DNA of 64,000 nucleotides from Polaromonas sp. GTDB taxonomy: Bacteria > Pseudomonadota > Gammaproteobacteria > Burkholderiales > Burkholderiaceae_C. A program made the translations under genes and the position numbers. The stretch is taken from positions 1 through 64,000 of the forward strand of contig JAIPCZ010000002.1 in the NCBI GenBank assembly GCA_021737975.1, given 5' to 3'. This document shows positions 1 through 64,000 of this stretch, piece by piece (the first letter of the stretch is position 1; every line of letters begins with the position of its first letter). Under the pieces are notes generated by a model. The model saw nothing but the letters and a program-made list of their open reading frames with translations. It had not been told where the DNA came from and did no database searches.

Positions 1-140
1 ATGCCAAGCGCCGCCACCAGCCCGGCGCGCACGCCGCCTTTAAGGGCGTTGCTCACGATGAACAGCACATCGGGCCCGGGCGTGAGGTTGAGCAGCCAGC
101 CAGCCGCGATGAACATCAACAGTTGCGGGGTATCAGGCAT
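1..140 (-). CDS. LysE/RhtB-family exporter, N-terminal part (runs off window)
   Basis: The complement from an ATG at 140 reads without stops to the window edge. It has a hydrophobic first helix followed by LNLTPGPDVLFIVSNALKGG, the N-terminal signature of LysE/RhtB amino-acid exporters; the TPGPD element after the first membrane segment is typical. Only about 46 residues are visible. These are inner-membrane proteins that export amino acids or homoserine lactones. It lies 12 bp downstream of the threonine aldolase gene on the same strand and probably belongs to the trp block. LysE-type genes are often found near trpG/trpD in Burkholderiales. The substrate cannot be predicted. Confidence 0.8.
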   Translation of the reverse strand, partial: MPDTPQLLMFIAAGWLLNLTPGPDVLFIVSNALKGGVRAGLVAALG

Positions 141-152
141 GGCGCCAGCGGA

Positions 153-1247
153 TCAGTACACGGCCGGGCCGGCGGCCTGCACGCGCGGTGCGGTGCCGGC
201 CTGTTCTCCGAAAAACTGGTGAACACAGGCAAGCGCATGGTCAATACCCGCCTCGTCCACGTCCAGATGGGTGACAAAACGCAGGCCGATCAGGCCGGTG
301 GCCAGCACGCCATGCTGTTCCAGGTGTGCCAACAAGGCCGGTGCGCGCCCATCGGCCACATCGACAAACACGATGTTGGTCTGCGCCGAGCGCACCGTCA
401 GGGCGTCGATGCCCGCCAGCCCTTTGGCCAGCCGCTGCGCCAGCGCATGGTCTTGCGCCAAACGCTCGACATGATGGTCCAGCGCGTAGGAGGCCGCCGC
501 CGCCAGCACACCCGACTGTCGCATGCCGCCACCCAGCATTTTGCGCCAGCGCAAGGCGCGTGTAATAAGCGCGCGCGAGCCGCACAGCGCGGAGCCGACC
601 GGCGCGCCCAGGCCCTTGCTGAAGCAGACCGAGACGCTGTCAAAGTAGCCGGCAATGTGCCGCGCCGCGGCATGGGCATCGGCGCCCGCCTCGGGCGTGG
701 CCACCGCGGCATTGAAAAAACGTGCGCCGTCCAGATGCGTGGCCAGGCCGCGTTCACGGGCCAGACCAGTCGCCTGCGCCAGATAGGCAAGTGACATCGG
801 GTGGCCGTTCCAGGTGTTTTCCAGGCATAGCAGGCGACTGCGGGCAAAGTGGATGTCGTCTGGCTTGATCGCTGCGGCAATGTCGGCCAGCTGCATCTCG
901 CCCATGGCGCCCTGCGTCAGCGGCTGCGGCTGGATGCTGCCCAGCACCGCAGCGCCACCGGCCTCGTAGCGGTAGGTGTGTGCACTCTGGCCGACGATGT
1001 ACTCGTCGCCGCGTTCGCAATGGGCCATCAGTGCGCACAAGTTGCTTTGCGTGCCCGTGGGCATGAAAAGCGCCGCTTCCTTGCCGGTGATGCCGGCAAT
1101 GCGCGCCTGCAGGGCGTTGACGCTGGGGTCGTCGCCGAAAACGTCGTCGCCCAAGGGCGCGGCCATCATGGCCTCACGCATGGCCGGTGTGGGTTGGGTG
1201 ACGGTGTCACTGCGCAGATCCACTCTGCGTTGTTGGTTGTCAGACAT
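153..1247 (-). CDS. ltaE: Low-specificity L-threonine aldolase
   Basis: A PLP enzyme of fold type I, about 364 residues, the normal length for the family. It cleaves L-threonine or L-allo-threonine to glycine and acetaldehyde. Family landmarks are an N-terminal VDLRSDTVTQPTPAMREAM, GDDVFGDDPSVN, the LENTWNG segment, HLDGARFFNAA, and the PLP lysine in CFSKGLGAPVGS (about residue 211). The ATG at 1247 is chosen. An in-frame TTG at 1253 overlaps the TGA of the upstream trpG by four bases (TTGA) and could also be used. Either way the gene is translated right behind trpG and is probably cotranscribed with it. Confidence 0.93.
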   Translation of the reverse strand: MSDNQQRRVDLRSDTVTQPTPAMREAMMAAPLGDDVFGDDPSVNALQARIAGITGKEAALFMPTGTQSNLCALMAHCERGDEYIVGQSAHTYRYEAGGAAVLGSIQPQPLTQGAMGEMQLADIAAAIKPDDIHFARSRLLCLENTWNGHPMSLAYLAQATGLARERGLATHLDGARFFNAAVATPEAGADAHAAARHIAGYFDSVSVCFSKGLGAPVGSALCGSRALITRALRWRKMLGGGMRQSGVLAAAASYALDHHVERLAQDHALAQRLAKGLAGIDALTVRSAQTNIVFVDVADGRAPALLAHLEQHGVLATGLIGLRFVTHLDVDEAGIDHALACVHQFFGEQAGTAPRVQAAGPAVY

Positions 1248-1249
1248 AT

Positions 1250-1837
1250 TCAAATGTTTCTCGGTTTGAGGAAGTTGGCCAGCATCGCGTGACCATGCTC
1301 GGTGAGGATGCTCTCGGGGTGAAACTGCACACCTTCGATGTCGAGGCTGGTGTGCTTGATGCCCATGATCTCGCCGTCATCGGTCCAGGCCGTCACTTTC
1401 AGGCAGGCCGGGCAGCTGGCGCGTTCGATCGACAGCGAGTGGTAGCGGTTCACCGTGAACTGCGCGGGCAGCCCGGCAAACAGGCCCTCTTGGGTGGTCG
1501 TGATGACACTGGTCTTGCCGTGCATCAGCTGCTGCGCCCGGACGATCTTGCCGCCAAACGCCGCACCAATCGCCTGATGGCCCAGGCACACGCCCAGGAT
1601 GGGCAGCTTGCCGGCAAAGTGCCGTATGGCGGCCACAGAAATGCCCGCCTCGGCGGGGGAGCAGGGGCCGGGTGAAATGACCAGCCGATCCAGCGCACCG
1701 CCGGCCAGGCGCGCGTCGATGTCGGCCAGGCTGATTTCGTCGTTGCGGGCCACACTCACGTCGGCACCCAGCTCGCCCAGGTACTGGACAATGTTGTAGG
1801 TGAAACTGTCGTAGTTGTCGATCATCAAGAGTTTCAT
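1250..1837 (-). CDS. trpG: Anthranilate synthase component II (glutamine amidotransferase)
   Basis: Class I glutamine amidotransferase, about 195 residues, that supplies ammonia to TrpE for anthranilate synthesis in tryptophan biosynthesis. The start at 1837 gives [19 protein letters not shown], the canonical family N-terminus; a start five codons upstream would add a non-conserved extension. The nucleophile is the Cys in [11 protein letters not shown], and the His/Glu pair lies in [11 protein letters not shown] near the C-terminus. The gene sits 17 bp after the GGDEF gene and overlaps or abuts the threonine aldolase gene, so trpE and trpG are separated only by the cyclase gene. Confidence 0.96.
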
Positions 1838-1854
1838 GGGTCTTCTCTGCAAAA

Positions 1855-4095
1855 TTATTCAGGTCGCGGCTCGGGATGGTCCAGCGCCGGCTCGTACATC
1901 ACGTATTGATCGCGCCCGCCCGCCTTGGCGGCATACATGGCCACATCGGCATGGTGCGACAGCGTGGCCTCATCCAGGCCATGCTCGGGGTAAAGGGCGA
2001 CTCCGCTGCTGCTTGATATCTGTACGCTTTGACCAATCGGCAAATCAAAGGGCACACGCAACGCGGCGTGTATTTTTTGCACCACCTGGACCGCGTCCTG
2101 CGGCTGACTGATGCTGGTCAGCAGCACCACGAACTCGTCGCCACCCACACGCGCCACCGTGTCGGATTCACGCACGCAGGTATTCAGTCGGTGCGCCACC
2201 GCCTGCAAAAGCTGGTCGCCCGCGGCATGACCATGGCGGTCATTGACAGGCTTGAATTTGTCGAGGTCGACAAAAATCAGGGCCGCGTGACCCTGGCTGC
2301 GTTTGGCCTTGGCTACTTCCTGGTGCAGGCGGTCGGTAAACAGGCGCCGATTCGGCAAATTGGTCAGGGGGTCGAAAAAGGCCAGCCGCTTGACCTCGTC
2401 TTCGGCAACTTTGCGCAGTGTGATATCGGTATGTGTGGCCACATAGTGGGTCACCGCGCCTTTGTCATCACACACGGCCGTGATGCATAACCAGCAGGGA
2501 AACTCGACGCCATCCTTGCGCACATTCCACACTTCACCCTGCCAGCTGTGGTGCGCCGCCAGCTCAGCCCACATCGCCGCATAAAAATCAGTGTCATGGC
2601 GACCTGACCTGATCAGACGCGGATTGCGCCCCACCGCCTCCTCGGAGCTGTGCCCAAAAAGCGCGGAAAAGGCCGGGTTCACGCGCAAAATCTCCACTTG
2701 GGCGTTGGTGACCAGCATGCTCTCATGCGACTCAAATGCAGCGGCAGCCACGCGCAGCTCTGCTTCTTGCCGCATGCGCTGGGTCACGTCTTCGGTGGAT
2801 CCGATCAGACGCCGAGGTATGCCGTGCTCGTCAGAATACAACGCAGCCCGGTTGTGCAAGAAGCGCACCTCACCATCCGGACGGCGGATCTGAAATGTCA
2901 TGCTGAAGGCTTGATCTTGCTGGATGGTTGCCCGCGTGGCATCGCGCATGCGTTGCAGGTCTTCGGCTGACAGCAGCTTGATCCAATCGTCATTACGCGG
3001 ACGGGCCGCCTTGCGGTCCATGCCGAACAAGGCGTACATGGTGTCATCCCACTTGTAACTCTTGGTGATCAGGTCAAGCTCCCAAATCCCCACATCGCTG
3101 GCCTCGGTGGCCAACTTGAGCCGTTTGGCCGCCACAATTTTTTGGGTGCGCTGGCCTTGATAGAAATACAAACCAAAGGAACTGATGAGCACCAGCGCCA
3201 GGTAGGCGCCCGCCTGGTTCACCACATCCCGCCGCCAGACCGTCAGCAATTTCTCCTGGGAGCGATCCAAAACAACGACCAGGGGTTTGTCCATCGCCAG
3301 GTTCGCCGGCGAAATGGTGCGCGCCACGGTCAGGCGCGAGTCAAGCCTGTTTTCCTGCGAGCCAAAAAGCTGGCCAAGGGCCTGTCCGATGGGCAGGTCG
3401 CCGACCGAGGTCGAGACGGGAGCCATCAGGTCCTGCGCCATGGCAGGGTCGAGGTTCGGTTCACTCAGAAAAATCTTGCCGTCCCCGTGCAGCAGCGTGG
3501 CATGCATGTCGTCGCTGTAGCGCACCGATTTGAGCAGGATACCCATGTCCACCGGGTCAACGCTGGCAACAACGACACCGGCAAACCGCCCCTGGCTGTC
3601 CAGCAGCACACGCGCCAGGCTGATCAGGTACGCGTTCAACACGGACTTGAAGGGCGGGCTCACATACAAAAGCGCCGGGTCCAGCACACTGAGTGGCACC
3701 TGCACGTAGTCCCGCTGGTACATATTGCGACCCAAAAGCTCCTCGCGACTGGAAAAAGTCACTGTGCCCAGGGCGTCCAAAACCGCCAAGGTGCGCACCG
3801 ACGACATCGCGACTCCCATGTTGATCAGGGTCTGTTGCCCCTCCGCGCGCCCCGCGGGGCCAGCCTGCCAGCGCGGCAGAGCCTGCTGGATCGACAACAA
3901 ACTGCGGTGAATGCTGGTCAACTGGTGCGCAAGGTTGTCCTCGACCACCTTGCCTTGATTGTGCAGGCGGTCCAACTCCTGCGCCTTGATGCGGTCATAC
4001 TCTCCGGACAGGCTCATGGCCATCAAACCGCCAAACCCGACCAGCGCAATCGCCAGCAGCAGCCAGACCCGCCATTGGCGCGAATAGCGTTTCAC
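1855..4095 (-). CDS. Membrane diguanylate cyclase: Cache-like sensor, two PAS domains, GGDEF
   Basis: Predicted to make cyclic di-GMP from GTP at the inner membrane in response to a periplasmic ligand. From the GTG at 4095 (746 aa) the order is: transmembrane helix about 10-28; periplasmic Cache-like region to about 290; second helix about 295-312; two PAS domains (about 325-440 and 450-570); GGDEF domain to about 735. The active site reads [11 protein letters not shown]. An RESD inhibitory I-site lies five residues before it, so an active, product-inhibited cyclase is predicted; there is no EAL domain. The GTG start overlaps the trpE TGA (GTGA). A longer start at 4164 would run 70 bp into trpE and is less likely. 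The ligand is unknown. Confidence 0.9.
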
Positions 4096-5615
4096 ACCAG
4101 CCCTTCTTCCACCAGCTCCGCGGCGCGAAGCAACGCGCGCGCCTTGGCTTCGGTCTCGCGCCATTCCATCTCGGGCACGCTGTCGGCCACCACCCCTGCG
4201 GCCGCCTGCACATACAGCATCTGGTCCTTGATGATGCCGGTTCGGATGGCGATGGCCACGTCCATGTCGCCGGCATAACTCAAGTAGCCGCAGGCGCCGC
4301 CGTAAAGGCCGCGCTTGGTGGGCTCGAGCTGGTCGATCAGTTCCATGGCGTGCACCTTGGGCGCGCCGGTCAGGGTGCCGGCCGGGAAAGTGGCCTTGAG
4401 CACGTCCATGCTGGTCATGCCGTCAAGCAAAGTGCCCTCCACGTTGCTCACGATGTGCATGACATGGCTGTAGCGCTCGACACAAAAAGCGTCGGTGACC
4501 TTGACGCTGCCGATTTTGGCGATGCGGCCGATGTCGTTGCGCGCCAGGTCGATCAGCATCACATGTTCGGCGCGTTCCTTGGGGTCGTTGATCAGTTCCA
4601 CCTCGGCCGCCTTGTCCGCCTCCGGCGTGGCGCCGCGCGGGCGCGTGCCTGCCAACGGCCGGATGGTGATCTTTTGCACCGGCTCACCGTCCTGCAGCAC
4701 CTGCTCCTGGCGCACCAGAATTTCTGGCGAGGCCCCCACCACATGAAAATCGGCCCCGTCTGCCGTCGCACCGCTGAAGTTGTAGTAATACATGTAGGGG
4801 CTGGGGTTGAGCGAGCGCAGCGCGCGGTACAGGCTCAGGGGGCTCTGGGTGTAGGGCTTCTTGATGCGCTGTCCCACCTGCACCTGCATGAAGTCGCCGC
4901 CGGCGATAAGTTCCTTGGCGCGCTCCACGGCAGCGATGTAGTCCGCCTTGGCAAAGTCGCGCACGGCCGGCTGACCCGCGCTGGCCAGCACCTGCGGCGC
5001 GTGCACCGGCTGCTCCAGGCGGTCCCTGAGTTGCTCCAGGCGTTCGGTGGCGCGCAGGTAGGCCTCCGGCAGGGCCGGGTCGGCATAGACCATCAAATAC
5101 AGCTTGCCCGACAGGTTGTCGATCACGGCCAGTTCCTCGCATTGCAGCAGCAAAATATCCGGGCAACCGAGCTCGTCGGGCGGGCAGGAGACCTGCAGCT
5201 TCTTCTCGATGTAGCGCACGGCGTCGTAACCAAAGTAGCCTGCCAGGCCACCGCAAAAGCGCGGCATGCCGGGCTGAAGAGCCACCTTGAAACGCTTCTG
5301 ATAGTCGGCAATGAAGTCGAGCGGGTTGGCTTGACTGGTTTCCACCACCACACCATCGGTCACCACCTCGGTGCGCGCCGCCATGCCAAAGCCGCTGGCG
5401 CGCAGCAATGTTCGCGCTGGCAAGCCAATGAAGCTGTAGCGGCCAAAACGCTCGCCGCCCACCACCGACTCCAGCAAAAAACTGAAGGGCGCGCTGTTGG
5501 CCAGCTTGAGGTAGAGCGAGAGCGGTGTTTCCAGGTCGGCAAAGGCCTGCGCGACAACCGGTATTCGGTTGAAACCCTGGACGCTCAAAGCATTGAATTC
5601 AGGTTCGGAAATCAC
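4092..5615 (-). CDS. trpE: Anthranilate synthase component I
   Basis: A 507-residue chorismate-binding enzyme that turns chorismate into anthranilate with TrpG. The feedback (tryptophan-binding) element LLES is present in FSFLLESVVGGERFGRYSF. The catalytic region shows RPLAGTRPRG, DPKERAEHVMLIDLARND, FPAGTLTGAPK and GLYGGACGYLSYAG, all typical. The start is GTG (5615). No tryptophan-rich leader peptide or attenuator is evident in the 196 bp upstream. The stop overlaps the start of the downstream cyclase gene by four bases, implying translational coupling. Confidence 0.96.
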   Translation of the reverse strand: MISEPEFNALSVQGFNRIPVVAQAFADLETPLSLYLKLANSAPFSFLLESVVGGERFGRYSFIGLPARTLLRASGFGMAARTEVVTDGVVVETSQANPLDFIADYQKRFKVALQPGMPRFCGGLAGYFGYDAVRYIEKKLQVSCPPDELGCPDILLLQCEELAVIDNLSGKLYLMVYADPALPEAYLRATERLEQLRDRLEQPVHAPQVLASAGQPAVRDFAKADYIAAVERAKELIAGGDFMQVQVGQRIKKPYTQSPLSLYRALRSLNPSPYMYYYNFSGATADGADFHVVGASPEILVRQEQVLQDGEPVQKITIRPLAGTRPRGATPEADKAAEVELINDPKERAEHVMLIDLARNDIGRIAKIGSVKVTDAFCVERYSHVMHIVSNVEGTLLDGMTSMDVLKATFPAGTLTGAPKVHAMELIDQLEPTKRGLYGGACGYLSYAGDMDVAIAIRTGIIKDQMLYVQAAAGVVADSVPEMEWRETEAKARALLRAAELVEEGLV

Positions 5616-5811
5616 AGAGACATCTTTCTAAGGAGGGGCTGCACTGTCAATGACCTTTTCGACTCCCCTGCAGATGATGCGATAAACGGGGATCAGGCCG
5701 AGGCGGGAGATGCAAAACAGGCGCGCCAGGGCCAGGCTCCCCGGTCGCTGCAACCTGTGATCTGAATTTGATGAATAAACATATAAACAGTGTAGCAAAG
5801 ATGGGCTTTGC
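5616..5811. other. Intergenic region between recQ and trpE
   Basis: About 196 bp between the end of recQ and the GTG of trpE. It contains an AT-rich patch near 5760-5800 that could hold the trp promoter on the minus strand, but no convincing -35/-10 pair. No leader peptide with tandem Trp codons and no attenuator hairpin is visible. A 66-codon minus-strand reading frame here resembles nothing recognised. Confidence 0.4.
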
Positions 5812-7683
5812 CTAGGCGGCTTGCGCAACCGCCAGCGCCTCGGAGGCCCCCGTGATCACCGCCAGCACCGCTTCACCATAAGCCTCCAGCTTGCGCGTGC
5901 CCAGGCCGCTGATGTTCTGCAGATCCGCCAGTGAACGGGGCGCGCGCTCGGCAATCGCCGCCAGCGTGGCATCGTGAAAAATCACATAGGCCGGCAGGTT
6001 GTGCGCTTTGGCCACCTCGGAACGCCAAGACTTGAGGTTGATGAAGCGCACCATGGCGTCCTGGCCCAGGTTGGCGGCCACCGGCGCGGGCGCGGTGCGG
6101 CTTCGACTTCGTTTTTCGGGGCGCTGATGGGTGGACTCACGCAGTTGCACCGGCACGTCGCCGCGCAACACGGCGCGCGACGCCTCGGTCAGGTGCAGCG
6201 TGCTGAAACCCTCGCTGGTGAACACCTGCAAGGCGCCGACGGCGATCAGCTGGCGCATCACGGCGCGCAACTGGCTTTCGCTGTAATCAGCCCCCAGGCC
6301 AAAGGTGCTCACGGTCTCATGTCCGCGCTGCACCACTTTTTCGGTGCGTTTGCCGCGCACGATGTCCATGGTGTGGCCGGCTCCGAACGAGACCCCGCTG
6401 CTTTGCTGCAGCCGGTACACGGTCGACAGCAGCTTGCGCGCCGCGTCGGTGGCATCCCAAACTTCTGGCGGTTGCAGGCAGTTGTCGCAGTTGTGGCAGT
6501 CGTGGCTTTCCTCGCCAAAGTAGCGCAGCAGGCGCACGCGTCGACAATCGGTGGCCTCGGCAAGGCCCAGCAGGGCGTCGAGCTTGCCGCGCATGACCTG
6601 CTTGAAATCTTCTGCGGCGGGGCTTTCGTCGATCATGCGGCGCTGGTTGACCACATCCTGCAGGCCGTAGCACATCCAGGCGTCGGCGGCCATGCCGTCG
6701 CGCCCGGCGCGGCCGGTTTCCTGGTAGTAACCCTCGATGTTCTTTGGCATGTCCAGGTGCGCGACAAAACGCACGTCGGGCTTGTCGATGCCCATGCCAA
6801 AGGCAATGGTCGCCACCATCACCACCCCTTCGCTGCGCAGGAACTGGTTTTGGTTGGCCTGGCGGACCTTGAAGTCAAGGCCCGCGTGGTAGGGCAGGGC
6901 CTGAATGCCGGTTTGTGCCAGCATGGTCGCAATTTCTTCCACCCGTTTGCGCGACTGGCAGTACACCACCCCGGCCTCGCCCGGATGTTCACGCTCGATA
7001 AAGCGCAACAACTGGGTGCTGGCGTCCTTTTTCTCGACAATGGTGTAGCGGATGTTGGGCCGGTCGAAGCTGCTGACAAACTGCGCCGCCGCTTCCAGCT
7101 GCAGCCGCTCCACAATGTCGGCGCGGGTGAGCGCGTCGGCGGTGGCGGTGAGCGCCATGCGCGGCACGCCGGCGTAACGCTCGTGCAGCACCGTGAGCGC
7201 CCGGTATTCGGGCCGGAAGTCGTGCCCCCACTGGCTCACGCAATGCGCTTCGTCAATGGCAAACAGGGCCAGCTGGCCGCGCTCGAACAGCGCATCGAGC
7301 TGCGCCAGGAAGCGCGGCGTGGTGACCCTCTCGGGAGCGGCGTAGAGCAGCGTGATTTCGCCGCGCAACAGGCGCTGCTCGGTCGCATAGGCCTCGTCGC
7401 TGCTCAGCGTGGAGTTCAAAAACGCCGCACTGACACCGGCCTCGTGCAGCGCAGCCACCTGGTCGTGCATCAGCGCGATCAGCGGCGACACCACCACGGT
7501 AATGCCCAGGCCGGCCTCTTTTCGCGCAATCGCCGGGATCTGGTAACACAGGCTCTTGCCCCCGCCGGTGGGCATCAGCACCAGCGCGTCACCGCCGGCC
7601 ACCACATGGCTGATGATGTCTTGCTGCGGCCCGCGAAAGCTGGCGTAGCCAAAAATCTCCTGCAGGATGGACGCAATGGACAA
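5812..7683 (-). CDS. recQ: ATP-dependent DNA helicase RecQ
   Basis: A 3'-5' superfamily 2 helicase acting in recombination repair. Visible landmarks: [15 protein letters not shown] (Walker A), [17 protein letters not shown] (motif II), [12 protein letters not shown] (III), CQSRKRVEE (IV), [15 protein letters not shown] and [10 protein letters not shown] (V/VI), the RQC zinc cluster [19 protein letters not shown], and a C-terminal HRDC domain ending in [16 protein letters not shown]. The start is uncertain. TTG at 7683 gives [18 protein letters not shown], the usual family beginning. An ATG at 7815 adds about 44 disordered residues and overlaps the upstream rhodanese gene by 68 bp, but has an SD-like GAGGGTGAG before it. 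Confidence 0.94.
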
Positions 7684-7747
7684 AATGAGGTGCTGTGAAA
7701 TGGTTGAGGCTGGCGACGGCTGATCAGCAACTAAAGCTGGACCGCGC

Positions 7748-8140
7748 TCAGGTCTGCGTCCACGGCAGGCCGTCAAAACGCCAGCCGCATTCGGTGGAGC
7801 GGTGGCCGTTGTCATCGGGCTCACCCTCAAAACCATCAAGCACGTTGATGACCTGAGTAAAGCCGGCCTTTTCAAGGGCCATGCCGGCATCGACCGAGCG
7901 CAAGCCGCTGCGGCAGATCAGCACGACGGCCTGATCCCGACCGTTGGCGATCTGCCCGACCGCCGCAACAAACTGCGCGGCATCGACCTTGTAGTCAGGA
8001 AATTCGTACCAGGCGATATTGATCACGCCGGGTGGATAACCCACGTACTGCGACTCGACGGCCATGCGCACGTCAATGAACAGCGCACCGGGATTGTTTT
8101 GGATCAGGGCCCAGGCTTCCTGGGGGAGCATATGTTTCAT
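7748..8140 (-). CDS. Rhodanese-like single-domain protein
   Basis: About 130 residues forming one rhodanese fold, a sulfur-carrier or sulfurtransferase module. It shows [28 protein letters not shown]-type N-terminal motifs (split here for brevity) and the active-site loop LICRSGLRS, whose Cys would carry the persulfide. The ATG at 8140 is preferred; a TTG at 8155 is also in frame. It is read away from the first metH half, with the two starts 70 bp apart. The physiological thiol donor and acceptor cannot be predicted. Confidence 0.85.
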
Positions 8141-8195
8141 GCCGCTATTGTCCAAGGTTTTAGCCGGGTCGGTGGTCGGCTCGGCCCGAGCTTTC

Positions 8196-8201
8196 TACAA
8201 T
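8196..8201 (+). promoter_or_regulatory. Possible -10 box of metH N-terminal half
   Basis: TACAAT lies 10 bp before the ATG at 8211, within the 70-bp divergent region. If used, transcription would start almost at the initiation codon, giving a very short leader with no room for a riboswitch. No good -35 element is seen, so support is weak. Confidence 0.3.
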
Positions 8202-8210
8202 CGCAAGGCT

Positions 8211-9257
8211 ATGAAAACTCCACATTACACCCGCGGCCAGGCGCTGCCCGAGATTTTGCAACACCGCATCATGGTGCTCGACGGGGCCATGGGCACCATG
8301 ATCCAGCGCTTCAAGCTCGACGAAGCCCAATACCGGGGGGAGCGTTTCAAGGACTTCCACAAGGATGTGAAAGGCAACAACGAGCTGCTGAGCCTGACGC
8401 GCCCGGATGTCATCAGCGACATCCATGAGCGCTACCTGGCCGCCGGCGCCGACTTCATTGAGACCAACACCTTTGGCGCCACCCGCGTGGCCCAGGCCGA
8501 CTACGACATGGCCGACCTGGCCTTCGAGATGAACCTGGTCTCGGCCCGCCTTGCCCGCGCCGCCTGCGACAAGTTCTCCACCCCCGACAAGCCTCGTTTT
8601 GTGCTGGGCGCCCTCGGCCCCACGCCCAAGACCGCCAGCATCAGCCCCGATGTCAACGACCCGGGCGCCCGCAACGTCACGTTCGAGCAATTACGGGCCG
8701 CGTACTATGAACAGGTCGAGGCGCTGGTGCAGGGCGGCGCCGACGCACTGCTGGTGGAAACCATTTTCGACACCCTGAACGCCAAGGCGGCGCTGTTTGC
8801 CATTGACGAATTCTTCGAGGCCTCGGGCGAGCGCCTGCCGATCATTATCAGCGGCACCGTGACCGACGCGTCCGGTCGCATCCTGAGCGGCCAGACCGTG
8901 ACCGCCTTCTGGCACAGCGTGCGCCACGCGCAACCCTTGGCGGTGGGCCTCAACTGCGCGCTGGGCGCGGCCCTGATGCGCCCCTACATCCAGGAACTGG
9001 CGCGTGTGGCGCCCGACACCTTCATCAGTTGCTACCCCAATGCCGGTCTGCCCAACCCGATGAGCGACACCGGCTTTGACGAAACCCCGGCCGACACCAG
9101 CCGGCTGGTGGGCGAATTTGCCGCCGAGGGCCTGGTGAACATCGTCGGCGGCTGCTGCGGCACCACGCCGGAGCACATTGGCGCCATTCACGATGCCGTG
9201 GCCCCGCTGGCCGGCCGGCCTTTGCAGCGCGCTTATTTTTACAAAGAGGCGGCTTAG
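8211..9257 (+). CDS. metH: Methionine synthase, N-terminal part: homocysteine-binding domain
   Basis: This 348-residue protein corresponds to module 1 of cobalamin-dependent methionine synthase, the zinc/homocysteine-binding barrel. It starts with [19 protein letters not shown] and shows [15 protein letters not shown] and [20 protein letters not shown]. The zinc cysteines lie in GLNCALGA and [12 protein letters not shown] near the C-terminus. The protein ends where a full MetH would continue into the folate domain. The remaining modules are encoded separately at 19603-22425. A two-gene MetH occurs in Burkholderiales, but here the halves are 10.3 kb apart. Both proteins must associate to transfer methyl groups from methyltetrahydrofolate to homocysteine. 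Confidence 0.95.
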
Positions 9258-9321
9258 GCAAGGCTTCTGTGAACAGGTGGCTGCAAGAGTTGGAATAGTC
9301 ACCCCGTCGGACACATCCAAG

Positions 9322-9449
9322 GTTCGTATCCGGCCAGTCTGACGAACGTCGTCAGTGGCCGTGACATCCACCGGAATCCTGAACGAATCCGCGCAGAGGT
9401 CCCCGCAAGGGTTTGAGTCCCTGCCGGGGCATGGTGTGTGAACTCAAAC
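9322..9449 (+). other. Structured intergenic segment, candidate RNA fold (hairpin plus possible pseudoknot)
   Basis: The 274-bp gap between convergent metH and the GGDEF-EAL gene has no ORF but dense structure. GGCCA-gt-CTGACG (9332-9344) pairs with CGTCAG-TGGCC (9350-9360) around a five-base loop. CCCCG-ca-AGGG (9401-9411) pairs with CCCT-gc-CGGGG (9419-9429). The loop of the second hairpin, within GTTTGAGT (9411-9418), is perfectly complementary to ACTCAAAC (9442-9449), which would form a pseudoknot. GTTCGT (9322-9327) can alternatively pair with ACGAAC (9342-9347). There is no clear U-tract. It may be a bidirectional terminator region, an ncRNA or a decayed element; no known family was recognised. 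Confidence 0.4.
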
Positions 9450-9531
9450 AAGAAAACGCAAACTCATGAGTCATGCCAGCGGCGGGTTTGCAGCGGAAGC
9501 CAACCTTCCCAAACGCCAGCTTTGCGGTAGC

Positions 9532-12258
9532 CTACCCGTCTGTGGGCCGCAAGAACACGCCGGCGTTCGTGGTCGCACGCCACGCCGCATCGGGCCGCCA
9601 GTTGACTGACCAGGCTGGCAACTGGTCTGGCGGCATGGGCCGGGCAATGCCGTAGCCTTGCGCCAGTTCGCAACCCAGTCGCAGCAGCGCGGTGCCATGC
9701 GCCACGGTCTCAACGCCTTCGGCGATGACCTCGCGTTGGAAGGCGGCCGCCAGACCAATGATGCCCTGCAATATGGCCAGGTCGTCGGGATCGTCGAGCA
9801 TGTCGCGCACAAAGCTTTGGTCGATCTTGAGCAGCGCCACGCGCAGGCGCTTGAGGTAGGTGAGCGAGGAGTAGCCGGTGCCAAAATCGTCCAGCGCAAA
9901 CTTCACGCCAATGCCGGCGCAGTCGTCAATCACCTGCGCCACCTGCACAATGTCATTGAGCGCGCTGGTCTCCAGCACCTCCAGCTCAATGCGGCCCGGC
10001 TGCACTTGCGGGTGTTTTGCCAGGATGGCCTGCAGGCGCTCCACAAAGTCACCTTGCTGCAGTTGGCTCGCACCGATGTTGACACTGACGGGCAAGTCCA
10101 GCCCGGCGGCCTGCCACACCTCCATTTGATGCAAGGCGGAGTCAAGCACCCATTCGCCCAGGTCAACGGCCAGCGGATGGTCTTCGATCACCGGCAGGAA
10201 GGCCGCCGGCAACAACAAACCTTTTTCCGGGTGCTGCCAGCGGATCAGGGCCTCGGCACCTATCACCTTGCCACTGCGCATATTGACCTTGGGCTGGTAG
10301 TGCAGCACAAACTCGCTGTGCTCCATTGCCAGGCGCATGCGCTCCAGGCTTTCATGGTGGTCGCGGATGCTGCTGTCCTGTGCGGCATCAAACACGCAGT
10401 AGCGGTTCTTGCCCGCCACCTTGGCCTGGTACATGGCCTGGTCGGCCTGGCGCAGGAGTTGGTCGGCTTCGATGTCATGCGCCTGCGGGTAGAAGGTGAC
10501 GCCCAGGCTGGCCGAAATTTGCAAGCTAAGGTCGTCCACCTGCACCGGCAGCGCGGCAGCCGCCAGCAGCCGGTTAAGCAGCGGCACGCTGGCCGAGCTG
10601 TCGTCGAGGTCGGTGAGCACCGCCACAAACTCGTCGCCGCCTATGCGGGCCAGGGTGTCGCTCTCGCGCAGCGCCTCTTTCATGCGCTTGGCCAGCGCGA
10701 TGAGCACTTGGTCGCCGGTCTCATGGCCGTGGTGGTCGTTGATGGCCTTGAAGCCATCGAGGTCGAGGTAGGCCACCGCCAGTTGTTTCTTGCGGCGCTG
10801 CGCCTGCAGCATCGCCTGCTGCATGCGGTCAGCGAGCAAAGCGCGGTTGGGCAGGTGCGTCAGCACATCAAAGTGGGCGATACGCTCCAACTGCCTTTCA
10901 TGCGCCTTGCGCTCGGTGACGTCTCGGCAGATCATGATAAAGCGCTGGTCGGGCTTGGCACCCGCATGCAGGGGTGCCACGGAGAGTTCAAACCAGTGTT
11001 CGCCGTCTGGCAAGGCGAGCCGGTAAGTCACCCCATTGGAAAAGCCGTTTTGCGCGGCCTCGTCGATGGCGTGGTGACAGGCGCCAGCGGCATCGGGCGG
11101 CAAAAAATCAACCATCCGTTTGCCCATAAAGACCTCGGGCGGGGCCGCTAGCAGATCGCTGCGATGGCTGTGGTAGCTGGCGATTCTACCCTCAGCGTCC
11201 ACTTCAAACAGCAGGTCGGGCAAGGCATCCAACGTGGCTTGCAACTGACGGTGCACCGCCTCGCTGGCCATCTGAGCGTGTTTGCGTTCGCTGATGTCAT
11301 CGACCATGGCCACCACGTAATCGACGCTGCCATCCTGCTTGCGCACACAGCTGATGGACAAGCTCGTGTACACCAGGTGGCCATCTTTGTGGATGAAGCG
11401 CTTGTCCAGGGTGTAGCTGCTGATTTCGCCGCTCAACAAGCGGCTGAACTGCGCCAGGTCGGGCGCCAAGTCTTCGGGGTAGGTCAGATTTGTCCAGGTC
11501 ATGCGGGTCAGTTCGTCCCGCGAGTATCCCAGGGTCGCGCAGAGTGCATCGTTGACCTCGATCCAGCCTTTTTCCGGGCTGGTGATGGCGAGGCCGACGA
11601 TGGAATGGTCGAAGTAAGCGTGAAAGCGCTCCATGCTGGCGGCTTCCGCGGCAGTCAACGCATGTTGCGCCGAGGACAAAGCCTGCTGGTCAATCAGCTG
11701 CTGTTCGTGATTGCGAAAAATCAGGCACAGCAACATGGTGGCGAGTGGGTAAAGCAGCAGGATCACCCACCAAGCCTGCTCAATGAAGGCATAACCGGCC
11801 CGATTCGGGATCCGTGTGAATAATGCCAACTGGACCACTTGAACCACCAGGCCCAGCGCCAGATAGTGAGTCGGTTGTGGAGAGATTCTGTGGCGCAGCC
11901 ACCATTGCCGTGCCAGCACCCCCAGCAAAGCCGACTGCAGGGCGACCATGACGCCGACGGTCGCACCGCCGCCGCCCAATTGGTAGCGATAAAGGGCCGC
12001 CATGACAGCGGCAATCAGCGCGGCCACACCCCCACCCACCACGCCGACCACGGACAGCACAATCGTACGGCCGTCAAAAAGCACACCGGGTGAAAAGATC
12101 AAGGGATTCGCCATGCCCAGCATGGCTACGCCGCCAAACAGCAGCCCGAGCAGCACCTGCCGATTCAGCGGATTCCTGTGAAAACGCGAAGTCACGATCT
12201 GCCCCGCAGCCACCAGGGCGACCAGAAAGGCGATGTTATTGATCAGGGAGAGGATCAT
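9532..12258 (-). CDS. GGDEF-EAL protein with 5TM sensor and two PAS domains
   Basis: A 908-residue membrane c-di-GMP enzyme. About residues 1-190 form five to six hydrophobic helices resembling the 5TM receptor region of LytS/YhcK-type sensors. Two PAS domains follow (about 205-330 and 335-455). A GGDEF domain has an intact ARIGGDEFVAVL and a preceding RESD I-site. The EAL domain retains the residues expected for phosphodiesterase activity: EALIRW, SVNIGASQ, ELEVLETS, DDFGTGYSSL, LLKIDQSF, AEGVET and QGYGIARPMP. Both activities look possible. It lies convergent to metH and on the opposite strand from most neighbours. The signal is unknown. Confidence 0.92.
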   Translation of the reverse strand: MILSLINNIAFLVALVAAGQIVTSRFHRNPLNRQVLLGLLFGGVAMLGMANPLIFSPGVLFDGRTIVLSVVGVVGGGVAALIAAVMAALYRYQLGGGGATVGVMVALQSALLGVLARQWWLRHRISPQPTHYLALGLVVQVVQLALFTRIPNRAGYAFIEQAWWVILLLYPLATMLLCLIFRNHEQQLIDQQALSSAQHALTAAEAASMERFHAYFDHSIVGLAITSPEKGWIEVNDALCATLGYSRDELTRMTWTNLTYPEDLAPDLAQFSRLLSGEISSYTLDKRFIHKDGHLVYTSLSISCVRKQDGSVDYVVAMVDDISERKHAQMASEAVHRQLQATLDALPDLLFEVDAEGRIASYHSHRSDLLAAPPEVFMGKRMVDFLPPDAAGACHHAIDEAAQNGFSNGVTYRLALPDGEHWFELSVAPLHAGAKPDQRFIMICRDVTERKAHERQLERIAHFDVLTHLPNRALLADRMQQAMLQAQRRKKQLAVAYLDLDGFKAINDHHGHETGDQVLIALAKRMKEALRESDTLARIGGDEFVAVLTDLDDSSASVPLLNRLLAAAALPVQVDDLSLQISASLGVTFYPQAHDIEADQLLRQADQAMYQAKVAGKNRYCVFDAAQDSSIRDHHESLERMRLAMEHSEFVLHYQPKVNMRSGKVIGAEALIRWQHPEKGLLLPAAFLPVIEDHPLAVDLGEWVLDSALHQMEVWQAAGLDLPVSVNIGASQLQQGDFVERLQAILAKHPQVQPGRIELEVLETSALNDIVQVAQVIDDCAGIGVKFALDDFGTGYSSLTYLKRLRVALLKIDQSFVRDMLDDPDDLAILQGIIGLAAAFQREVIAEGVETVAHGTALLRLGCELAQGYGIARPMPPDQLPAWSVNWRPDAAWRATTNAGVFLRPTDG

Positions 12259-12726
12259 GCGCCGGCGTCAAAGTCAGAGTGCGACAAGCATTTATGTTGC
12301 GACTAGGTATTGTTCAAAGGTACGGCAATGTTAATCGAGTGTGGACGCGCGTGACCGCATGGAGGTCCTTCACATCGCTCAAGACGCCATTTTTCGGCTT
12401 GAGTGCGACACCCTCGGTCGCGTCCACGGGCACATCACCGTCTGCCCTCAGCGCAGGCACGCGCGCCGGTGATCGTTTACTTCCAATGCCGGCTCCCCAG
12501 GAGGCATATGACTCCACGCTACTACAGCCTTGGGTCTACCGGAGCCGGCCAACATTTTTTGGAGCCGACTGTCAAAATCGAACATCTAGTCTGGAGAAAG
12601 TCCTGTCCCTGCCATACAGCGTCAAGAGTCCGTGGGTTTTTGGCCGTGGTTGAATCCAAGGCACATTGCTGTTCTTCTGACGGTTCAACTGCGCGTTCCA
12701 AAGTAGTCCGTCAGCAGTCTCACTGT
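12259..12726. other. Non-coding stretch of uncertain origin
   Basis: 468 bp between the GGDEF-EAL gene and the decarboxylase gene. Short reading frames on both strands (for example 12279-12653 plus and 12314-12517 minus) show no recognised domain and no ribosome-binding site. No inverted-repeat ends or transposase fragment were identified. With the ABC remnant on the other side of the decarboxylase gene, this looks like decayed sequence around an acquired gene. Confidence 0.4.
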
Positions 12727-14190
12727 CTAGGTCAAGTTGAGCGCCAGCTCTTGACCGATGCGCAGCACGTCATTTAATAGTGCTCGGGCCTGTTCATGGC
12801 TGGTGCGCGCTCCAACAAAACAAGGGCGCAATGCTAATTTGCCGTTTACCAAAGTAGTGCTCGGCATGTTCTGATTTTCTCGAATCAATCTGCGGTGCAG
12901 CTGCCGGTTAAATGCATCGAGGTCGGTAACACCCGGAGCTACATATCGAAAGCAGCATATTGAAAGGGTTGGTTCAAGCAGAAGTTCAAGATTGGGATGT
13001 TCCCTGGCCGCTTTTGCGATAAAGGTAGCCATATCGTTATGCCGCCTCATCCGCTGGGCCATTCCCTCAACGCCAATCTCACGGATCATGGCCCACACCA
13101 CCACACCCCGACATGGGGAACTCAATTCAACACCGAAATCGTAGTAAGGCACACCAAAATCATCGAGTGAGTGCTCGATTGTCGGGGCTGAATCTGTGGT
13201 CTGCTCTATGGCTCCTTCAAGGTAATCAGCAGGCTCTTGGGTAAATGCCCGGAACAACAGCTGACGATCACGCACGAAAGTGGCCGCGACACCCACAGCA
13301 GCCCCCAACCACTTGTGCGGATCCACGATGACTGAGTCCGCCATCTCAAGACCGTCATACAGATGACGGATGCGTTCATCCAGAATTCCTGGCAGGCCAT
13401 AAGCGCCGTCAACGTGAAACCAAATTCCGTATTCCTTTGCAATTTCCCCGATTTCATTGAGCGGGTCGATCGCGCCAGTATTGGTGGTGCCAGCGCAGGC
13501 AACAATGGCCATTTGCACTATTCCGCAGTCCCTGTCTTTTTCAATGGCTGCACGCAACGCATCCACCCGCATTCGGCCTTGGCTGTCACAAGCGATGTCC
13601 TGTATCGCACGACGTCCAATTCCGAGGACACCGGCAGATCGTTGAATCGTGTGATGCGACTCGGCGCTTGCGTAAATGTGGACTGGCTTTGTAACACCAT
13701 GGGCACCTGCGTCATGCCCCAATTTTTCAAAGGCGTGCTGTCTGGCAGCACCCAATGCAAGCAGGTTTGCCACAGACCCCCCGCTGCTGTAGACACCTTG
13801 CATGTGTCCGATCTGACACATGGTGGCCAACCAGCGCAGTGACACGTCTTCAAGAAGATTGAACGAGGTAATCCCGTAGCGCTGAGGTGATGCGATGCTG
13901 GCTGCCGTGCTGGCCAAAACCGATGCACTTGTGGCGCCGGTTGTGATGAAGGAAGTAAAGCCCGGCTTTGGTATCGGAGAGCCGTTGGGAATGACCTGCT
14001 TTAACAAGTCTTCTACGACTTGATCAATACCCACACCATGTTGTGGCAAAGAAACGTCCAGATATTCCCGCCAATTTGCGTCTGGGCGCACGGCATCCGG
14101 GTGTTCAAATCTTAAAAACTGGTCTAGCCCTCCTCCAATTTGGGAGATCAGCTTTTGGATGTTGTTTGTTTCGGCGAGATCGGGTTGCAT
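12727..14190 (-). CDS. Group II PLP-dependent amino-acid decarboxylase (aromatic-amino-acid / GAD-like)
   Basis: About 487 residues of the pyridoxal-dependent decarboxylase family. Landmarks: a GFTSFITTGATSASVLAST-like N-terminal segment, YSSGGSVANLLALGAAR, the cofactor-stacking His in SAESHHT, FHVDGAYG with the PLP-binding Asp, and the Schiff-base Lys in VDPHKWLGAAVG (about residue 293). The substrate is not predictable; tyrosine, tryptophan, diaminobutyrate and glutamate are all possible in this family. The ATG at 14190 is chosen because GGAGG lies just ahead of it (ATGGAGGTAAAAATG); the upstream ATG at 14202 would put this SD inside the gene. Flanking sequence is decayed, suggesting acquisition. 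Confidence 0.88.
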   Translation of the reverse strand: MQPDLAETNNIQKLISQIGGGLDQFLRFEHPDAVRPDANWREYLDVSLPQHGVGIDQVVEDLLKQVIPNGSPIPKPGFTSFITTGATSASVLASTAASIASPQRYGITSFNLLEDVSLRWLATMCQIGHMQGVYSSGGSVANLLALGAARQHAFEKLGHDAGAHGVTKPVHIYASAESHHTIQRSAGVLGIGRRAIQDIACDSQGRMRVDALRAAIEKDRDCGIVQMAIVACAGTTNTGAIDPLNEIGEIAKEYGIWFHVDGAYGLPGILDERIRHLYDGLEMADSVIVDPHKWLGAAVGVAATFVRDRQLLFRAFTQEPADYLEGAIEQTTDSAPTIEHSLDDFGVPYYDFGVELSSPCRGVVVWAMIREIGVEGMAQRMRRHNDMATFIAKAAREHPNLELLLEPTLSICCFRYVAPGVTDLDAFNRQLHRRLIRENQNMPSTTLVNGKLALRPCFVGARTSHEQARALLNDVLRIGQELALNLT

Positions 14191-14324
14191 TTTTACCTCC
14201 AAAACAGGTCAACGGGATTTATGGCTTGTACGGACCACACCCAAACGGCGACTGCCACCAAATGTACTGGAACACGCACCAACCTGAGGGTTGTCATCAT
14301 AGAGTTCTGCCAGCGCATAGCTTT

Positions 14325-14732
14325 TCACAATGCAGTCACTGGCGACGGACTCCTGCCCTTGCGGACCTGCCCCACGAAAAACGGTCCGAACGGCAGCCAC
14401 GGCTCTAAATCGGTATTTAAACACTGCATCCATGGCGCTTGATGGTCGGCGATCACAAACGCCCGGCGCGGATGGTGGGCCGCATCGGTCGCTACCTCAT
14501 GCAAAAAGTTGACGGAAGGCCGGTCCAGCGCGGAAAAGGGTTCGTCCAGCAGGGTCAGTGCTGCGCCACTTGCCAAAACTGCGGCCGGCAGCACTTTGCG
14601 CCTGGTGCCGCTCAAGAGCATGTGCAGGGACTTGCCCACATGCTCCTGCGATGAAAAACCCGCCACCAGGTCGACCAGGTCCGTCGTGGTGAAGTCCGGA
14701 TACAGCGTTTCTACCGCACTAAAAAATGGTTC
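14325..14732 (-). pseudogene. ABC transporter ATPase remnant (C-terminal half only)
   Basis: An open frame from a TAG at 14733-14735 down to 14325 encodes the second half of an ABC ATPase: LYPDFTTTDL, a signature-like LSGTRRKVLPAAVL, Walker B LTLLDEPFSALDRPS and an H-loop-like VIADHQ. The Walker A region and everything before it are missing; the frame is cut by a stop just 50 bp from the start of the divergent oxidoreductase gene. No partner permease is present. This is a deletion remnant rather than a functional transporter subunit. The 120 bp between it and the decarboxylase gene contain nothing recognisable. Confidence 0.6.
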
Positions 14733-14783
14733 CTACAATGTTTGCCGGCTTCATCGTCAGGCAAACAAGCAAAGGCACACGTC

Positions 14784-15794
14784 ATGAAAAAAGTCAATTG
14801 GGGTATTTTGAGCACCGCCAAAATCGGGCGTGAAAAGGTCATCCCGGCCATGCAAAAAGGCCAATGGAGCCACATTGGTGCCATCGCCTCACGCTCGCTG
14901 GCGCAGGCGCAAAAGGTCGCTGATGAAATGGGTATCGCCAAGGCCTACGGTTCGTACGACGAACTGTTTGCCGACCCCGACATCGAGGCCATCTACAACC
15001 CGCTGCCCAATGACCAGCATGTGTCCCTGACACTGGCTGCCGCCCGTGCCGGCAAACATGTGCTGTGTGAAAAACCCTTTGCCATGAACGCGCATGAGGC
15101 CGAGGCACTGCGCGAAGTCGCGGGCAAGGTGCACATCATGGAGGCTTTCATGGTTCGCTTTCACCCGCAGTGGCTGCGCGCACGCGCGCTGGTGCGCAGC
15201 GGCGCCTTGGGTGAGTTGCGCACGGTGCAGGTGTTTTTTTCGTACTTCAACCGCCAGCCCGACAACATCCGAAACCGGCCGGAAGTCGGTGGCGGCGCGT
15301 TGTATGACATTGGCTGCTACGCCGTGGTGGCCGGTCGCTTTTTGTTTGAAACCGAGCCGCTGCGCGTGGTGGCCCTGCTCGACCGGGACCCGGATTTTCA
15401 GACCGATCGCACCGTGACGGCCATCGTGGACTTTGGCGGCGGACGCCGGCTTGACTTCACGGTGTCGACCCAATCGGTGCCTTACCAGCGGGTGCAGGCC
15501 TTCGGCACCAGGCAGCGCCTGGAACTTGAGATTCCGTTCAACGCACCGCTCGGTGGCGCCACCCGGCTTTTTGTGGACGATGCCAGCGCCCCCGGCGGTG
15601 CCTCCGCGGTGCCCGAGACCCTGGCCCCCTGCAACATGTACACCCTGCAGGGCGATGCCTTTTCGCAAGCGGTGCGCGGGGAGATTCCACTGCCTTACGG
15701 CGTGGAAGACGCCATCTGCAACATGCGCATCCTGGATGCGCTGTTCAAGTCCGGCCAGACCGGGCAATGGGAAGCCGTTGGACAAGCAGGCTGA
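14784..15794 (+). CDS. Gfo/Idh/MocA-family NAD(P)-dependent oxidoreductase
   Basis: A 336-residue two-domain dehydrogenase. The N-terminal Rossmann fold starts MKKVNWGILSTAKIGREKV. The family lysine motif is CEKPFAMNAHEA, and MEAFMVRFHPQW is the conserved second-domain element, followed by GGGALYDIGCYAV. Members oxidise or reduce sugars, inositols or dihydrodiols; the FMVRFHPQW form resembles the dimeric dihydrodiol/D-xylose dehydrogenase subgroup. ATG 14784 gives the conserved start. It appears to be a single-gene unit, transcribed away from the ABC remnant. The substrate remains undetermined. Confidence 0.88.
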   Translation: MKKVNWGILSTAKIGREKVIPAMQKGQWSHIGAIASRSLAQAQKVADEMGIAKAYGSYDELFADPDIEAIYNPLPNDQHVSLTLAAARAGKHVLCEKPFAMNAHEAEALREVAGKVHIMEAFMVRFHPQWLRARALVRSGALGELRTVQVFFSYFNRQPDNIRNRPEVGGGALYDIGCYAVVAGRFLFETEPLRVVALLDRDPDFQTDRTVTAIVDFGGGRRLDFTVSTQSVPYQRVQAFGTRQRLELEIPFNAPLGGATRLFVDDASAPGGASAVPETLAPCNMYTLQGDAFSQAVRGEIPLPYGVEDAICNMRILDALFKSGQTGQWEAVGQAG

Positions 15795-15822
15795 CGGGCT
15801 GCTGCGGGCGCGGGTAGTTTTC

Positions 15823-15828
15823 TACAAT
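15823..15828 (+). promoter_or_regulatory. Possible -10 box upstream of the antiporter gene
   Basis: TACAAT in TTTTCTACAATACG, 110 bp before the ATG at 15938. No consensus -35 is present. The leader that would result contains GCCGCC-a-GGCGGC (near 15890) and other GC-rich pairing. It was compared by eye with the manganese-sensing yybP-ykoY consensus, and the conserved GGGGAGUAG element was not found. Confidence 0.3.
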
Positions 15829-15937
15829 ACGCGATAACCTTGATTTACACCTGCGGGCGGGCGCGACGATGCCCTGGGTGCTGCCGCCAGGCGGCCTGGG
15901 GGGCTGACTGACTCCTGCCAAAACCGAGCTTCTTCTC

Positions 15938-17038
15938 ATGACTATTCTGATGTTTTTTGCGGGCCTGTTGGCCCTGATTCTGGGTGCCGACCTGCTGGTG
16001 CGCGGCGCGTCAAAACTGGCGCTGTCGCTGGGCATTTCCCCGCTGGTGGTGGGCCTGACCGTGGTCGCGTTTGGCACCAGCGCGCCCGAAGTGGCGGTGG
16101 GTATTGGCGCGGTGCTGGACGGCAAAACCGACCTGGCGCTGGGCAATGCGATTGGCAGCAACATCTTCAACGTGCTGTTCATCCTGGGGGTGTCGGCCTT
16201 GATCACCCCGCTGATCGTCAACATCCAGCTGATCCGGCAAGAGGTGCCGATCATGCTGGGCGCAAGCTTGCTGCTGCTGTTGTTTTCGCTTGACGGGCGC
16301 TTGGGTCTGTCTGACGGTGTGATTTTGCTGAGCCTGATGGTGGTTTACACCGGCTTTTTGGTGTGGCAGTCGCGACGCGAGGGCCAGGCAGCGCAGGACG
16401 AGTACGCCGCTGAATTCGTGCCGCCAAAAGCCGGAACGTGGCTGGACCGGATGCCCGCACAGCTGTTGTTGATTGGCGCCGGCCTGCTGCTGCTGGTGCT
16501 TGGCTCCGGCTGGCTGGTGCAGGCCTCGGTGGTGTTTGCCAAGGCGCTGGGCGTGAGTGACCTGGTGATTGGCCTGACCATCGTGGCCGCGGGCACCTCC
16601 ATGCCCGAAGTCGCCACCTCGGTCATGGCAGCCATCAAGGGGGAGCGCGACATCGCCGTGGGCAACGTGGTGGGGAGCAACACCTTCAATATTTTGGGCA
16701 GTCTGGGCATTGCCAGCGTGGTGGGCGTGGCAACAGGCAGCCCCGGCCTTGACGTTCCGGCCTCTGCGATCAACTTCGACCTCTGGGTGATGAGTGCGGT
16801 CGCGCTGGCCTGCGTGCCCGTGTTCATGACCGGTCGCGAAATTGCCCGCTGGGAAGGTGTTGTGTTTTTGGGCTACTACGTGGCTTACGTCGCTTATCTG
16901 GTGCTGGCCGCCCAAAAACATGACGCGCTTGGCGCTTTCTCTGGCGTCATGCTGAGTTTTGTGCTGCCATTGACCGTGGTCACACTGGTGGCGACAGGGC
17001 TGCGAAAGCCCCCTGCCGCAGGCCCTGGTGCCAGATGA
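15938..17038 (+). CDS. Calcium/sodium antiporter, CaCA family (YrbG-like)
   Basis: A 366-residue inner-membrane cation exchanger with two homologous halves of about five helices. Each alpha-repeat is visible: LVVGLTVVAFGTSAPEVAVG followed by GNAIGSNIFNVLFILG in the first half, and LVIGLTIVAAGTSMPEVATS followed by GNVVGSNTFNILGSLG in the second. These Glu- and Asn-containing motifs form the Ca2+/Na+ site. The length is slightly above E. coli YrbG (about 325 residues) because of the linker and C-terminal tail. It is a stand-alone gene, convergent with icd. Confidence 0.92.
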   Translation: MTILMFFAGLLALILGADLLVRGASKLALSLGISPLVVGLTVVAFGTSAPEVAVGIGAVLDGKTDLALGNAIGSNIFNVLFILGVSALITPLIVNIQLIRQEVPIMLGASLLLLLFSLDGRLGLSDGVILLSLMVVYTGFLVWQSRREGQAAQDEYAAEFVPPKAGTWLDRMPAQLLLIGAGLLLLVLGSGWLVQASVVFAKALGVSDLVIGLTIVAAGTSMPEVATSVMAAIKGERDIAVGNVVGSNTFNILGSLGIASVVGVATGSPGLDVPASAINFDLWVMSAVALACVPVFMTGREIARWEGVVFLGYYVAYVAYLVLAAQKHDALGAFSGVMLSFVLPLTVVTLVATGLRKPPAAGPGAR

Positions 17039-17067
17039 GTTCCCAGTCTGGATCTTGAGGCTGGCCC

Positions 17068-17088
17068 TGGCGTGGCTTTTCCACGCCA
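17068..17088. terminator. Hairpin between convergent antiporter and icd genes
   Basis: TGGCGTGG (17068-17075) and CCACGCCA (17081-17088) are perfectly complementary around a CTTTT loop, in the 66-bp gap between two convergent genes. There is no clear U-tract, so it may act as a bidirectional transcript-end barrier rather than a classic intrinsic terminator. Confidence 0.5.
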
Positions 17089-17104
17089 AGGCAGCAAACC
17101 GGGG

Positions 17105-19336
17105 TCAGGCCCGCGCGGCTTTTAGCGCGGCATTAAACGTGGCGCTTGGGCGCATGACGGCCTTGACCTTGGCAGCATCGGCCAGGTAATAACCGCCAAT
17201 GTCCACCAGCTGGCCCTGCACCGCCTTGAATTCGGCGGTGATTTGCGCCTCGTTGTCGGTCAGTGCCTTCGCCAGCGGCGCGAAATGCGCTTGCAGCTCT
17301 GTGTCGTCGGTTTGCGCCGCCAGCGCCTGCGCCCAGTACATGGACAGGTAGAACTGACTGCCGCGGTTGTCGAGTTCACCGGTGCGGGTGGACGGCGACT
17401 TGCGGTTGTCCAGCAACTTGCCGGTGGCGTCATCTAGCGTTTTGGCCAAAATGGTGGCTTTTTTGTTGCCGGTCTTGAGCCCCAGATCTTCCAGCGACAC
17501 GGCGAGCGCGAGGAATTCGCCCAGCGAATCCCAGCGCAGGTGGTTTTCTTCCACCAGTTGCTTGACATGTTTGGGCGCCGAACCGCCGGCGCCGGTTTCG
17601 TACATGCCGCCACCCGCCATCAGCGGCACGATGGACAGCATCTTGGCGCTGGTGCCGAGTTCCATGATCGGGAACAGGTCGGTCAGGTAGTCGCGCAGGA
17701 TGTTGCCGGTGACCGAAATGGTGTCCATGCCGCGGATGACGCGCTCCAGCGTGTAGCGCATGGCGCGCATCTGGGACATGTGCTGGATGTCCAGGCCCGT
17801 GGTGTCATGGTCCTTGAGGTAGAGCTCGACCTTTTTGATCAGCTCGTTCTCATGCGCGCGGTACGGGTCCAGCCAGAAGATGGCCGGCATGCCGGAATTG
17901 CGGGCGCGGGTGACGGCGAGCTTGACCCAGTCGCGGATCGGCGCGTCCTTGACCTGGCACATGCGCCAGATGTCGCCCTCCTCAACGTTCTGCGACAGCA
18001 GCACTTCCCCGGTGGCAATGTCGACGATGTTGGCCACGCCGGCTTCTGACACCTCGAAGGTCTTGTCGTGTGAACCGTATTCTTCGGCCTGCTGCGCCAT
18101 CAGGCCGACATTGGGCACGGTGCCCATGGTGACCGGGTCAAAGTTGCCGTTGGTCTTGCAGAAGTTGATCATCTCCTGGTAAATACGGGCAAAGGTGCTC
18201 TCGGGCATCACGGCCTTGGTGTCTTTGGGGCGGCCATCGGCCCCCCACATCTTGCCGCCAATACGGATCATGGCGGGCATGGAGGCATCCACAATCACAT
18301 CGCTGGGCGAGTGGAAGTTGGAGATGCCCTTGGCCGAATCGACCATGGCCAACTCGGGGCGGTGCTCGTGACAGGCGTGCAAGTCGCGCTCCACTTCTTC
18401 GCGCAGGGAGGTGGGCAGGTTGGCAATCTTGTCGTAAAGATTGGACATGCCGTTGTTCACATTGACACCCAGTTCCCGGAACAGCTTGGCGTGTTTGGTG
18501 AACGCATCCTTGTAAAAAATACGCACGCAGTGGCCGAACACGATCGGGTGCGAGACCTTCATCATGGTGGCCTTGACGTGCAGCGAGAACATCACGCCGG
18601 TTTGACGGCAATCTTCCAGTTGGTCTTCGTAAAACTCGCACAGCGCCTTTTTGCTCATGAACATGCTGTCGATGATCTCGCCCGCCAGCAGCTTGGTCAG
18701 GGGTTTGAGCACCGTGGTCTTGCCGCTTCGGCCGATCAGTTCCATGCGCACATCGCGCGCCTTGTCGAGCGTCATGGACTTCTCGCCATGGTAAAAGTCG
18801 CCCTTGGTCATGTGCGCCACGTGGGTGCGCGACGCCATGCTCCACTTGCCCATGGAATGCGGGTTCTTGCGCGCGTAGTTCTTGACGGCGTTGGGGGCGC
18901 GGCGGTCAGAATTGCCTTCGCGCAGCACCGGGTTGACCGAGCTGCCCAGGCACTTGGAGTAGCGGGTCTTGATCGCCTTTTCCTCTTCGGTCTTGGGCGC
19001 TTCAGGAAAATCGGGAATCTTGAAGCCGCGCGCCTGCAACTCCTTGATGGCTGCGGTCAACTGCGGCACGGAAGCGCTGATGTTCGGCAGCTTGATGATG
19101 TTGGTCTCTGGCAGCAGTGTCAGGCGACCCAGCTCGGCCAGGGTGTTCGGCACTTTTTGCGCATCCGTCAGGTATTCGGGGAATTCGGCCAGGATACGGG
19201 CCGACACTGAGATGTCACTTTTCTCGATCTCGATGCCTGCCGGCGCCGTGAAAGTGCGGATGACAGGAAGAAAGGAGCACGTCGCGAGCAGAGGGGCCTC
19301 GTCGGTGAGCGTGTAGATGATTTTTGAATTTGCCAT
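17105..19336 (-). CDS. icd: NADP-dependent isocitrate dehydrogenase, monomeric type
   Basis: A 743-residue protein of the monomeric IDH family (IDH-II type, about 740 aa). It oxidises isocitrate to 2-oxoglutarate with NADP+ in the TCA cycle. It matches along its length: [19 protein letters not shown] at the N-terminus, [19 protein letters not shown], the [10 protein letters not shown] segment, [20 protein letters not shown], and [21 protein letters not shown]. It is transcribed divergently from the second metH half, with about 160 bp before the riboswitch. A TATAGT in the divergent region on the minus strand may be its -10 box. Confidence 0.96.
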
Positions 19337-19487
19337 GGGTGTCCTCTTGCTTATGTGAGTTGATTTGCCGCAATACTATAGAGCGAATCGCTGTCGCGAA
19401 CCTTATGGTGGATCTACTTTTTGCAAGATGAAATGCATTCGGGCCGCAAAATCGCCCGCATGGCAGGCCAATCCAACACAAAACACC

Positions 19488-19493
19488 TAAAAT
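19488..19493 (+). promoter_or_regulatory. Possible -10 box for the riboswitch-metH transcript
   Basis: TAAAAT ends seven bases before the first paired base of the SAH aptamer (about 19501), the right distance for transcription to start at the aptamer's 5' edge. A matching -35 was not convincing. Confidence 0.35.
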
Positions 19494-19500
19494 CAGGGGT

Positions 19501-19598
19501 CTCCAAGGAGCGTTGCAGCAGGTTTGAACGGCCTGTCAGGCTTGGATACTCACAACGGCGCTCACCTGATTGATATCTCAAGTCTTTTCCCAGGTGAG
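19501..19598 (+). promoter_or_regulatory. S-adenosylhomocysteine (SAH) riboswitch with SD-sequestering platform
   Basis: The segment CCAAGGAGCGTTGCAGC then GTCAGGCTTGG and AACGGCGCTCACC matches the SAH riboswitch core. P1 is CCAAG (19503-19507) with CTTGG (19541-19545). The pseudoknot is GAGCG (19508-19512) with CGCTC (19559-19563). CTCACCTG (19561-19568), which overlaps the pseudoknot strand, is perfectly complementary to CAGGTGAG (19591-19598), the SD region of the next gene. Ligand binding should therefore free the SD and turn translation on, as known for this class. SAH, the product of methylation reactions, would thus induce methionine regeneration. Confidence 0.88.
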
Positions 19599-19602
19599 TT
19601 GT

Positions 19603-22425
19603 ATGTCCCTTATGGTTACCCCCCCCATGAAATTGTCCGGCCTTGAGCCGTTGACGATCGGTGTTGTGCCGTCCGCAGAGGCGCTTCAGTCTTCTGGGGA
19701 CAGATCTGAAGATCTGTCCCAAAAGTCTCAGGTGGCGACTTTTGTCAACATCGGCGAGCGCACCAACGTCACCGGCTCCAAGGCTTTCGCCCGCATGATC
19801 CTGAACGGCGACTATGAGCAGGCCCTCAGCGTGGCGCGCCAGCAGGTCGAGAACGGCGCCCAGATCATCGACATCAACATGGACGAGGCCATGCTCGACA
19901 GCCAGGCCGCCATGGTGCGATTTTTGAACCTGATCGCCTCCGAGCCCGACATCTCGCGTGTGCCCGTGATGATCGACTCGAGCAAATGGAGCGTGATCGA
20001 GGCCGGCCTGCGCTGCGTCCAGGGCAAGCCTGTGGTCAACTCCATCAGCATGAAGGAAGGTGTCGAGGCCTTCAAACACCAGGCCAGGCTGTTGCGCCGT
20101 TATGGCGCCGCTGCCGTGGTGATGGCCTTTGACGAGCTGGGCCAGGCCGACACCTTTGAGCGCAAGATCCAGATCTGCGAGCGCGCCTATCACATCCTGG
20201 TTGACGAGTTGGATTTTCCTGCTGAGGACATCATTTTTGACCCGAACATCTTCGCCATCGCCACCGGCATCGAAGAGCACAACAACTACGCGGTCGATTT
20301 CATCAACGCCACGCGCTGGATCAAGGAAAACCTGCCCGGTGCCAAGGTCAGCGGCGGTGTGTCCAATGTGTCGTTCAGCTTCCGTGGCAACGACCCGGTG
20401 CGCGAAGCCATTCACACGGTGTTTTTGTACCACGCTATCAAGGCCGGCATGGACATGGGCATCGTCAACGCCGGCATGGTCGGCGTCTATGACGACCTCG
20501 AGTCCGAGCTGCGCGAGCGCGTCGAAGACGTGGTGCTGGACCGCCGGCCGGACGCCGGCGAACGCCTGGTCGAGATCGCGGAGGGCGCCAAGGGTGCCGC
20601 CAAGGACGAGTCGAAAAAACTCGAGTGGCGCGGCACACCCGAGCACCCGGTCACCGTGGAACAGCGCCTGAGCCATGCCATGGTGCACGGCATCACGGAT
20701 TTTATTGTCAGCGACACCGAGGAAGCCTACCAGGCCATTGTGGCCGGGGGGGGTCGCCCGCTGCACGTGATCGAAGGCCCGCTGATGGCCGGCATGAGCA
20801 TCGTCGGCGACCTGTTCGGCCAGGGCAAGATGTTTTTGCCGCAGGTGGTGAAAAGCGCGCGCGTCATGAAGCAGGCGGTGGCGCATCTGATTCCCTACAT
20901 CGAGGAAGAAAAATTGCGCGACGAGGCCGCCGGCCGCGATGTGCAGACCAAGGGCAAGATCATCATCGCCACGGTCAAGGGCGATGTGCACGACATCGGC
21001 AAGAACATCGTCACCGTGGTCCTGCAATGCAACAATTTCGACGTGGTCAACATGGGCGTGATGGTGCCGGCCCACGAAATCCTGGCGCGCGCCAAGGCCG
21101 AGGGTGCCGACATCATCGGCCTGAGCGGCCTGATCACGCCGAGCCTGGAGGAAATGGCTTATGTGGCGGCTGAGATGCAAAAGGACGATTACTTTCGCCT
21201 GCGCAAAATGCCGCTGCTGATTGGCGGCGCCACCACCAGCCGGGTCCACACCGCGGTCAAGATTTCGCCGCATTACGACGGCCCGGTGGTCTACGTGCCC
21301 GATGCCTCGCGCAGCGTGGGCGTGGCGCAAAGTCTGCTCGGCGAGGGTGCGCAGGTGTTCGTGGAAGAACTCAACACCGACTACGCGCGGGTGCGCCAGC
21401 AGCACGCCAACAAGAAACAAACACCGCTGTGGCCGCTGGCCAGGGCGCGCGCCAACAAGACACCCATCGACTGGTCAGGCTACCGGCCGACCACACCCAA
21501 GTTCATTGGCCGGCGTGTCTTCAAGAATTTCGACCTGGGCGAGCTGGCGGGCTTCATCGACTGGGCTCCCTTCTTCCAGACCTGGGACCTGGCCGGGCCT
21601 TTCCCGGCGATTCTGGACGATGACGTGGTTGGCGCCGAGGCCAAAAAAGTCTATGCCGACGGCCAGGCCATGCTGAAAAAAATTGTCGAGGGCCGCTGGC
21701 TCACAGCCAATGCCGTGCTCGGCCTGTACCCCGCCAACAGCGTCAATGACGACGACATCGAGTTGTACACCGACGAGACCCGCGGCACCGTGGCCATGAC
21801 CTGGTACGGCCTGCGCCAGCAGGCGGCCAAGGAAGAGATTGACGGCGTCATGCGACCCAGCCGCTGCCTGGCCGACTTTGTCGCGCCCAAGGGCGTGAGA
21901 GGTGCCAAGGGCGCCGGGCTGCAGGACTATGTCGGCCTCTTTGCAGTCACTGCGGGCCTCGGCAGCGAGAAGAAGGAAGCCCAGTTCCTGGCGGCCCACG
22001 ATGATTACAGCGCCATCCTGTTCAAGTCCCTGGCCGACCGGCTGGCCGAAGCCTTCGCCGAATGCCTGCACAAGAAGGTCCGCACCGACCTCTGGGGCTA
22101 CGCGCCACACGAAGCGCTGACGGCCACCGACCTGATTGCCGAAAAATACCAGGGCATCCGTCCGGCGCCCGGCTACCCGGCTTGTCCCGACCACAGCGTC
22201 AAGAAAGCCATGTTCGCATTGCTGCAATGCGCGGACATCGGCATGAGCCTGACGACAAGCCTGGCCATGAACCCGGCGGCCAGCGTCAGCGGCTTCTACA
22301 TCGGCCACCCCGACAGCAGCTACTTTAATGTGGGCAAGATCGGCGGCGACCAATTGAAGGATCTCGCGGCGCGCCGCGGCATGAACGAGCGCGACCTGCA
22401 GCGCTTGCTGGCGCCCAATTTGTGA
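19603..22425 (+). CDS. metH: Methionine synthase, C-terminal part: folate, cobalamin and activation domains
   Basis: About 940 residues covering modules 2-4 of cobalamin-dependent methionine synthase. The pterin-binding domain begins [16 protein letters not shown]. The cobalamin-binding domain has [11 protein letters not shown] (His ligand near residue 463) with [13 protein letters not shown]. The C-terminal AdoMet reactivation domain ends with the [13 protein letters not shown] motif and [15 protein letters not shown]. It lacks the homocysteine domain, supplied by the gene at 8211. The start at 19603 follows the SD GGTGAG; ATG codons at 19612 and 19627 are alternatives (MKLSGLEP is the conserved beginning). 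Residues about 30-45 are an unusual Ser/Asp/Gln-rich insert encoded by a DNA palindrome. Confidence 0.95.
19697..19720. repeat. Perfect 11-bp inverted repeat inside the metH coding region (REP-like)
   Basis: GGGACAGATCT (19697-19707), a two-base spacer, and AGATCTGTCCC (19710-19720) form a perfect palindrome in frame within metH. It encodes part of a short linker before the conserved [12 protein letters not shown]. No second copy was seen in the window. Confidence 0.6.
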
Positions 22426-22793
22426 CGCCGTCGCCAACAAGCGCCATGGACACGCAGCGCAGTTCCCCAGACGAGGCCGCCAGCAGCAAGATCCTGTGGG
22501 CCGGGGGGGCGGTCGTGGTCATCATCGTGCTGGTCATGGGTGCATCGCTGATTCACATGCAGGCTCAGCCCGGGGAGCCGCGCCGGGTCGACCTGCCGGT
22601 GTTGGAGGCGCCGCCGGCCATTGCGCCGCCTGCGTTCGCCAGCGCTGCCACCGCAGCGCTCACCCCGGCGGCCCCTGTGCCACCCGCGTCCGCGGCGGCC
22701 GACCCGCTCGTCAACACCGACAAGCCCCGGATCGTTCACCCGAGCACGTCCGAGCCAGCCGTGGCACGCGCCCCGCAGCGCCCTGCGTCCTAG
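22422..22793 (+). CDS. Small single-pass membrane protein, unrecognised
   Basis: About 115-123 residues. One strong hydrophobic helix ([20 protein letters not shown]) is followed by a Pro/Ala-rich, probably periplasmic tail of about 75 residues. No family was recognised. A GTG at 22422 overlaps the metH TGA (GTGA), and an ATG at 22446 is the alternative; neither has a clear SD. Its stop overlaps the end of the convergent MFS gene by four bases. Codon use is like its neighbours, but the low-complexity tail makes coding evidence modest. Confidence 0.5.
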
Positions 22794-24016
22794 CCGGACG
22801 GCACCCGCTCGGTCCGGCGCAAACTCAGGCGCTGTGCGAGCATCAGCGCGGCCACCCCCAGCACACTCAAGCCAAGCAACAGCCACAGGCCGTGCTGGTA
22901 GCCCCCCTGGGGCGACCACATCACGCCGAGCAACAGCGGTGCCGCCGCCCGGGCCAGCGCCAGTGGCACGCCCAAGGCGCCGTTGAGCGTGGCCACATGG
23001 TCACGGCTCACGTAGTAGGCGATCGCCGTGCCCTTGACAATCGTGAGCATGCCATTGCCGAGCCCGTAGATCACCACAAACAGACCGACCGCTGCCACTT
23101 GCCAAGGGGCAAGCATGGGCGCCAGCAGCAGCACCAGCACTGCCAGCGGAATCAGCAGCGGCACCAGCCGGTTCACCCGGTGCAGGTCGGCATGGTGCTC
23201 GAAGAAAAATAGCAGCATTCGGCCAAGCACCTGCGCCACGCCGATGGCGGCGGGCAGTGCAATCACCCAGAACTCGGGCAAGCCGTTTTCACGCAGCAGG
23301 CTCACCATATGGGCCGGAATGGCCACCGTGACCGACATCATCACCACGGTGAACACACCCACCAGCAGGAAAGGCGCGCTGCGCAGCAGGGGCCGCAAAC
23401 CCGGCAAGGGGCCAGCGGTCGGGTGCGCCGCAGGCCGCGCCGGCACGGGCGCCCCGCGCAGGGTCGACCCATGCAGGGGCGCGCACACCAGCAAGTGCAG
23501 CAGGGCCAGCCCCAGCAGGGCCTCGCGCCACCCGAGAACCTGCATGAGCCAGGCTGTGAGCGGAATAAACACCGTGCTTGCCAGCCCGCCCAAAAAAGTC
23601 AGCGTGATGATGGCGCGGCGGAAGTCGTGCGGAAACCGTCGTGTCACCAAGGCAAAGGCGGGCGAATACAGCACCGCCGCCATGGCCGCTCCCAAAAGCA
23701 GCCAGACCGCATACAAGCCGGCCAGGCTCGTCACCACACTGTGCAGCGCCAGGCCCAGTCCGGCCAGCAGGGAGCCCGCCGTCATCACCAGGCGCTCATG
23801 GCCGCGGTCGATCCAGTGCCCCACCGGGTAGGCCATGAGTCCCTCGGCCAGCAAGCCCAGGCTGAACGCCAGCGAGACCTGCGCGCGGCTCAGGCCAAGG
23901 TCGCGCTCCAGCGGCTCGATCAGCAGGGAAAACAGGTAAAAGATACTGCCCCAGCTGATGAGCTGCGCCAGCGACAGGCGCAACACAAAAGAGGCATCAA
24001 AGCGCGTTGATGGCAT
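22790..24016 (-). CDS. Major facilitator superfamily transporter
   Basis: A 408-residue protein with about twelve hydrophobic segments. It starts near the N-terminus with a helix in LSLAQLISWGSIFYLFSLL, and the loop 2-3 signature-like GHWIDRGHERLVM is present. A charged Arg/Pro-rich central loop separates two six-helix halves. It resembles the oxalate/formate-type or monocarboxylate MFS branch, but the substrate cannot be assigned. It is 11 bp from the end of the ComM gene on the same strand, so the two may be cotranscribed. Confidence 0.85.
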   Translation of the reverse strand: MPSTRFDASFVLRLSLAQLISWGSIFYLFSLLIEPLERDLGLSRAQVSLAFSLGLLAEGLMAYPVGHWIDRGHERLVMTAGSLLAGLGLALHSVVTSLAGLYAVWLLLGAAMAAVLYSPAFALVTRRFPHDFRRAIITLTFLGGLASTVFIPLTAWLMQVLGWREALLGLALLHLLVCAPLHGSTLRGAPVPARPAAHPTAGPLPGLRPLLRSAPFLLVGVFTVVMMSVTVAIPAHMVSLLRENGLPEFWVIALPAAIGVAQVLGRMLLFFFEHHADLHRVNRLVPLLIPLAVLVLLLAPMLAPWQVAAVGLFVVIYGLGNGMLTIVKGTAIAYYVSRDHVATLNGALGVPLALARAAAPLLLGVMWSPQGGYQHGLWLLLGLSVLGVAALMLAQRLSLRRTERVPSG

Positions 24017-24027
24017 GCTGGTCTGAG

Positions 24028-25563
24028 TTAGCTGGTGCGCAAGGCCCGACGGTATTGCATGGCCTCGGCCACATGCGTGACCTGGGTGCCGCGGGCACCC
24101 GCCAGGTCGGCAATGGTGCGCGCGACTTTCAGCGCCCGGTGGGTGCTTCGCGCCGACCAGCCCAGGCGCGTGGCCGCCACGTTCAGGAACTTGGTCGCCG
24201 CCTCGTCCAGCAGCAGATGACGGTCCAGTGCCTGCCCCGCCAGGGCCTGGTTGGTCACCCCCTGGCGCTCCACGGCCCGCTCACGTGCCGAAATGCAACG
24301 CGCGCGGATGGCTGCGCTGGACTCACCCGGCGGCGCTTGCAGCAGTTCACTGCTGTCGACTGCCGGCACTTCCACATGCAAGTCAATGCGATCCACGAGG
24401 GGGCCACTGAGCTTGGCCTGGTAACGCGCGACCTGGTCGGGTGTGCAGCGGCAGGTCTTCTGCGTTGAGCCCAGATAGCCGCACGGACAGGGATTCATGG
24501 CGGCAATCAACTGGAACTGGGCCGGAAAGTCGGCCCGTCGCGCCGCCCTTGAGATCGTGATACGCCCGGTTTCCAGCGGCTCACGCAGGGCCTCCAGCGC
24601 GGCACGGGAGAATTCCGGGAATTCGTCGAGGAACAGCACGCCATGGTGCGCCAGGGAAATCTCACCCGGGCGCGGTGGCGAGCCGCCGCCCACCAGCGCC
24701 ACGGCACTCGCAGTGTGATGCGGGTGACAGGTCGGACGCTGCGCCCATTGCGCCAGCGCAAACCGCCCGCCCAGGCTGGCAATGGCAGCGCTTTGCAGCG
24801 CCTCGTCTGTGCTCATGGGTGGCAGCAGGCCGGCAAAACGCTGCGCCAGCATCGACTTTCCCGACCCCGGCGGCCCCATCAGCAGCAGGCTGTGACCCCC
24901 GGCTGCGGCGATCTCGAGCGCACGTTTGGCGCCCAGCTGACCCTTGACATCGGCCATGTCCAGGTAGCGCGCTTCCTGCATGCGTGGCGCGGCGCTGACC
25001 CGGCTCCAGCCATTGGCAGGCTCAACTGCCGGCGCGTCGGCCGCCTGCGGCAGGAAATGCTGCACCACGTCGAGCAAATGCTGCGCCCGGTACACCTGCG
25101 CGTCAGGCACCAGCGCGGCCTCCTCGGCGCTGCCCGGCGGCAGCACGAGTCGGGTGTCCACATGGCTGGTGTGCAGGGCCAGGCTCATCGCCAGCGCGCC
25201 ACGCACCGCGCGCAATTCGCCCGACAGCGACAACTCGCCGGCAAATTCATAACCGGCCAGCTTGCCCGCATCAATCTGGCCGCTGGCCGCGAGAATGCCC
25301 AGTGCAATCGGCAAGTCAAAACGCCCGGAGTCCTTGGGCAGGTCGGCCGGCGCCAGATTGACCGTGATTTTTTTGTTGCTGGGAAACTCCAGCCCCGAGT
25401 TTTGCAGCGCCGAGCGCACCCGTTCGCGCGCTTCCTTGACCTCCACGTCCGCCAGGCCGACCAGCGTGAAGCTGGGCAAGCCATTGGCCAGGTGCACCTC
25501 GACCGTGACGGACGCCGCCTCCAGCCCCAGCAAGGCCCGGCTTTGCACCAAAGACAGACTCAT
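24028..25563 (-). CDS. comM: ComM/YifB family Mg-chelatase-like AAA+ ATPase
   Basis: A 511-residue protein with an N-terminal Lon-protease-like ChlI domain (SLSLVQSRALLGLEAASVTV...) and an AAA+ core: LLMGPPGSGKSMLAQRFAGLLPP (Walker A, split), HHGVLFLDEFPEFSRAALE (Walker B), then a C-terminal Mg-chelatase domain. Cysteines in NPCPCGYLGSTQKTCRC may bind a metal. The family includes ComM, a hexameric branch-migration helicase that helps integrate transformed DNA in naturally competent bacteria. The length is normal and the motifs are intact. Confidence 0.92.
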   Translation of the reverse strand: MSLSLVQSRALLGLEAASVTVEVHLANGLPSFTLVGLADVEVKEARERVRSALQNSGLEFPSNKKITVNLAPADLPKDSGRFDLPIALGILAASGQIDAGKLAGYEFAGELSLSGELRAVRGALAMSLALHTSHVDTRLVLPPGSAEEAALVPDAQVYRAQHLLDVVQHFLPQAADAPAVEPANGWSRVSAAPRMQEARYLDMADVKGQLGAKRALEIAAAGGHSLLLMGPPGSGKSMLAQRFAGLLPPMSTDEALQSAAIASLGGRFALAQWAQRPTCHPHHTASAVALVGGGSPPRPGEISLAHHGVLFLDEFPEFSRAALEALREPLETGRITISRAARRADFPAQFQLIAAMNPCPCGYLGSTQKTCRCTPDQVARYQAKLSGPLVDRIDLHVEVPAVDSSELLQAPPGESSAAIRARCISARERAVERQGVTNQALAGQALDRHLLLDEAATKFLNVAATRLGWSARSTHRALKVARTIADLAGARGTQVTHVAEAMQYRRALRTS

Positions 25564-25615
25564 GGATTGACCTCGCTTAAAAAAGTGCGATTCTCACCGC
25601 ATCACGAGAAAAGTA

Positions 25616-25631
25616 TGCACCTTTATGGTGC
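25616..25631. promoter_or_regulatory. NtrC-type binding site upstream of glnK
   Basis: TGCACC-TTTAT-GGTGC closely matches the NtrC enhancer consensus TGCACC-N5-GGTGCA. It lies about 100 bp upstream of the sigma-54 promoter, a usual enhancer distance. A second palindrome, CACCATGGTG, lies near 25675 and may be a weaker site. Confidence 0.7.
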
Positions 25632-25712
25632 GTGCTGTTTATTTATACAGACATCTTATCGCAAAGCGCGTCCACCATGGTGAGCACTCGAACGACCAGC
25701 TTTAAATAGATC

Positions 25713-25729
25713 TGGCATGAACCCTGCTT
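25713..25729 (+). promoter_or_regulatory. Sigma-54 (RpoN) promoter of glnK-amtB
   Basis: TGGCATGAACCCTGCTT has the invariant GG and GC at the correct -24/-12 spacing (12 bp). Predicted transcription start is about 25739. With the NtrC-like site upstream, this places glnK-amtB under nitrogen-limitation control. Confidence 0.82.
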
Positions 25730-25762
25730 ATCAAGCCTGTCCATTTAACCGTTGGAGGGCTT

Positions 25763-26154
<392 letters not shown>

Positions 26155-26178
26155 ACAACCAGACTTGAGATCACCATC

Positions 26179-27705
26179 ATGAAAAAACTACTTGCCTCCC
26201 TCACCCTGGGTTTAAGCCTGTTGCTCGGCGGCGCGGCCATGGCCCAAACCCCTGCGGCACCCGCCGCCTCTGAAGCAGCCCCTGCGGCTGCCGTGGCTGA
26301 AGCCCCCGCTGCCGCACCGGCGCTGGCTCCCGCAGCACCGGCCGTCGCAGAGGCCGCGCCCGCCGCACCGGTCCCCAACAAGGGCGACACCGCCTGGATG
26401 ATGGTCTCCACCCTGCTGGTGATCCTGATGACCGTGCCCGGCCTGGCGCTGTTCTATGGCGGCCTGGTGCGTTCCAAGAACATGCTGTCGGTCCTGATGC
26501 AGGTCATGGTCACGTTCTCGCTGATCGTGGTGCTGTGGTTCATCTATGGCTACAGCCTGGCGTTCACCGAGGGCAACGCGTTCTTTGGCGGGTTTGACCG
26601 CCTCTTCATGGCCGGCGTTTGGGACAACGCGGCAGGCACCTTTGCCAATGGCGCCACCTTCAGCAAGGGTGTGGTCATTCCAGAAATCGTGTTTGCCGCC
26701 TTCCAGGCCACCTTCGCCGGCATCACCGGTGCGCTGATTGTGGGCGCCTTTGCCGAACGCATGAAGTTTGCCGCCGTGCTGATGTTCATGGTGCTGTGGT
26801 TCACTTTCAGCTACGCCCCGATTGCCCACATGGTGTGGTTCTGGATGGGCCCTGACGCGTACACCGCCGCCGACCTGGTCGATGGCCTGAACGCCAAGGC
26901 CGGCTACATCTGGCAGTCTGGCGCGCTCGACTTTGCCGGCGGCACCGTGGTGCACATCAACGCCGCTGTGGCCGGCCTGGTCGGCGCCTACATGGTGGGC
27001 AAGCGTATTGGTTACGGCAAGGAATCCATGGCCCCGCACAACCTGACCCTGACCATGGTGGGCGCGTCGCTGCTGTGGGTGGGCTGGTTCGGCTTCAACG
27101 CCGGTTCTGCGCTGGAAGCCAACGGCTTTGCCGCCCTGGCCTTCATCAACACCTTTGGCGCCACGGCGGCTGCGGTGCTGGCCTGGTGCATCGGCGAAGC
27201 GCTGATGCGTGGCAAGGCTTCCATGCTCGGTGCGGCATCCGGTTGTGTGGCTGGTTTGGTGGCGATCACCCCGGCCGCTGGCAACGTCGGCATCGGTGGT
27301 GCGCTGATCATCGGTTTTCTCGCTGGCTTCGCCGGTCTGTGGGGCGTGAATGGCCTGAAGAAACTGCTCGGCGCTGACGACTCGCTCGACGTCTTTGGTG
27401 TGCACGGTGTCTGCGGCATCCTGGGTGCCATCCTGACCGGCGTCTTCAACAGCCCGGCACTGGGCGGCCCCGGCTATGTGGCCGATTGGGTGACTGCTTC
27501 CATGGTGACGCCCGAGAACTACTCCATCGCCTCGCAGGTCTGGATTCAAACCAAGGCCGTGCTGACCACCGTGATCTGGTCAGGCGTGGTGTCGTTCATT
27601 GCCTTCAAGATTGTTGACCTGACGATTGGTCTGCGTGTCTCTGAAGAGCATGAGCGTGAAGGTCTGGATGTCACATCGCACGGCGAGACGGCATACAGCC
27701 GTTAA
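26179..27705 (+). CDS. amtB: Ammonium transporter with signal peptide and Ala/Pro-rich N-terminal extension
   Basis: A 508-residue Amt/Rh channel. A cleavable signal peptide (LLASLTLGLSLLLGGAAMAQ) is followed by about 45 residues rich in Ala, Pro and Glu, then the Amt core: DTAWMMVSTLLVILMTVPGLALFYGG-type first helix, twin-His region (WGVNG...VHGVCGILGAI) and a cytosolic C-terminal tail for GlnK docking. Eleven helices are expected. The low-complexity periplasmic linker is longer than in E. coli AmtB. It moves NH4+/NH3 into the cell and forms an operon with glnK. Confidence 0.95.
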   Translation: MKKLLASLTLGLSLLLGGAAMAQTPAAPAASEAAPAAAVAEAPAAAPALAPAAPAVAEAAPAAPVPNKGDTAWMMVSTLLVILMTVPGLALFYGGLVRSKNMLSVLMQVMVTFSLIVVLWFIYGYSLAFTEGNAFFGGFDRLFMAGVWDNAAGTFANGATFSKGVVIPEIVFAAFQATFAGITGALIVGAFAERMKFAAVLMFMVLWFTFSYAPIAHMVWFWMGPDAYTAADLVDGLNAKAGYIWQSGALDFAGGTVVHINAAVAGLVGAYMVGKRIGYGKESMAPHNLTLTMVGASLLWVGWFGFNAGSALEANGFAALAFINTFGATAAAVLAWCIGEALMRGKASMLGAASGCVAGLVAITPAAGNVGIGGALIIGFLAGFAGLWGVNGLKKLLGADDSLDVFGVHGVCGILGAILTGVFNSPALGGPGYVADWVTASMVTPENYSIASQVWIQTKAVLTTVIWSGVVSFIAFKIVDLTIGLRVSEEHEREGLDVTSHGETAYSR

Positions 27706-27715
27706 TCAGAGAGGG

Positions 27716-27742
27716 GGCTGCAGGCATCAAGGGCCTGCAGCC
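27716..27742 (+). terminator. First hairpin after amtB
   Basis: GGCTGCAGG (27716-27724) and CCTGCAGCC (27734-27742) form a perfect 9-bp stem 10 bp after the amtB stop. It lacks a U-tract and may protect the 3' end or work together with the next terminator. Confidence 0.55.
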
Positions 27743-27767
27743 AGAAAAACAATAGTTCCTTGAGATG

Positions 27768-27805
27768 AAAAAACCCACCCGGCTTCGGCTGCGGTGGGTT
27801 TTTTT
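27768..27805. terminator. Strong intrinsic terminator after glnK-amtB
   Basis: CCCACC (27774-27779) pairs with GGTGGG (27793-27798) around a GC-rich loop containing GGCTTCGGC, followed by seven T residues. Six A residues precede it, so it should also stop transcription arriving from the opposite strand. Confidence 0.9.
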
Positions 27806-27883
27806 CGGCCAAGCGCAAGGCGACTTGAAAATATGACGCCTCAAAAAACGGGCTCGTAAACACCCGCAAGAGGGTGGACATGC

Positions 27884-28648
27884 CTACACGCTTGATGACG
27901 TGGGCGGTGGCATGCCAACAGGCCATCCTCCGGAGAAATCGATGATCGCTCCAGTCATGAAACTTCCTTGCATCGTCGCCAAATAGTGAATGAGCTCGCC
28001 TATCTCTTCCGGCCTGGCCAGACGTCCGGCGGGCACCACCTGTTCAATGTAGGCTCGGCCCGCGGCGTCATCAACAAAACGCGCGCGGGGATAGTAGGTT
28101 TCACTGTACAAGTAATTCGGTGCGATGGCGTTGACCGGGATGCCATGAGGCGCAAGCTCAATACTCATTGATTTGACCAGCGCATTGGCGCCAGCCCGCG
28201 CGATGTCTGGAATGGAGCCGCCGCGCAAGGGAAGCAGATTTCGATTCGATGAAATAAACACCACGCGGGCCTTCTCTTGCGCCTTGAGCCGCGGAATGGC
28301 AGCTCTTGCGACTGCAAACGGAAATACGACCAGACGCTCCAACGTGGCCTGAAGACTTTCCACGTCTGCTGCCTCGATAGGACCGTGTATTGGTTGGTAA
28401 GCGTCATTGCTCACCAAGACATCAAGTCGACTGCCCACCGCCCAGGCGGATTCCACAATCTCCGCCGGAGCTTGATCGGGAAGCACAAAGACGACTGGAT
28501 TGGCGCTTCGATAGTCCTCTCGCGCTCGGGAAGATGCGAAAGCGACATCGTGCGCCACAACCCGAAATCCGGCTTTGAGCAGGGAGGCGACCGCAGGAGG
28601 GCCAGCAAATGCGAGCGCATTGGTGACAAGAGCAACAGGCTTGGTCAA
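27884..28648 (-). CDS. SDR protein of the halohydrin dehalogenase-like subgroup, catalytic Tyr replaced
   Basis: 254 residues. The N-terminus reads VALVTNALAFAGPPAV. Instead of the NAD-binding TGxxxGxG of normal SDRs it has T9-x4-F14-x-G16, the first signature of halohydrin dehalogenases (HheA/B/C). Other HheC-like segments are LDVLVSND, IAPNYLYSETYY and GRLARPEEIGEL. The second signature, S-x12-Y-x3-R, reads S134...P147...R151: Ser and Arg are kept but the catalytic Tyr is Pro. It may be a non-canonical or inactive dehalogenase, or have another lyase/binding role. It lies 13 bp after two tandem genes of unknown family on the same strand. Confidence 0.75.
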   Translation of the reverse strand: MTKPVALVTNALAFAGPPAVASLLKAGFRVVAHDVAFASSRAREDYRSANPVVFVLPDQAPAEIVESAWAVGSRLDVLVSNDAYQPIHGPIEAADVESLQATLERLVVFPFAVARAAIPRLKAQEKARVVFISSNRNLLPLRGGSIPDIARAGANALVKSMSIELAPHGIPVNAIAPNYLYSETYYPRARFVDDAAGRAYIEQVVPAGRLARPEEIGELIHYLATMQGSFMTGAIIDFSGGWPVGMPPPTSSSV

Positions 28649-28661
28649 TTTATTTCTCCGG

Positions 28662-29333
28662 TCATGCGCTTATGGATTGTGGGTTCCCGGCTGGCGCATC
28701 GGCAAACAACAATTCAAACAGCGCCCTCGTCCTTGGCGTCATGTTCCCCGGTTCGGGGAGCAGCACTTCGTCTGCCGGAACCAGCAACTTGGCATACACG
28801 GCCAGATAAACCCGCTTGACCAAGCCAGGGGAAACCTCTTCGCGGTCATAGCCGGGAAAGAAGCCCAACAACCTGAAGCCGGCAGCTTCGAGCGCACGCT
28901 GGGCATGGGGAATCTTGAGCGTCGCCATCGCGTACAGGAAAGCGGCCCCCATGGATCGTCCGATGATTTCGGACGCATTGACGACAAATCCCGTCAGATT
29001 CGCCCCGCGATGCGCCGGCGCGACGATGACGAGTCGACCGTAGAGGGCGAGTGAGTCGACTTCCCGTTCAATTGAAAACACACCGGCCAATTCGCCCTTG
29101 AACATAATCAGTGAAACCCAGACGTCGCGGTCGACCTCGCCGTCAAGACAGACCCGGTTGAGATAGTAGTCTTCGCGCAAGTAGCCACCGTTTGAGCCAA
29201 CCGAAAGATGGGGGTGCCACAGTTTGATCTTCGCGATCAGCGCGGCGATGTGCGCGCGCTCAAATCGCTCGAATTGGTAACCCTCGGGCAAGGGCGCTTG
29301 CGAGCGCAATTCGTCAGTCGTCGGCCATTTCAT
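28662..29333 (-). CDS. Unrecognised GNAT-like protein, tandem copy 2
   Basis: 223 residues, clearly paralogous along its length to the gene just upstream (shared MKWPT, LPEGY, YLRED, LDGE, LAG, TLKIPH, GYDRE, LTPR/MTPR-RALFE). The middle segment LYGRLVIVAPAHRG resembles the acetyl-CoA-binding strand and loop of GNAT acetyltransferases, so a GNAT fold is suspected but not proven. Its ATG overlaps the TGA of copy 1 (ATGA). It ends 13 bp before the HHDH-like gene. Function unknown. Confidence 0.7.
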   Translation of the reverse strand: MKWPTTDELRSQAPLPEGYQFERFERAHIAALIAKIKLWHPHLSVGSNGGYLREDYYLNRVCLDGEVDRDVWVSLIMFKGELAGVFSIEREVDSLALYGRLVIVAPAHRGANLTGFVVNASEIIGRSMGAAFLYAMATLKIPHAQRALEAAGFRLLGFFPGYDREEVSPGLVKRVYLAVYAKLLVPADEVLLPEPGNMTPRTRALFELLFADAPAGNPQSISA

Positions 29334-30010
29334 TTTCCGCTCCCCGTGACAGATTGGGCTGAAACAACTTGAGGGTTCGGGAACAGCACCTCAAACAGGG
29401 CCCGGGCGCGTGGCGTCAAGTTGTCCGGGTTGGGACGAACCAGTTCATCGTCAGGCACCAGAACCTTGGTGAAGACACCCTCGAACACGCGCTTCACGAC
29501 ACCGGGTGCCACTTGTTCGCGGTCGTAGCCAGAGGTAAAGCCGATCAGTTGCCACCCGCTTGATTCAAGTGCGTGTTGCATGTGTGGAATCTTCAGGGTC
29601 GCTGCCCCATAAAGGAACTCTGCGCCCATCGTCCGCCCGACCAATTCCACCAGCGGCATGGCTTTCGAGGCCAGCTTCGCGCTGCGATGTTCCGGTGCGA
29701 TGATGATGAGTCGACTGTAAAGCGTGAGCGCATACGGTTCCTGCTCCAGGGACCACATGCCGGCAAGTTCGTCAGCGTGCTTGAACAATCCGACGATGAT
29801 ATTTTTCTCGGTCTCCCCGTCAAGAAAAACATGGTCGTTGTAAAAGTCCTCCCTCAGATAACAGCTTCCCCCGCCGACAGCAATATCCGGATGCCAGCGC
29901 GCGACGCAGGCAATCAGCGCAGGAATTTCAGAGCGTTTGAGCCAATCGTGGCGATAACCCTCCGGCAGAGGTGTCATCGCCGACAGTTGATCAATGGTGG
30001 GCCATTTCAT
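29330..30010 (-). CDS. Unrecognised GNAT-like protein, tandem copy 1
   Basis: 226 residues, first gene of a three-gene minus-strand unit with its paralogue and an HHDH-like SDR. The core LYSRLIIIAPEHRSAKLA again looks like the GNAT motif A region, followed by ATLKIPHMQHALESSGWQLIGF, reminiscent of the C-terminal part of N-acyltransferases where residue numbering of helices is maintained. No catalytic residues can be named. The two copies differ at roughly half of positions, indicating an old duplication kept under selection. Confidence 0.7.
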   Translation of the reverse strand: MKWPTIDQLSAMTPLPEGYRHDWLKRSEIPALIACVARWHPDIAVGGGSCYLREDFYNDHVFLDGETEKNIIVGLFKHADELAGMWSLEQEPYALTLYSRLIIIAPEHRSAKLASKAMPLVELVGRTMGAEFLYGAATLKIPHMQHALESSGWQLIGFTSGYDREQVAPGVVKRVFEGVFTKVLVPDDELVRPNPDNLTPRARALFEVLFPNPQVVSAQSVTGSGK

Positions 30011-30194
30011 TTTTATCAGCGCTCATTTTTAAATGGGAAGCAGGCAAGCCGCAGCCTCAGCCGTGGCGTATGAAGTTCGTATTGTGCGTTTCGACCAATC
30101 CCCTGCCGGCAACTTGAACACTGTCTGAGCCGGCCAAGGAACTGCGGTGGGCATGATTCTTCTGCCTTCAGGCAAAACAAGCACAATAGCCACC

Positions 30195-31172
30195 ATGATA
30201 CCGAACCCCGCCTATTCGCCAGACGCCTGGCAAACCGTCACCCCGCACATCGCCGCCCTGGGCGAATCGCCGTTTTGGCACCCCAATGAGCAGATGCTCT
30301 ACTGGGTGGATATTTCGGGCAAGCAGATTCTGCGCGCCAACATTTACATGGGCACGGTGGAGGCCTGGGACTTGCCCAGCGAGCCCGGGTGCATCGCCCC
30401 GGCTGCCAGCGGCGGGCTGGTGATGGCCTTGCGCGACGGTGTTTATCGCGCGCACAGCTGGGGCGGGCCGCTGCAGCTTTTGGCCAAACTGGACTATGAC
30501 CCCACCCACATGCGCGCCAACGACGGGAAGTGTGATGCGCTGGGCCGCTTCTGGGTGGGCACCATCGACGAGACCCGGACCTTGCACAATGCGGCCCTGT
30601 TTTGCATTGACGCCCGAGAAATGCGAAGCACCGGCGCACCCGAGGTGCGTTGCATGATCAGCCCGGCAGACCAGCCCGCCACCACCGCCAACGGCCTGGC
30701 CTGGAGCCCGGACCAATCCACCCTTTACTGGGCCGACACCCCGGGGCACACAGTCTGGGCCTGGAACCATGCGCTCGTCGCCAACACGCTGAGCGCCCGG
30801 CGCGTCTTCGCCAGCTTCAAGGCCAAACCCGAGGGCTGGTCGTCGGAAGGAGCGGACGCCAACAACGGCAACTACCGGGGGCGCCCGGACGGCGCAGCAG
30901 TCGATGTGCAGGGCAACTACTGGGTCGCCATGTTCGAGGGGCGGCGGGTGTGCCAGTTTGCGCCCGATGGCAGCCTGCTGGCGGAATTTGCCGTGCCCAT
31001 GCAATGCCCGACCATGCCGTGTTTTGGCGGCGAAGACCTAAAAACCCTGTACCTCACCAGCGCCCGGCACCACCGTGGGGCGGCGGAACTGGCGGCTTTT
31101 CCGCTGTCGGGCAGCGTGCTGTCGATGCGGGTTGAGGTCGCCGGTTTGCCGGTCAATTATTTCCGTGACTGA
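30195..31172 (+). CDS. SMP-30/gluconolactonase/LRE family protein
   Basis: About 325 residues forming a six-bladed beta-propeller of the SMP-30/gluconolactonase family, which hydrolyses sugar lactones with a divalent metal. Motifs: GESPFWHPNEQMLYWVDI (metal Glu), RANDGKCDALGRFWVGT (metal Asn), TTANGLAWSPDQSTLYWADT (second Asn region), RPDGAAVDVQGNYWVAMF (metal Asp) and CFGGEDLKTLYLTSA. All metal-ligand positions look intact. ATG 30195 is preferred over an upstream in-frame ATG at 30147. It is a stand-alone gene. Confidence 0.9.
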   Translation: MIPNPAYSPDAWQTVTPHIAALGESPFWHPNEQMLYWVDISGKQILRANIYMGTVEAWDLPSEPGCIAPAASGGLVMALRDGVYRAHSWGGPLQLLAKLDYDPTHMRANDGKCDALGRFWVGTIDETRTLHNAALFCIDAREMRSTGAPEVRCMISPADQPATTANGLAWSPDQSTLYWADTPGHTVWAWNHALVANTLSARRVFASFKAKPEGWSSEGADANNGNYRGRPDGAAVDVQGNYWVAMFEGRRVCQFAPDGSLLAEFAVPMQCPTMPCFGGEDLKTLYLTSARHHRGAAELAAFPLSGSVLSMRVEVAGLPVNYFRD

Positions 31173-31281
31173 TATCCATGATATTTCTCAAGCTTGCCGC
31201 AACTAAAAGACCACAAAGGCACCCGTCGTTCTTGCGCAGGACTAAACTGAAATGTCCAGTTTTACTCTCAGGAGAACCATC

Positions 31282-31593
31282 ATGACAGACGCCCTTCAAC
31301 ACACCAAAGACAAGCTCATGGACGATCTGCACCAGGGCATTGCCGATGCAGAAGAGTTGCTCAAACTCACCGCCAACCAAGCCGGAGAAAGCACAGCCCA
31401 GCTGCGCGAGCGTGTGCGGGACCGCATGGGCAAGGCCAAGGCCGAGTTGCTTCATCTGCAGCAGGCCACGGTGGAAAAGGCCAAGGCGGCAGGCCACGCC
31501 ACCGACGTGTATGTCCACGAGAATCCCTGGAAATCAGTCGGCATCGCCGCTGGTATCGGCATGGTGGTCGGCCTGCTGATCAGTCGCCGCTAG
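31282..31593 (+). CDS. DUF883 (ElaB/YqjD-like) membrane-anchored protein
   Basis: 103 residues. A charged, helical N-terminal part (AEELLKLTANQAGE, RERVRDRMGKAKAEL) is followed by the family C-terminus VHENPWKSVGIAAGIGMVVGLLISRR, which holds one transmembrane helix. E. coli YqjD/ElaB bind ribosomes at the membrane in stationary phase. The start at 31282 follows the SD AGGAGA. It heads a YqjD-YqjE-YqjK-like trio. Confidence 0.88.
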   Translation: MTDALQHTKDKLMDDLHQGIADAEELLKLTANQAGESTAQLRERVRDRMGKAKAELLHLQQATVEKAKAAGHATDVYVHENPWKSVGIAAGIGMVVGLLISRR

Positions 31594-31598
31594 ATCAC

Positions 31599-31994
31599 AT
31601 GCCGGGCGAGAACGCCGGTCTGTTTGGCCAGTTGCAACAGTCTTTGGGCACGGTGATTGAACTCTTGCGGGTTCGTCTGGCCCTGCTGGGCACCGAACTT
31701 GGGCTGGAAAAGCAGCGCCTGGCCGCCGGCCTGTTTTGGGGTGCGGCCGCCCTCATGAGCCTGACCCTGGCCGCCGCGCTGTTCTGCGGCTTTGTCATTT
31801 TGCTGCTCTGGGACGGCTACCGCCTGGCCGCAGTCGGTGTTCTGGTTTTGCTGTTTCTGGGATGCGGCGTGTTTCTGCTGCAGGTCGCGCAGCGCCGGCT
31901 GGGAACCGAGTCCAACCTGTTCAGCACCAGCCTGGCCGAACTGGAACGCGACCGCGCCAGCTTCACCTCCGACGCGCCGCATGAACACCCATGA
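31599..31994 (+). CDS. YqjE-like (phage holin superfamily 3_6) membrane protein
   Basis: 131 residues with two adjacent hydrophobic helices (about residues 45-70 and 75-97) and charged ends; the family is annotated as Phage_holin_3_6/YqjE. It starts 5 bp after the DUF883 gene and overlaps the next gene by 14 bp. The trio is common in proteobacteria and probably acts at the inner membrane under stress. There is no reason to regard it as prophage. Confidence 0.82.
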   Translation: MPGENAGLFGQLQQSLGTVIELLRVRLALLGTELGLEKQRLAAGLFWGAAALMSLTLAAALFCGFVILLLWDGYRLAAVGVLVLLFLGCGVFLLQVAQRRLGTESNLFSTSLAELERDRASFTSDAPHEHP

Positions 31995-32286
31995 GCTTCA
32001 ATTGCACCAGCAGCGGCTGCTGATTCGCAGCACCGAACTGCGCCTGCAAATGCGCGGCCATTTGCAAAGCCTGGAACGCCCGGCCGCCATCGCCGACCAG
32101 GTCAAGACGAGCCTGCTTTGGCTTTACCAGCACCCTCAGTGGCCTGCCGGCGTGCTGGCACTGCTGTTGATCCTCAAGCCGCGCCGGGCGCTGGCCTGGA
32201 CAGGCAGACTTTGGTGGCTCTGGAAATCTGCCCGGCGGCTGCGTTATTGGCGCGGAGCCTTGCTGGCGTATCTGGGGCAGCGCTGA
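31981..32286 (+). CDS. YqjK-like small protein
   Basis: 101 basic residues. A helical N-terminal half (LQLHQQRLLIRSTELRLQ) and one weak membrane segment (WPAGVLALLLIL) are followed by an Arg/Trp-rich tail. Position, size and composition match YqjK, the third member of the yqjDEK group. ATG 31981 lies inside the end of the yqjE-like gene. Assignment rests mostly on context. Confidence 0.7.
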   Translation: MNTHELQLHQQRLLIRSTELRLQMRGHLQSLERPAAIADQVKTSLLWLYQHPQWPAGVLALLLILKPRRALAWTGRLWWLWKSARRLRYWRGALLAYLGQR

Positions 32287-32310
32287 AAAAAATCGGCGGG
32301 CCGGCGGCAC

Positions 32311-32341
32311 AATTTTTCGAACACGGGGTGTTCAAAAAATT
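32311..32341. promoter_or_regulatory. 31-bp near-perfect palindrome upstream of glcE
   Basis: Arms 32311-32324 and 32328-32341 match at 13 of 14 positions around GGG, with GAACAC/GTGTTC cores flanked by A/T runs. A further GAACAC half-site lies at 32393-32398, just before the glcE ATG. It is either an operator for glcEF or a terminator of the YqjK-like gene; the A-run on the downstream side of the plus strand argues against a plus-strand terminator. Confidence 0.5.
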
Positions 32342-32402
32342 CAATGCCCCTGCAATGACTTGTGTTCTACCATCGGGGCCGTCGCCTCACCTGTGAACAC
32401 CC

Positions 32403-33533
32403 ATGGACACTGCCCTGCAACACCTTATTGACCAAATCCAGACCGCGGCTGCACAACGCACCCCTTTGCGCATTCGTGGCGGCGGCAGCAAGGATTTTTA
32501 TGGCGAAGCGCTGCAAGGCGCCCTGCTCGACACGGCGGCCTACTGCGGCATTGTGAGCTACGAGCCCAGCGAACTGGTCGTCACGGTGCGCGCCGGCACC
32601 CCCTTGGCCGAGCTCGAGGCGGCGCTGGCCGAGAAAGGCCAGTGCCTGGCATTCGAGCCGCCCCGGTTTGGCACCCTGAGCGGCACCTGCGGGGGCATGG
32701 TGGCGGCCGGCTTGAGCGGCCCGGCCCGTGCGAACGCGGGCGGCGTGCGTGACTATGTGCTGGGCGTGCAGCTTGTCAATGGTCGCGGTGAGCAGCTCAC
32801 CTTTGGCGGCCAAGTCATGAAAAATGTGGCGGGCTACGATGTCTCGCGCCTGATGACGGGAGCCATGGGCACACTGGGGCTTCTGACCGAAATCTCGCTC
32901 AAGGTGTTGCCGGTGGCGCCTGCCGAGGCCACGCTGGTCTTCGACCTCGACCAGGCCAGCGCGCTCGCCCAATTACACCGCTGGGGTGCGCAGCCCCTGC
33001 CGCTCAATGCCAGCTGCTGGGTGCGCGACGACACCGCACCCAACACCCCCGAATTGCTGTTTGTGCGCTTGCGTGGCGCCGTCGCGGCGGTGGAATCGGC
33101 ATGCACCAAGATGCTGGCCGATATGCCAGGCAGCCGCATGGACAACGCCCAGGCCGGCGCCGACTGGACTGCTTGCAGAGACCTGAAACTGCCATTTTTC
33201 GCCACAACAGCCGACACGTCTCTGGCCCTCTGGCGCTTGAGTCTGCCGCAGACTTCCGCTGTGCTGAACCTGCCTTGGGCCCAACTGGTCGAGTGGCATG
33301 GCGGCCAGCGCTGGCTCCGGGCACCTGAATCGGCGCGTGAACAACTGCAGCAGTCCGTCGCCGCAGTGGGCGGCTCGGCCAGCATCTTTATCGCAGCCAA
33401 TGCCGGCACACCAGGCGCCAAAAACTGCTTCAGCCCCTTGAGCCCCGCCATCGCGCAAATCCACCGCCGCCTGAAAGCCGAGTTTGACCCGGCAGGCATC
33501 TTCAACCCGGGTCGCCTGTACGCCGACATCTAA
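32403..33533 (+). CDS. glcE: Glycolate oxidase FAD-binding subunit GlcE
   Basis: 376 residues with an FAD-binding type 4 (PCMH) fold: PLRIRGGGSKDFYGEA, VRAGTPLAELEAALAEKGQ, GTLSGTCGGMVAAGLSGPAR and RDYVLGVQLVNGRGE. It is one of three subunits (GlcD, GlcE, GlcF) that oxidise glycolate to glyoxylate and pass electrons to the membrane. The stop is 13 bp before glcF. No glcD is present upstream; the preceding genes are the unrelated yqj-like trio, so the catalytic subunit must be encoded elsewhere. Confidence 0.92.
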   Translation: MDTALQHLIDQIQTAAAQRTPLRIRGGGSKDFYGEALQGALLDTAAYCGIVSYEPSELVVTVRAGTPLAELEAALAEKGQCLAFEPPRFGTLSGTCGGMVAAGLSGPARANAGGVRDYVLGVQLVNGRGEQLTFGGQVMKNVAGYDVSRLMTGAMGTLGLLTEISLKVLPVAPAEATLVFDLDQASALAQLHRWGAQPLPLNASCWVRDDTAPNTPELLFVRLRGAVAAVESACTKMLADMPGSRMDNAQAGADWTACRDLKLPFFATTADTSLALWRLSLPQTSAVLNLPWAQLVEWHGGQRWLRAPESAREQLQQSVAAVGGSASIFIAANAGTPGAKNCFSPLSPAIAQIHRRLKAEFDPAGIFNPGRLYADI

Positions 33534-33546
33534 ACACCAAACGCAG

Positions 33547-34782
33547 ATGCAAACTCAACTCAGCGCCCAATACCAGGGCACGCCCGATGGCCTGGCGGCC
33601 GAAGCCATTTTGCGCAAATGTGTTCACTGCGGTTTTTGCACCGCCACTTGCCCCACTTACCAACTGCTGGGCGACGAGCTCGACGGCCCGCGCGGCCGCA
33701 TTTACCTGATGAAGGAGGTGCTCGAAGGCGCCGTTCCGACCCGAAAGACACAAGCCCACCTGGACCGCTGCCTGACCTGCCGCAACTGCGAAACCACTTG
33801 TCCCAGCGGCGTGCAATACGGCCATTTGCTCGACATCGGCCGCAAGCTGGTCGATGCCCAGGTGCCGCGACCGGCGGGCGAGCGCGCGCTGCGCTGGGCA
33901 CTCAAGGAAGGCTTGCCGTCACCACTGTTTGCGCCGGCCATGGCCGTGGGCCAACTGGTGCGGCCGCTCTTGCCCAAGGCCTTGAAAAACAAGGTGCCGC
34001 TCAGGCACCCTGCCGGCCACACACCCACCCGCGTGCTCAACCGCAAGGTGCTGGTGCTGGAAGGCTGCGTGCAACCCGCGATGAGCCCGAACATCAACAG
34101 CGCCACGGCCCGGGTCTTCGATGCCGCCGGCATCCAGTGCGTGGTGGCGCCCAAGGCGGGTTGCTGCGGCGCCGTCAGGTTTCACCTCAACGACCAGGAC
34201 GGTGGCATGGCACGGATGCGCGCCAACATCGACGCCTGGTGGCCTCACATTGAAGCCGGCGTGGAGGGCATCGTGATCAACGCGTCGGGCTGCGGTGTCA
34301 CCGTCAAGGACTACGGCCACATCCTGCATGACGACCCGCACTACGCCGTCAAGGCGCGGCGCGTGAGTGAACTCACCAAAGACGTCAGCGAATGGCTGCC
34401 CGAACTGGCGGGCAAACTCAAGGGCCGGGTCTCCGGCAGCGCCAGCCGCATTGCCTTTCACCCGCCCTGCACCATGCAGCACGGCATGCAGCTGCGCGGT
34501 GGCGTGGAGAAATACATGGGCGAACTCGGCTTTAACCTCAAGGCCACCGGCTGCGAACCCCACCTGTGCTGCGGCTCGGCGGGCACCTACAGCGTGCTCA
34601 ACCCAACCATTTCCTACCAGCTGCGCGACCGCAAGCTGGGCAACCTGGACACCACCTTTGGCGCCGACAAGCCCGAGCAGATCGTTTCAGCCAACATCGG
34701 CTGCATCACCCACCTGCAGAGCGGCACCGACACACCCGTGCGGCACTGGATTGAAGTGCTCGACGAAGCGCTGCAAAAATAG
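33547..34782 (+). CDS. glcF: Glycolate oxidase iron-sulfur subunit GlcF
   Basis: 411 residues with two [4Fe-4S] clusters (CVHCGFCTATCP and CLTCRNCETTCP) and two CCG-type domains (VVAPKAGCCGAV and EPHLCCGSAGTYSV) that may bind further cofactors. It relays electrons from GlcDE to quinone. The start at 33547 (MQTQLSAQY) is normal; an upstream in-frame ATG at 33484 lies inside glcE. Confidence 0.94.
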   Translation: MQTQLSAQYQGTPDGLAAEAILRKCVHCGFCTATCPTYQLLGDELDGPRGRIYLMKEVLEGAVPTRKTQAHLDRCLTCRNCETTCPSGVQYGHLLDIGRKLVDAQVPRPAGERALRWALKEGLPSPLFAPAMAVGQLVRPLLPKALKNKVPLRHPAGHTPTRVLNRKVLVLEGCVQPAMSPNINSATARVFDAAGIQCVVAPKAGCCGAVRFHLNDQDGGMARMRANIDAWWPHIEAGVEGIVINASGCGVTVKDYGHILHDDPHYAVKARRVSELTKDVSEWLPELAGKLKGRVSGSASRIAFHPPCTMQHGMQLRGGVEKYMGELGFNLKATGCEPHLCCGSAGTYSVLNPTISYQLRDRKLGNLDTTFGADKPEQIVSANIGCITHLQSGTDTPVRHWIEVLDEALQK

Positions 34783-34793
34783 ACGCGGCTGGC

Positions 34794-35438
34794 TCAGGCA
34801 CCCAGGCGCTGGCGCAACACGCGCACGGCGCTGGCGGGCGTGGTCAGCACCGGCAACTGCAGCGCCTGGCGCACCGCCGCTTCGGCGCGTGCCATGCTGA
34901 ACTGGGCCAGTGCGATCACCTCGCAACCCTGCTGTTGCAGGTGGCGCGCGGCATCGACGACCCGGGCGTCGTGGCCGGCGGTGTCACCCTGGTTGAGCGC
35001 TTCCATGGCGCCTGCTGCCAGCCGGGTCGCCAGCGCAGTGCCAGGCGGGAACTCGGCCGGCATGGAGACCAATGTTGGCTCGAACGAGGCAATCAAGCCG
35101 ACGCGTTTGCCGGTTGCCACCGCCTCGGCCACCATGGCCTCGTTGGGCTTGAGCACCGGCATGTGCGGGCGCCGGGCCGCCACGGCGTCAATACACGGCC
35201 CAAAGGCGGAGCAGGTGAACAGAAGGGCCTGGGCACCAGCGCACTCTGCATAAGCGGCTAGCGCCTCGAAGCGCCGGTGCATGGCGGCATCGAGCCCGCG
35301 CCCACTGTGCGCAAGATCGCTTGAGAGGCTGTCGTCGAGCAAATTCATGCGTTCACAGTCGGGCCAGGCGCGCGCCATCTCGGCATTGATCGGCGCCACC
35401 GAATGCGCCAGCGCATGGATCAGCGCGACACGGGTCAT
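34794..35438 (-). CDS. Aspartate/glutamate racemase-superfamily protein
   Basis: 214 residues with the Asp/Glu/hydantoin racemase fold. The first active-site Cys is in LLFTCSAFGPC (Cys76). At the second catalytic position, where racemases have GCT, it reads ALAQFSMARA, so the second Cys is absent. A one-Cys enzyme, such as a decarboxylase/isomerase-type member, is more likely than a two-base racemase. The ATG overlaps the stop of the fused TRAP permease gene (ATGA), tying its job to the transported substrate. Confidence 0.8.
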   Translation of the reverse strand: MTRVALIHALAHSVAPINAEMARAWPDCERMNLLDDSLSSDLAHSGRGLDAAMHRRFEALAAYAECAGAQALLFTCSAFGPCIDAVAARRPHMPVLKPNEAMVAEAVATGKRVGLIASFEPTLVSMPAEFPPGTALATRLAAGAMEALNQGDTAGHDARVVDAARHLQQQGCEVIALAQFSMARAEAAVRQALQLPVLTTPASAVRVLRQRLGA

Positions 35439-38017
35439 GGCCTGGTTTTGCGGCCGCGGGCGCGCTGCAAGGCAATCACCAGCAACAGCAAGGCCATGGC
35501 GGGCAGGAACATCCATTCCTTGGCGGGACGGTCAGACGGTGTTTCAGCCGAGACGATGCGGAAGCCCTGCTCCATGCCCAGCTTTTCAGCACGGCTGCCA
35601 AATCGCACCTGTGTGATCAACAGGTCATCACCCTGCGCCATCACGTTGACACCGGCACTGGCAAAGCGCTCGCGCGCCGTGCCTTTGGGGCCCAGCGGCA
35701 GCAGCACCCCCTTGCGGATGTCCTTGCCGTCGATGTTGGTGCCCTCGATCCAGATGCGCTTGCCGGCATTGGCCGGTTGATCCTCGATCAGCTGGCTGAT
35801 TTGCGAAGCCGGCACCTCGGTGTAGGGCGGATAGGCCATGTCCCACCAGTACCCCGGGCGGAACAGCGTGAACGTGACCAGCAGCAGCGCAATGCTTTCA
35901 TACCAGCGGGACTTCACCAAAAAGTGCCCCTGTGTCGCCGCGGCAAACACCAGCATCGCCACCGTGGCGCTGAGCACCGTCAAAATCAGGTGCAACGGCC
36001 CGCTCAAGCCAATCATCAGCAACTGGGTATTAAAGATGAACAGGAAGGGCAGGATGGCCGTTCGCATGCTGTAGAAGAACGCCGTGACCCCGGCCTTGAT
36101 AGGGTCGCAGCGCGCGATGGCCGCCGCGGCAAACGAGGCCAGGCCCACCGGCGGCGTCACGTCGGCCATGAGCCCAAAGTAAAAGACGAACAGGTGCACT
36201 GCAATAAGCGGCACGATCAGGCCACTTTGGGCGCCCAGTTCCACCACCACCGGCGCCATCAGCGTGGAGACCACGATGTAGTTGGCGGTGGTCGGCAGGC
36301 CCATGCCCAGAATCAGGCTGATGACAGCCACCAGCACCAGCATCAGCATCAGGTTGCCACCCGACAACAATTCGACAATCTCGGTCATGACCAGGCCGAT
36401 GCCGGTGAGCGACACCGTGCCCACGATGATGCCGGCGGCCGCCGTGGCCACACCAATGCCGATCATGTTGCGGGCGCCGACCGCCAGGCCGTCGATCAGG
36501 TCAAGCACACCCTGCCGGGCAGCCCGGCCCAACTCGCCCCGGCCACGAAACCAGGCAATGATGGGCTTTTGCGTCAGCATGACAAAAATCATGAACATCG
36601 TGGCCCAGAAGGCCGACAAGCCGGGCGACATTTGCTCAACCATCAGGCACCAGATCAGCACCACCACGGCCAGCAGGTAATGCAGGCCGGACTTCACGGT
36701 CGGGCCGGTCTCCGGTAGTTCGAACACCGGCGCATTCGGGTCATCAAGCTCGAGTTCGGGCTGCCTGGCGCCAAACCACAACAAGCCCACATAGGCGGCC
36801 AGCAAGCCCGCGCCGACCAACCACACCGCAGCATCACCCGCGACCGTCTTGATCCAGCCAATGCCCCAGTAGACCGCGCCCGACAGCACGATGAAACCGG
36901 CCAGGGTCAGGCCAAACGACAGCAGGCGCGAGCCGGCCGAGCCGGTATTGCGCCTTGGCAAACCCACCATGTTGCTTTTGAGGGCCTCGATGTGCACGAT
37001 GTAGAGCAGGGCAATGTAGGAAATGATGGCCGGCAGGAAGGCATGTTTCATGACCTCGATGTAAGGAATACCGACGTACTCCACCATCAGGAAAGCCGCT
37101 GCGCCCATCACCGGCGGCATCAGCTGGCCGTTGACCGAACTCGACACCTCGACCGCCGCCGCCTGGTCAGGGCGGTAGCCGACGCGCTTCATGAGCGGAA
37201 TGGTGAAGGTGCCGGTGGTCACCACGTTAGCGATCGAAGAGCCTGAAATAATGCCGGTCGCCGCCGACGACAGCACCGCCGCCTTGGCCGGGCCACCGCG
37301 CATGTGGCCAAGCAGGGCAAACGCCGATTTGATGAAATAGTTGCCGGCACCCGCCTTGTCGAGCAAGGAGCCAAACAGCACAAAGAGGAAAATGAAACTG
37401 CTGGAAACGCCCAGCGCCACACCAAACACCCCCTCGGTGGTGAGCCATTGGTGACTCATGGCACGGTTCAGCGAGAAACCGCGGTGGGCAATCATGTCGG
37501 GCATGAAGGGGCCGCCAAAGGTGTAGCCCAGGAAAACCAGCGCCACAATCACCATCGGCAAGCCCAGCACCCGGCGCGTGGCCTCCAGCAGCAGCACGAT
37601 GCCGACCAGGCCGGTGTAGACGTCCAGCGTCGTCGGTTGCCCCGGGCGGGTCGACAACTCGCGGTAAAAAACAAAGAGGTAGATGGCGCAGAAAGTGCCA
37701 ACGGTGGCAAAAATCCAGTCGGTGACCGGCACACGGTCGCTCGGCGAGCGCTTGAAGGCCGGGTAAGACATGAAGGACAGGAACACGGCAAAGCCGAGGT
37801 GGATGGCCCGTGTTTCGGTGTCGTTGAAGACCAGCAGGCCGGTGCTGAACGGTAGCGGTGAGGCGATCCACAGCTGAAACAGTGACCAGGCCAGCGCCAC
37901 CAGCAGCAGAAAACGTTTCATCACCGGGCCGGGGTTGCGCGCACCGGTGTCGTTGTCGGCGACGAATTTTTCGACATCAATCTCGGGCACGCTGTCGTTG
38001 GCCGTTGCTGATTTCAT
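35435..38017 (-). CDS. TRAP transporter fused 4TM/12TM permease
   Basis: 860 residues, the small (DctQ-like) and large (DctM-like) TRAP permease subunits fused, as usual for TAXI systems. About seventeen hydrophobic segments are visible. Large-subunit motifs include SSAATGIISGSSIANVVTTGTFTIPLMK, ILGMGLPTTANYIVVSTL and LMADVTPPVGLASFAAAA (written in parts). A C-terminal DUF3394-type periplasmic region (PGYWWDMAYPP...) follows. It imports an organic acid using the Na+/H+ gradient, with the TAXI binding protein upstream; a terminator hairpin separates the two. Confidence 0.93.
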   Translation of the reverse strand: MKSATANDSVPEIDVEKFVADNDTGARNPGPVMKRFLLLVALAWSLFQLWIASPLPFSTGLLVFNDTETRAIHLGFAVFLSFMSYPAFKRSPSDRVPVTDWIFATVGTFCAIYLFVFYRELSTRPGQPTTLDVYTGLVGIVLLLEATRRVLGLPMVIVALVFLGYTFGGPFMPDMIAHRGFSLNRAMSHQWLTTEGVFGVALGVSSSFIFLFVLFGSLLDKAGAGNYFIKSAFALLGHMRGGPAKAAVLSSAATGIISGSSIANVVTTGTFTIPLMKRVGYRPDQAAAVEVSSSVNGQLMPPVMGAAAFLMVEYVGIPYIEVMKHAFLPAIISYIALLYIVHIEALKSNMVGLPRRNTGSAGSRLLSFGLTLAGFIVLSGAVYWGIGWIKTVAGDAAVWLVGAGLLAAYVGLLWFGARQPELELDDPNAPVFELPETGPTVKSGLHYLLAVVVLIWCLMVEQMSPGLSAFWATMFMIFVMLTQKPIIAWFRGRGELGRAARQGVLDLIDGLAVGARNMIGIGVATAAAGIIVGTVSLTGIGLVMTEIVELLSGGNLMLMLVLVAVISLILGMGLPTTANYIVVSTLMAPVVVELGAQSGLIVPLIAVHLFVFYFGLMADVTPPVGLASFAAAAIARCDPIKAGVTAFFYSMRTAILPFLFIFNTQLLMIGLSGPLHLILTVLSATVAMLVFAAATQGHFLVKSRWYESIALLLVTFTLFRPGYWWDMAYPPYTEVPASQISQLIEDQPANAGKRIWIEGTNIDGKDIRKGVLLPLGPKGTARERFASAGVNVMAQGDDLLITQVRFGSRAEKLGMEQGFRIVSAETPSDRPAKEWMFLPAMALLLLVIALQRARGRKTRP

Positions 38018-38050
38018 AAGGGTCTCATTATCTAAGTATTGTTATTCATA

Positions 38051-38080
38051 AAAAAAGCTCTGACAGGTCAGAGCTTTTTT
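38051..38080. terminator. Terminator hairpin between TAXI protein and TRAP permease genes
   Basis: A perfect 14-base inverted repeat (38051-38064 with 38067-38080) contains AGCTCTGAC/GTCAGAGCT with runs of six A and six T. It lies just after the binding-protein gene and before the permease gene, so it likely lowers permease expression relative to the binding protein. Confidence 0.85.
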
Positions 38081-38115
38081 GCGGCCTTGGTCCGAAGACG
38101 CTCAGCTTGGCGGGA

Positions 38116-39090
38116 TTACATCCAGCCTTTTTCCTTGTAGTACTTGACAGCGCCCGGGTGCAAGGGTGCCGACAGGCCATCCTTGATCATGCTCTTGGGG
38201 TTCAGGCCGACGAACGCCGGGTGCAATTTCTTGAACTCTTCAAAGTTCTCGAACACCGCCTTGACCAACTCGTACACGGTGGCATCGGGCACCTTGGCAG
38301 AGCTCACGAAGGAAGCCAGCACGCCGTAGGTGCGGGTCGGGTTGGGGTGGCCCGCATACAAGCCGCCGGGAATGTCCACCGCGGCGTAGTAGCTGTTGGC
38401 CTTGACCAGCTTGTCCACGGCGGGGCCGGCGATCGTGACCAGCTTGGCGCCGCAGGTGGTGATCGGGTCCTGGATGTTGGCGCTCGGGTGACCGACACCG
38501 TAGAAGAAGGCGTCAATCTTGTTGTCGCACAGGGCGGCACCGTGCTCGTCGGCCTTGAGCTCGGCAGCCAGACCAAAATCAGAAGTCTTCCAGTTCATGC
38601 CCGTCAGCAATTCGTCCATGGCGGCACGGCTGCCCGAACCGGGGTTGCCGACGTTCATGCGTTTGCCCTTGAGGTCGGCAAACTGGGTGATGTTGGCTTC
38701 CTTGCGGGCCAACACAGTGAAGGGCTCGGGGTGAATCGAGAACACGGCGCGCAGGTCGGTGTGTTTGCCGTCTTTCTCGAACTGCTTGGCGCCGTTGAAG
38801 GCGTTGTACTGCACATCGGACTGGGACACACCAAAGTCAAGTTCGCCGGCCCTGATGGTGTTGATATTCACCACCGAACCCCCGGTGGACTCCACCGAGC
38901 AGCGGTAGCCGTGTTTGGCGCGGTCCTTGTTGACCAGGCGGCAGATGGCGCCGCCGGCGGCGTAGTACACACCAGTGACACCACCGGTGCCAATGGTCAT
39001 GAATTTTTGCTGCGCCTGAACGCTGCTTACGGGGGCCATCAAGGCAGCGGCGGCTGCGATGGCGCTGACAACCAGGGACAATTTTTTCAT
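38116..39090 (-). CDS. TAXI-family TRAP transporter solute-binding protein
   Basis: A secreted 324-residue binding protein. The signal peptide ([25 protein letters not shown]) ends at QAQQKF. The TAXI family start [25 protein letters not shown] follows, with [29 protein letters not shown] (both abbreviated at their conserved cores [10 protein letters not shown] and GSVVNI). Family ligands are glutamate-like or other carboxylates; the ligand is unknown. ATG 39090 is chosen as it begins the signal peptide. Confidence 0.93.
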
Positions 39091-39140
39091 GGGTTCTCCA
39101 ACATTAAAAAATGAAAGCGGTAAAGCCAATTGCTAAAAAC

Positions 39141-39168
39141 GATCAAACCATGTAAATCTTAGATCAAA
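39141..39168. promoter_or_regulatory. Tandem GATCAAA repeat upstream of the TAXI gene
   Basis: GATCAAA occurs at 39141-39147 and 39162-39168, 21 bp apart (two helical turns), within the 148-bp promoter region of the TAXI gene. This is a typical layout for adjacent regulator half-sites. No regulator family can be named. Confidence 0.3.
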
Positions 39169-39238
39169 GCCGAGCCCTCCCTCTTTGGATGAAGTCAATA
39201 AAACCCCATTTTTGATGCAATTTGCGCATATTTCAGCC

Positions 39239-40612
39239 TCAGTTGGGTATGGCAGCATGAATAGCCTGGCCCAGGCGCTCGACCATATGCGCCAAGTCAT
39301 CCTCGCTGGCAATGAAGGGCGGCGCCAGCAAGATATGGTCGCCACAGCGCCCATCCACCGTGCCGCCCATCGGGTAACACATCAGGCCCACGGCCATCGC
39401 CTCGCGCTTGACGCGGGCGTGTAATTTGAGCGCAGGGTCAAACCACTGGCGCGTCGCGCGGTCGGCCACCAGTTCGAGGCCCCAGAACAAACCCCGGCCA
39501 CGGATGTCGCCCACATGGGGGTGCTCGGCAAACGCCTGCTGCAGCAAGCCGTGCAAGGTCCGTCCGCGTACCTTCACCTGTGCCACCAGGCCATCGCGCG
39601 CAATCACCCGTTGCACCGCCAGCGCCGCGGCGCAGGCCACGGCATGACCCAGATAGGTGTGGCCGTGCTGAAACAGGCCGCTGCCCGACCGGAACACGTC
39701 GACCAGCTTTTTTTGCGCCAGCACCGCACCAATGGGCTGATAACCACCGCCCAGGCCTTTGGCAATGGCCAGCAAATCGGGCACGACGCCTTCCTGCTCG
39801 CAGGCGTGCAAGGTGCCGGTGCGGCCCATGCCACACATCACCTCGTCCAAAATCAGCAAAATGCCGTGGCGGTCGCAGAGCGCCCGGATGGCCTTGAAGT
39901 AGCCCGGCACGGCGGTCAGCACACCGGCCGTGGCGCCACCCACGGTTTCGGCCACAAAGGCCATGACGTTTTCCGGGCCAAGGCGCTCAAAGGCCTCTTC
40001 AAGCTCGGCCACCAACCGCTGGCCATAGGCTTCCGGCGTTTCATCCACCGCACGTTCGCGGTATTCGTAGCAGGGCGCCACATGGGTCACATCTATCAGC
40101 AGCGGCTTGAACTGGGCTCGGCGCCATGCGTTGCCGCCCACGGCCAGGGCGCCCAGCGTGTTGCCGTGGTAGCTTTGCCGCCGCGCGACAAAGTGGCGCC
40201 GTTGCGGCTGGCCGATCTCGACAAAATACTGGCGCGCCATCTTGAGCGCCGCCTCCATCGCCTCCGAGCCGCCACTGACAAAGTAGGCGTGGCTCATGCC
40301 GGTCGGGGCCGACGCGATCAGCACGTCAGCCAGTTCCTCGGCCACTTCGGTGGTGAAGAAACTGGTGTGGGCATAGGCCAGCCGGTCAATCTGGGCATGC
40401 ATGGCAGCCAGCACCTCGGGATGGCCGTGGCCCAGGCAGGACACAGCGGCACCACCGCAGGCGTCCAGGTAGGTCTTGCCGCTGGCATCGGTCAGGGTGA
40501 CGCCCTGGCCCGACACGGCCAGCGGCAAATCGTGCTGCAGCTGGCGGTGAAACACATGGGTGGAGTCGGGGTTGAACACGACGTGTGGACTCGATGCCTG
40601 GGTGGAATGCAT
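39239..40612 (-). CDS. Class III (omega) aminotransferase
   Basis: 457 residues of PLP aminotransferase class III. Motifs: YLDACGGAAVSCLGHGHPEV, VSGGSEAMEAALKMARQY, SYHGNTLGALAVGGN, ILLILDEVMCGMGRTG (PLP-ring Asp) and the Schiff-base Lys in LLAIAKGLGGGYQPIGAVL. The pattern is that of the aspartate-aminotransferase-family / omega-transaminases that use beta-alanine, putrescine, taurine or similar amines with pyruvate. It is probably cotranscribed with the TAXI/TRAP genes and may process the imported compound; the exact substrate is open. Confidence 0.88.
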   Translation of the reverse strand: MHSTQASSPHVVFNPDSTHVFHRQLQHDLPLAVSGQGVTLTDASGKTYLDACGGAAVSCLGHGHPEVLAAMHAQIDRLAYAHTSFFTTEVAEELADVLIASAPTGMSHAYFVSGGSEAMEAALKMARQYFVEIGQPQRRHFVARRQSYHGNTLGALAVGGNAWRRAQFKPLLIDVTHVAPCYEYRERAVDETPEAYGQRLVAELEEAFERLGPENVMAFVAETVGGATAGVLTAVPGYFKAIRALCDRHGILLILDEVMCGMGRTGTLHACEQEGVVPDLLAIAKGLGGGYQPIGAVLAQKKLVDVFRSGSGLFQHGHTYLGHAVACAAALAVQRVIARDGLVAQVKVRGRTLHGLLQQAFAEHPHVGDIRGRGLFWGLELVADRATRQWFDPALKLHARVKREAMAVGLMCYPMGGTVDGRCGDHILLAPPFIASEDDLAHMVERLGQAIHAAIPN

Positions 40613-40654
40613 GGTGGTGTTGCTGCTAAAAAAATGAATAAGGCGTTGACGCTG

Positions 40655-41563
40655 TCACCCTTGCGCGGGGGACTTTTTTTCCCAGTAGGCTCTGGCCGCC
40701 TGCAGCCCCTGCTGGCGTTGTGTCAGGCGCTCAAGCAGGGAGACCCCGCCTTGCTCGGCGACACACTCGACCAGGGCCTCGGCCAAAGCCAGAGCGCCGG
40801 TCATCGAATGAAAGAACGAGGGTGACGCGGTGTCGAACAACAGCGCCTGCTGCGCCAAACGCGCCAGGGGCGACAGGCGGTTATCGGTCAGCGCCAGGAC
40901 GGGCACACCACGGTCACGGGCCTGGTGTGCCGCCTCCACCGTCTGGCGCGTGTAGGGGGCCTGGCTCACCACCACCAGCAGGTCGCGCGGCGTGAGGGCC
41001 AGCAGCTGGTCAGCCCAGGCGCCGCCCGCGTCGGTGGCGAGACGGGTGTCGGGGCGCAGCCAGTCGCAGGTGTAGTGCAGATGGTAGGCCGTGCTGAAGC
41101 TCGCGCGCAAGCCCAGAAAAAGCACGTTGCGCGCATCCAGGACAGCCTGGGCCGCCGCCTGCAACTGCTGGACGGTGTTGCAGCCGCGCACGGATTGAAC
41201 ATTCGCCACCTGCGCCTGCGCAAGCCGGTCAAAATTTTCGGGGGCCTGCCGGGCCGTCGCGGCGCTGCCAGCCGGATTGGCCTGTCCCACCGACGCCGCA
41301 AACGCCTGCATCGACGGCCGCCGCATGGCCTCAAAGCCGTCCAGCCCCAGCGCCCGGGCCAGCCGCGTCATGGTGGCTGGCGCCACGCCCGCCGCCAGTG
41401 CCGACTGGCGCATCGATTGCAGCCCCAGTTCAGCCGGGTGCGCCTGCACCCATCGCGCGGCGCGCTGAAGCTCAGGGCTCAGGCGCTCAAAGCGGCTGTC
41501 GAGCAATTGGTTGAGATGGGAATACGGCAAAATATGAAATTGAAACAAATAAATTATTTTCAT
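40655..41563 (-). CDS. MurR/RpiR-family transcriptional regulator
   Basis: Up to 302 residues: an N-terminal helix-turn-helix (FERLSPELQRAARWV, SMRQSALAAGVAPATMTRLARALG) and a C-terminal SIS domain (VLFLGLRASFSTAYHLHY, LLVVVSQAPYTRQTVEAA) that would bind a phosphosugar or similar effector. The start is uncertain. ATG 41563 gives a non-conserved prefix whose DNA contains one arm of the inverted repeat; TTG 41530 gives a more typical N-terminus. Neither has a good SD. It precedes the aminotransferase-TAXI-TRAP genes and is divergent from the class IV aminotransferase gene, so it probably controls both. Confidence 0.88.
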   Translation of the reverse strand: MKIIYLFQFHILPYSHLNQLLDSRFERLSPELQRAARWVQAHPAELGLQSMRQSALAAGVAPATMTRLARALGLDGFEAMRRPSMQAFAASVGQANPAGSAATARQAPENFDRLAQAQVANVQSVRGCNTVQQLQAAAQAVLDARNVLFLGLRASFSTAYHLHYTCDWLRPDTRLATDAGGAWADQLLALTPRDLLVVVSQAPYTRQTVEAAHQARDRGVPVLALTDNRLSPLARLAQQALLFDTASPSFFHSMTGALALAEALVECVAEQGGVSLLERLTQRQQGLQAARAYWEKKSPAQG

Positions 41564-41585
41564 AATATTAGAACATTTGTTTCAA
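41540..41585. promoter_or_regulatory. Inverted-repeat operator in the rpiR / aminotransferase divergent region
   Basis: TTGAAACAAAT (41540-41550) and ATTTGTTTCAA (41575-41585) are perfect 11-bp inverted copies, centres about 35 bp apart, in AT-rich DNA between the divergent genes. Each arm contains the GAAAC/GTTTC theme seen in many RpiR-family operators. It is the best candidate for autoregulation and control of the neighbours. Confidence 0.65.
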
Positions 41586-41635
41586 GTCCAGCGCAATGTG
41601 CATCAACCTCGTGCCAGCCAACGCATAATTCATCC

Positions 41636-42526
41636 ATGACGACCCTACCCCCCCTGCCTTGTTACCTCAACGGTGCCTTCACCCTGCTGCCCGACGCCAA
41701 AATCAGCGTCATGGACCGCGGTTTCATTTTTGGCGACGGCGTCTATGAAGTGGTGCCAGCTTACGGCGGCCGCTTGTTCCGCTTCGGCGAACACATGGCA
41801 CGGCTGGATCGCAGTCTGGCCGAATTGCGCATTGCCAACCCGCTGACACACACCCAATGGGCCGACGTTGCGCAGCAACTGATGCGCACTTTTGCCGCCT
41901 CCCAAGGCGTCGGCGCCGATGCGCTGGACCAGCTGATCTACATCCAGATCACGCGCGGCGTGGCCATGCGCGACCACGTCATGCCCACCAACATCACGCC
42001 CACAGTGTTCGTCATGACCAACACCATGAAACTGCCCACCGAGGCACAGCGCAGCCAGGGGGTGGCCTGCGTCACCGCCGACGACTTCCGCTGGGAAAAG
42101 GCCCACATCAAGAGCACCAGCTTGCTGGGCGCGGTGTTTGCGCGCCAGATCAGCTTTGACGCCGGCGCCCTCGAAACCGTGATGTTCCGCGATGGCTTTT
42201 TGAGTGAGGCCGCCGCCAGCAACGTCTGGGTGGTCAAGGACGGCAAGGTGTTGGGCACGCCGAAAGACAGGCTGGTGCTCGAGGGCATTCGCTACGGCCT
42301 GATCGAGGAGATCTGCCGCGCCCGTGGCATCCCGTTCGAACTGCGGCGCATCAGCCGCGAAGAGGTGAAAAACGCCGACGAATTGCTGTTGTCATCGGCC
42401 ACCAAGGAAGTGCTTCCGGTCACGCTGCTCGACGGCCAGGCGGTCGGCAGCGGCCAACCCGGCCCTGTGTACGCCCAGTTGATTGCGGGGTATGGCGAAG
42501 CCAAGGCGCTGTCCAGGCAGCCATGA
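41636..42526 (+). CDS. dat: D-alanine transaminase-like class IV aminotransferase
   Basis: 296 residues of the fold type IV PLP family. The N-terminal YLNGAFTLLPDAKISVMDRG, GDGVYEVV, the Schiff-base Lys159 in KAHIKSTSLLGAV, and SEAAASNVWVVKDGKV match D-amino-acid transaminase more than IlvE. It interconverts D-alanine and D-glutamate with their keto acids, feeding cell-wall precursors. Its stop overlaps the murU start (ATGA), so it is translationally coupled to cell-wall recycling. Confidence 0.85.
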   Translation: MTTLPPLPCYLNGAFTLLPDAKISVMDRGFIFGDGVYEVVPAYGGRLFRFGEHMARLDRSLAELRIANPLTHTQWADVAQQLMRTFAASQGVGADALDQLIYIQITRGVAMRDHVMPTNITPTVFVMTNTMKLPTEAQRSQGVACVTADDFRWEKAHIKSTSLLGAVFARQISFDAGALETVMFRDGFLSEAAASNVWVVKDGKVLGTPKDRLVLEGIRYGLIEEICRARGIPFELRRISREEVKNADELLLSSATKEVLPVTLLDGQAVGSGQPGPVYAQLIAGYGEAKALSRQP

Positions 42527-43251
42527 GCTTCCCGGCCACCGCCATGCTTCTGGCCGCAGGCCGCGGCGAGCGCATGCGCCCACTCACCGACAGCCGCCCC
42601 AAACCCTTGCTGCAGGTGCGCGGCAAGCCGCTGATGCAATGGCAGCTGGAGGCACTGCGGCGCGGTGGCTGCGAGCGGGTGCTCGTCAATACCGACTGGC
42701 TGGCTGAACAAATCGTGCAGGCAGCGCCTGTGCCCGGCCTGGCCATCCGCTACTCGCACGAAGGCCATGACTTTGGCGGCGCGCTGGAAACCGCCGGCGG
42801 CATTGTGCGGGCGCTACCCCTGCTGGACGAGGTGTTCTGGGTGCTGGCGGCCGACGTGTTCACGCCCGGCTTTGAATTCAGTCAAGCGGCGGTTGGGCGT
42901 TTTGTCGCCAGCGGCCTGTTGGCGCATTTGTGGCTCGTGCCCAACCCGGCGCACAACCCCGGCGGCGACTTTGGCCTGCAAGCGGTGGCGGATGGCCCGG
43001 CGCAGGCGCTGAATCTGGGCAAAGACGACCTGCGTCCGCGCTTTACCTTTTCCACCATCGGCCTGTACCGGCGCGCCCTTTTCGAGGCGCCGTGGTGCGA
43101 CCTCGCTGCGGGCAACCCGCAGGGCATCAAAGCCCCGCTGGCACCCTTGTTGCGCCGCGCCATGGACAATCACCAGGTGTCGGCCGAGCTGTACACCGGA
43201 CCCTGGACCGATGTCGGCACGCCGCAGCGGCTGGCCGAACTCAATGCCTGA
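42523..43251 (+). CDS. murU: N-acetylmuramate alpha-1-phosphate uridylyltransferase-type nucleotidyltransferase
   Basis: 242 residues with the nucleotidyltransferase signature LLAAGRGERMRPLTDSRPKPLL and length typical of MurU, which makes UDP-MurNAc in the peptidoglycan recycling bypass. ETAGGIVRALPLL and WVLAADVF supply the base and metal sites. It could also be a sugar-phosphate nucleotidyltransferase of another type, but size and the LAAGRGERMRPLTD form fit MurU. No amgK kinase gene is adjacent. Confidence 0.82.
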   Translation: MSFPATAMLLAAGRGERMRPLTDSRPKPLLQVRGKPLMQWQLEALRRGGCERVLVNTDWLAEQIVQAAPVPGLAIRYSHEGHDFGGALETAGGIVRALPLLDEVFWVLAADVFTPGFEFSQAAVGRFVASGLLAHLWLVPNPAHNPGGDFGLQAVADGPAQALNLGKDDLRPRFTFSTIGLYRRALFEAPWCDLAAGNPQGIKAPLAPLLRRAMDNHQVSAELYTGPWTDVGTPQRLAELNA

Positions 43252-43314
43252 CCTGCCCCGCACCTTCGCCAAGAGACCCGCCACCACATCGAATCGAATC
43301 GCTCAAGGAATCGC

Positions 43315-44703
43315 ATGAACACAAGTTCCATTCACGCCCGGCGCCGCGCCCAGCTGGCCCAAAAAATTGGCGCCGGCGGCATCGCCATCATCCCCACCGC
43401 ACCCGAGCAGCAGCGCAACCGCGACAGCGACTTCCCGTACCGGGCGGACAGCTATTTCTATTACCTGACCGGCTTTGCCGAGCCCAAGGCCTGGCTGGTG
43501 GTCACCGGCGAGGGCGCGTCCACGCTGTTTTGTCAGCCCAAGGACGCGGAGCGCGAAATCTGGGACGGCTTTCGCCTCGGACCCACGGCGGCCCCCGAAC
43601 AGCTGGGGCTCGATGCGGCCTACTCAGTCGCCGAACTCGATGCCCAATTGCCCGCCCTGATCGACGGCCGCGACGCCGTCTGGTACCCCTTTGCCACCCA
43701 CAAGGGGCTGGAGACACGCATCGACGGCTGGCTGGACAGCCTGCGCGCCCGCGTGCGCCATGGCGCGCTGTGCCCGAAAACCCAGCACGACCTGTGCGGC
43801 GTGCTCGATGAGATGCGCCTGCTCAAGGACGCGTCCGAACAAGCCACCATGCTGCGCGCCGGACAAATCAGCGCGGGCGCCCACATCCGCGCCATGCAAC
43901 TGTCTGCCAACATGCTGCGCGCCGGCCAGGAAGTGCGCGAATACCACCTGGAGGCCGAACTGCTGCACGAATTCCGCCGCCACGGCGCGCAGTCTCCGGC
44001 CTACGGCTCCATCGTGGCCGCCGGGGCCAACGCCTGCGTGCTGCACTACCGCGCCGACCGCGGCCTGGTTCAAAGCGGCGAACTGGTGCTGATCGATGCC
44101 GCCTGCGAGCTTGACGGTTACGCCAGCGACATCACGCGCACCTTCCCCGCCAATGGTGTCTTCACCGGGGCGCAGCGCACGCTCTACGAACTGGTGCTGG
44201 CTTCGCAGGAGGCGGCGATAGCCGCCACCAAAGCCGGCGCGCGTTTCACCGACCCGCACGAGGCCGCGGTCAAGGTGCTCGCGCAAGGCATGCTCGATGT
44301 GGGATTGCTCGACCGCAACAAGGTCGGCGGCCTGGACGACGTGATCGAGAAGCGCGCCTACTTCCAGTTCTACATGCACCGCACCGGCCACTGGATCGGC
44401 ATGGACGTGCACGACTGCGGCGACTACACCGAACCCGGCGAAATCGGCCAGGTGAGCACACGCCAGGACGCGCTCACGGGCGCCACCATCAAGGACCGCC
44501 CGGCGCGCATTTTGCGCACTGGCATGGCGCTGACCATCGAGCCCGGCATTTACGTGCGCCCGGCCGAGGGGGTGCCCGAGCACTTCCACCACATCGGCAT
44601 CCGCATTGAAGACGACGCCGTCGTCACGGACAGCGGCTGCACGCTGCTGACCCGCGACGTGCCGGTGGGCGTGGTCGACATTGAGGCGCTGATGCGCGGT
44701 TAA
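43315..44703 (+). CDS. pepP: Xaa-Pro aminopeptidase
   Basis: 462 residues of the M24B family. The N-terminal creatinase-like domain begins ARRRAQLAQKIGAGG and includes FPYRADSYFYYLTGF. The metal site is complete: DAACELDGYASDITRTFP (two Asp), HRTGHWIGMDVHD (His), IEPGIYV (Glu) and IRIEDDAVVT (Glu). It removes the residue before a proline. Probably a separate unit from murU, 63 bp upstream. Confidence 0.94.
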   Translation: MNTSSIHARRRAQLAQKIGAGGIAIIPTAPEQQRNRDSDFPYRADSYFYYLTGFAEPKAWLVVTGEGASTLFCQPKDAEREIWDGFRLGPTAAPEQLGLDAAYSVAELDAQLPALIDGRDAVWYPFATHKGLETRIDGWLDSLRARVRHGALCPKTQHDLCGVLDEMRLLKDASEQATMLRAGQISAGAHIRAMQLSANMLRAGQEVREYHLEAELLHEFRRHGAQSPAYGSIVAAGANACVLHYRADRGLVQSGELVLIDAACELDGYASDITRTFPANGVFTGAQRTLYELVLASQEAAIAATKAGARFTDPHEAAVKVLAQGMLDVGLLDRNKVGGLDDVIEKRAYFQFYMHRTGHWIGMDVHDCGDYTEPGEIGQVSTRQDALTGATIKDRPARILRTGMALTIEPGIYVRPAEGVPEHFHHIGIRIEDDAVVTDSGCTLLTRDVPVGVVDIEALMRG

Positions 44704-44734
44704 GACAGAAACCACTCACCGAAGAGTCACCACC

Positions 44735-45550
44735 ATGCCGCTCAAAAGCACATCCGATTCCGCCCGTGGCACCGAGGGCAAAAACGGCGTCCAGTCCCTT
44801 GAAATTGGCATGGCGATCCTGCGTGCCATCAGTGGTGGCCACCGTGCCATGATGCTCAAGGACATTGCTGCAGCGGCGGACATGCCCGCCAGCAAAGTGC
44901 ACCGCTACATCGTGAGCCTGGTGCGCGCCGGGCTGGTGGAGCAAGACCCGGTTAGCGCGCGCTACGACCTGGGGCCCTTTGCCCTGAGCCTGGGGCTGGT
45001 GGCGGTGGAACGGCTGGACCGGGTCAAACTCGGCCTGCAAGCCATTGCCGAACTGCGCGATGAGGTCAATCAAACCATCGCGCTGGCGGTGTGGAGCGAC
45101 AACGGCCCGGTCATCATCCGTTCCTTGCGCCCCTACCGCCCCATCACCGTCAACGTGATCACCGGCAGCGCGCTGCAGTTGCTCACCTCGGCCAGTGGCC
45201 GGATTTTTGCCGCTTATTTGCCGCGCGGCACCACCGATGCGCTGATTGGGCGTGAACGCGCCACGCTGGCCTTGCCGCCTGAATTGCAAACCGACACTGG
45301 CATTGATGCCATGCTCGCCCGGGTGCGCGCTGACAAGCTGTCCGTGGTCAGTGATTACCACTTGGTGCCGGGAGTCGCGGCAGCCGCCGCGCCTGTTTTT
45401 AATTTCAAGCATGAAATCACCCTGTCGGTGCTGGCCATCGGTGTCAAAAGCATGATCGACCTGACGCCCGAGGGCAAGGTGGTGACCGCCCTGAAACGCT
45501 GCGCCCAGACGCTGTCGATGCGGCTGGGTCACGTCGAGCAAGACGCCTGA
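44735..45550 (+). CDS. IclR-family transcriptional regulator of the aromatic/LIV cluster
   Basis: 271 residues: winged helix-turn-helix (SLEIGMAILRAISGGHRAMMLKDIAAAADMPASKVHRYI, cores only) and a C-terminal IclR effector domain (VVSDYHLVPGVAAAAAPVF, LSVLAIG). Members control aromatic-acid genes such as pca, pob and hmg clusters. It is the first gene of the plus-strand aromatic region, with a promoter and a palindrome in the 257 bp before livH, so regulation of that operon is inferred. The effector is unknown. Confidence 0.9.
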   Translation: MPLKSTSDSARGTEGKNGVQSLEIGMAILRAISGGHRAMMLKDIAAAADMPASKVHRYIVSLVRAGLVEQDPVSARYDLGPFALSLGLVAVERLDRVKLGLQAIAELRDEVNQTIALAVWSDNGPVIIRSLRPYRPITVNVITGSALQLLTSASGRIFAAYLPRGTTDALIGRERATLALPPELQTDTGIDAMLARVRADKLSVVSDYHLVPGVAAAAAPVFNFKHEITLSVLAIGVKSMIDLTPEGKVVTALKRCAQTLSMRLGHVEQDA

Positions 45551-45559
45551 GCCGGGCGC

Positions 45560-45621
45560 GCGGGTGGCCAATCCACCCAACCATCCCGGATGTGGCGCAG
45601 CGTCATCCGGGGGCCACCCGC
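45560..45621 (+). terminator. Nested long hairpin after the iclR gene
   Basis: GCGGGTGGCC (45560-45569) pairs with GGCCACCCGC (45612-45621), enclosing a second perfect stem CCCGGATG (45585-45592)/CATCCGGG (45604-45611). It begins 10 bp after the regulator's stop. It has no immediate U-tract, but is followed by AT-rich DNA. It likely separates iclR transcription from the liv operon. Confidence 0.6.
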
Positions 45622-45666
45622 TTGAAAACCTGTTTTAAAGCATCTCAAAAAATTTTCGAATATCAT

Positions 45667-45695
45667 TTGACAGAACTAGTTCCTTAATGCAGAAT
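45667..45695 (+). promoter_or_regulatory. Promoter of the liv-aromatic operon with palindrome in the spacer
   Basis: TTGACA (45667-45672), a 17-bp spacer and CAGAAT (45690-45695) form a good sigma-70 promoter. The spacer starts with the perfect palindrome GAACTAGTTC (45673-45682), a plausible IclR operator blocking polymerase. It is 113 bp upstream of livH. Confidence 0.6.
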
Positions 45696-45751
45696 TCAAT
45701 CCAGTGAGCCGCCTGGCTTGATCCGACACAGAAAACAACAGGAGACAACGC

Positions 45752-45808
45752 ATGTCGACATGCCCAACCCGTTTCGGGTGTTTTGAATCCGCGAGCAGGA
45801 GCGCCTGA
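45752..45808 (+). CDS. 18-codon upstream ORF coupled to livH
   Basis: AGGAGA seven bases before ATG 45752 starts an 18-residue peptide, MSTCPTRFGCFESASRSA. Its TGA shares the A with the livH ATG (TGATG overlap), so ribosomes finishing it can reinitiate on livH. The first codons lie in a 12-bp palindrome, CATGTCGACATG (45751-45762). No homologue was recognised. It is probably a leader ORF rather than a functional protein. Confidence 0.45.
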   Translation: MSTCPTRFGCFESASRSA

Positions 45809-46683
45809 TGCTGGCCGAATTTCTGCAATTCCTGTTTTCCGGCATCACCGTGGGCGCCACCTACGCGCTCGCCGCGCTGGGTTTCACGCTGATCTACAAC
45901 GCCAGCAATGTCATCAACTTTGCGCAGGGCGAATTCATCATGCTCGGCGGCATGCTGGCGGTGTTTTTTACCCAGGGCGGCCTGCCCATGCCCCTCGCGC
46001 TGGCGCTGGCCATTGCGCTGCCGGCGCTGGTGGGCGTGGTCGTGGAGAAGCTGGCCATCGAGCCGGTCAAGGGCGCCGAGTCGGTCACGCTGATCATCAT
46101 CACCATTGGCGCTTCGCTGGTCATTCGGGGTCTGGTTCAGGTCTGGCTCGGCAAGGGCACCTTCAGCCTGCCGGCGTTCTCGGGCGACGTGCCGCTGCAA
46201 ATTCTGGGCGCCACGCTGATGCCTCAAAGCCTGTGGGTGCTGGGTGTCACGGCCATCGTGGTGGTGGCGCTTTGGTACTTCTTCAACCGCACCCTGCACG
46301 GCAAGGCCATGCTGGCCACCTCCTACAACCGGGTGGCGGCCGAGCTCGTCGGCATCAACACCAACTGGGTGCTGTTTTTGAGCTTTGCCATGTCGGCGGC
46401 ATTGGGCGCGCTGGGGGGCATTCTGGTGACCCCCATCACGCTGACCTCCTATGACGTGGGCATCATGCTCGGCCTCAAGGGTTTTGTGGCCGCCGTGGTC
46501 GGCGGCCTGGGCAACGGCCTGGGCGCGGTGGTCGGCGGCTTGCTGGTGGGTATTCTGGAAGCCATGGGCGCGGGCTACATCTCGTCGTCCTACAAGGATG
46601 CGATCCCGTTTGTGCTGATCCTGCTGATCTTGTTCTTCATGCCGCGCGGCCTGTTTGGCGGCAAATCAACCGATCGGGTCTGA
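45808..46683 (+). CDS. livH: LIV-type ABC transporter permease LivH
   Basis: 291 residues with about eight membrane helices and the family start FLFSGITVGATYALAALGF, NFAQGEFIMLGGML and the EAA-like loop NRVAAELVGINTNWVLF. It is one of the two permeases of a branched-chain-amino-acid-type ABC importer. It is followed 2 bp later by livM. In the aromatic-degradation context the transporter may import an aromatic acid rather than leucine. Confidence 0.93.
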   Translation: MLAEFLQFLFSGITVGATYALAALGFTLIYNASNVINFAQGEFIMLGGMLAVFFTQGGLPMPLALALAIALPALVGVVVEKLAIEPVKGAESVTLIIITIGASLVIRGLVQVWLGKGTFSLPAFSGDVPLQILGATLMPQSLWVLGVTAIVVVALWYFFNRTLHGKAMLATSYNRVAAELVGINTNWVLFLSFAMSAALGALGGILVTPITLTSYDVGIMLGLKGFVAAVVGGLGNGLGAVVGGLLVGILEAMGAGYISSSYKDAIPFVLILLILFFMPRGLFGGKSTDRV

Positions 46684-46685
46684 GC

Positions 46686-47618
46686 ATGAAAAAGAGTCCT
46701 TTCATTGGCCTGTACATCATCATGGCCGTGCTGCTGGTGCTGCCCTTTGTGTTGCCCAACAGCTTCTATGTCGACCTGGCGATCCGCATGGCCATCAACG
46801 CCATCGTTGTGCTGGGGCTGAACCTGCTGATCGGCTTCGCCGGCCAGATCAGCCTGGGTCATGCCGGTTTTCTGGGCATCGGGGCCTACGCCTCGGCGGC
46901 ACTGCCGAGCCATTTCGGCTGGCACCCGATGCTGGCTTTGCTGGCCGGGGCCGCGGCAGCGGGTCTGCTGGCGGCCATTGTGGCGCGGCCCATTTTCAAG
47001 CTCAAGGGTCACTACCTGGCCATGGCCACCCTGGGACTGGGCATCATCATCAACATCGTGGTGCGCAACGAGGCCGCCTGGACCGGTGGCCCGGACGGCA
47101 TGCCGGTGCCTGCCATGAGCCTGGCCGGCTTCGAGATTTCGGGTGACAAACACTGGTACTGGATTGTTGCCATGCTGCTGTCGGTCAGTGTCTGGGCGTC
47201 GCTCAACCTGATCGACTCGCCATTTGGCCGCGCGCTGCGCGCGCTGCACGGCAGCGAGGTCGCCTCCAAGGTGGTGGGGGTCGACGTGGTGCGCTACAAG
47301 GTCGCCATCTTTGTGTTGTCGGCGGTGTTCGCCAGCATCATGGGCAGCGTGACCGCGCATTACGTGGGTTTTGTCACGCCCAACCTGGCGGACTTCTTCC
47401 ACTCCATCGAGCTGGTCACCATGGTAGTGATCGGCGGCATGGCCTCGGTCTACGGCTCGGTGGTGGGCGCCGTGCTGCTCACGGCCCTGCCGCAGGCGCT
47501 GACCTCGTTCGAAGGTTGGGAAACCGTGATCTTTGGCGCCATCCTGATGCTGTGCATGATCTTCCTGCCCAAAGGCCTGGTGCCCACCCTGGCCGCCAAA
47601 TTCAGCAAGGGAGAATGA
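46686..47618 (+). CDS. livM: LIV-type ABC transporter permease LivM
   Basis: 310 residues with about nine helices; GLNLLIGFAGQISLGHAGFLGIGAYASA is the typical LivM segment (core GQISLGHAGFLGIGAY). The cytoplasmic coupling loop reads RALRALHGSEVASKVVGVDV. Its TGA overlaps the start of livG. It partners LivH. Confidence 0.93.
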   Translation: MKKSPFIGLYIIMAVLLVLPFVLPNSFYVDLAIRMAINAIVVLGLNLLIGFAGQISLGHAGFLGIGAYASAALPSHFGWHPMLALLAGAAAAGLLAAIVARPIFKLKGHYLAMATLGLGIIINIVVRNEAAWTGGPDGMPVPAMSLAGFEISGDKHWYWIVAMLLSVSVWASLNLIDSPFGRALRALHGSEVASKVVGVDVVRYKVAIFVLSAVFASIMGSVTAHYVGFVTPNLADFFHSIELVTMVVIGGMASVYGSVVGAVLLTALPQALTSFEGWETVIFGAILMLCMIFLPKGLVPTLAAKFSKGE

Positions 47619-48382
47619 GCATGGCCCTGCTGGAAGTCAAAGACCTGTCGATCCACTTTGGTGGTGTCAAGGCGGTGCAAAACGTCAGCTTTACCATCGA
47701 CGCCGGCATTGTCTACGCGGTGATCGGCCCCAACGGCGCCGGTAAAACCACGCTGTTCAACCTGATCACGGGGGTCTACACACCGACCACCGGCACGATT
47801 TTTCTCGATGGTGAATCCATCGGCGGAAAATCGCCCGACGAGCTGGCCCGTCGTGGCGTAGCGCGCACGTTCCAGAACCTGCAAATTTGCATGAACATGA
47901 GCGCGGTTGAAAACGTCATGGTCGGCGCGCATTTGCGCTTGGACCGCAACCTGCTCAAGGCCGCCCTGCGCTGGCCCGCGCTCAAACGCCGCGACCGCGA
48001 ATTACATGGCGAGGCGGCTGAACTGATGCGTTTTGTCGGCCTGCACGACTACATCAACGCCCGCGCCGACAGCATGCCCTACGGTGCGCTCAAGCGGCTC
48101 GAAATCGCCCGTGCCCTGGCCATGAAGCCGCGCCTGATTTTTCTGGACGAGCCCGCTGCCGGCCTCAACCCCAAGGAAACCATCGAGGTCGATGCGCTGG
48201 TGCGCAAGGTGGCCGATTCGGGTGTCACGGTGGTGCTGGTCGAGCACGACATGAAGATGGTGATGAACCTCTCTGACCGGATTCTGGTGCTGGACTACGG
48301 CCGCAAGCTGACCGAGGGCACGGGTGCCGAAGTGCGCCGCAACCCCGATGTGATCGCCGCCTATCTTGGCGCACACGCCTGA
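47615..48382 (+). CDS. livG: LIV-type ABC transporter ATPase LivG
   Basis: 255 residues: Walker A IGPNGAGKTTLFN, LivG-type FQNLQICMNMSAVENVMVG, a signature read as PYGALKRLEIARALAMKP (degenerate relative to LSGG-Q, usual for LivG), Walker B LIFLDEPAAGLNP and the H-loop VEHDMKM. The ATGAGC start at 47615 overlaps the livM stop; ATG 47621 is an alternative. Confidence 0.93.
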   Translation: MSMALLEVKDLSIHFGGVKAVQNVSFTIDAGIVYAVIGPNGAGKTTLFNLITGVYTPTTGTIFLDGESIGGKSPDELARRGVARTFQNLQICMNMSAVENVMVGAHLRLDRNLLKAALRWPALKRRDRELHGEAAELMRFVGLHDYINARADSMPYGALKRLEIARALAMKPRLIFLDEPAAGLNPKETIEVDALVRKVADSGVTVVLVEHDMKMVMNLSDRILVLDYGRKLTEGTGAEVRRNPDVIAAYLGAHA

Positions 48383-48396
48383 ACCCAAGGGACACC

Positions 48397-49713
48397 ATGG
48401 ACGCACTCAACATCATCAGCCAGGACCACAGCAACCTGTGGCGTCTGGCCACCACCATTGACCACGTGGCCGCCGACATGGAAGCCGGCGCACCGGTCGA
48501 GCAGTCGTTTTTCAACGCGGTGTTTGACTACATCGAGCAGTTTGTGGACCGCTCGCACCATCCCAAGGAAGACGACTATCTGTTTCGGCTGCTGCGCCTG
48601 CGCAGCCCCGAGGCCGCGAGCATTTTGGACAGCCTGCAAGTTGAACACCGCGACGGTCCTGCCAAGCTGGCGGCCCTGCGCGACAAGGTCTCCCAGGCGA
48701 GCGCGGGCGCGTTGTCCGGTGGCCAGTTGGCCACCGAGCTGCGCAGCTACACCGTGGGCCTGAAGGCCCATATCCGCACCGAAGAAAAGAGTGTTTTGCC
48801 GCTGGCGCGCAGCGCGCTGCTGGAGGCAGACTGGGCCGAGATCAACCAGGCGTTTCTGGACAACGACGACCCGCTGTTCGGCGAGAAAGCCCGCGAAGAG
48901 TTTCGCCAACTGTTCCACCGCATCGTCAGCCTTGCCCCCGAGTCGGTGGGGCTGGGCGGGCACAGCGAGGGCACGCTGCAACCCTTGCCCGATCGCACCA
49001 AGGCCGAGGTGCAACTGCGCGTCGAAGGCATGGAGAGTTGTTACGGCCGCATCAAGGCGCTCAAGGGCATCAGCATCGAGGTGCGTCGCGGCGAAACCGT
49101 TGCGCTGGTCGGGGCCAACGGCGCGGGCAAGACCACGTTTTTGCGCACCCTGTCAGGCGTGCAGCCGATGAGCGCGGGCAGCATCCACTTCAAGGGCGAG
49201 GACATCAGCCGGCTGCGCTCGGACAAGCGCATGCGCCTGGGCATTTGCCAAAGCCCCGAAGGCCGCCAGGTGTTTGGCCCGCTGTCGATTGAAGACAACC
49301 TGGCGCTGGGCGCCTACACCCAGCCGCGCGAGCAGGTGGCAGGCGACATGGAAAAGATATTCACCATGTTCCCGATCCTGAAGGAAAAACGGGCCCTGCC
49401 GGCGGGCACCCTGTCGGGCGGCCAGCAACAGATGCTGGCCATCGGCCGCGCGCTGATGGGCCGGCCCAGCCTGCTGCTGCTCGACGAGCCGTCCATGGGC
49501 CTGGCGCCGCTGCTGGTCGAAGAAGTTTTTAACGTCATCAAGATGCTCAAGAGCAAGGGCATGACGATTTTGCTGGTCGAGCAAAACGCCTTTGCCGCGC
49601 TGGCCATTGCCGACCGCGGCTATGTGCTGGAGACCGGCACGGTCACCCTGACCGGAACCGGCCAGGAGCTCATCAGCAACGAACAGGTGCGCGCCGCGTA
49701 CCTCGGAATGTAA
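48397..49713 (+). CDS. Hemerythrin-LivF fusion: LIV-type ABC ATPase with N-terminal HHE domain
   Basis: 438 residues, about 200 longer than normal LivF. Residues 1-135 are a hemerythrin-like four-helix domain with all expected non-haem diiron ligands: His11, His54-x3-Glu58, His84, His125-x3-Glu129. After a linker (about 136-204) comes a complete LivF ATPase: Walker A GANGAGKTT (239-247), CQSPEGRQVFGPLS, signature LSGGQQQ, Walker B LLLLDEPSMGL and H-loop VEQNAF. Hemerythrin domains bind O2 or sense iron/redox state, so transport may be gated by oxygen or iron. The reading frame is continuous from a single ATG, 14 bp after livG. Confidence 0.93.
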   Translation: MDALNIISQDHSNLWRLATTIDHVAADMEAGAPVEQSFFNAVFDYIEQFVDRSHHPKEDDYLFRLLRLRSPEAASILDSLQVEHRDGPAKLAALRDKVSQASAGALSGGQLATELRSYTVGLKAHIRTEEKSVLPLARSALLEADWAEINQAFLDNDDPLFGEKAREEFRQLFHRIVSLAPESVGLGGHSEGTLQPLPDRTKAEVQLRVEGMESCYGRIKALKGISIEVRRGETVALVGANGAGKTTFLRTLSGVQPMSAGSIHFKGEDISRLRSDKRMRLGICQSPEGRQVFGPLSIEDNLALGAYTQPREQVAGDMEKIFTMFPILKEKRALPAGTLSGGQQQMLAIGRALMGRPSLLLLDEPSMGLAPLLVEEVFNVIKMLKSKGMTILLVEQNAFAALAIADRGYVLETGTVTLTGTGQELISNEQVRAAYLGM

Positions 49714-49734
49714 ATACAACCCCAAGGAATCAAG

Positions 49735-50700
49735 ATGACCAAAAAATTCGCATCCCAGGCCGACCTGGAAGTCAAGAAGACCACCTTTGCCCAGCTCTCC
49801 GAGCACTGCTGGGCCTACACCGCCGAGGGCGACCCCAACACCGGCGTCATCATTGGCGAGGACGCGGTGTTGATCTGCGACGCCCTGGCCACCCCGGTGA
49901 TGGCGCAAAGCCTGATCGCCGAGATCCGCAAGGTGTCCGACAAACCCATCAAATACGTGGTGCTGTCGCACTATCACGCGGTGCGCGTGCTGGGCGCCTC
50001 AGGCTACAAAGACGCGGGCATGCAGGAAATCATTGCCAGCCAGGGCACCTACGAGATGATCGTGGAGCGCGGCGCGCAAGACATGCAGTCCGAATACGAA
50101 CGCTTCCCGCGCCTGTTTGACGCCTTTGACTCCATCCCCGGCCTGACCTGGCCGACCATGGTGTTCAAGGACGAGATGACGCTGTGGATGGGCAAGCTCG
50201 AGGTCAAGATCATGCACGTGGGCCCCGGCCACACCAAGGGCGACACCATTGTCTGGGTGCCGTCTGAAAAAGTGCTGTTCTCGGGTGACCTGATGGAGGC
50301 CGATGCCGCCTGTTACACCGGCGACGCCCAGCTGGAGGAATGGCCCGCCACGCTCGACGCGCTGGCCGCCCTCAAGCCCGAAAAAATCGTGCCCGGCCGT
50401 GGCCCGGCGCTCGACACCCCAGAGCGTGTGGCCGCCGGCCTGGCCTACACCCGCGACTTTGTGACCACGCTGCTGAGCTCCGCCAAGGAAGCCGTGGCGC
50501 AGGGCATGAACCTGAACCAGGCGATGGCGCATTGCCGCAAGGCGATGGACCCCAAGTTTGGCCAGGTCTTCATCTACGAGCACTGCCTGCCATTTGACGT
50601 GACCCGCGCCGTGGACGAGGCCAGCGGCATCAAACACCCGCGCATCTGGACCGCCGAGCGCGACAAGGAAATGTGGCACGGCCTGCAAGCGGCTGAGTAA
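49735..50700 (+). CDS. MBL-fold metallo-hydrolase-like protein with altered metal motif
   Basis: 321 residues with the metallo-beta-lactamase fold: NTGVIIGEDAVLICDALATP, then LSHYHAVRVLG in place of HxHxDH. The two His remain, but the following Asp-His that bind the second metal are Val-Arg. Later ligands GPGHTKGD and FSGDLMEADAA are present. It may bind one metal or act on an acyl/CoA or glutathione ester differently from standard members. It starts 21 bp after the livF fusion and precedes the FAD monooxygenase gene. Confidence 0.82.
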   Translation: MTKKFASQADLEVKKTTFAQLSEHCWAYTAEGDPNTGVIIGEDAVLICDALATPVMAQSLIAEIRKVSDKPIKYVVLSHYHAVRVLGASGYKDAGMQEIIASQGTYEMIVERGAQDMQSEYERFPRLFDAFDSIPGLTWPTMVFKDEMTLWMGKLEVKIMHVGPGHTKGDTIVWVPSEKVLFSGDLMEADAACYTGDAQLEEWPATLDALAALKPEKIVPGRGPALDTPERVAAGLAYTRDFVTTLLSSAKEAVAQGMNLNQAMAHCRKAMDPKFGQVFIYEHCLPFDVTRAVDEASGIKHPRIWTAERDKEMWHGLQAAE

Positions 50701-50743
50701 TTCGAAGCACATTGGCAAAAAAATTGAATACCAGAGACAAGCC

Positions 50744-52417
50744 ATGTTGAGCACTTACCAATATCCGAAATTTGACTACGCCCGCCCGCCCGAGCAGTCC
50801 GGCGCTGGCAAGAAGCGCTACCCCGTGGTGGTGGTCGGCGCCGGCCCGGTGGGCCTGGCGGCGGCCATCGAGCTGGCCCAGTCCGGCGTGCCGGTAGTGC
50901 TGCTCGACGACGACGACACCGTCTCGGTGGGCTCGCGCGGCGTCTGTTACGCCAAGCGCACGCTTGAGGTGCTGGACCGCCTTGGCCTGGGTGAGCCTTG
51001 TATGGACAAGGGTGTGAGCTGGAACGTGGGCCGCACCTTTTTCCGCGAGCAGGAGGTCTACAACTTCAACCTCTTGCCCCAAGCTGACCACAAGCGCCCC
51101 GGCATGATCAACCTGCAGCAGTACTACCTTGAGGAGTTCGAGGTGACACGCGCCAAGGAACTGCCGAACCTGGACCTGCGCTTCAAAAACAAGGTGCTTT
51201 CCGTGACGCCTCAAGGTGATGGCGCCACGCTGCAAGTCGAGACCCCTGACGGCGTTTACACACTGGAAACCGACTGGCTGGTGGTGGCCGACGGCGCTCG
51301 CAGCGGTATTCGACGCCTGATGAACCTGGACATCGAGGGCAAGATTTTCAAGGACCGCTTCCTGATTGCCGACGTGGTCATGAAGGCCGATTTTCCGCAC
51401 GAGCGCTGGTTCTGGTTTGACCCGCCGTTTCACCCGGGCCAGTCGGTGTTGCTGCACCGCCAGGCCGACAACGTCTACCGCATCGACTTCCAGTTGGGCT
51501 GGGACGCCGACCCCGAGGAAGAAAAGAAACCCGAAAAAGTCATTCCGCGCATCAAGGCCATGCTTGGCGACGAGCGCGAGTTCGAGCTCGAATGGGTCAG
51601 CGTCTACACCTTCCAGTGCCGCCGCATGAACGCCTTCACCCACGGCCACGTGCTGTTTGCGGGTGATGCCGCGCACCAGGTGTCGCCCTTTGGCGCGCGT
51701 GGCGCCAACTCCGGCATTCAGGACACCGACAACCTGTGCTGGAAACTCAAACTGGTGATCGAGGGCAAGGCCCCGCCCGAGCTGCTCGACACCTACTCCG
51801 AAGAGCGTGTCTTTGCCGCCGAAGAAAACCTGATGAATTCCACCCGCTCCACCGACTTCATCACGCCCAAAAGCAAGACCTCGCTGATGTTTCGCAATGC
51901 CACCCTCAGCCTGGCGCGCGAACATGCCTTTGCCCGTGCGCTGGTCAACTCCGGGCGCCTGTCGGTGCCGGCCATCCTCACCGCGTCGAGCCTGAACACG
52001 CCTGACAGCGATGTCTTTGCCGGCGACATGGTGCCCGGCGCCCCCATGGACGACGCGCCCATGCATGTGGACGGCCGCGAGTCCTGGCTGCTCGACAACG
52101 TGGGCAAGTGTTTCATGGTGTTGCTGTACGTCACCGACCCGGCGCAGGTGAGCACCGAACTGTTGAACGCCTTCGCGGCCGTGGCCAGTGGCCCGCTGGC
52201 GCCCGAACTGGTGCTGGTGTCGGGCAAGCCGGGTGTGGCGCCGCAAGGCCTTCGCCTGCTGGAAGACCGGGCAGGGCGTTTTGCCGAGCGCTTTGACGCG
52301 CGGATGGGCACGAGCTACCTGATTCGCCCGGACCAGCATGTGGCGGCACGCTGGCGCAGCCTTGACGCGGCGCACGTTGGCACCGCGCTGGCCCGCGCCA
52401 CCTGCAAACTGCAATAA
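50744..52417 (+). CDS. Class A FAD-dependent aromatic-ring monooxygenase
   Basis: 557 residues of the PHBH/MhpA-type flavin hydroxylases. GAGPVGLAAAIELAQSG (FAD Rossmann), VADGARSGIRRLMN (DG motif) and FAGDAAHQVSPFGARGANSGIQD (GD motif, cores only) are intact; the C-terminal thioredoxin-like domain is present. It uses NAD(P)H and O2 to hydroxylate an aromatic ring, by family probably a 3-hydroxyphenyl-acid. The substrate is not assignable from sequence; neighbours suggest hydroxyphenylacetate- or hydroxybenzoate-like compounds. Confidence 0.9.
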   Translation: MLSTYQYPKFDYARPPEQSGAGKKRYPVVVVGAGPVGLAAAIELAQSGVPVVLLDDDDTVSVGSRGVCYAKRTLEVLDRLGLGEPCMDKGVSWNVGRTFFREQEVYNFNLLPQADHKRPGMINLQQYYLEEFEVTRAKELPNLDLRFKNKVLSVTPQGDGATLQVETPDGVYTLETDWLVVADGARSGIRRLMNLDIEGKIFKDRFLIADVVMKADFPHERWFWFDPPFHPGQSVLLHRQADNVYRIDFQLGWDADPEEEKKPEKVIPRIKAMLGDEREFELEWVSVYTFQCRRMNAFTHGHVLFAGDAAHQVSPFGARGANSGIQDTDNLCWKLKLVIEGKAPPELLDTYSEERVFAAEENLMNSTRSTDFITPKSKTSLMFRNATLSLAREHAFARALVNSGRLSVPAILTASSLNTPDSDVFAGDMVPGAPMDDAPMHVDGRESWLLDNVGKCFMVLLYVTDPAQVSTELLNAFAAVASGPLAPELVLVSGKPGVAPQGLRLLEDRAGRFAERFDARMGTSYLIRPDQHVAARWRSLDAAHVGTALARATCKLQ

Positions 52418-52427
52418 GGAGTTCACG

Positions 52428-52652
52428 ATGTCCCTGAACCTGAAACCCAATTTCAACGAATCCGGCAAGCGTTACTTTCACGCGTTCACCCCCGGCGATG
52501 ACTTTTATGAAGCGCTGATCGAGACCCACCGCGACCTCAGCGACGAGCAAAGCGCCATGGTCAACGCCAAGCTGGTGCTGCTGCTGGCCAACCATGTGGG
52601 CGACATCAGCGTGCTGCGCGAAGCCATGCAGATCGCCCGTCAAGATTCTTAA
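52428..52652 (+). CDS. DUF2783 small protein
   Basis: 74 residues, NLKPNFNESGKRYFHAFTPG..., helical and hydrophilic, matching the small DUF2783 family that accompanies FAD monooxygenase genes. It sits between the monooxygenase (10 bp) and VOC genes. Function unknown; an accessory or flavin-protein partner role is inferred from conserved context only. Confidence 0.8.
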   Translation: MSLNLKPNFNESGKRYFHAFTPGDDFYEALIETHRDLSDEQSAMVNAKLVLLLANHVGDISVLREAMQIARQDS

Positions 52653-52673
52653 GAACAAACACCAGGATTCCCC

Positions 52674-53213
52674 ATGCAAATCCAGAAAATCCACCATGTG
52701 GCCTACCGCTGCAAAGATGCCAAACAGACCGTGGAGTGGTACGGCAAGTACCTCAACATGAATTTCATTTTGGCGATCGCCGAGAACGAGGTGCCTTCCA
52801 CCAAGGAGCCCGACCCCTATATGCACGTCTTTCTGGACGCCGGCGGCGGCAATGTGCTGGCTTTTTTCGAGTTGCCCACCAAACCCGAGATGAGCCGCGA
52901 CATGAACACCCCGGCCTGGACACAACACCTGGCCATGCAAGTGGCGACGGTCGACGAGTTGCTCGAAACCAAGGCCAAGCTCGAAGCCGATGGCATCGAG
53001 GTGGTGGGGCCGACCGACCACACCATCTTCAAGTCGATCTACTTCTTTGACCCCAGCGGTCACCGGCTGGAACTGGCCGCCAACACCGGCACACCCAAGA
53101 TGGCGAAGATGCTCGACGATGCCAAGTGGGACATGCTCAACGAATGGGCCGTTACCAAAAAGGCCCCGCAGCACGCGCGCTGGATGCACGACGGCTCTTA
53201 TGCCGGGGAGTAA
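52674..53213 (+). CDS. VOC-family protein (glyoxalase/extradiol dioxygenase-like)
   Basis: 179 residues with two VOC half-modules. Candidate metal ligands by position are His8 (KIHHVAY), His85 (TQHLAMQV) and Glu133 (GHRLELAA), the 2-His-1-Glu set used by extradiol dioxygenases and by glyoxalase-type enzymes. The length is shorter than type I extradiol dioxygenases (about 290 aa), so a one-module dioxygenase or an isomerase/lyase is possible. It lies between the ring monooxygenase and the fumarylacetoacetase-type hydrolase and may open or isomerise the ring product. Confidence 0.8.
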   Translation: MQIQKIHHVAYRCKDAKQTVEWYGKYLNMNFILAIAENEVPSTKEPDPYMHVFLDAGGGNVLAFFELPTKPEMSRDMNTPAWTQHLAMQVATVDELLETKAKLEADGIEVVGPTDHTIFKSIYFFDPSGHRLELAANTGTPKMAKMLDDAKWDMLNEWAVTKKAPQHARWMHDGSYAGE

Positions 53214-53219
53214 AGACAC

Positions 53220-54251
53220 ATGAAACTGGCCACCCTCAAACAAGGCGGACGCGACGGCACGCTGGTCGTGGTCAACCGCGCCCTGACCCACTGCCGCGCC
53301 GTGCCCGCCATCGCGCGCACGCTGCAAGCCGCGCTGGACGACTGGGAGGCTTGTGAGCCGCAGTTGCGCCAGGTCTATGAAGCCCTCAACAGCGTTGCCT
53401 TTTCCGACCCCGAGGTGTTCGACCCGGCGCTGTGCCACTCGCCGCTGCCGCGCGCCTACCAGTGGGCCGACGGCTCGGCCTACGTGAACCACGTGGAACT
53501 GGTGCGCCGCGCCCGCGGTGCCGACTTGCCGCCCTCGTTCTGGACCGACCCCTTGATGTACCAGGGCGGCTCGGATTCGTTTGTCGGTCCGCGCGACCCC
53601 GTTTACGCCCTGTCCGAAGACTGGGGCATCGACCTCGAGGCCGAGGTGGCGGTGGTCACCGGCGATGTGCGCATGGGTTGCAGCGTGGCTGACGCCGCCA
53701 AATCGGTGCGCCTGCTGATGCTGGTCAACGACGTCTCGTTGCGCAACCTGATTCCGGCCGAGCTGGCCAAGGGATTTGGCTTCTTCCAGTCCAAGCCCGC
53801 GTGTGCGTTCAGCCCGGTGGCGGTCACGCCCGACGAGCTTGGTGCCGACTGGTCTGACAGCCGGGTGCACCGGCCCTTGACCGTGCACCTCAACGGCGCC
53901 CTGTTTGGCCAGCCCGATGCGGGCACCGACATGGTTTTCAACTTTGCCCAACTCATTGCCCACGCGGCCAAAACACGGGAACTGGAAGCGGGTTCGGTCA
54001 TTGGCTCGGGCACGGTGTCGAACAAGCAGGGTGGGCTGCAGGGCTCGTCGATCGCCAATGGCGGCGTCGGCTACTGCTGCATTGCCGAGCTGCGCACGTA
54101 CGAAACCATCGAATCCGGCGAACCGAAAACCGACTACATGAAGTTTGGCGACCGCGTGCAGATTGACATGAGCGACCGCGCCGGCGCCTCGATTTTTGGC
54201 GCCATCGACCAAACCGTCACCCGATATCCAGGCGCCGCGACGCGGGATTAA
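53220..54251 (+). CDS. Fumarylacetoacetate hydrolase-family protein (bacterial FAH type)
   Basis: 343 residues, beginning MKLATLKQGGRDGTLVVVN and continuing PRAYQWADGSAYVNHVELVR, SFWTDPLMYQGGSDSFVGP and DWGIDLEAEVAVVTGDV (the metal-binding Glu/Asp residues). It resembles the short bacterial fumarylacetoacetase of homogentisate degradation, which cleaves fumarylacetoacetate to fumarate and acetoacetate. No homogentisate dioxygenase gene is in the window, so the substrate may be another ring-fission product. Only 6 bp separate it from the VOC gene. Confidence 0.88.
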   Translation: MKLATLKQGGRDGTLVVVNRALTHCRAVPAIARTLQAALDDWEACEPQLRQVYEALNSVAFSDPEVFDPALCHSPLPRAYQWADGSAYVNHVELVRRARGADLPPSFWTDPLMYQGGSDSFVGPRDPVYALSEDWGIDLEAEVAVVTGDVRMGCSVADAAKSVRLLMLVNDVSLRNLIPAELAKGFGFFQSKPACAFSPVAVTPDELGADWSDSRVHRPLTVHLNGALFGQPDAGTDMVFNFAQLIAHAAKTRELEAGSVIGSGTVSNKQGGLQGSSIANGGVGYCCIAELRTYETIESGEPKTDYMKFGDRVQIDMSDRAGASIFGAIDQTVTRYPGAATRD

Positions 54252-54289
54252 TTGGACTCTGACTCTCCATATTTTTTCAAGGAAATTTC

Positions 54290-55957
54290 ATGACCCATGT
54301 TCTGTTTGAAAAGCACCGCGCCAAGCTCGACGCCGCGCTCAACGCCATCCACACCCGTGGCTACTGGGCCGCGTACAACGAGATGCCCAGCCCCAAGACC
54401 TATGGCGAAACCGCCCCCGCAGACGGCAAGTCAGCGTTCGAGGCGCACCTGGGCCAGAAGTTTGACTTGCAGCAGCCCGGCACCACCGCCTGGCTGGCGC
54501 CCGAGGTGTCGCCGTTTGGCATTGAGCTGAACGTGCAGTACCCGGTGTGCGACATCGAGGCGCTGATTGGCGCTGGCCAGGCCGCCATGCCCGGCTGGCA
54601 GGCGGCAGGGGTGGAGGGCCGCACCGGCCTGTGCGTCGAAATGCTCGACCGCCTGAACGCGCAAAGCTTCGAGATCGCCCATGCGGTGATGATGACCACC
54701 GGCCAGGGCTGGATGATGGCCTTCCAGGCCGGCAGCCCGCACGCCCAGGACCGTGGCCTGGAGGCCGTGAGCTACGCTTACCGCGAGCAAAGCTTTGTGC
54801 CCGCCGAGGCCACCTGGGAAAAACCGCAAGGCAAAAATCCGCCGCTGGTCATGAAAAAGCATTTCGAGATCGTCGGCCGCGGTGTGGCCGTGGTGGTGGG
54901 TTGCGCCACTTTCCCGACCTGGAACACCTATCCCGGTCTGTTCGCGGCGCTGGCGACCGGCAACGCGGTCATTGTCAAACCGCATGACAACGCGGTGCTG
55001 CCTGCCGCCATCACGGTGCGCACCCTGCGCGCGGTCCTGGCCGAGCATGGCATGGACCCCAATCTGGTCACCCTGTGTGTGCCGGCCAGGCCCGAAACCA
55101 CGCAGACGCTGGTGACGCACCCGGCAGTGAAATCGGTCGACTTCACCGGCGGCAACGTGTTTGGCCAGTGGCTCATCGACCACTGCCGCCAGGCCCAGGT
55201 CTATGCCGAGCTGGCCGGTGTGAACAACATCGTGATCGACTCGACCGACGCCTACAAACCCATGCTGCGCAACCTGGCGTTCACGCTGTCGCTGTACTCG
55301 GGCCAGATGTGCACCACCTCGCAAGCGCTGCTGGTGCCCGCCGGCGGCATTGACACCGAAGACGGCCACAAGACCTATGACGAGGTGTGCGCCGACCTGG
55401 CCCGCGCCATTGAGGGTTTTCTGGCCAAACCCGAGGTGGCTTTTGCCGTGCTCGGCGCGGTGCAATCCCAAGCCACGCTGGCGCGTATCGCGCTCGCAAA
55501 CGGCGGCACTCTGGGCCGGGTGCTGCTGGCCTCAAGGAAACTCGACAACCCCGAGTTCCCCAAGGCTGACGTGCACACCCCGGTGCTGCTGGCCTGCGAC
55601 GCCGCCGATGAGGCCGCCTACATGGAAGAGCGTTTTGGCCCCATCACCTTTGTCGTCAAGGTGGCCGACACCGCGGCCGCCATTGCCCTGTCGGAGCGCA
55701 TCATCAGCAGCCACGGCGCGCTCACGGCCGGCCTCTACTCGACCCGTGCCGACGTGATCGACGCCATGACGGCAGCCACCTGGCGTTCCAAGGTGGCCCT
55801 GTCGATCAACCTGACCGGCGCGGTGTTTGTGAACCAGTCCGCCGCGTTCTCCGACTACCACGGCACCGGCGGCAACCCCGCGGCCAACGCCTCGTACTCG
55901 GACTCGGCCTTTGTCGCCAACCGCTTCCGGGTGGTGCAGCGTCGTTACCACGTTTGA
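54290..55957 (+). CDS. paaN: PaaN: aldehyde dehydrogenase-superfamily phenylacetate-degradation protein
   Basis: 555 residues of the aldehyde dehydrogenase superfamily, PaaN type. The nucleophile Cys is in GQMCTTSQALLV and the general-base Glu in YAELAGVNNIV; FTGGNVFGQWL supplies the cofactor fold. Unlike PaaZ there is no C-terminal MaoC hydratase domain. It likely oxidises the ring-opened aldehyde (3-oxo-5,6-dehydrosuberyl-CoA semialdehyde) in the Paa pathway. It starts 38 bp after the FAH gene and leads the paa genes. Confidence 0.9.
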   Translation: MTHVLFEKHRAKLDAALNAIHTRGYWAAYNEMPSPKTYGETAPADGKSAFEAHLGQKFDLQQPGTTAWLAPEVSPFGIELNVQYPVCDIEALIGAGQAAMPGWQAAGVEGRTGLCVEMLDRLNAQSFEIAHAVMMTTGQGWMMAFQAGSPHAQDRGLEAVSYAYREQSFVPAEATWEKPQGKNPPLVMKKHFEIVGRGVAVVVGCATFPTWNTYPGLFAALATGNAVIVKPHDNAVLPAAITVRTLRAVLAEHGMDPNLVTLCVPARPETTQTLVTHPAVKSVDFTGGNVFGQWLIDHCRQAQVYAELAGVNNIVIDSTDAYKPMLRNLAFTLSLYSGQMCTTSQALLVPAGGIDTEDGHKTYDEVCADLARAIEGFLAKPEVAFAVLGAVQSQATLARIALANGGTLGRVLLASRKLDNPEFPKADVHTPVLLACDAADEAAYMEERFGPITFVVKVADTAAAIALSERIISSHGALTAGLYSTRADVIDAMTAATWRSKVALSINLTGAVFVNQSAAFSDYHGTGGNPAANASYSDSAFVANRFRVVQRRYHV

Positions 55958-55966
55958 GGCCTCGCC

Positions 55967-56758
55967 ATGACCTACCAGAATATTCGTTTTGAAGCCCGGG
56001 ACGGTATTGCCCGCCTGACGCTGAACCGGCCGGACAAGCTCAACAGCTTCAACGGCGCCATGCACGCCGAGTTGCGCGCCGCGCTCGATGTCGTGCAGCA
56101 CGACAAAAGCATCCGCGTGCTGGTCATCACCGGCGCCGGGCGCGGTTTTTGCGCGGGGCAGGACCTGGCCGACCCCGACATGGCCATGGGCCCGCTGCAG
56201 CCCGACATCGGCAACGTGGTAGAGCACAACTACAAGCCGCTGATTTTGGCGCTGCAAAACCTGCGCGTGCCCACCGTGGCACAAGTCAACGGTATCGCCG
56301 CCGGGGCCGGGGCCAGCCTGGCGCTGGCCTGCGACCTGGTGATTGCCGGCAAGTCGGCCGCATTTCTGCAGGCCTTCAGCAAAATCGGCCTGATTCCCGA
56401 CACCGGCGGCACCTGGTTCCTGCCACAGCGCGTGGGCATGGCCCGCGCCATGGGGCTGGCACTGCTGGCCGACAAATTACCCGCAGAAAAAGCCGCCGAA
56501 TGGGGACTGATCTGGCAAGCCGTCGAGGACAGCGACCTGACCGCCACGGTGGACCAGCTCGCCACGCAACTGGCCGCCATGCCGACCAAGGCGCTGGTGC
56601 GCACGCGCCAAGCCATGCACGCCGCGCCCAACCACACGCTGGAGCAGCAGCTCAACATGGAAGGCGGCTTCATGCGCGAGCTGGGCTGGAGCCCGGACTT
56701 TGCCGAAGGTGTGGCCGCCTTCATGGAAAAGCGCGCACCCAGGTTCACCGGAAACTGA
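55967..56758 (+). CDS. paaG: PaaG: ring-1,2-epoxyphenylacetyl-CoA isomerase
   Basis: 263 residues of the crotonase family. The oxyanion loops read GAGRGFCAGQDLADPD and VAQVNGIAAGAGASLALACDLV; SKIGLIPDTGGTWFLPQRVG contains the PaaG-type acidic residue. It converts the phenylacetyl-CoA epoxide to the oxepin and later shifts a double bond. Nine bp downstream of paaN and 7 bp before paaH. Confidence 0.93.
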   Translation: MTYQNIRFEARDGIARLTLNRPDKLNSFNGAMHAELRAALDVVQHDKSIRVLVITGAGRGFCAGQDLADPDMAMGPLQPDIGNVVEHNYKPLILALQNLRVPTVAQVNGIAAGAGASLALACDLVIAGKSAAFLQAFSKIGLIPDTGGTWFLPQRVGMARAMGLALLADKLPAEKAAEWGLIWQAVEDSDLTATVDQLATQLAAMPTKALVRTRQAMHAAPNHTLEQQLNMEGGFMRELGWSPDFAEGVAAFMEKRAPRFTGN

Positions 56759-56765
56759 GCACCCC

Positions 56766-58289
56766 ATGACACAAGCGCTCTCACAACTAGCCGTGGTCGG
56801 TGTCATCGGCGCCGGGGCCATGGGTGCCGGTATTGCCCAGGTGGCAGCCCAGGGCGGGCACCCGGTCAAGCTGCTCGACAATCGCCCCGGCGCGGCCGCC
56901 CAGGCCATTGCCGGCATTCGTGCCCAGTTTGAAAAAATGGCGGCCAAGGGCAAGCTCAGCCCCGAACTTGCCAGCGCGGCTGGTGCGCGTTTGCAGGCCG
57001 TCGACCAAGTCTCTGAACTGGCCGATGCGGCCTTGGTGGTGGAAGCCATTGTGGAAAACCTGCAGGTCAAACAAACGCTGTTCAAGGAACTAGAAGCCGT
57101 GGTCTCCGGGGGCTGCATTCTGGCCAGCAACACCTCGTCGATTTCCATCACCGCGATTGGTGCAGCACTTGCCAGCCCGCAACGCCTGGCAGGCTTGCAC
57201 TTCTTCAACCCGGCACCGCTGATGGCGCTGGTGGAAGTGGTGTCGGGCCTGGCCACCGCGCCGGAAGTGGCCGGCACCTTGTATGACACCGCGCTGGCCT
57301 GGGGCAAGACCCCGGTGCACGCCAAGTCCACCCCCGGTTTTATTGTCAACCGGGTGGCGCGCCCCTATTACGCCGAAGCCTTGCGCGTGCTGACCGAGGG
57401 CGGTGCCGATTGCGCCACGCTCGATGCCTGCTGCCGCGAGGCGGGTGGGTTTCGCATGGGGCCGTTCGAACTGATGGACATGATCGGCCACGACGTCAAC
57501 TTTGCCGTGACCAGCTCGGTGTGGCGCGCGTTTTTCAACGACCCGCGTTTCTTGCCCTCGCTGATCCAGCAGGATTTGGTCGATGCCGGTTTTCTGGGAA
57601 AAAAATCCGGCCGGGGTTTTTACAGCTACGAGGAAGGCGCCAGCAAACCGCCGCCCGCCACCGTGCCGGCGCTGGCACGGCCCCATGCCATCGTGCTGTA
57701 CGGCCAGTCTGCCGCGGCCCGGGCCATTGCCTTGCGCCTGCAAGCCAATGGCGTTGCCTTCACCCAGGCCCAGGCGAAGGGCGACACGCTGGCCACTGCG
57801 GGTGACGCCACCCTGCGCGTGACCGATGGCCGCACTGCCACCCGCTGTGCATTTGACACCCAGACCCCCAACACCGTGCTGATTGATTTGGCGCTGGACT
57901 ACTCAAAAGCCACCCGCCTGGCCGTGAGTGTGGCCGCACGGTGCGACGACGCGGCCGCCAACAGCGCCATCGGTTTGCTGCAAGCGGCGGATTTTGCCGT
58001 GTCGCAACTGCAGGACATTCCCGGCCTGATCGTCATGCGCACCGTGGCCATGCTGGCCAATGAGGCGGCGGATGCCGTCAACCAGGGCGTGTGTGATGCC
58101 GCCGCTGTCGACACCGCGATGCGCCTGGGCGTCAATTACCCCTGCGGACCGCTGGCTTGGGCCAACAGCCTTGGCCTGGCGCAGCTCAGCACGGTGCTCG
58201 GCCATCTGGCGCAAACCTATGGCGAGGACCGCTACCGCACCTCGCCCCTGATCCAACACCACGTTTTTGCCGCAAAGGACTTTTCATGA
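56766..58289 (+). CDS. paaH: PaaH: 3-hydroxyadipyl-CoA dehydrogenase
   Basis: 507 residues, a 3-hydroxyacyl-CoA dehydrogenase with two C-terminal 3HCDH domains, typical of PaaH (longer than FadB-type partners). The NAD site is VIGAGAMGAGIAQVAAQGG; the catalytic His-Glu pair lies around LHFFNPAPLMALVEV. It oxidises 3-hydroxyadipyl-CoA. Its TGA overlaps the paaI ATG. Confidence 0.92.
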   Translation: MTQALSQLAVVGVIGAGAMGAGIAQVAAQGGHPVKLLDNRPGAAAQAIAGIRAQFEKMAAKGKLSPELASAAGARLQAVDQVSELADAALVVEAIVENLQVKQTLFKELEAVVSGGCILASNTSSISITAIGAALASPQRLAGLHFFNPAPLMALVEVVSGLATAPEVAGTLYDTALAWGKTPVHAKSTPGFIVNRVARPYYAEALRVLTEGGADCATLDACCREAGGFRMGPFELMDMIGHDVNFAVTSSVWRAFFNDPRFLPSLIQQDLVDAGFLGKKSGRGFYSYEEGASKPPPATVPALARPHAIVLYGQSAAARAIALRLQANGVAFTQAQAKGDTLATAGDATLRVTDGRTATRCAFDTQTPNTVLIDLALDYSKATRLAVSVAARCDDAAANSAIGLLQAADFAVSQLQDIPGLIVMRTVAMLANEAADAVNQGVCDAAAVDTAMRLGVNYPCGPLAWANSLGLAQLSTVLGHLAQTYGEDRYRTSPLIQHHVFAAKDFS

Positions 58290-58750
58290 CCGACCAACTC
58301 ACCGACCCGCAGGCCCTGGCCGACGCCGTCACCCAGGCCATGTGGTCGCGCGACCGCGCCACACAAGGCCTGGGCATGCAAATCCTGAGCGTCAAGCCGG
58401 GTTACGCGCTGATCGCCATGCCGGTGCGCGGCGACATGGTCAATGGCCACCACATCTGCCACGGCGGCTTCATGTTCATCCTGGCCGACAGCGCCTTTGC
58501 CTTTGCCTGCAACAGCTACAACCAGAACACCGTGGCCTCGAGTTGCAACATCGATTTTCTGGCGCCAGCGCGTGAAGGCGACGTGCTCGAGGCCGAGGCG
58601 GTGGAGCGCTCGCTGGCGGGCCGCACCGGGGTCTACGACATCACGGTGCGCACCCGCACGGGCAAGACGGTGGCGCTGTTTCGCGGCAAGAGTTACCGCA
58701 TCAAGGGCGAAGTGATCGCCGGCTTGCAGCATGGCGATGCCGCTGCCTGA
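58286..58750 (+). CDS. paaI: PaaI: hydroxyphenylacetyl-CoA thioesterase
   Basis: 154 residues of the hot-dog fold. NGHHICHGGFMFILADSAFA carries the family HGG-x-[IL]-F-x-LAD active-site motif. It rescues CoA from dead-end hydroxyphenylacetyl-CoA products. Overlaps paaH by four bases and is 60 bp before paaK. Confidence 0.93.
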   Translation: MTDQLTDPQALADAVTQAMWSRDRATQGLGMQILSVKPGYALIAMPVRGDMVNGHHICHGGFMFILADSAFAFACNSYNQNTVASSCNIDFLAPAREGDVLEAEAVERSLAGRTGVYDITVRTRTGKTVALFRGKSYRIKGEVIAGLQHGDAAA

Positions 58751-58810
58751 ACCTGGCCAGACCCCGCACCCGATTCACATCCAGATCAACCTGAGCAAGA
58801 GGAGACCCCC

Positions 58811-60136
58811 ATGACTGCCAAAGCCCCCCAACCCGGCGAACTTGACGCGATTGAAACCGCCAGCCGCGACGAAATTTCGGCCCTGCAACTCGAACGCCTC
58901 AAATGGTCGCTGCAGCACGCCTACGACAACGTGCCGTTTCACAAAAAGGCGTTCGACGACAAAGGTGTGCACCCCAGTGATCTGAAAACCCTGGCCGACC
59001 TCGCCAAGTTCCCGTTCATGACCAAGACCGCGCTGCGCGACCAGTACCCCTTTGGCCTGTTTGCCGTGCCAAAGGAAAAAGTCGCGCGGCTACACGCCTC
59101 CAGCGGCACTACAGGCAAGTCGATCGTGGTCGGCTACACGCTCAAGGACATCGACAACTGGGCCAATCTGGTGGCGCGCTCGATCCGCGCCGCCGGTGGC
59201 CGTGCCGGCGACATGCTGCACAACGCCTACGGCTACGGCATGTTCACCGGTGGCCTGGGCGCGCACTATGGCGCCGAGCGCCTGGGTTGCACCGTGGTGC
59301 CGATGTCGGGCGGCCAGACCGAAAAGCAGGTGCAGCAGATCGTTGATTTCCAGCCGCAAATCATCATGGTCACCCCCAGCTACTCGCTGGTGATCGCCGA
59401 GGAGTTCGAGCGCCTGGGCATCACGCCGGATCAGATTTCGCTCAAGATCGGCATCTTTGGCGCCGAGCCCTGGGGTGAGGGCATGCGCAAGGAGATCGAG
59501 CGCAAACTCGGGATCGATGCCATCGACATCTACGGCCTGACCGAAGTCATGGGCCCGGGCGTGGCGTGTGAATGTATTGAATCGAAAGACGGCCCGGTGA
59601 TCTGGGAAGACCATTTCTACCCCGAGATCATCGACCCCGAAACCGGCGAGGTGCTGCCGGACGGCTCCGACGGCGAACTGGTGTTCACCTCGCTGTCCAA
59701 GGAAGCTTTTCCGGTCATCCGTTACCGCACCCGTGACCTCACGCGCCTGCTGCCGCCCACCTCGCGCGCGTTCCGGCGCATGGGCAAGATCACCGGCCGC
59801 TCGGACGACATGCTGATCGTGCGTGGTGTCAACGTGTTCCCGAGCCAGATCGAGGAGCAAATCCTGCGCGACAAGCGGCTCTCGGGCAACTACCAGATCT
59901 TGCTGAGCCGCGACGGCCACCTCGACAACGTCGAGGTGCGCTGCGAGCTGCAGCGCGAATTCTCCGGCAAGCTGTCGGCGGCTGACGTGGCGACCCTGTC
60001 GAAGGAGTTGCAGCACCACATCAAGACCATCGTCGGCATCTCGACCCGCGTCACCGTGCTGGGTTTCGAGGCGATTCCGCGCACCCAAACCGGCAAGGCG
60101 CGCCGCCTGATCGATGAGCGGCCCAAGCAAATCTAA
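58811..60136 (+). CDS. paaK: PaaK: phenylacetate-CoA ligase
   Basis: 441 residues, the normal length. The adenylate signature LHASSGTTGKSIVVGYT, YGLTEVMGPGVACEC and ITGRSDDMLIVRGVNVFPSQIEEQ (C-terminal mobile domain, core GRSDDMLIVRG) are intact. It activates phenylacetate to phenylacetyl-CoA with ATP, the entry step of the pathway. It follows an AGGAGA SD. Confidence 0.95.
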   Translation: MTAKAPQPGELDAIETASRDEISALQLERLKWSLQHAYDNVPFHKKAFDDKGVHPSDLKTLADLAKFPFMTKTALRDQYPFGLFAVPKEKVARLHASSGTTGKSIVVGYTLKDIDNWANLVARSIRAAGGRAGDMLHNAYGYGMFTGGLGAHYGAERLGCTVVPMSGGQTEKQVQQIVDFQPQIIMVTPSYSLVIAEEFERLGITPDQISLKIGIFGAEPWGEGMRKEIERKLGIDAIDIYGLTEVMGPGVACECIESKDGPVIWEDHFYPEIIDPETGEVLPDGSDGELVFTSLSKEAFPVIRYRTRDLTRLLPPTSRAFRRMGKITGRSDDMLIVRGVNVFPSQIEEQILRDKRLSGNYQILLSRDGHLDNVEVRCELQREFSGKLSAADVATLSKELQHHIKTIVGISTRVTVLGFEAIPRTQTGKARRLIDERPKQI

Positions 60137-60146
60137 GGAACCCACC

Positions 60147-61352
<1,206 letters not shown>

Positions 61353-61380
61353 TTTTTTAACCCCCTGTAGGAGACAAAGC

Positions 61381-62526
61381 ATGAAATTCACGATGAAAAA
61401 ACTGGTCATTGGCACCGCATTGGCAATGGGCACACTGGCTGCCATGGCGGCGGACACGATCAAGATCGGCTCCGTTCTGTCGGTCACCGGCCCGGCCGCC
61501 TTTTTGGGCGACCCCGAGCTCAAGACGCTGCAGATGTATGTCGAAGAGATCAACAAGAAAGGCGGCGTGATCGGTCGCCAGCTGGAGCTGGTGCATTACG
61601 ACGACGGCAGTGATGCCGGCAAGGCCAACGGCTTTGGCAAGCGCTTGATCGACGACGACAAGGTCGACATCATTGTGGGCGGCACCACCACCGGGTCCAC
61701 CATGTCGATGGCGCCGCTGGTCGAAAAAGCCGGTATTCCTTTCATCTCCCTCGCCGGTGCGGTGGTGATTGTTGAGCCGGTCAAGAAGTGGGTGTTCAAG
61801 ACCCCGCACACCGACCGCATGGCCGCTGAAAAGGTTTTTGAAGACATGAAAAAACGCGGCCTGACCAAGGTCGCCCTGTTCTCCGAGACCAGCGGCTTTG
61901 GCCAGTCCGGCAAGAAGGAAACCGAGGGTGTGGCGGCCAAGTACGGCATCACGCTGGTCGCCAACGAAACCTACGGCCCCAAGGACACCGACATGAGCCC
62001 GCAGCTCACCAAGATCCGCAATGTGCCGGGCGTCCAGGCCGTGTTCATTTTTGGTCTGGGTCAGGGTCCGGCCATTGCCACCAAGGGCTACAAGCAGCTC
62101 GGCATGACGCTGCCGCTGTACCACGCGCATGGTGTGGCGTCTGATGAGTTCATCAAGCTCGCCGGCCCTGCCGCTGAAGGTGTTCGCCTGCCGGCCGCCG
62201 CGCTGCTGGTGGCCAACAAGCTGGCCGCCAATGACCCGCAAAAGCCTGTGGCCGAAGGCTACACCAAGGCTTACAGCGCCAAGTGGAAATCGGATGTGTC
62301 GACTTTTGGCGGTCATGCCTATGACGGCCTGATGCTGGCGGTGGATGCGATCAAGCGCGCCGGCAGCACCGACAAGGCCAAGGTCCGCGACGCGATTGAG
62401 GCCACCAAGGGTTTCGTCGGCACCGGCGGCCTGGTCAACATGTCGGCCACCGACCACATGGGCCTCGACCTGTCAGCCTTCAAGATGCTTGAAATCAAGA
62501 ACGGTGACTGGACGCTGGCGCAATAA
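61381..62526 (+). CDS. livK: LIV-type ABC transporter substrate-binding protein
   Basis: 381 residues: a signal peptide (KLVIGTALAMGTLAAMAA) and a periplasmic type I binding fold with IKIGSVLSVTGPAAFLGDPE, NKKGGVIGRQLELVHYDDG and DKVDIIVGGTTTGSTM. It is the only LIV binding protein in the window, 11.7 kb from livF but in the same presumed operon, so it likely feeds LivHMGF. The ligand may be phenylacetate or another aromatic acid. Confidence 0.9.
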   Translation: MKFTMKKLVIGTALAMGTLAAMAADTIKIGSVLSVTGPAAFLGDPELKTLQMYVEEINKKGGVIGRQLELVHYDDGSDAGKANGFGKRLIDDDKVDIIVGGTTTGSTMSMAPLVEKAGIPFISLAGAVVIVEPVKKWVFKTPHTDRMAAEKVFEDMKKRGLTKVALFSETSGFGQSGKKETEGVAAKYGITLVANETYGPKDTDMSPQLTKIRNVPGVQAVFIFGLGQGPAIATKGYKQLGMTLPLYHAHGVASDEFIKLAGPAAEGVRLPAAALLVANKLAANDPQKPVAEGYTKAYSAKWKSDVSTFGGHAYDGLMLAVDAIKRAGSTDKAKVRDAIEATKGFVGTGGLVNMSATDHMGLDLSAFKMLEIKNGDWTLAQ

Positions 62527-62556
62527 GAACCGCCTGCCAACCGCCACGGAAGCACC

Positions 62557-63342
62557 ATGTACGCCACACTTGATATCGAACGCACGGGCCAGGTCGCCAC
62601 GGTCTGGATGAACCGCCCGGAGGTGTTCAACGCCTTCAACGAGCAGCTGATTGCCGACCTCAGCGATGCCTGCCACAAGCTCGACGCGGATGCCGGTGTG
62701 CGCGTGGTGGTGCTGGGCGGGCGCGGCCGGCATTTTTCGGCTGGCGCGGACCTGAACTGGATGCGCCGCGCCGCGGAAGGCAGCGAAGCCGACAACCTGG
62801 CAGACGCACGCCGCTTTGCCGGCATGCTGCGCCTGCTGTCGGGCCTGTCCAAGCCGACCATCGCGCGCATTCAGGGCGCGGCATTGGGCGGTGGCACCGG
62901 GCTGGCCGCGGCCTGTGACATGGCGGTGGCCAGCAGCGACGCGGTGTTTTCCACCTCCGAGGTCAAGTTCGGCATCATCCCCGCGGTCATCAGCCCCTAT
63001 GTGCTGCGCGCCATCGGGCCGCGCCATGCGCTGCGCTATTTCCAGAGCGCCGAACGCATCAGCGCAGAGCGCGCGCTGGCCATTGGACTGGTCAACGAGG
63101 TCACGCCGGTGGACGCGCTCGACGCCGGTGTGGCGGCCCTGATCGAGCCCTTGCTGGCCGGTGCGCCCAGCGCCCAAAAGGCCGCCAAGGAACTGATCGA
63201 AGCCATCAAGGGCCGGCCGATTGACGAGCACACGCTCGAAGACACCGCCCGGCGCATCGCCCGCCAACGCGCGACCGCCGAGGGCCGCGATGGTGTCGCC
63301 GCCTTTCTGGACAAACGGCCGCCCGCCTGGCTGGCGAGCTAA
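62557..63342 (+). CDS. Enoyl-CoA hydratase (LiuC/PaaF-like)
   Basis: 261 residues of the crotonase family. The oxyanion motif [19 protein letters not shown] and [20 protein letters not shown] resemble methylglutaconyl-CoA hydratase (LiuC) more than classical PaaF. By position it should hydrate 2,3-dehydroadipyl-CoA in the Paa pathway (PaaF role), because no other PaaF candidate lies between paaG and paaA. Substrate must be tested. Confidence 0.8.
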
Positions 63343-63374
63343 GTTTATTTTTCAACCCACAGGAGTCACATCTT

Positions 63375-64000
63375 ATGTACACACAGTCGTTCAATGTGCA
63401 GGAGACACCCGGCCAGAAAAAGGCAACACCCCTTGCCTCGCTGGAAAACCCAGAGGCGCAAGCCCGCTTTGATGCCCGGATCGATGCCGACGGCAAGATC
63501 GAGCCGCAGGACTGGATGCCCGAGGCCTACCGCAAGACCCTGGTGCGCCAGATCAGCCAGCACGCCCACAGCGAAATCGTCGGCATGCTGCCCGAGGGCA
63601 ACTGGATCAGCCGCGCCCCCAGCCTGAAACGCAAGGCGATTCTGATTGCCAAGGTGCAGGACGAAGGCGGCCACGGCCTGTACCTGTACAGCGCCGCCGA
63701 GACGCTGGGCACCGGGCGCGACCAGATGCTGGCCGACCTGCATAGCGGCAAGGCCAAGTACAGCTCGATCTTCAACTACCCCACGCTGAATTGGGCCGAC
63801 GTTGGCACCATTGGCTGGCTGGTCGACGGTGCCGCCATCATGAACCAGATTCCACTGTGCCGCTGCAGTTACGGCCCCTACGCCCGTGCCATGATCCGCG
63901 TCTGCAAGGAGGAATCCTTCCACCAGCGCCAGGGTTATGAAGCGCTGCTGGTCATGATGCAGGGCACGGCCGAACAAAAAGCCATGGTGCAGGACTCGGT
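63375..64000 (+). CDS. paaA: PaaA: 1,2-phenylacetyl-CoA epoxidase subunit A (N-terminal part, runs off window)
   Basis: About 208 visible residues of the catalytic subunit of the diiron multicomponent monooxygenase PaaABCDE, which epoxidises the ring of phenylacetyl-CoA. Landmarks: [13 protein letters not shown], a [17 protein letters not shown] metal region and [16 protein letters not shown], giving Glu/His diiron ligands. ATG 63375 follows AGGAG. The remaining paaA and probably paaBCDE lie beyond the window. Confidence 0.95.

Follow-up and report, generated by a model that had tools for sequence, protein, structure and literature searches.

A hemerythrin domain fused to a LivF-type ATPase beside phenylacetate genes in Polaromonas, a candidate diiron regulator of aromatic-acid import

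Gene content of the locus

The window, by which we mean the whole stretch of DNA analysed, comprises the first 64,000 nucleotides of contig JAIPCZ010000002.1 from a Polaromonas sp. genome (GCA_021737975.1) that is incomplete (69.5%, 66 contigs). It contains the genes of a Liv-type importer, followed by a phenylacetate degradation (paa) cluster (Table 1). The LivF-type ATPase of this importer carries an N-terminal hemerythrin (HHE) domain, and the immediate downstream neighbours of its gene encode a metallo-beta-lactamase-fold protein and then an FAD monooxygenase, which presumably uses O2 like other members of its family. An enoyl-CoA hydratase gene is located between the genes for the binding protein and PaaA, and a second PF05138 match follows PaaA at position 64705 of the contig. 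A first reading of the sequence alone (the sequence-only reading) had placed the fusion beside enzymes for oxygen-dependent ring degradation; this holds for the nearby FAD monooxygenase and for the paa cluster, but PaaA itself begins only 13.8 kb downstream and leaves the window.

Relatives of the binding protein are encoded directly beside livH in L234-L236, L262 and L263, and in L084 one comes after HHE-livF; we have assigned it to the importer because of this synteny. Judging from the gene neighbourhood and the co-occurrence described below, the importer is probably a HAAT/Liv-type system that takes up phenylacetate or an aromatic acid close to it.

Table 1. Features of the HHE-livF locus in the window and of two unfused relatives
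Feature	Position	Strand	Basis or remark
IclR-family regulator	44735..45550	+	ahead of liv genes
livH permease	45808..46683	+	BPD_transp_2
livM permease	46686..47618	+	BPD_transp_2
livG, second ATPase, without HHE	47615..48382	+	ABC_tran
HHE-livF fusion gene	48397..49713	+	438 aa, single ATG-to-stop frame
Hemerythrin (HHE) domain, residues 1-187	48397..48957	+	Pfam, conservation, models, fold matches
Linker, residues 188-204	48958..49008	+	model pLDDT and identity across fusions
LivF-type ABC ATPase domain, residues 205-438	49009..49710	+	motifs, Pfam, NCBIfam, structure match
Metallo-beta-lactamase-fold hydrolase	49735..50700	+	
FAD monooxygenase, PRK08132 subfamily	50744..52417	+	
Glyoxalase/dioxygenase-superfamily protein	52674..53213	+	
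Fumarylacetoacetate hydrolase-family (FAH) protein	53220..54251	+	
PaaN (phenylacetate degradation)	54290..55957	+	TIGR02288 above cut-off
Enoyl-CoA hydratase-like frame, PaaG by position	55967-56758		
PaaH, true start probably slightly inside	56700..58289	+	TIGR02279 above cut-off
PaaK phenylacetate-CoA ligase	58811..60136	+	TIGR02155 above cut-off
3-oxoadipyl-CoA thiolase	60114..61352	+	TIGR02430 above cut-off
Periplasmic binding protein, probably of this importer	61381..62526	+	synteny
PaaA/PaaC family (PF05138), PaaA by position	63498..64000	+	leaves window, ends at 64322 of contig C56
Unfused close LivF orthologue, L090	8993-9688		LivF tree
Unfused close LivF orthologue, L261	9735-10430		LivF tree

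Domain structure of the fusion

The one-frame fusion claimed in the sequence-only reading is intact, and Pfam places Hemerythrin (PF01814) on residues 3-137 (E 2.1e-15; 57.8 bits, cut-off 25.3) and ABC_tran on residues 222-366 (E 9.2e-30). The sequence AAGGGA lies 4 bases 5' of the ATG. The NCBIfam LivF model spans residues 205-437 at 267 bits and thus misses its equivalog cut-off of 441, which classes the ATPase as LivF-like and outside the branched-chain amino-acid (E. coli-type) LivF equivalog. The motifs that we take to be Walker A (GANGAGKTT, residues 239-247, 49111-49137, as had been read earlier), the signature (LSGGQ, 339-343) and Walker B (LLLLDEP) are all present, and livH, livM and livG lie directly upstream, as expected of a LivF. 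The top solved structure for the full model in Foldseek was 1ji0, among the best 50 matches listed, all of which were ABC ATPases. At residues 395-397 (49579-49587), LivF has a Gln at the position that we presume to be the H-loop His (VEQN), while LivG has a His (VEHD); HHE is thus carried by the ATPase with the altered H-loop and not by LivG.

The HHE part is predicted to form four long helices (residues 2-29, 36-69, 71-102 and 108-140) plus two short ones, and this predicted bundle, together with the diiron ligand set described below, agrees with membership in PF01814. A PDB search with the single sequence of residues 1-188 gave chance-level matches only, while a profile search matched YtfE, NMB1532 and, more weakly than YtfE, FBXL5. 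In Foldseek, the HHE model matched 3cax (E 0.066, probability 1.00) and nothing fell below 0.001; two of the fold matches, 2p0n and 3cax, were well separated from unrelated bundles, and the others were not. The linker has a pLDDT below 50 at residues 190-201 and a median identity to the window of 53% across 25 other fusions; it is flexible in the predicted model, which is uninformative on contacts between the domains.

The GTG at codon 205 (49009), which has AAGG just 5' of it, would be a possible internal start for a free LivF, but such a restart is not conserved and gains no support from the fusions: a start codon with a Shine-Dalgarno-like stretch occurs within residues 188-214 in 18 of 50, at varying positions.

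The putative diiron site

The putative diiron ligands of the HHE domain are H11, H54, E58, H84, H125 and E129, the same positions as named in the sequence-only reading. We aligned 59 distinct N-terminal fusions (the window included, some clipped at contig ends) with 28 distinct other HHE proteins. H54, E58, H84, H125 and E129 are conserved in 59 of 59 fusions and 28 of 28 other proteins, and H11 in 58 and 26 of them, respectively, with gaps in the remainder; the single fusion with such a gap is a partial copy. The four-helix bundle would thus bind two irons through four His and two Glu, as judged from the ligands and the fold. In the third helix, H84 is the only conserved His. The O2-carrying hemerythrins and bacteriohemerythrins have five His, a Glu and an Asp, and their third helix provides two of the His. 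A role as a reversible O2 carrier was rejected on account of the pattern of four His and two Glu and the missing second His. The predicted ligand pattern instead appears to be that of the YtfE type, which to our knowledge does not include reversible O2 carriers, and redox, NO or peroxide chemistry is therefore as possible as O2 sensing.

The motifs HxxxE...H...HxxxE of YtfE/RIC (5fnn and others) align with those of the HHE domain in the window. The irons in YtfE are bound by H84, H204, H129, H160, E133 and E208 (PMC9268430). In the profile alignment with YtfE, five of the six ligands line up, while H11 is placed outside the aligned stretch and would correspond to H84 of YtfE. The proteins differ in that YtfE is stand-alone, has an N-terminal ScdA domain and a role in NO/iron-centre repair, and lacks an ATPase; a Pfam scan detected no ScdA domain in the fusion, where HHE begins already at residue 3. 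The domain was also compared with the hemerythrin-like domain of FBXL5 and with the mycobacterial HLP (3u9j, 6q09). FBXL5 differs from HHE-LivF in being part of a ubiquitin ligase. The mycobacterial HLP differs in being stand-alone and in having a Tyr ligand (PMC8913304).

Distribution and conservation of the fusion

A scan of genome contigs retained 79 loci from 104 relatives, which were combined with loci from 100 related genomes. Several of the closest relatives that carry a name are Rhodoferax or other Comamonadaceae. Among all loci fetched, 81 have the fusion, and their HHE parts comprise 71 distinct sequences. Some loci represent the same record twice (for example L084/L134, L107/L183, L025/L185 and L022/L095). 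The phylogeny inferred from the HHE domains (a quick tree of 103 rows kept out of 148, plus the window, after the removal of O rows of at most 175 bits, rows shorter than 165 aa and near-copies at least 85% identical) placed the N-terminal fusions in one group of 50 rows plus L022, which is clipped at a contig end, with an SH-aLRT of 97. A frameshift or assembly join was rejected, as the frame is open over the junction in 59 distinct sequences, so that the homologues do not all split into two genes at a frameshift, the outcome that would have refuted the sequence-only reading. Because these 59 sequences also keep the ligands and the fused HHEs group together in the tree, we conclude that the fusion is no artefact. 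Both halves are under purifying selection: in 26 sequences, the median dN/dS was 0.22 for HHE (290 of 325 pairs) and 0.07 for the ABC part (319 of 325 pairs).

The fusion is found across genera and together with the neighbouring module, in line with the suggestion to look for such conservation. Fused-type HHE is present in 16 of the 60 genomes in the genus sample (in G042 the contig ends within HHE, and G021 is irregular). PaaA/C, counted as PF05138 matches above 200 bits with weaker ones left out (e.g. 67 bits in G049), is present in 14 of these 16, being absent from G021 and G042, versus 7 of the other 44 (Fisher p 5.9e-7, in a sample of related and partly incomplete genomes). Among the 14 genomes with both, PaaA is located roughly 6 to 15 kb away on the same contig in nine and on another contig in five. 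In G021 (contig C82), LivG, HHE and LivF form one 605-aa frame (L024:835-2649) that lacks the first 40 HHE residues including H11, which is probably due to an in-frame deletion or an assembly fault.

Among the 100 relatives there are 18 places with a LivM of at least 81% identity, of which 17 adjoin a fused-type HHE and one is clipped at a contig end. The order sample contains 10 other LivMs of at least 75% identity; the fusion is beside eight, is split across contigs in G951 and is lacking in G900. The same sample has 16 LivM relatives at a greater distance, with 54-67% identity, and the fusion accompanies only one of them.

Unfused relatives

In the LivF tree (quick, midpoint-rooted, 65 of 90 rows retained), the unfused proteins of L090 and L261, both in paa clusters, are nested within the fused group and probably represent natural losses of HHE. 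The LivFs of L262 and L263, whose place in the tree is uncertain, likewise lack HHE, and 13 further unfused LivFs constitute an outer group, several of them with PaaK-like or FAD-monooxygenase-like genes nearby. The pattern suggests a history of one gain and some losses. Since unfused LivFs occur in paa clusters, transport presumably runs without HHE; an essential role in transport was rejected, as L090 and L261 argue against it. HHE would rather be an accessory domain, which suits a regulator and also a passenger.

Different HHE-family genes (about 163 aa, Pfam Hemerythrin) follow paaK at a distance of 77 bases in L276:231-725 (-) and of about 2 kb in L269:15885-16385 (+). They occur in 2 of the 15 distant stretches where LivF is unfused, which again ties HHE proteins to phenylacetate genes, here with no attachment to LivF.

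Repeated coupling of HHE and Liv genes

The coupling of HHE to Liv transporters is not limited to the N-terminal fusions. In L209 and L225, the two parts are joined in one frame in the reverse order, LivF-HHE, and these proteins belong to two other HHE lineages and have distant LivFs. Several lineages have a separate HHE gene beside livF; it lies directly 3' of livF in L094, L106-L109, L112-L116, L029, L037, L182, L183, L212, L220, L222 and L223, after livM in L025/L185, and between the genes for benzoate-CoA ligase and the binding protein in L100 and L208.

At order level, 60 of the 62 listed HHE places were taken, the remaining two being the window and G203, which were covered separately. 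Ten of the 60 are N-terminal fusions, two are C-terminal fusions, eight lie at most 400 bases from a liv gene, three are fused to UspA and 37 belong to none of these categories. In L187, L210 and L233, which are among the 37, liv genes lie at a distance of 0.8 to 6 kb. At class level, 40 of 62 listed places were taken, the window's own included; two are fused to LivF, and the other 38 have no fusion and no liv gene at a distance of 400 bases or less. These counts imply that the coupling to Liv belongs to certain HHE lineages and not to the whole family.

Fusions of HHE to UspA (universal stress protein) were identified by Pfam in L213:5983-7005 (-) and by similarity in L205, L216, L237, L240 and L033. 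In L111:5757-7851, an HHE gene directly follows the gene for a TRAP transporter large permease (DctM), and the link between HHE and transporters may therefore extend past ABC systems.

Possible association with oxygen-dependent pathways

In the loci with nameable neighbours, the comparison gives a hint that HHE is tied to O2-dependent pathways; the HHE-Liv loci L025/L185, L029, L037, L106, L182, L209, L212 and L225 are left out of this reading. The neighbours in L109 encode a gentisate 1,2-dioxygenase-like protein (below the NCBIfam cut-off), an FAH-family protein, 3-hydroxybenzoate 6-monooxygenase and MaiA, and those in L094, L108 and L112-L114 are similar to them. LigB genes are located beside HHE and Liv genes in L107, L115 and L116, with LigA in L115 and L116; at its edge, L116 also carries an N-terminal fragment of 4-hydroxybenzoate 3-monooxygenase. 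L222 contains genes of a meta-cleavage route, encoding a BphD-like hydrolase, 4-hydroxy-2-oxovalerate aldolase and an acetaldehyde dehydrogenase domain, while the dioxygenase of the route was not seen at this locus. L100 and L208, with benzoate-CoA ligase, have BoxB nearby in the same genomes (L259, L194).

We compared the surroundings of BoxB with those of PF06050, the benzoyl-CoA reductase / 2-hydroxyglutaryl-CoA dehydratase family, which includes other enzymes. Five of the six stretches around BoxB (6 of 10 places taken) contain HHE. By comparison, no HHE was found in any of the 14 stretches around all 28 PF06050 hits, which came from five of the 16 genomes searched; five of the 14 stretches contain liv genes. 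Against a reference reductase-like protein, eight of the 14 stretches scored above 600 bits and six only about 90-115; some of these six may encode other enzymes. In the Aromatoleum genomes G105, G107 and G108, liv genes have the reductase on one side and benzoate-CoA ligase/BoxB on the other, without an adjoining HHE, and in G109 they are placed beside the reductase, again without an adjoining HHE, with BoxB on another contig. In G101 and G1128, HHE is within that transporter operon, and PF06050 was not found in either genome. As the genomes were chosen for having HHE beside liv genes, and as they are few and related, this comparison is a hint and not a census.

The HHE genes away from liv share other neighbour clusters, named from one or two representatives each: CcoG (8 loci), heavy-metal P-type ATPase (8), CcoP (6) and HemN (5). 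The loci with the cbb3-oxidase accessory gene CcoG are L136, L137, L189, L191, L195, L196, L206 and L214, and those with the P-type ATPase are L138, L211, L218, L227, L228, L231, L238 and L239. These neighbours suggest a setting of low-oxygen respiration.

Proposed role of the HHE domain

We propose that HHE is a built-in diiron regulator that would adjust LivF to the O2, redox or iron state, and we give this reading an even chance. The importer would consist of LivHM, LivG, the binding protein and LivF with its N-terminal HHE. The state of HHE (diferrous, oxo-bridged diferric or metal-free) would depend on O2 and redox conditions and would alter its packing against LivF, whereby ATP hydrolysis would be adjusted and uptake matched to the capacity of the O2-dependent PaaABCDE/monooxygenase pathway. 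The observations behind this proposal are a conserved fusion with its ligands, the genomic setting in which it occurs and the repeated HHE-LivF coupling; what we infer is that metal is bound, which signal the domain reads, in which direction it shifts ATP hydrolysis and which substrate is carried. Weighing against the proposal are the unfused LivFs in paa clusters, the near absence of the fusion beside the more distant LivM relatives, the many HHE homologues away from liv genes, and the YtfE-type site, which is not known to bind O2 reversibly.

More generally, and somewhat more tentatively, such HHEs may represent a module that recurs in aromatic-acid importers and controls them in response to O2 or redox state. 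It would act in cis on LivF, from the N-terminal side in one large group and from the C-terminal side in two others, or in trans as a separate neighbouring gene, such that bacteria near the oxic/anoxic border would import an aromatic acid in step with the O2 available for ring opening.

It is unlikely that HHE is instead a local protector that would remove O2, peroxide or NO in the manner of an enzyme, at the membrane close to the importer and the enzymes of ring oxidation, with no effect on the ATPase. Such a protector needs no placement on LivF, whereas the fusions in both orders and the separate genes beside livF point to the ATPase, and the 14 PF06050 stretches, where damage by O2 would be worst, are without HHE. 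We consider it more doubtful that HHE is an iron gauge which, like FBXL5, folds only with iron and lets the importer work when iron suffices for the diiron epoxidases PaaA or BoxB. HHE and Liv genes are coupled in the same way beside genes for 3-hydroxybenzoate 6-monooxygenase, the gentisate dioxygenase-like protein and LigB, the first of which we take to be a flavin enzyme and none of which is presumably a diiron enzyme, and HHE matches FBXL5 less well than YtfE.

That HHE is a neutral passenger or an assembly aid, stabilising LivF/LivG with a diiron site kept for the stability of the fold only, would agree with its probable loss on at least two occasions while the paa transporter stayed (L090, L261) and with its faster evolution relative to the ABC half; we regard this as improbable given the near-invariant ligands, the repeated joining of HHE and LivF and the hint of a link to aerobic pathways. 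Least probable of all is a hand-over of iron or O2 to a diiron epoxidase near the site of substrate entry, which PaaA nearby and the reported role of YtfE as an iron donor (PMC8117158) would favour, but which does not explain the location on a transporter ATPase or the coupling beside other oxygenases.

Relation to described systems and implications

Importer ATPases with a regulatory domain include MetN (ACT-like), OpuA/ProV (CBS), MalK and ModC. They are similar to HHE-LivF in that a sensory or regulatory domain is covalently attached to the ATPase of an importer, but their domains are C-terminal and bind small molecules or proteins, whereas HHE-LivF has a diiron-type domain which is N-terminal (C-terminal in L209/L225). 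We know of no described ABC importer with a diiron gas or redox sensor on its motor. The sequence-only reading knew of no transporter of this type, and among open-licence PubMed Central papers we found none that describes an HHE-LivF fusion; a separate HHE gene together with benzoate transporters is already in print (PMC6449761).

In Rhodocyclales and Rhodoferax ferrireducens, clusters for benzoate degradation that include a benzoate ABC transporter also contain a separate COG3945 HHE gene, whose role was called unclear and for which protection or O2 storage was proposed (PMC6449761). The HHE of the window would belong to the same COG3945. The two systems are alike in that HHE accompanies a Liv-type transporter for aromatic acids and genes for O2-dependent degradation; in the published system, HHE is a separate gene, the clusters are for benzoate and not phenylacetate, and the passages on this gene propose no control of the transporter.

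If the proposed regulation is true, a diiron centre would control uptake at the transporter ATPase, and the O2, redox or iron state would act on the entry of carbon without transcription. This would offer a testable role for the HHE gene of the benzoate clusters (PMC6449761) and for HHE in facultative degraders, which change from oxic to anoxic routes of ring breakdown and back.
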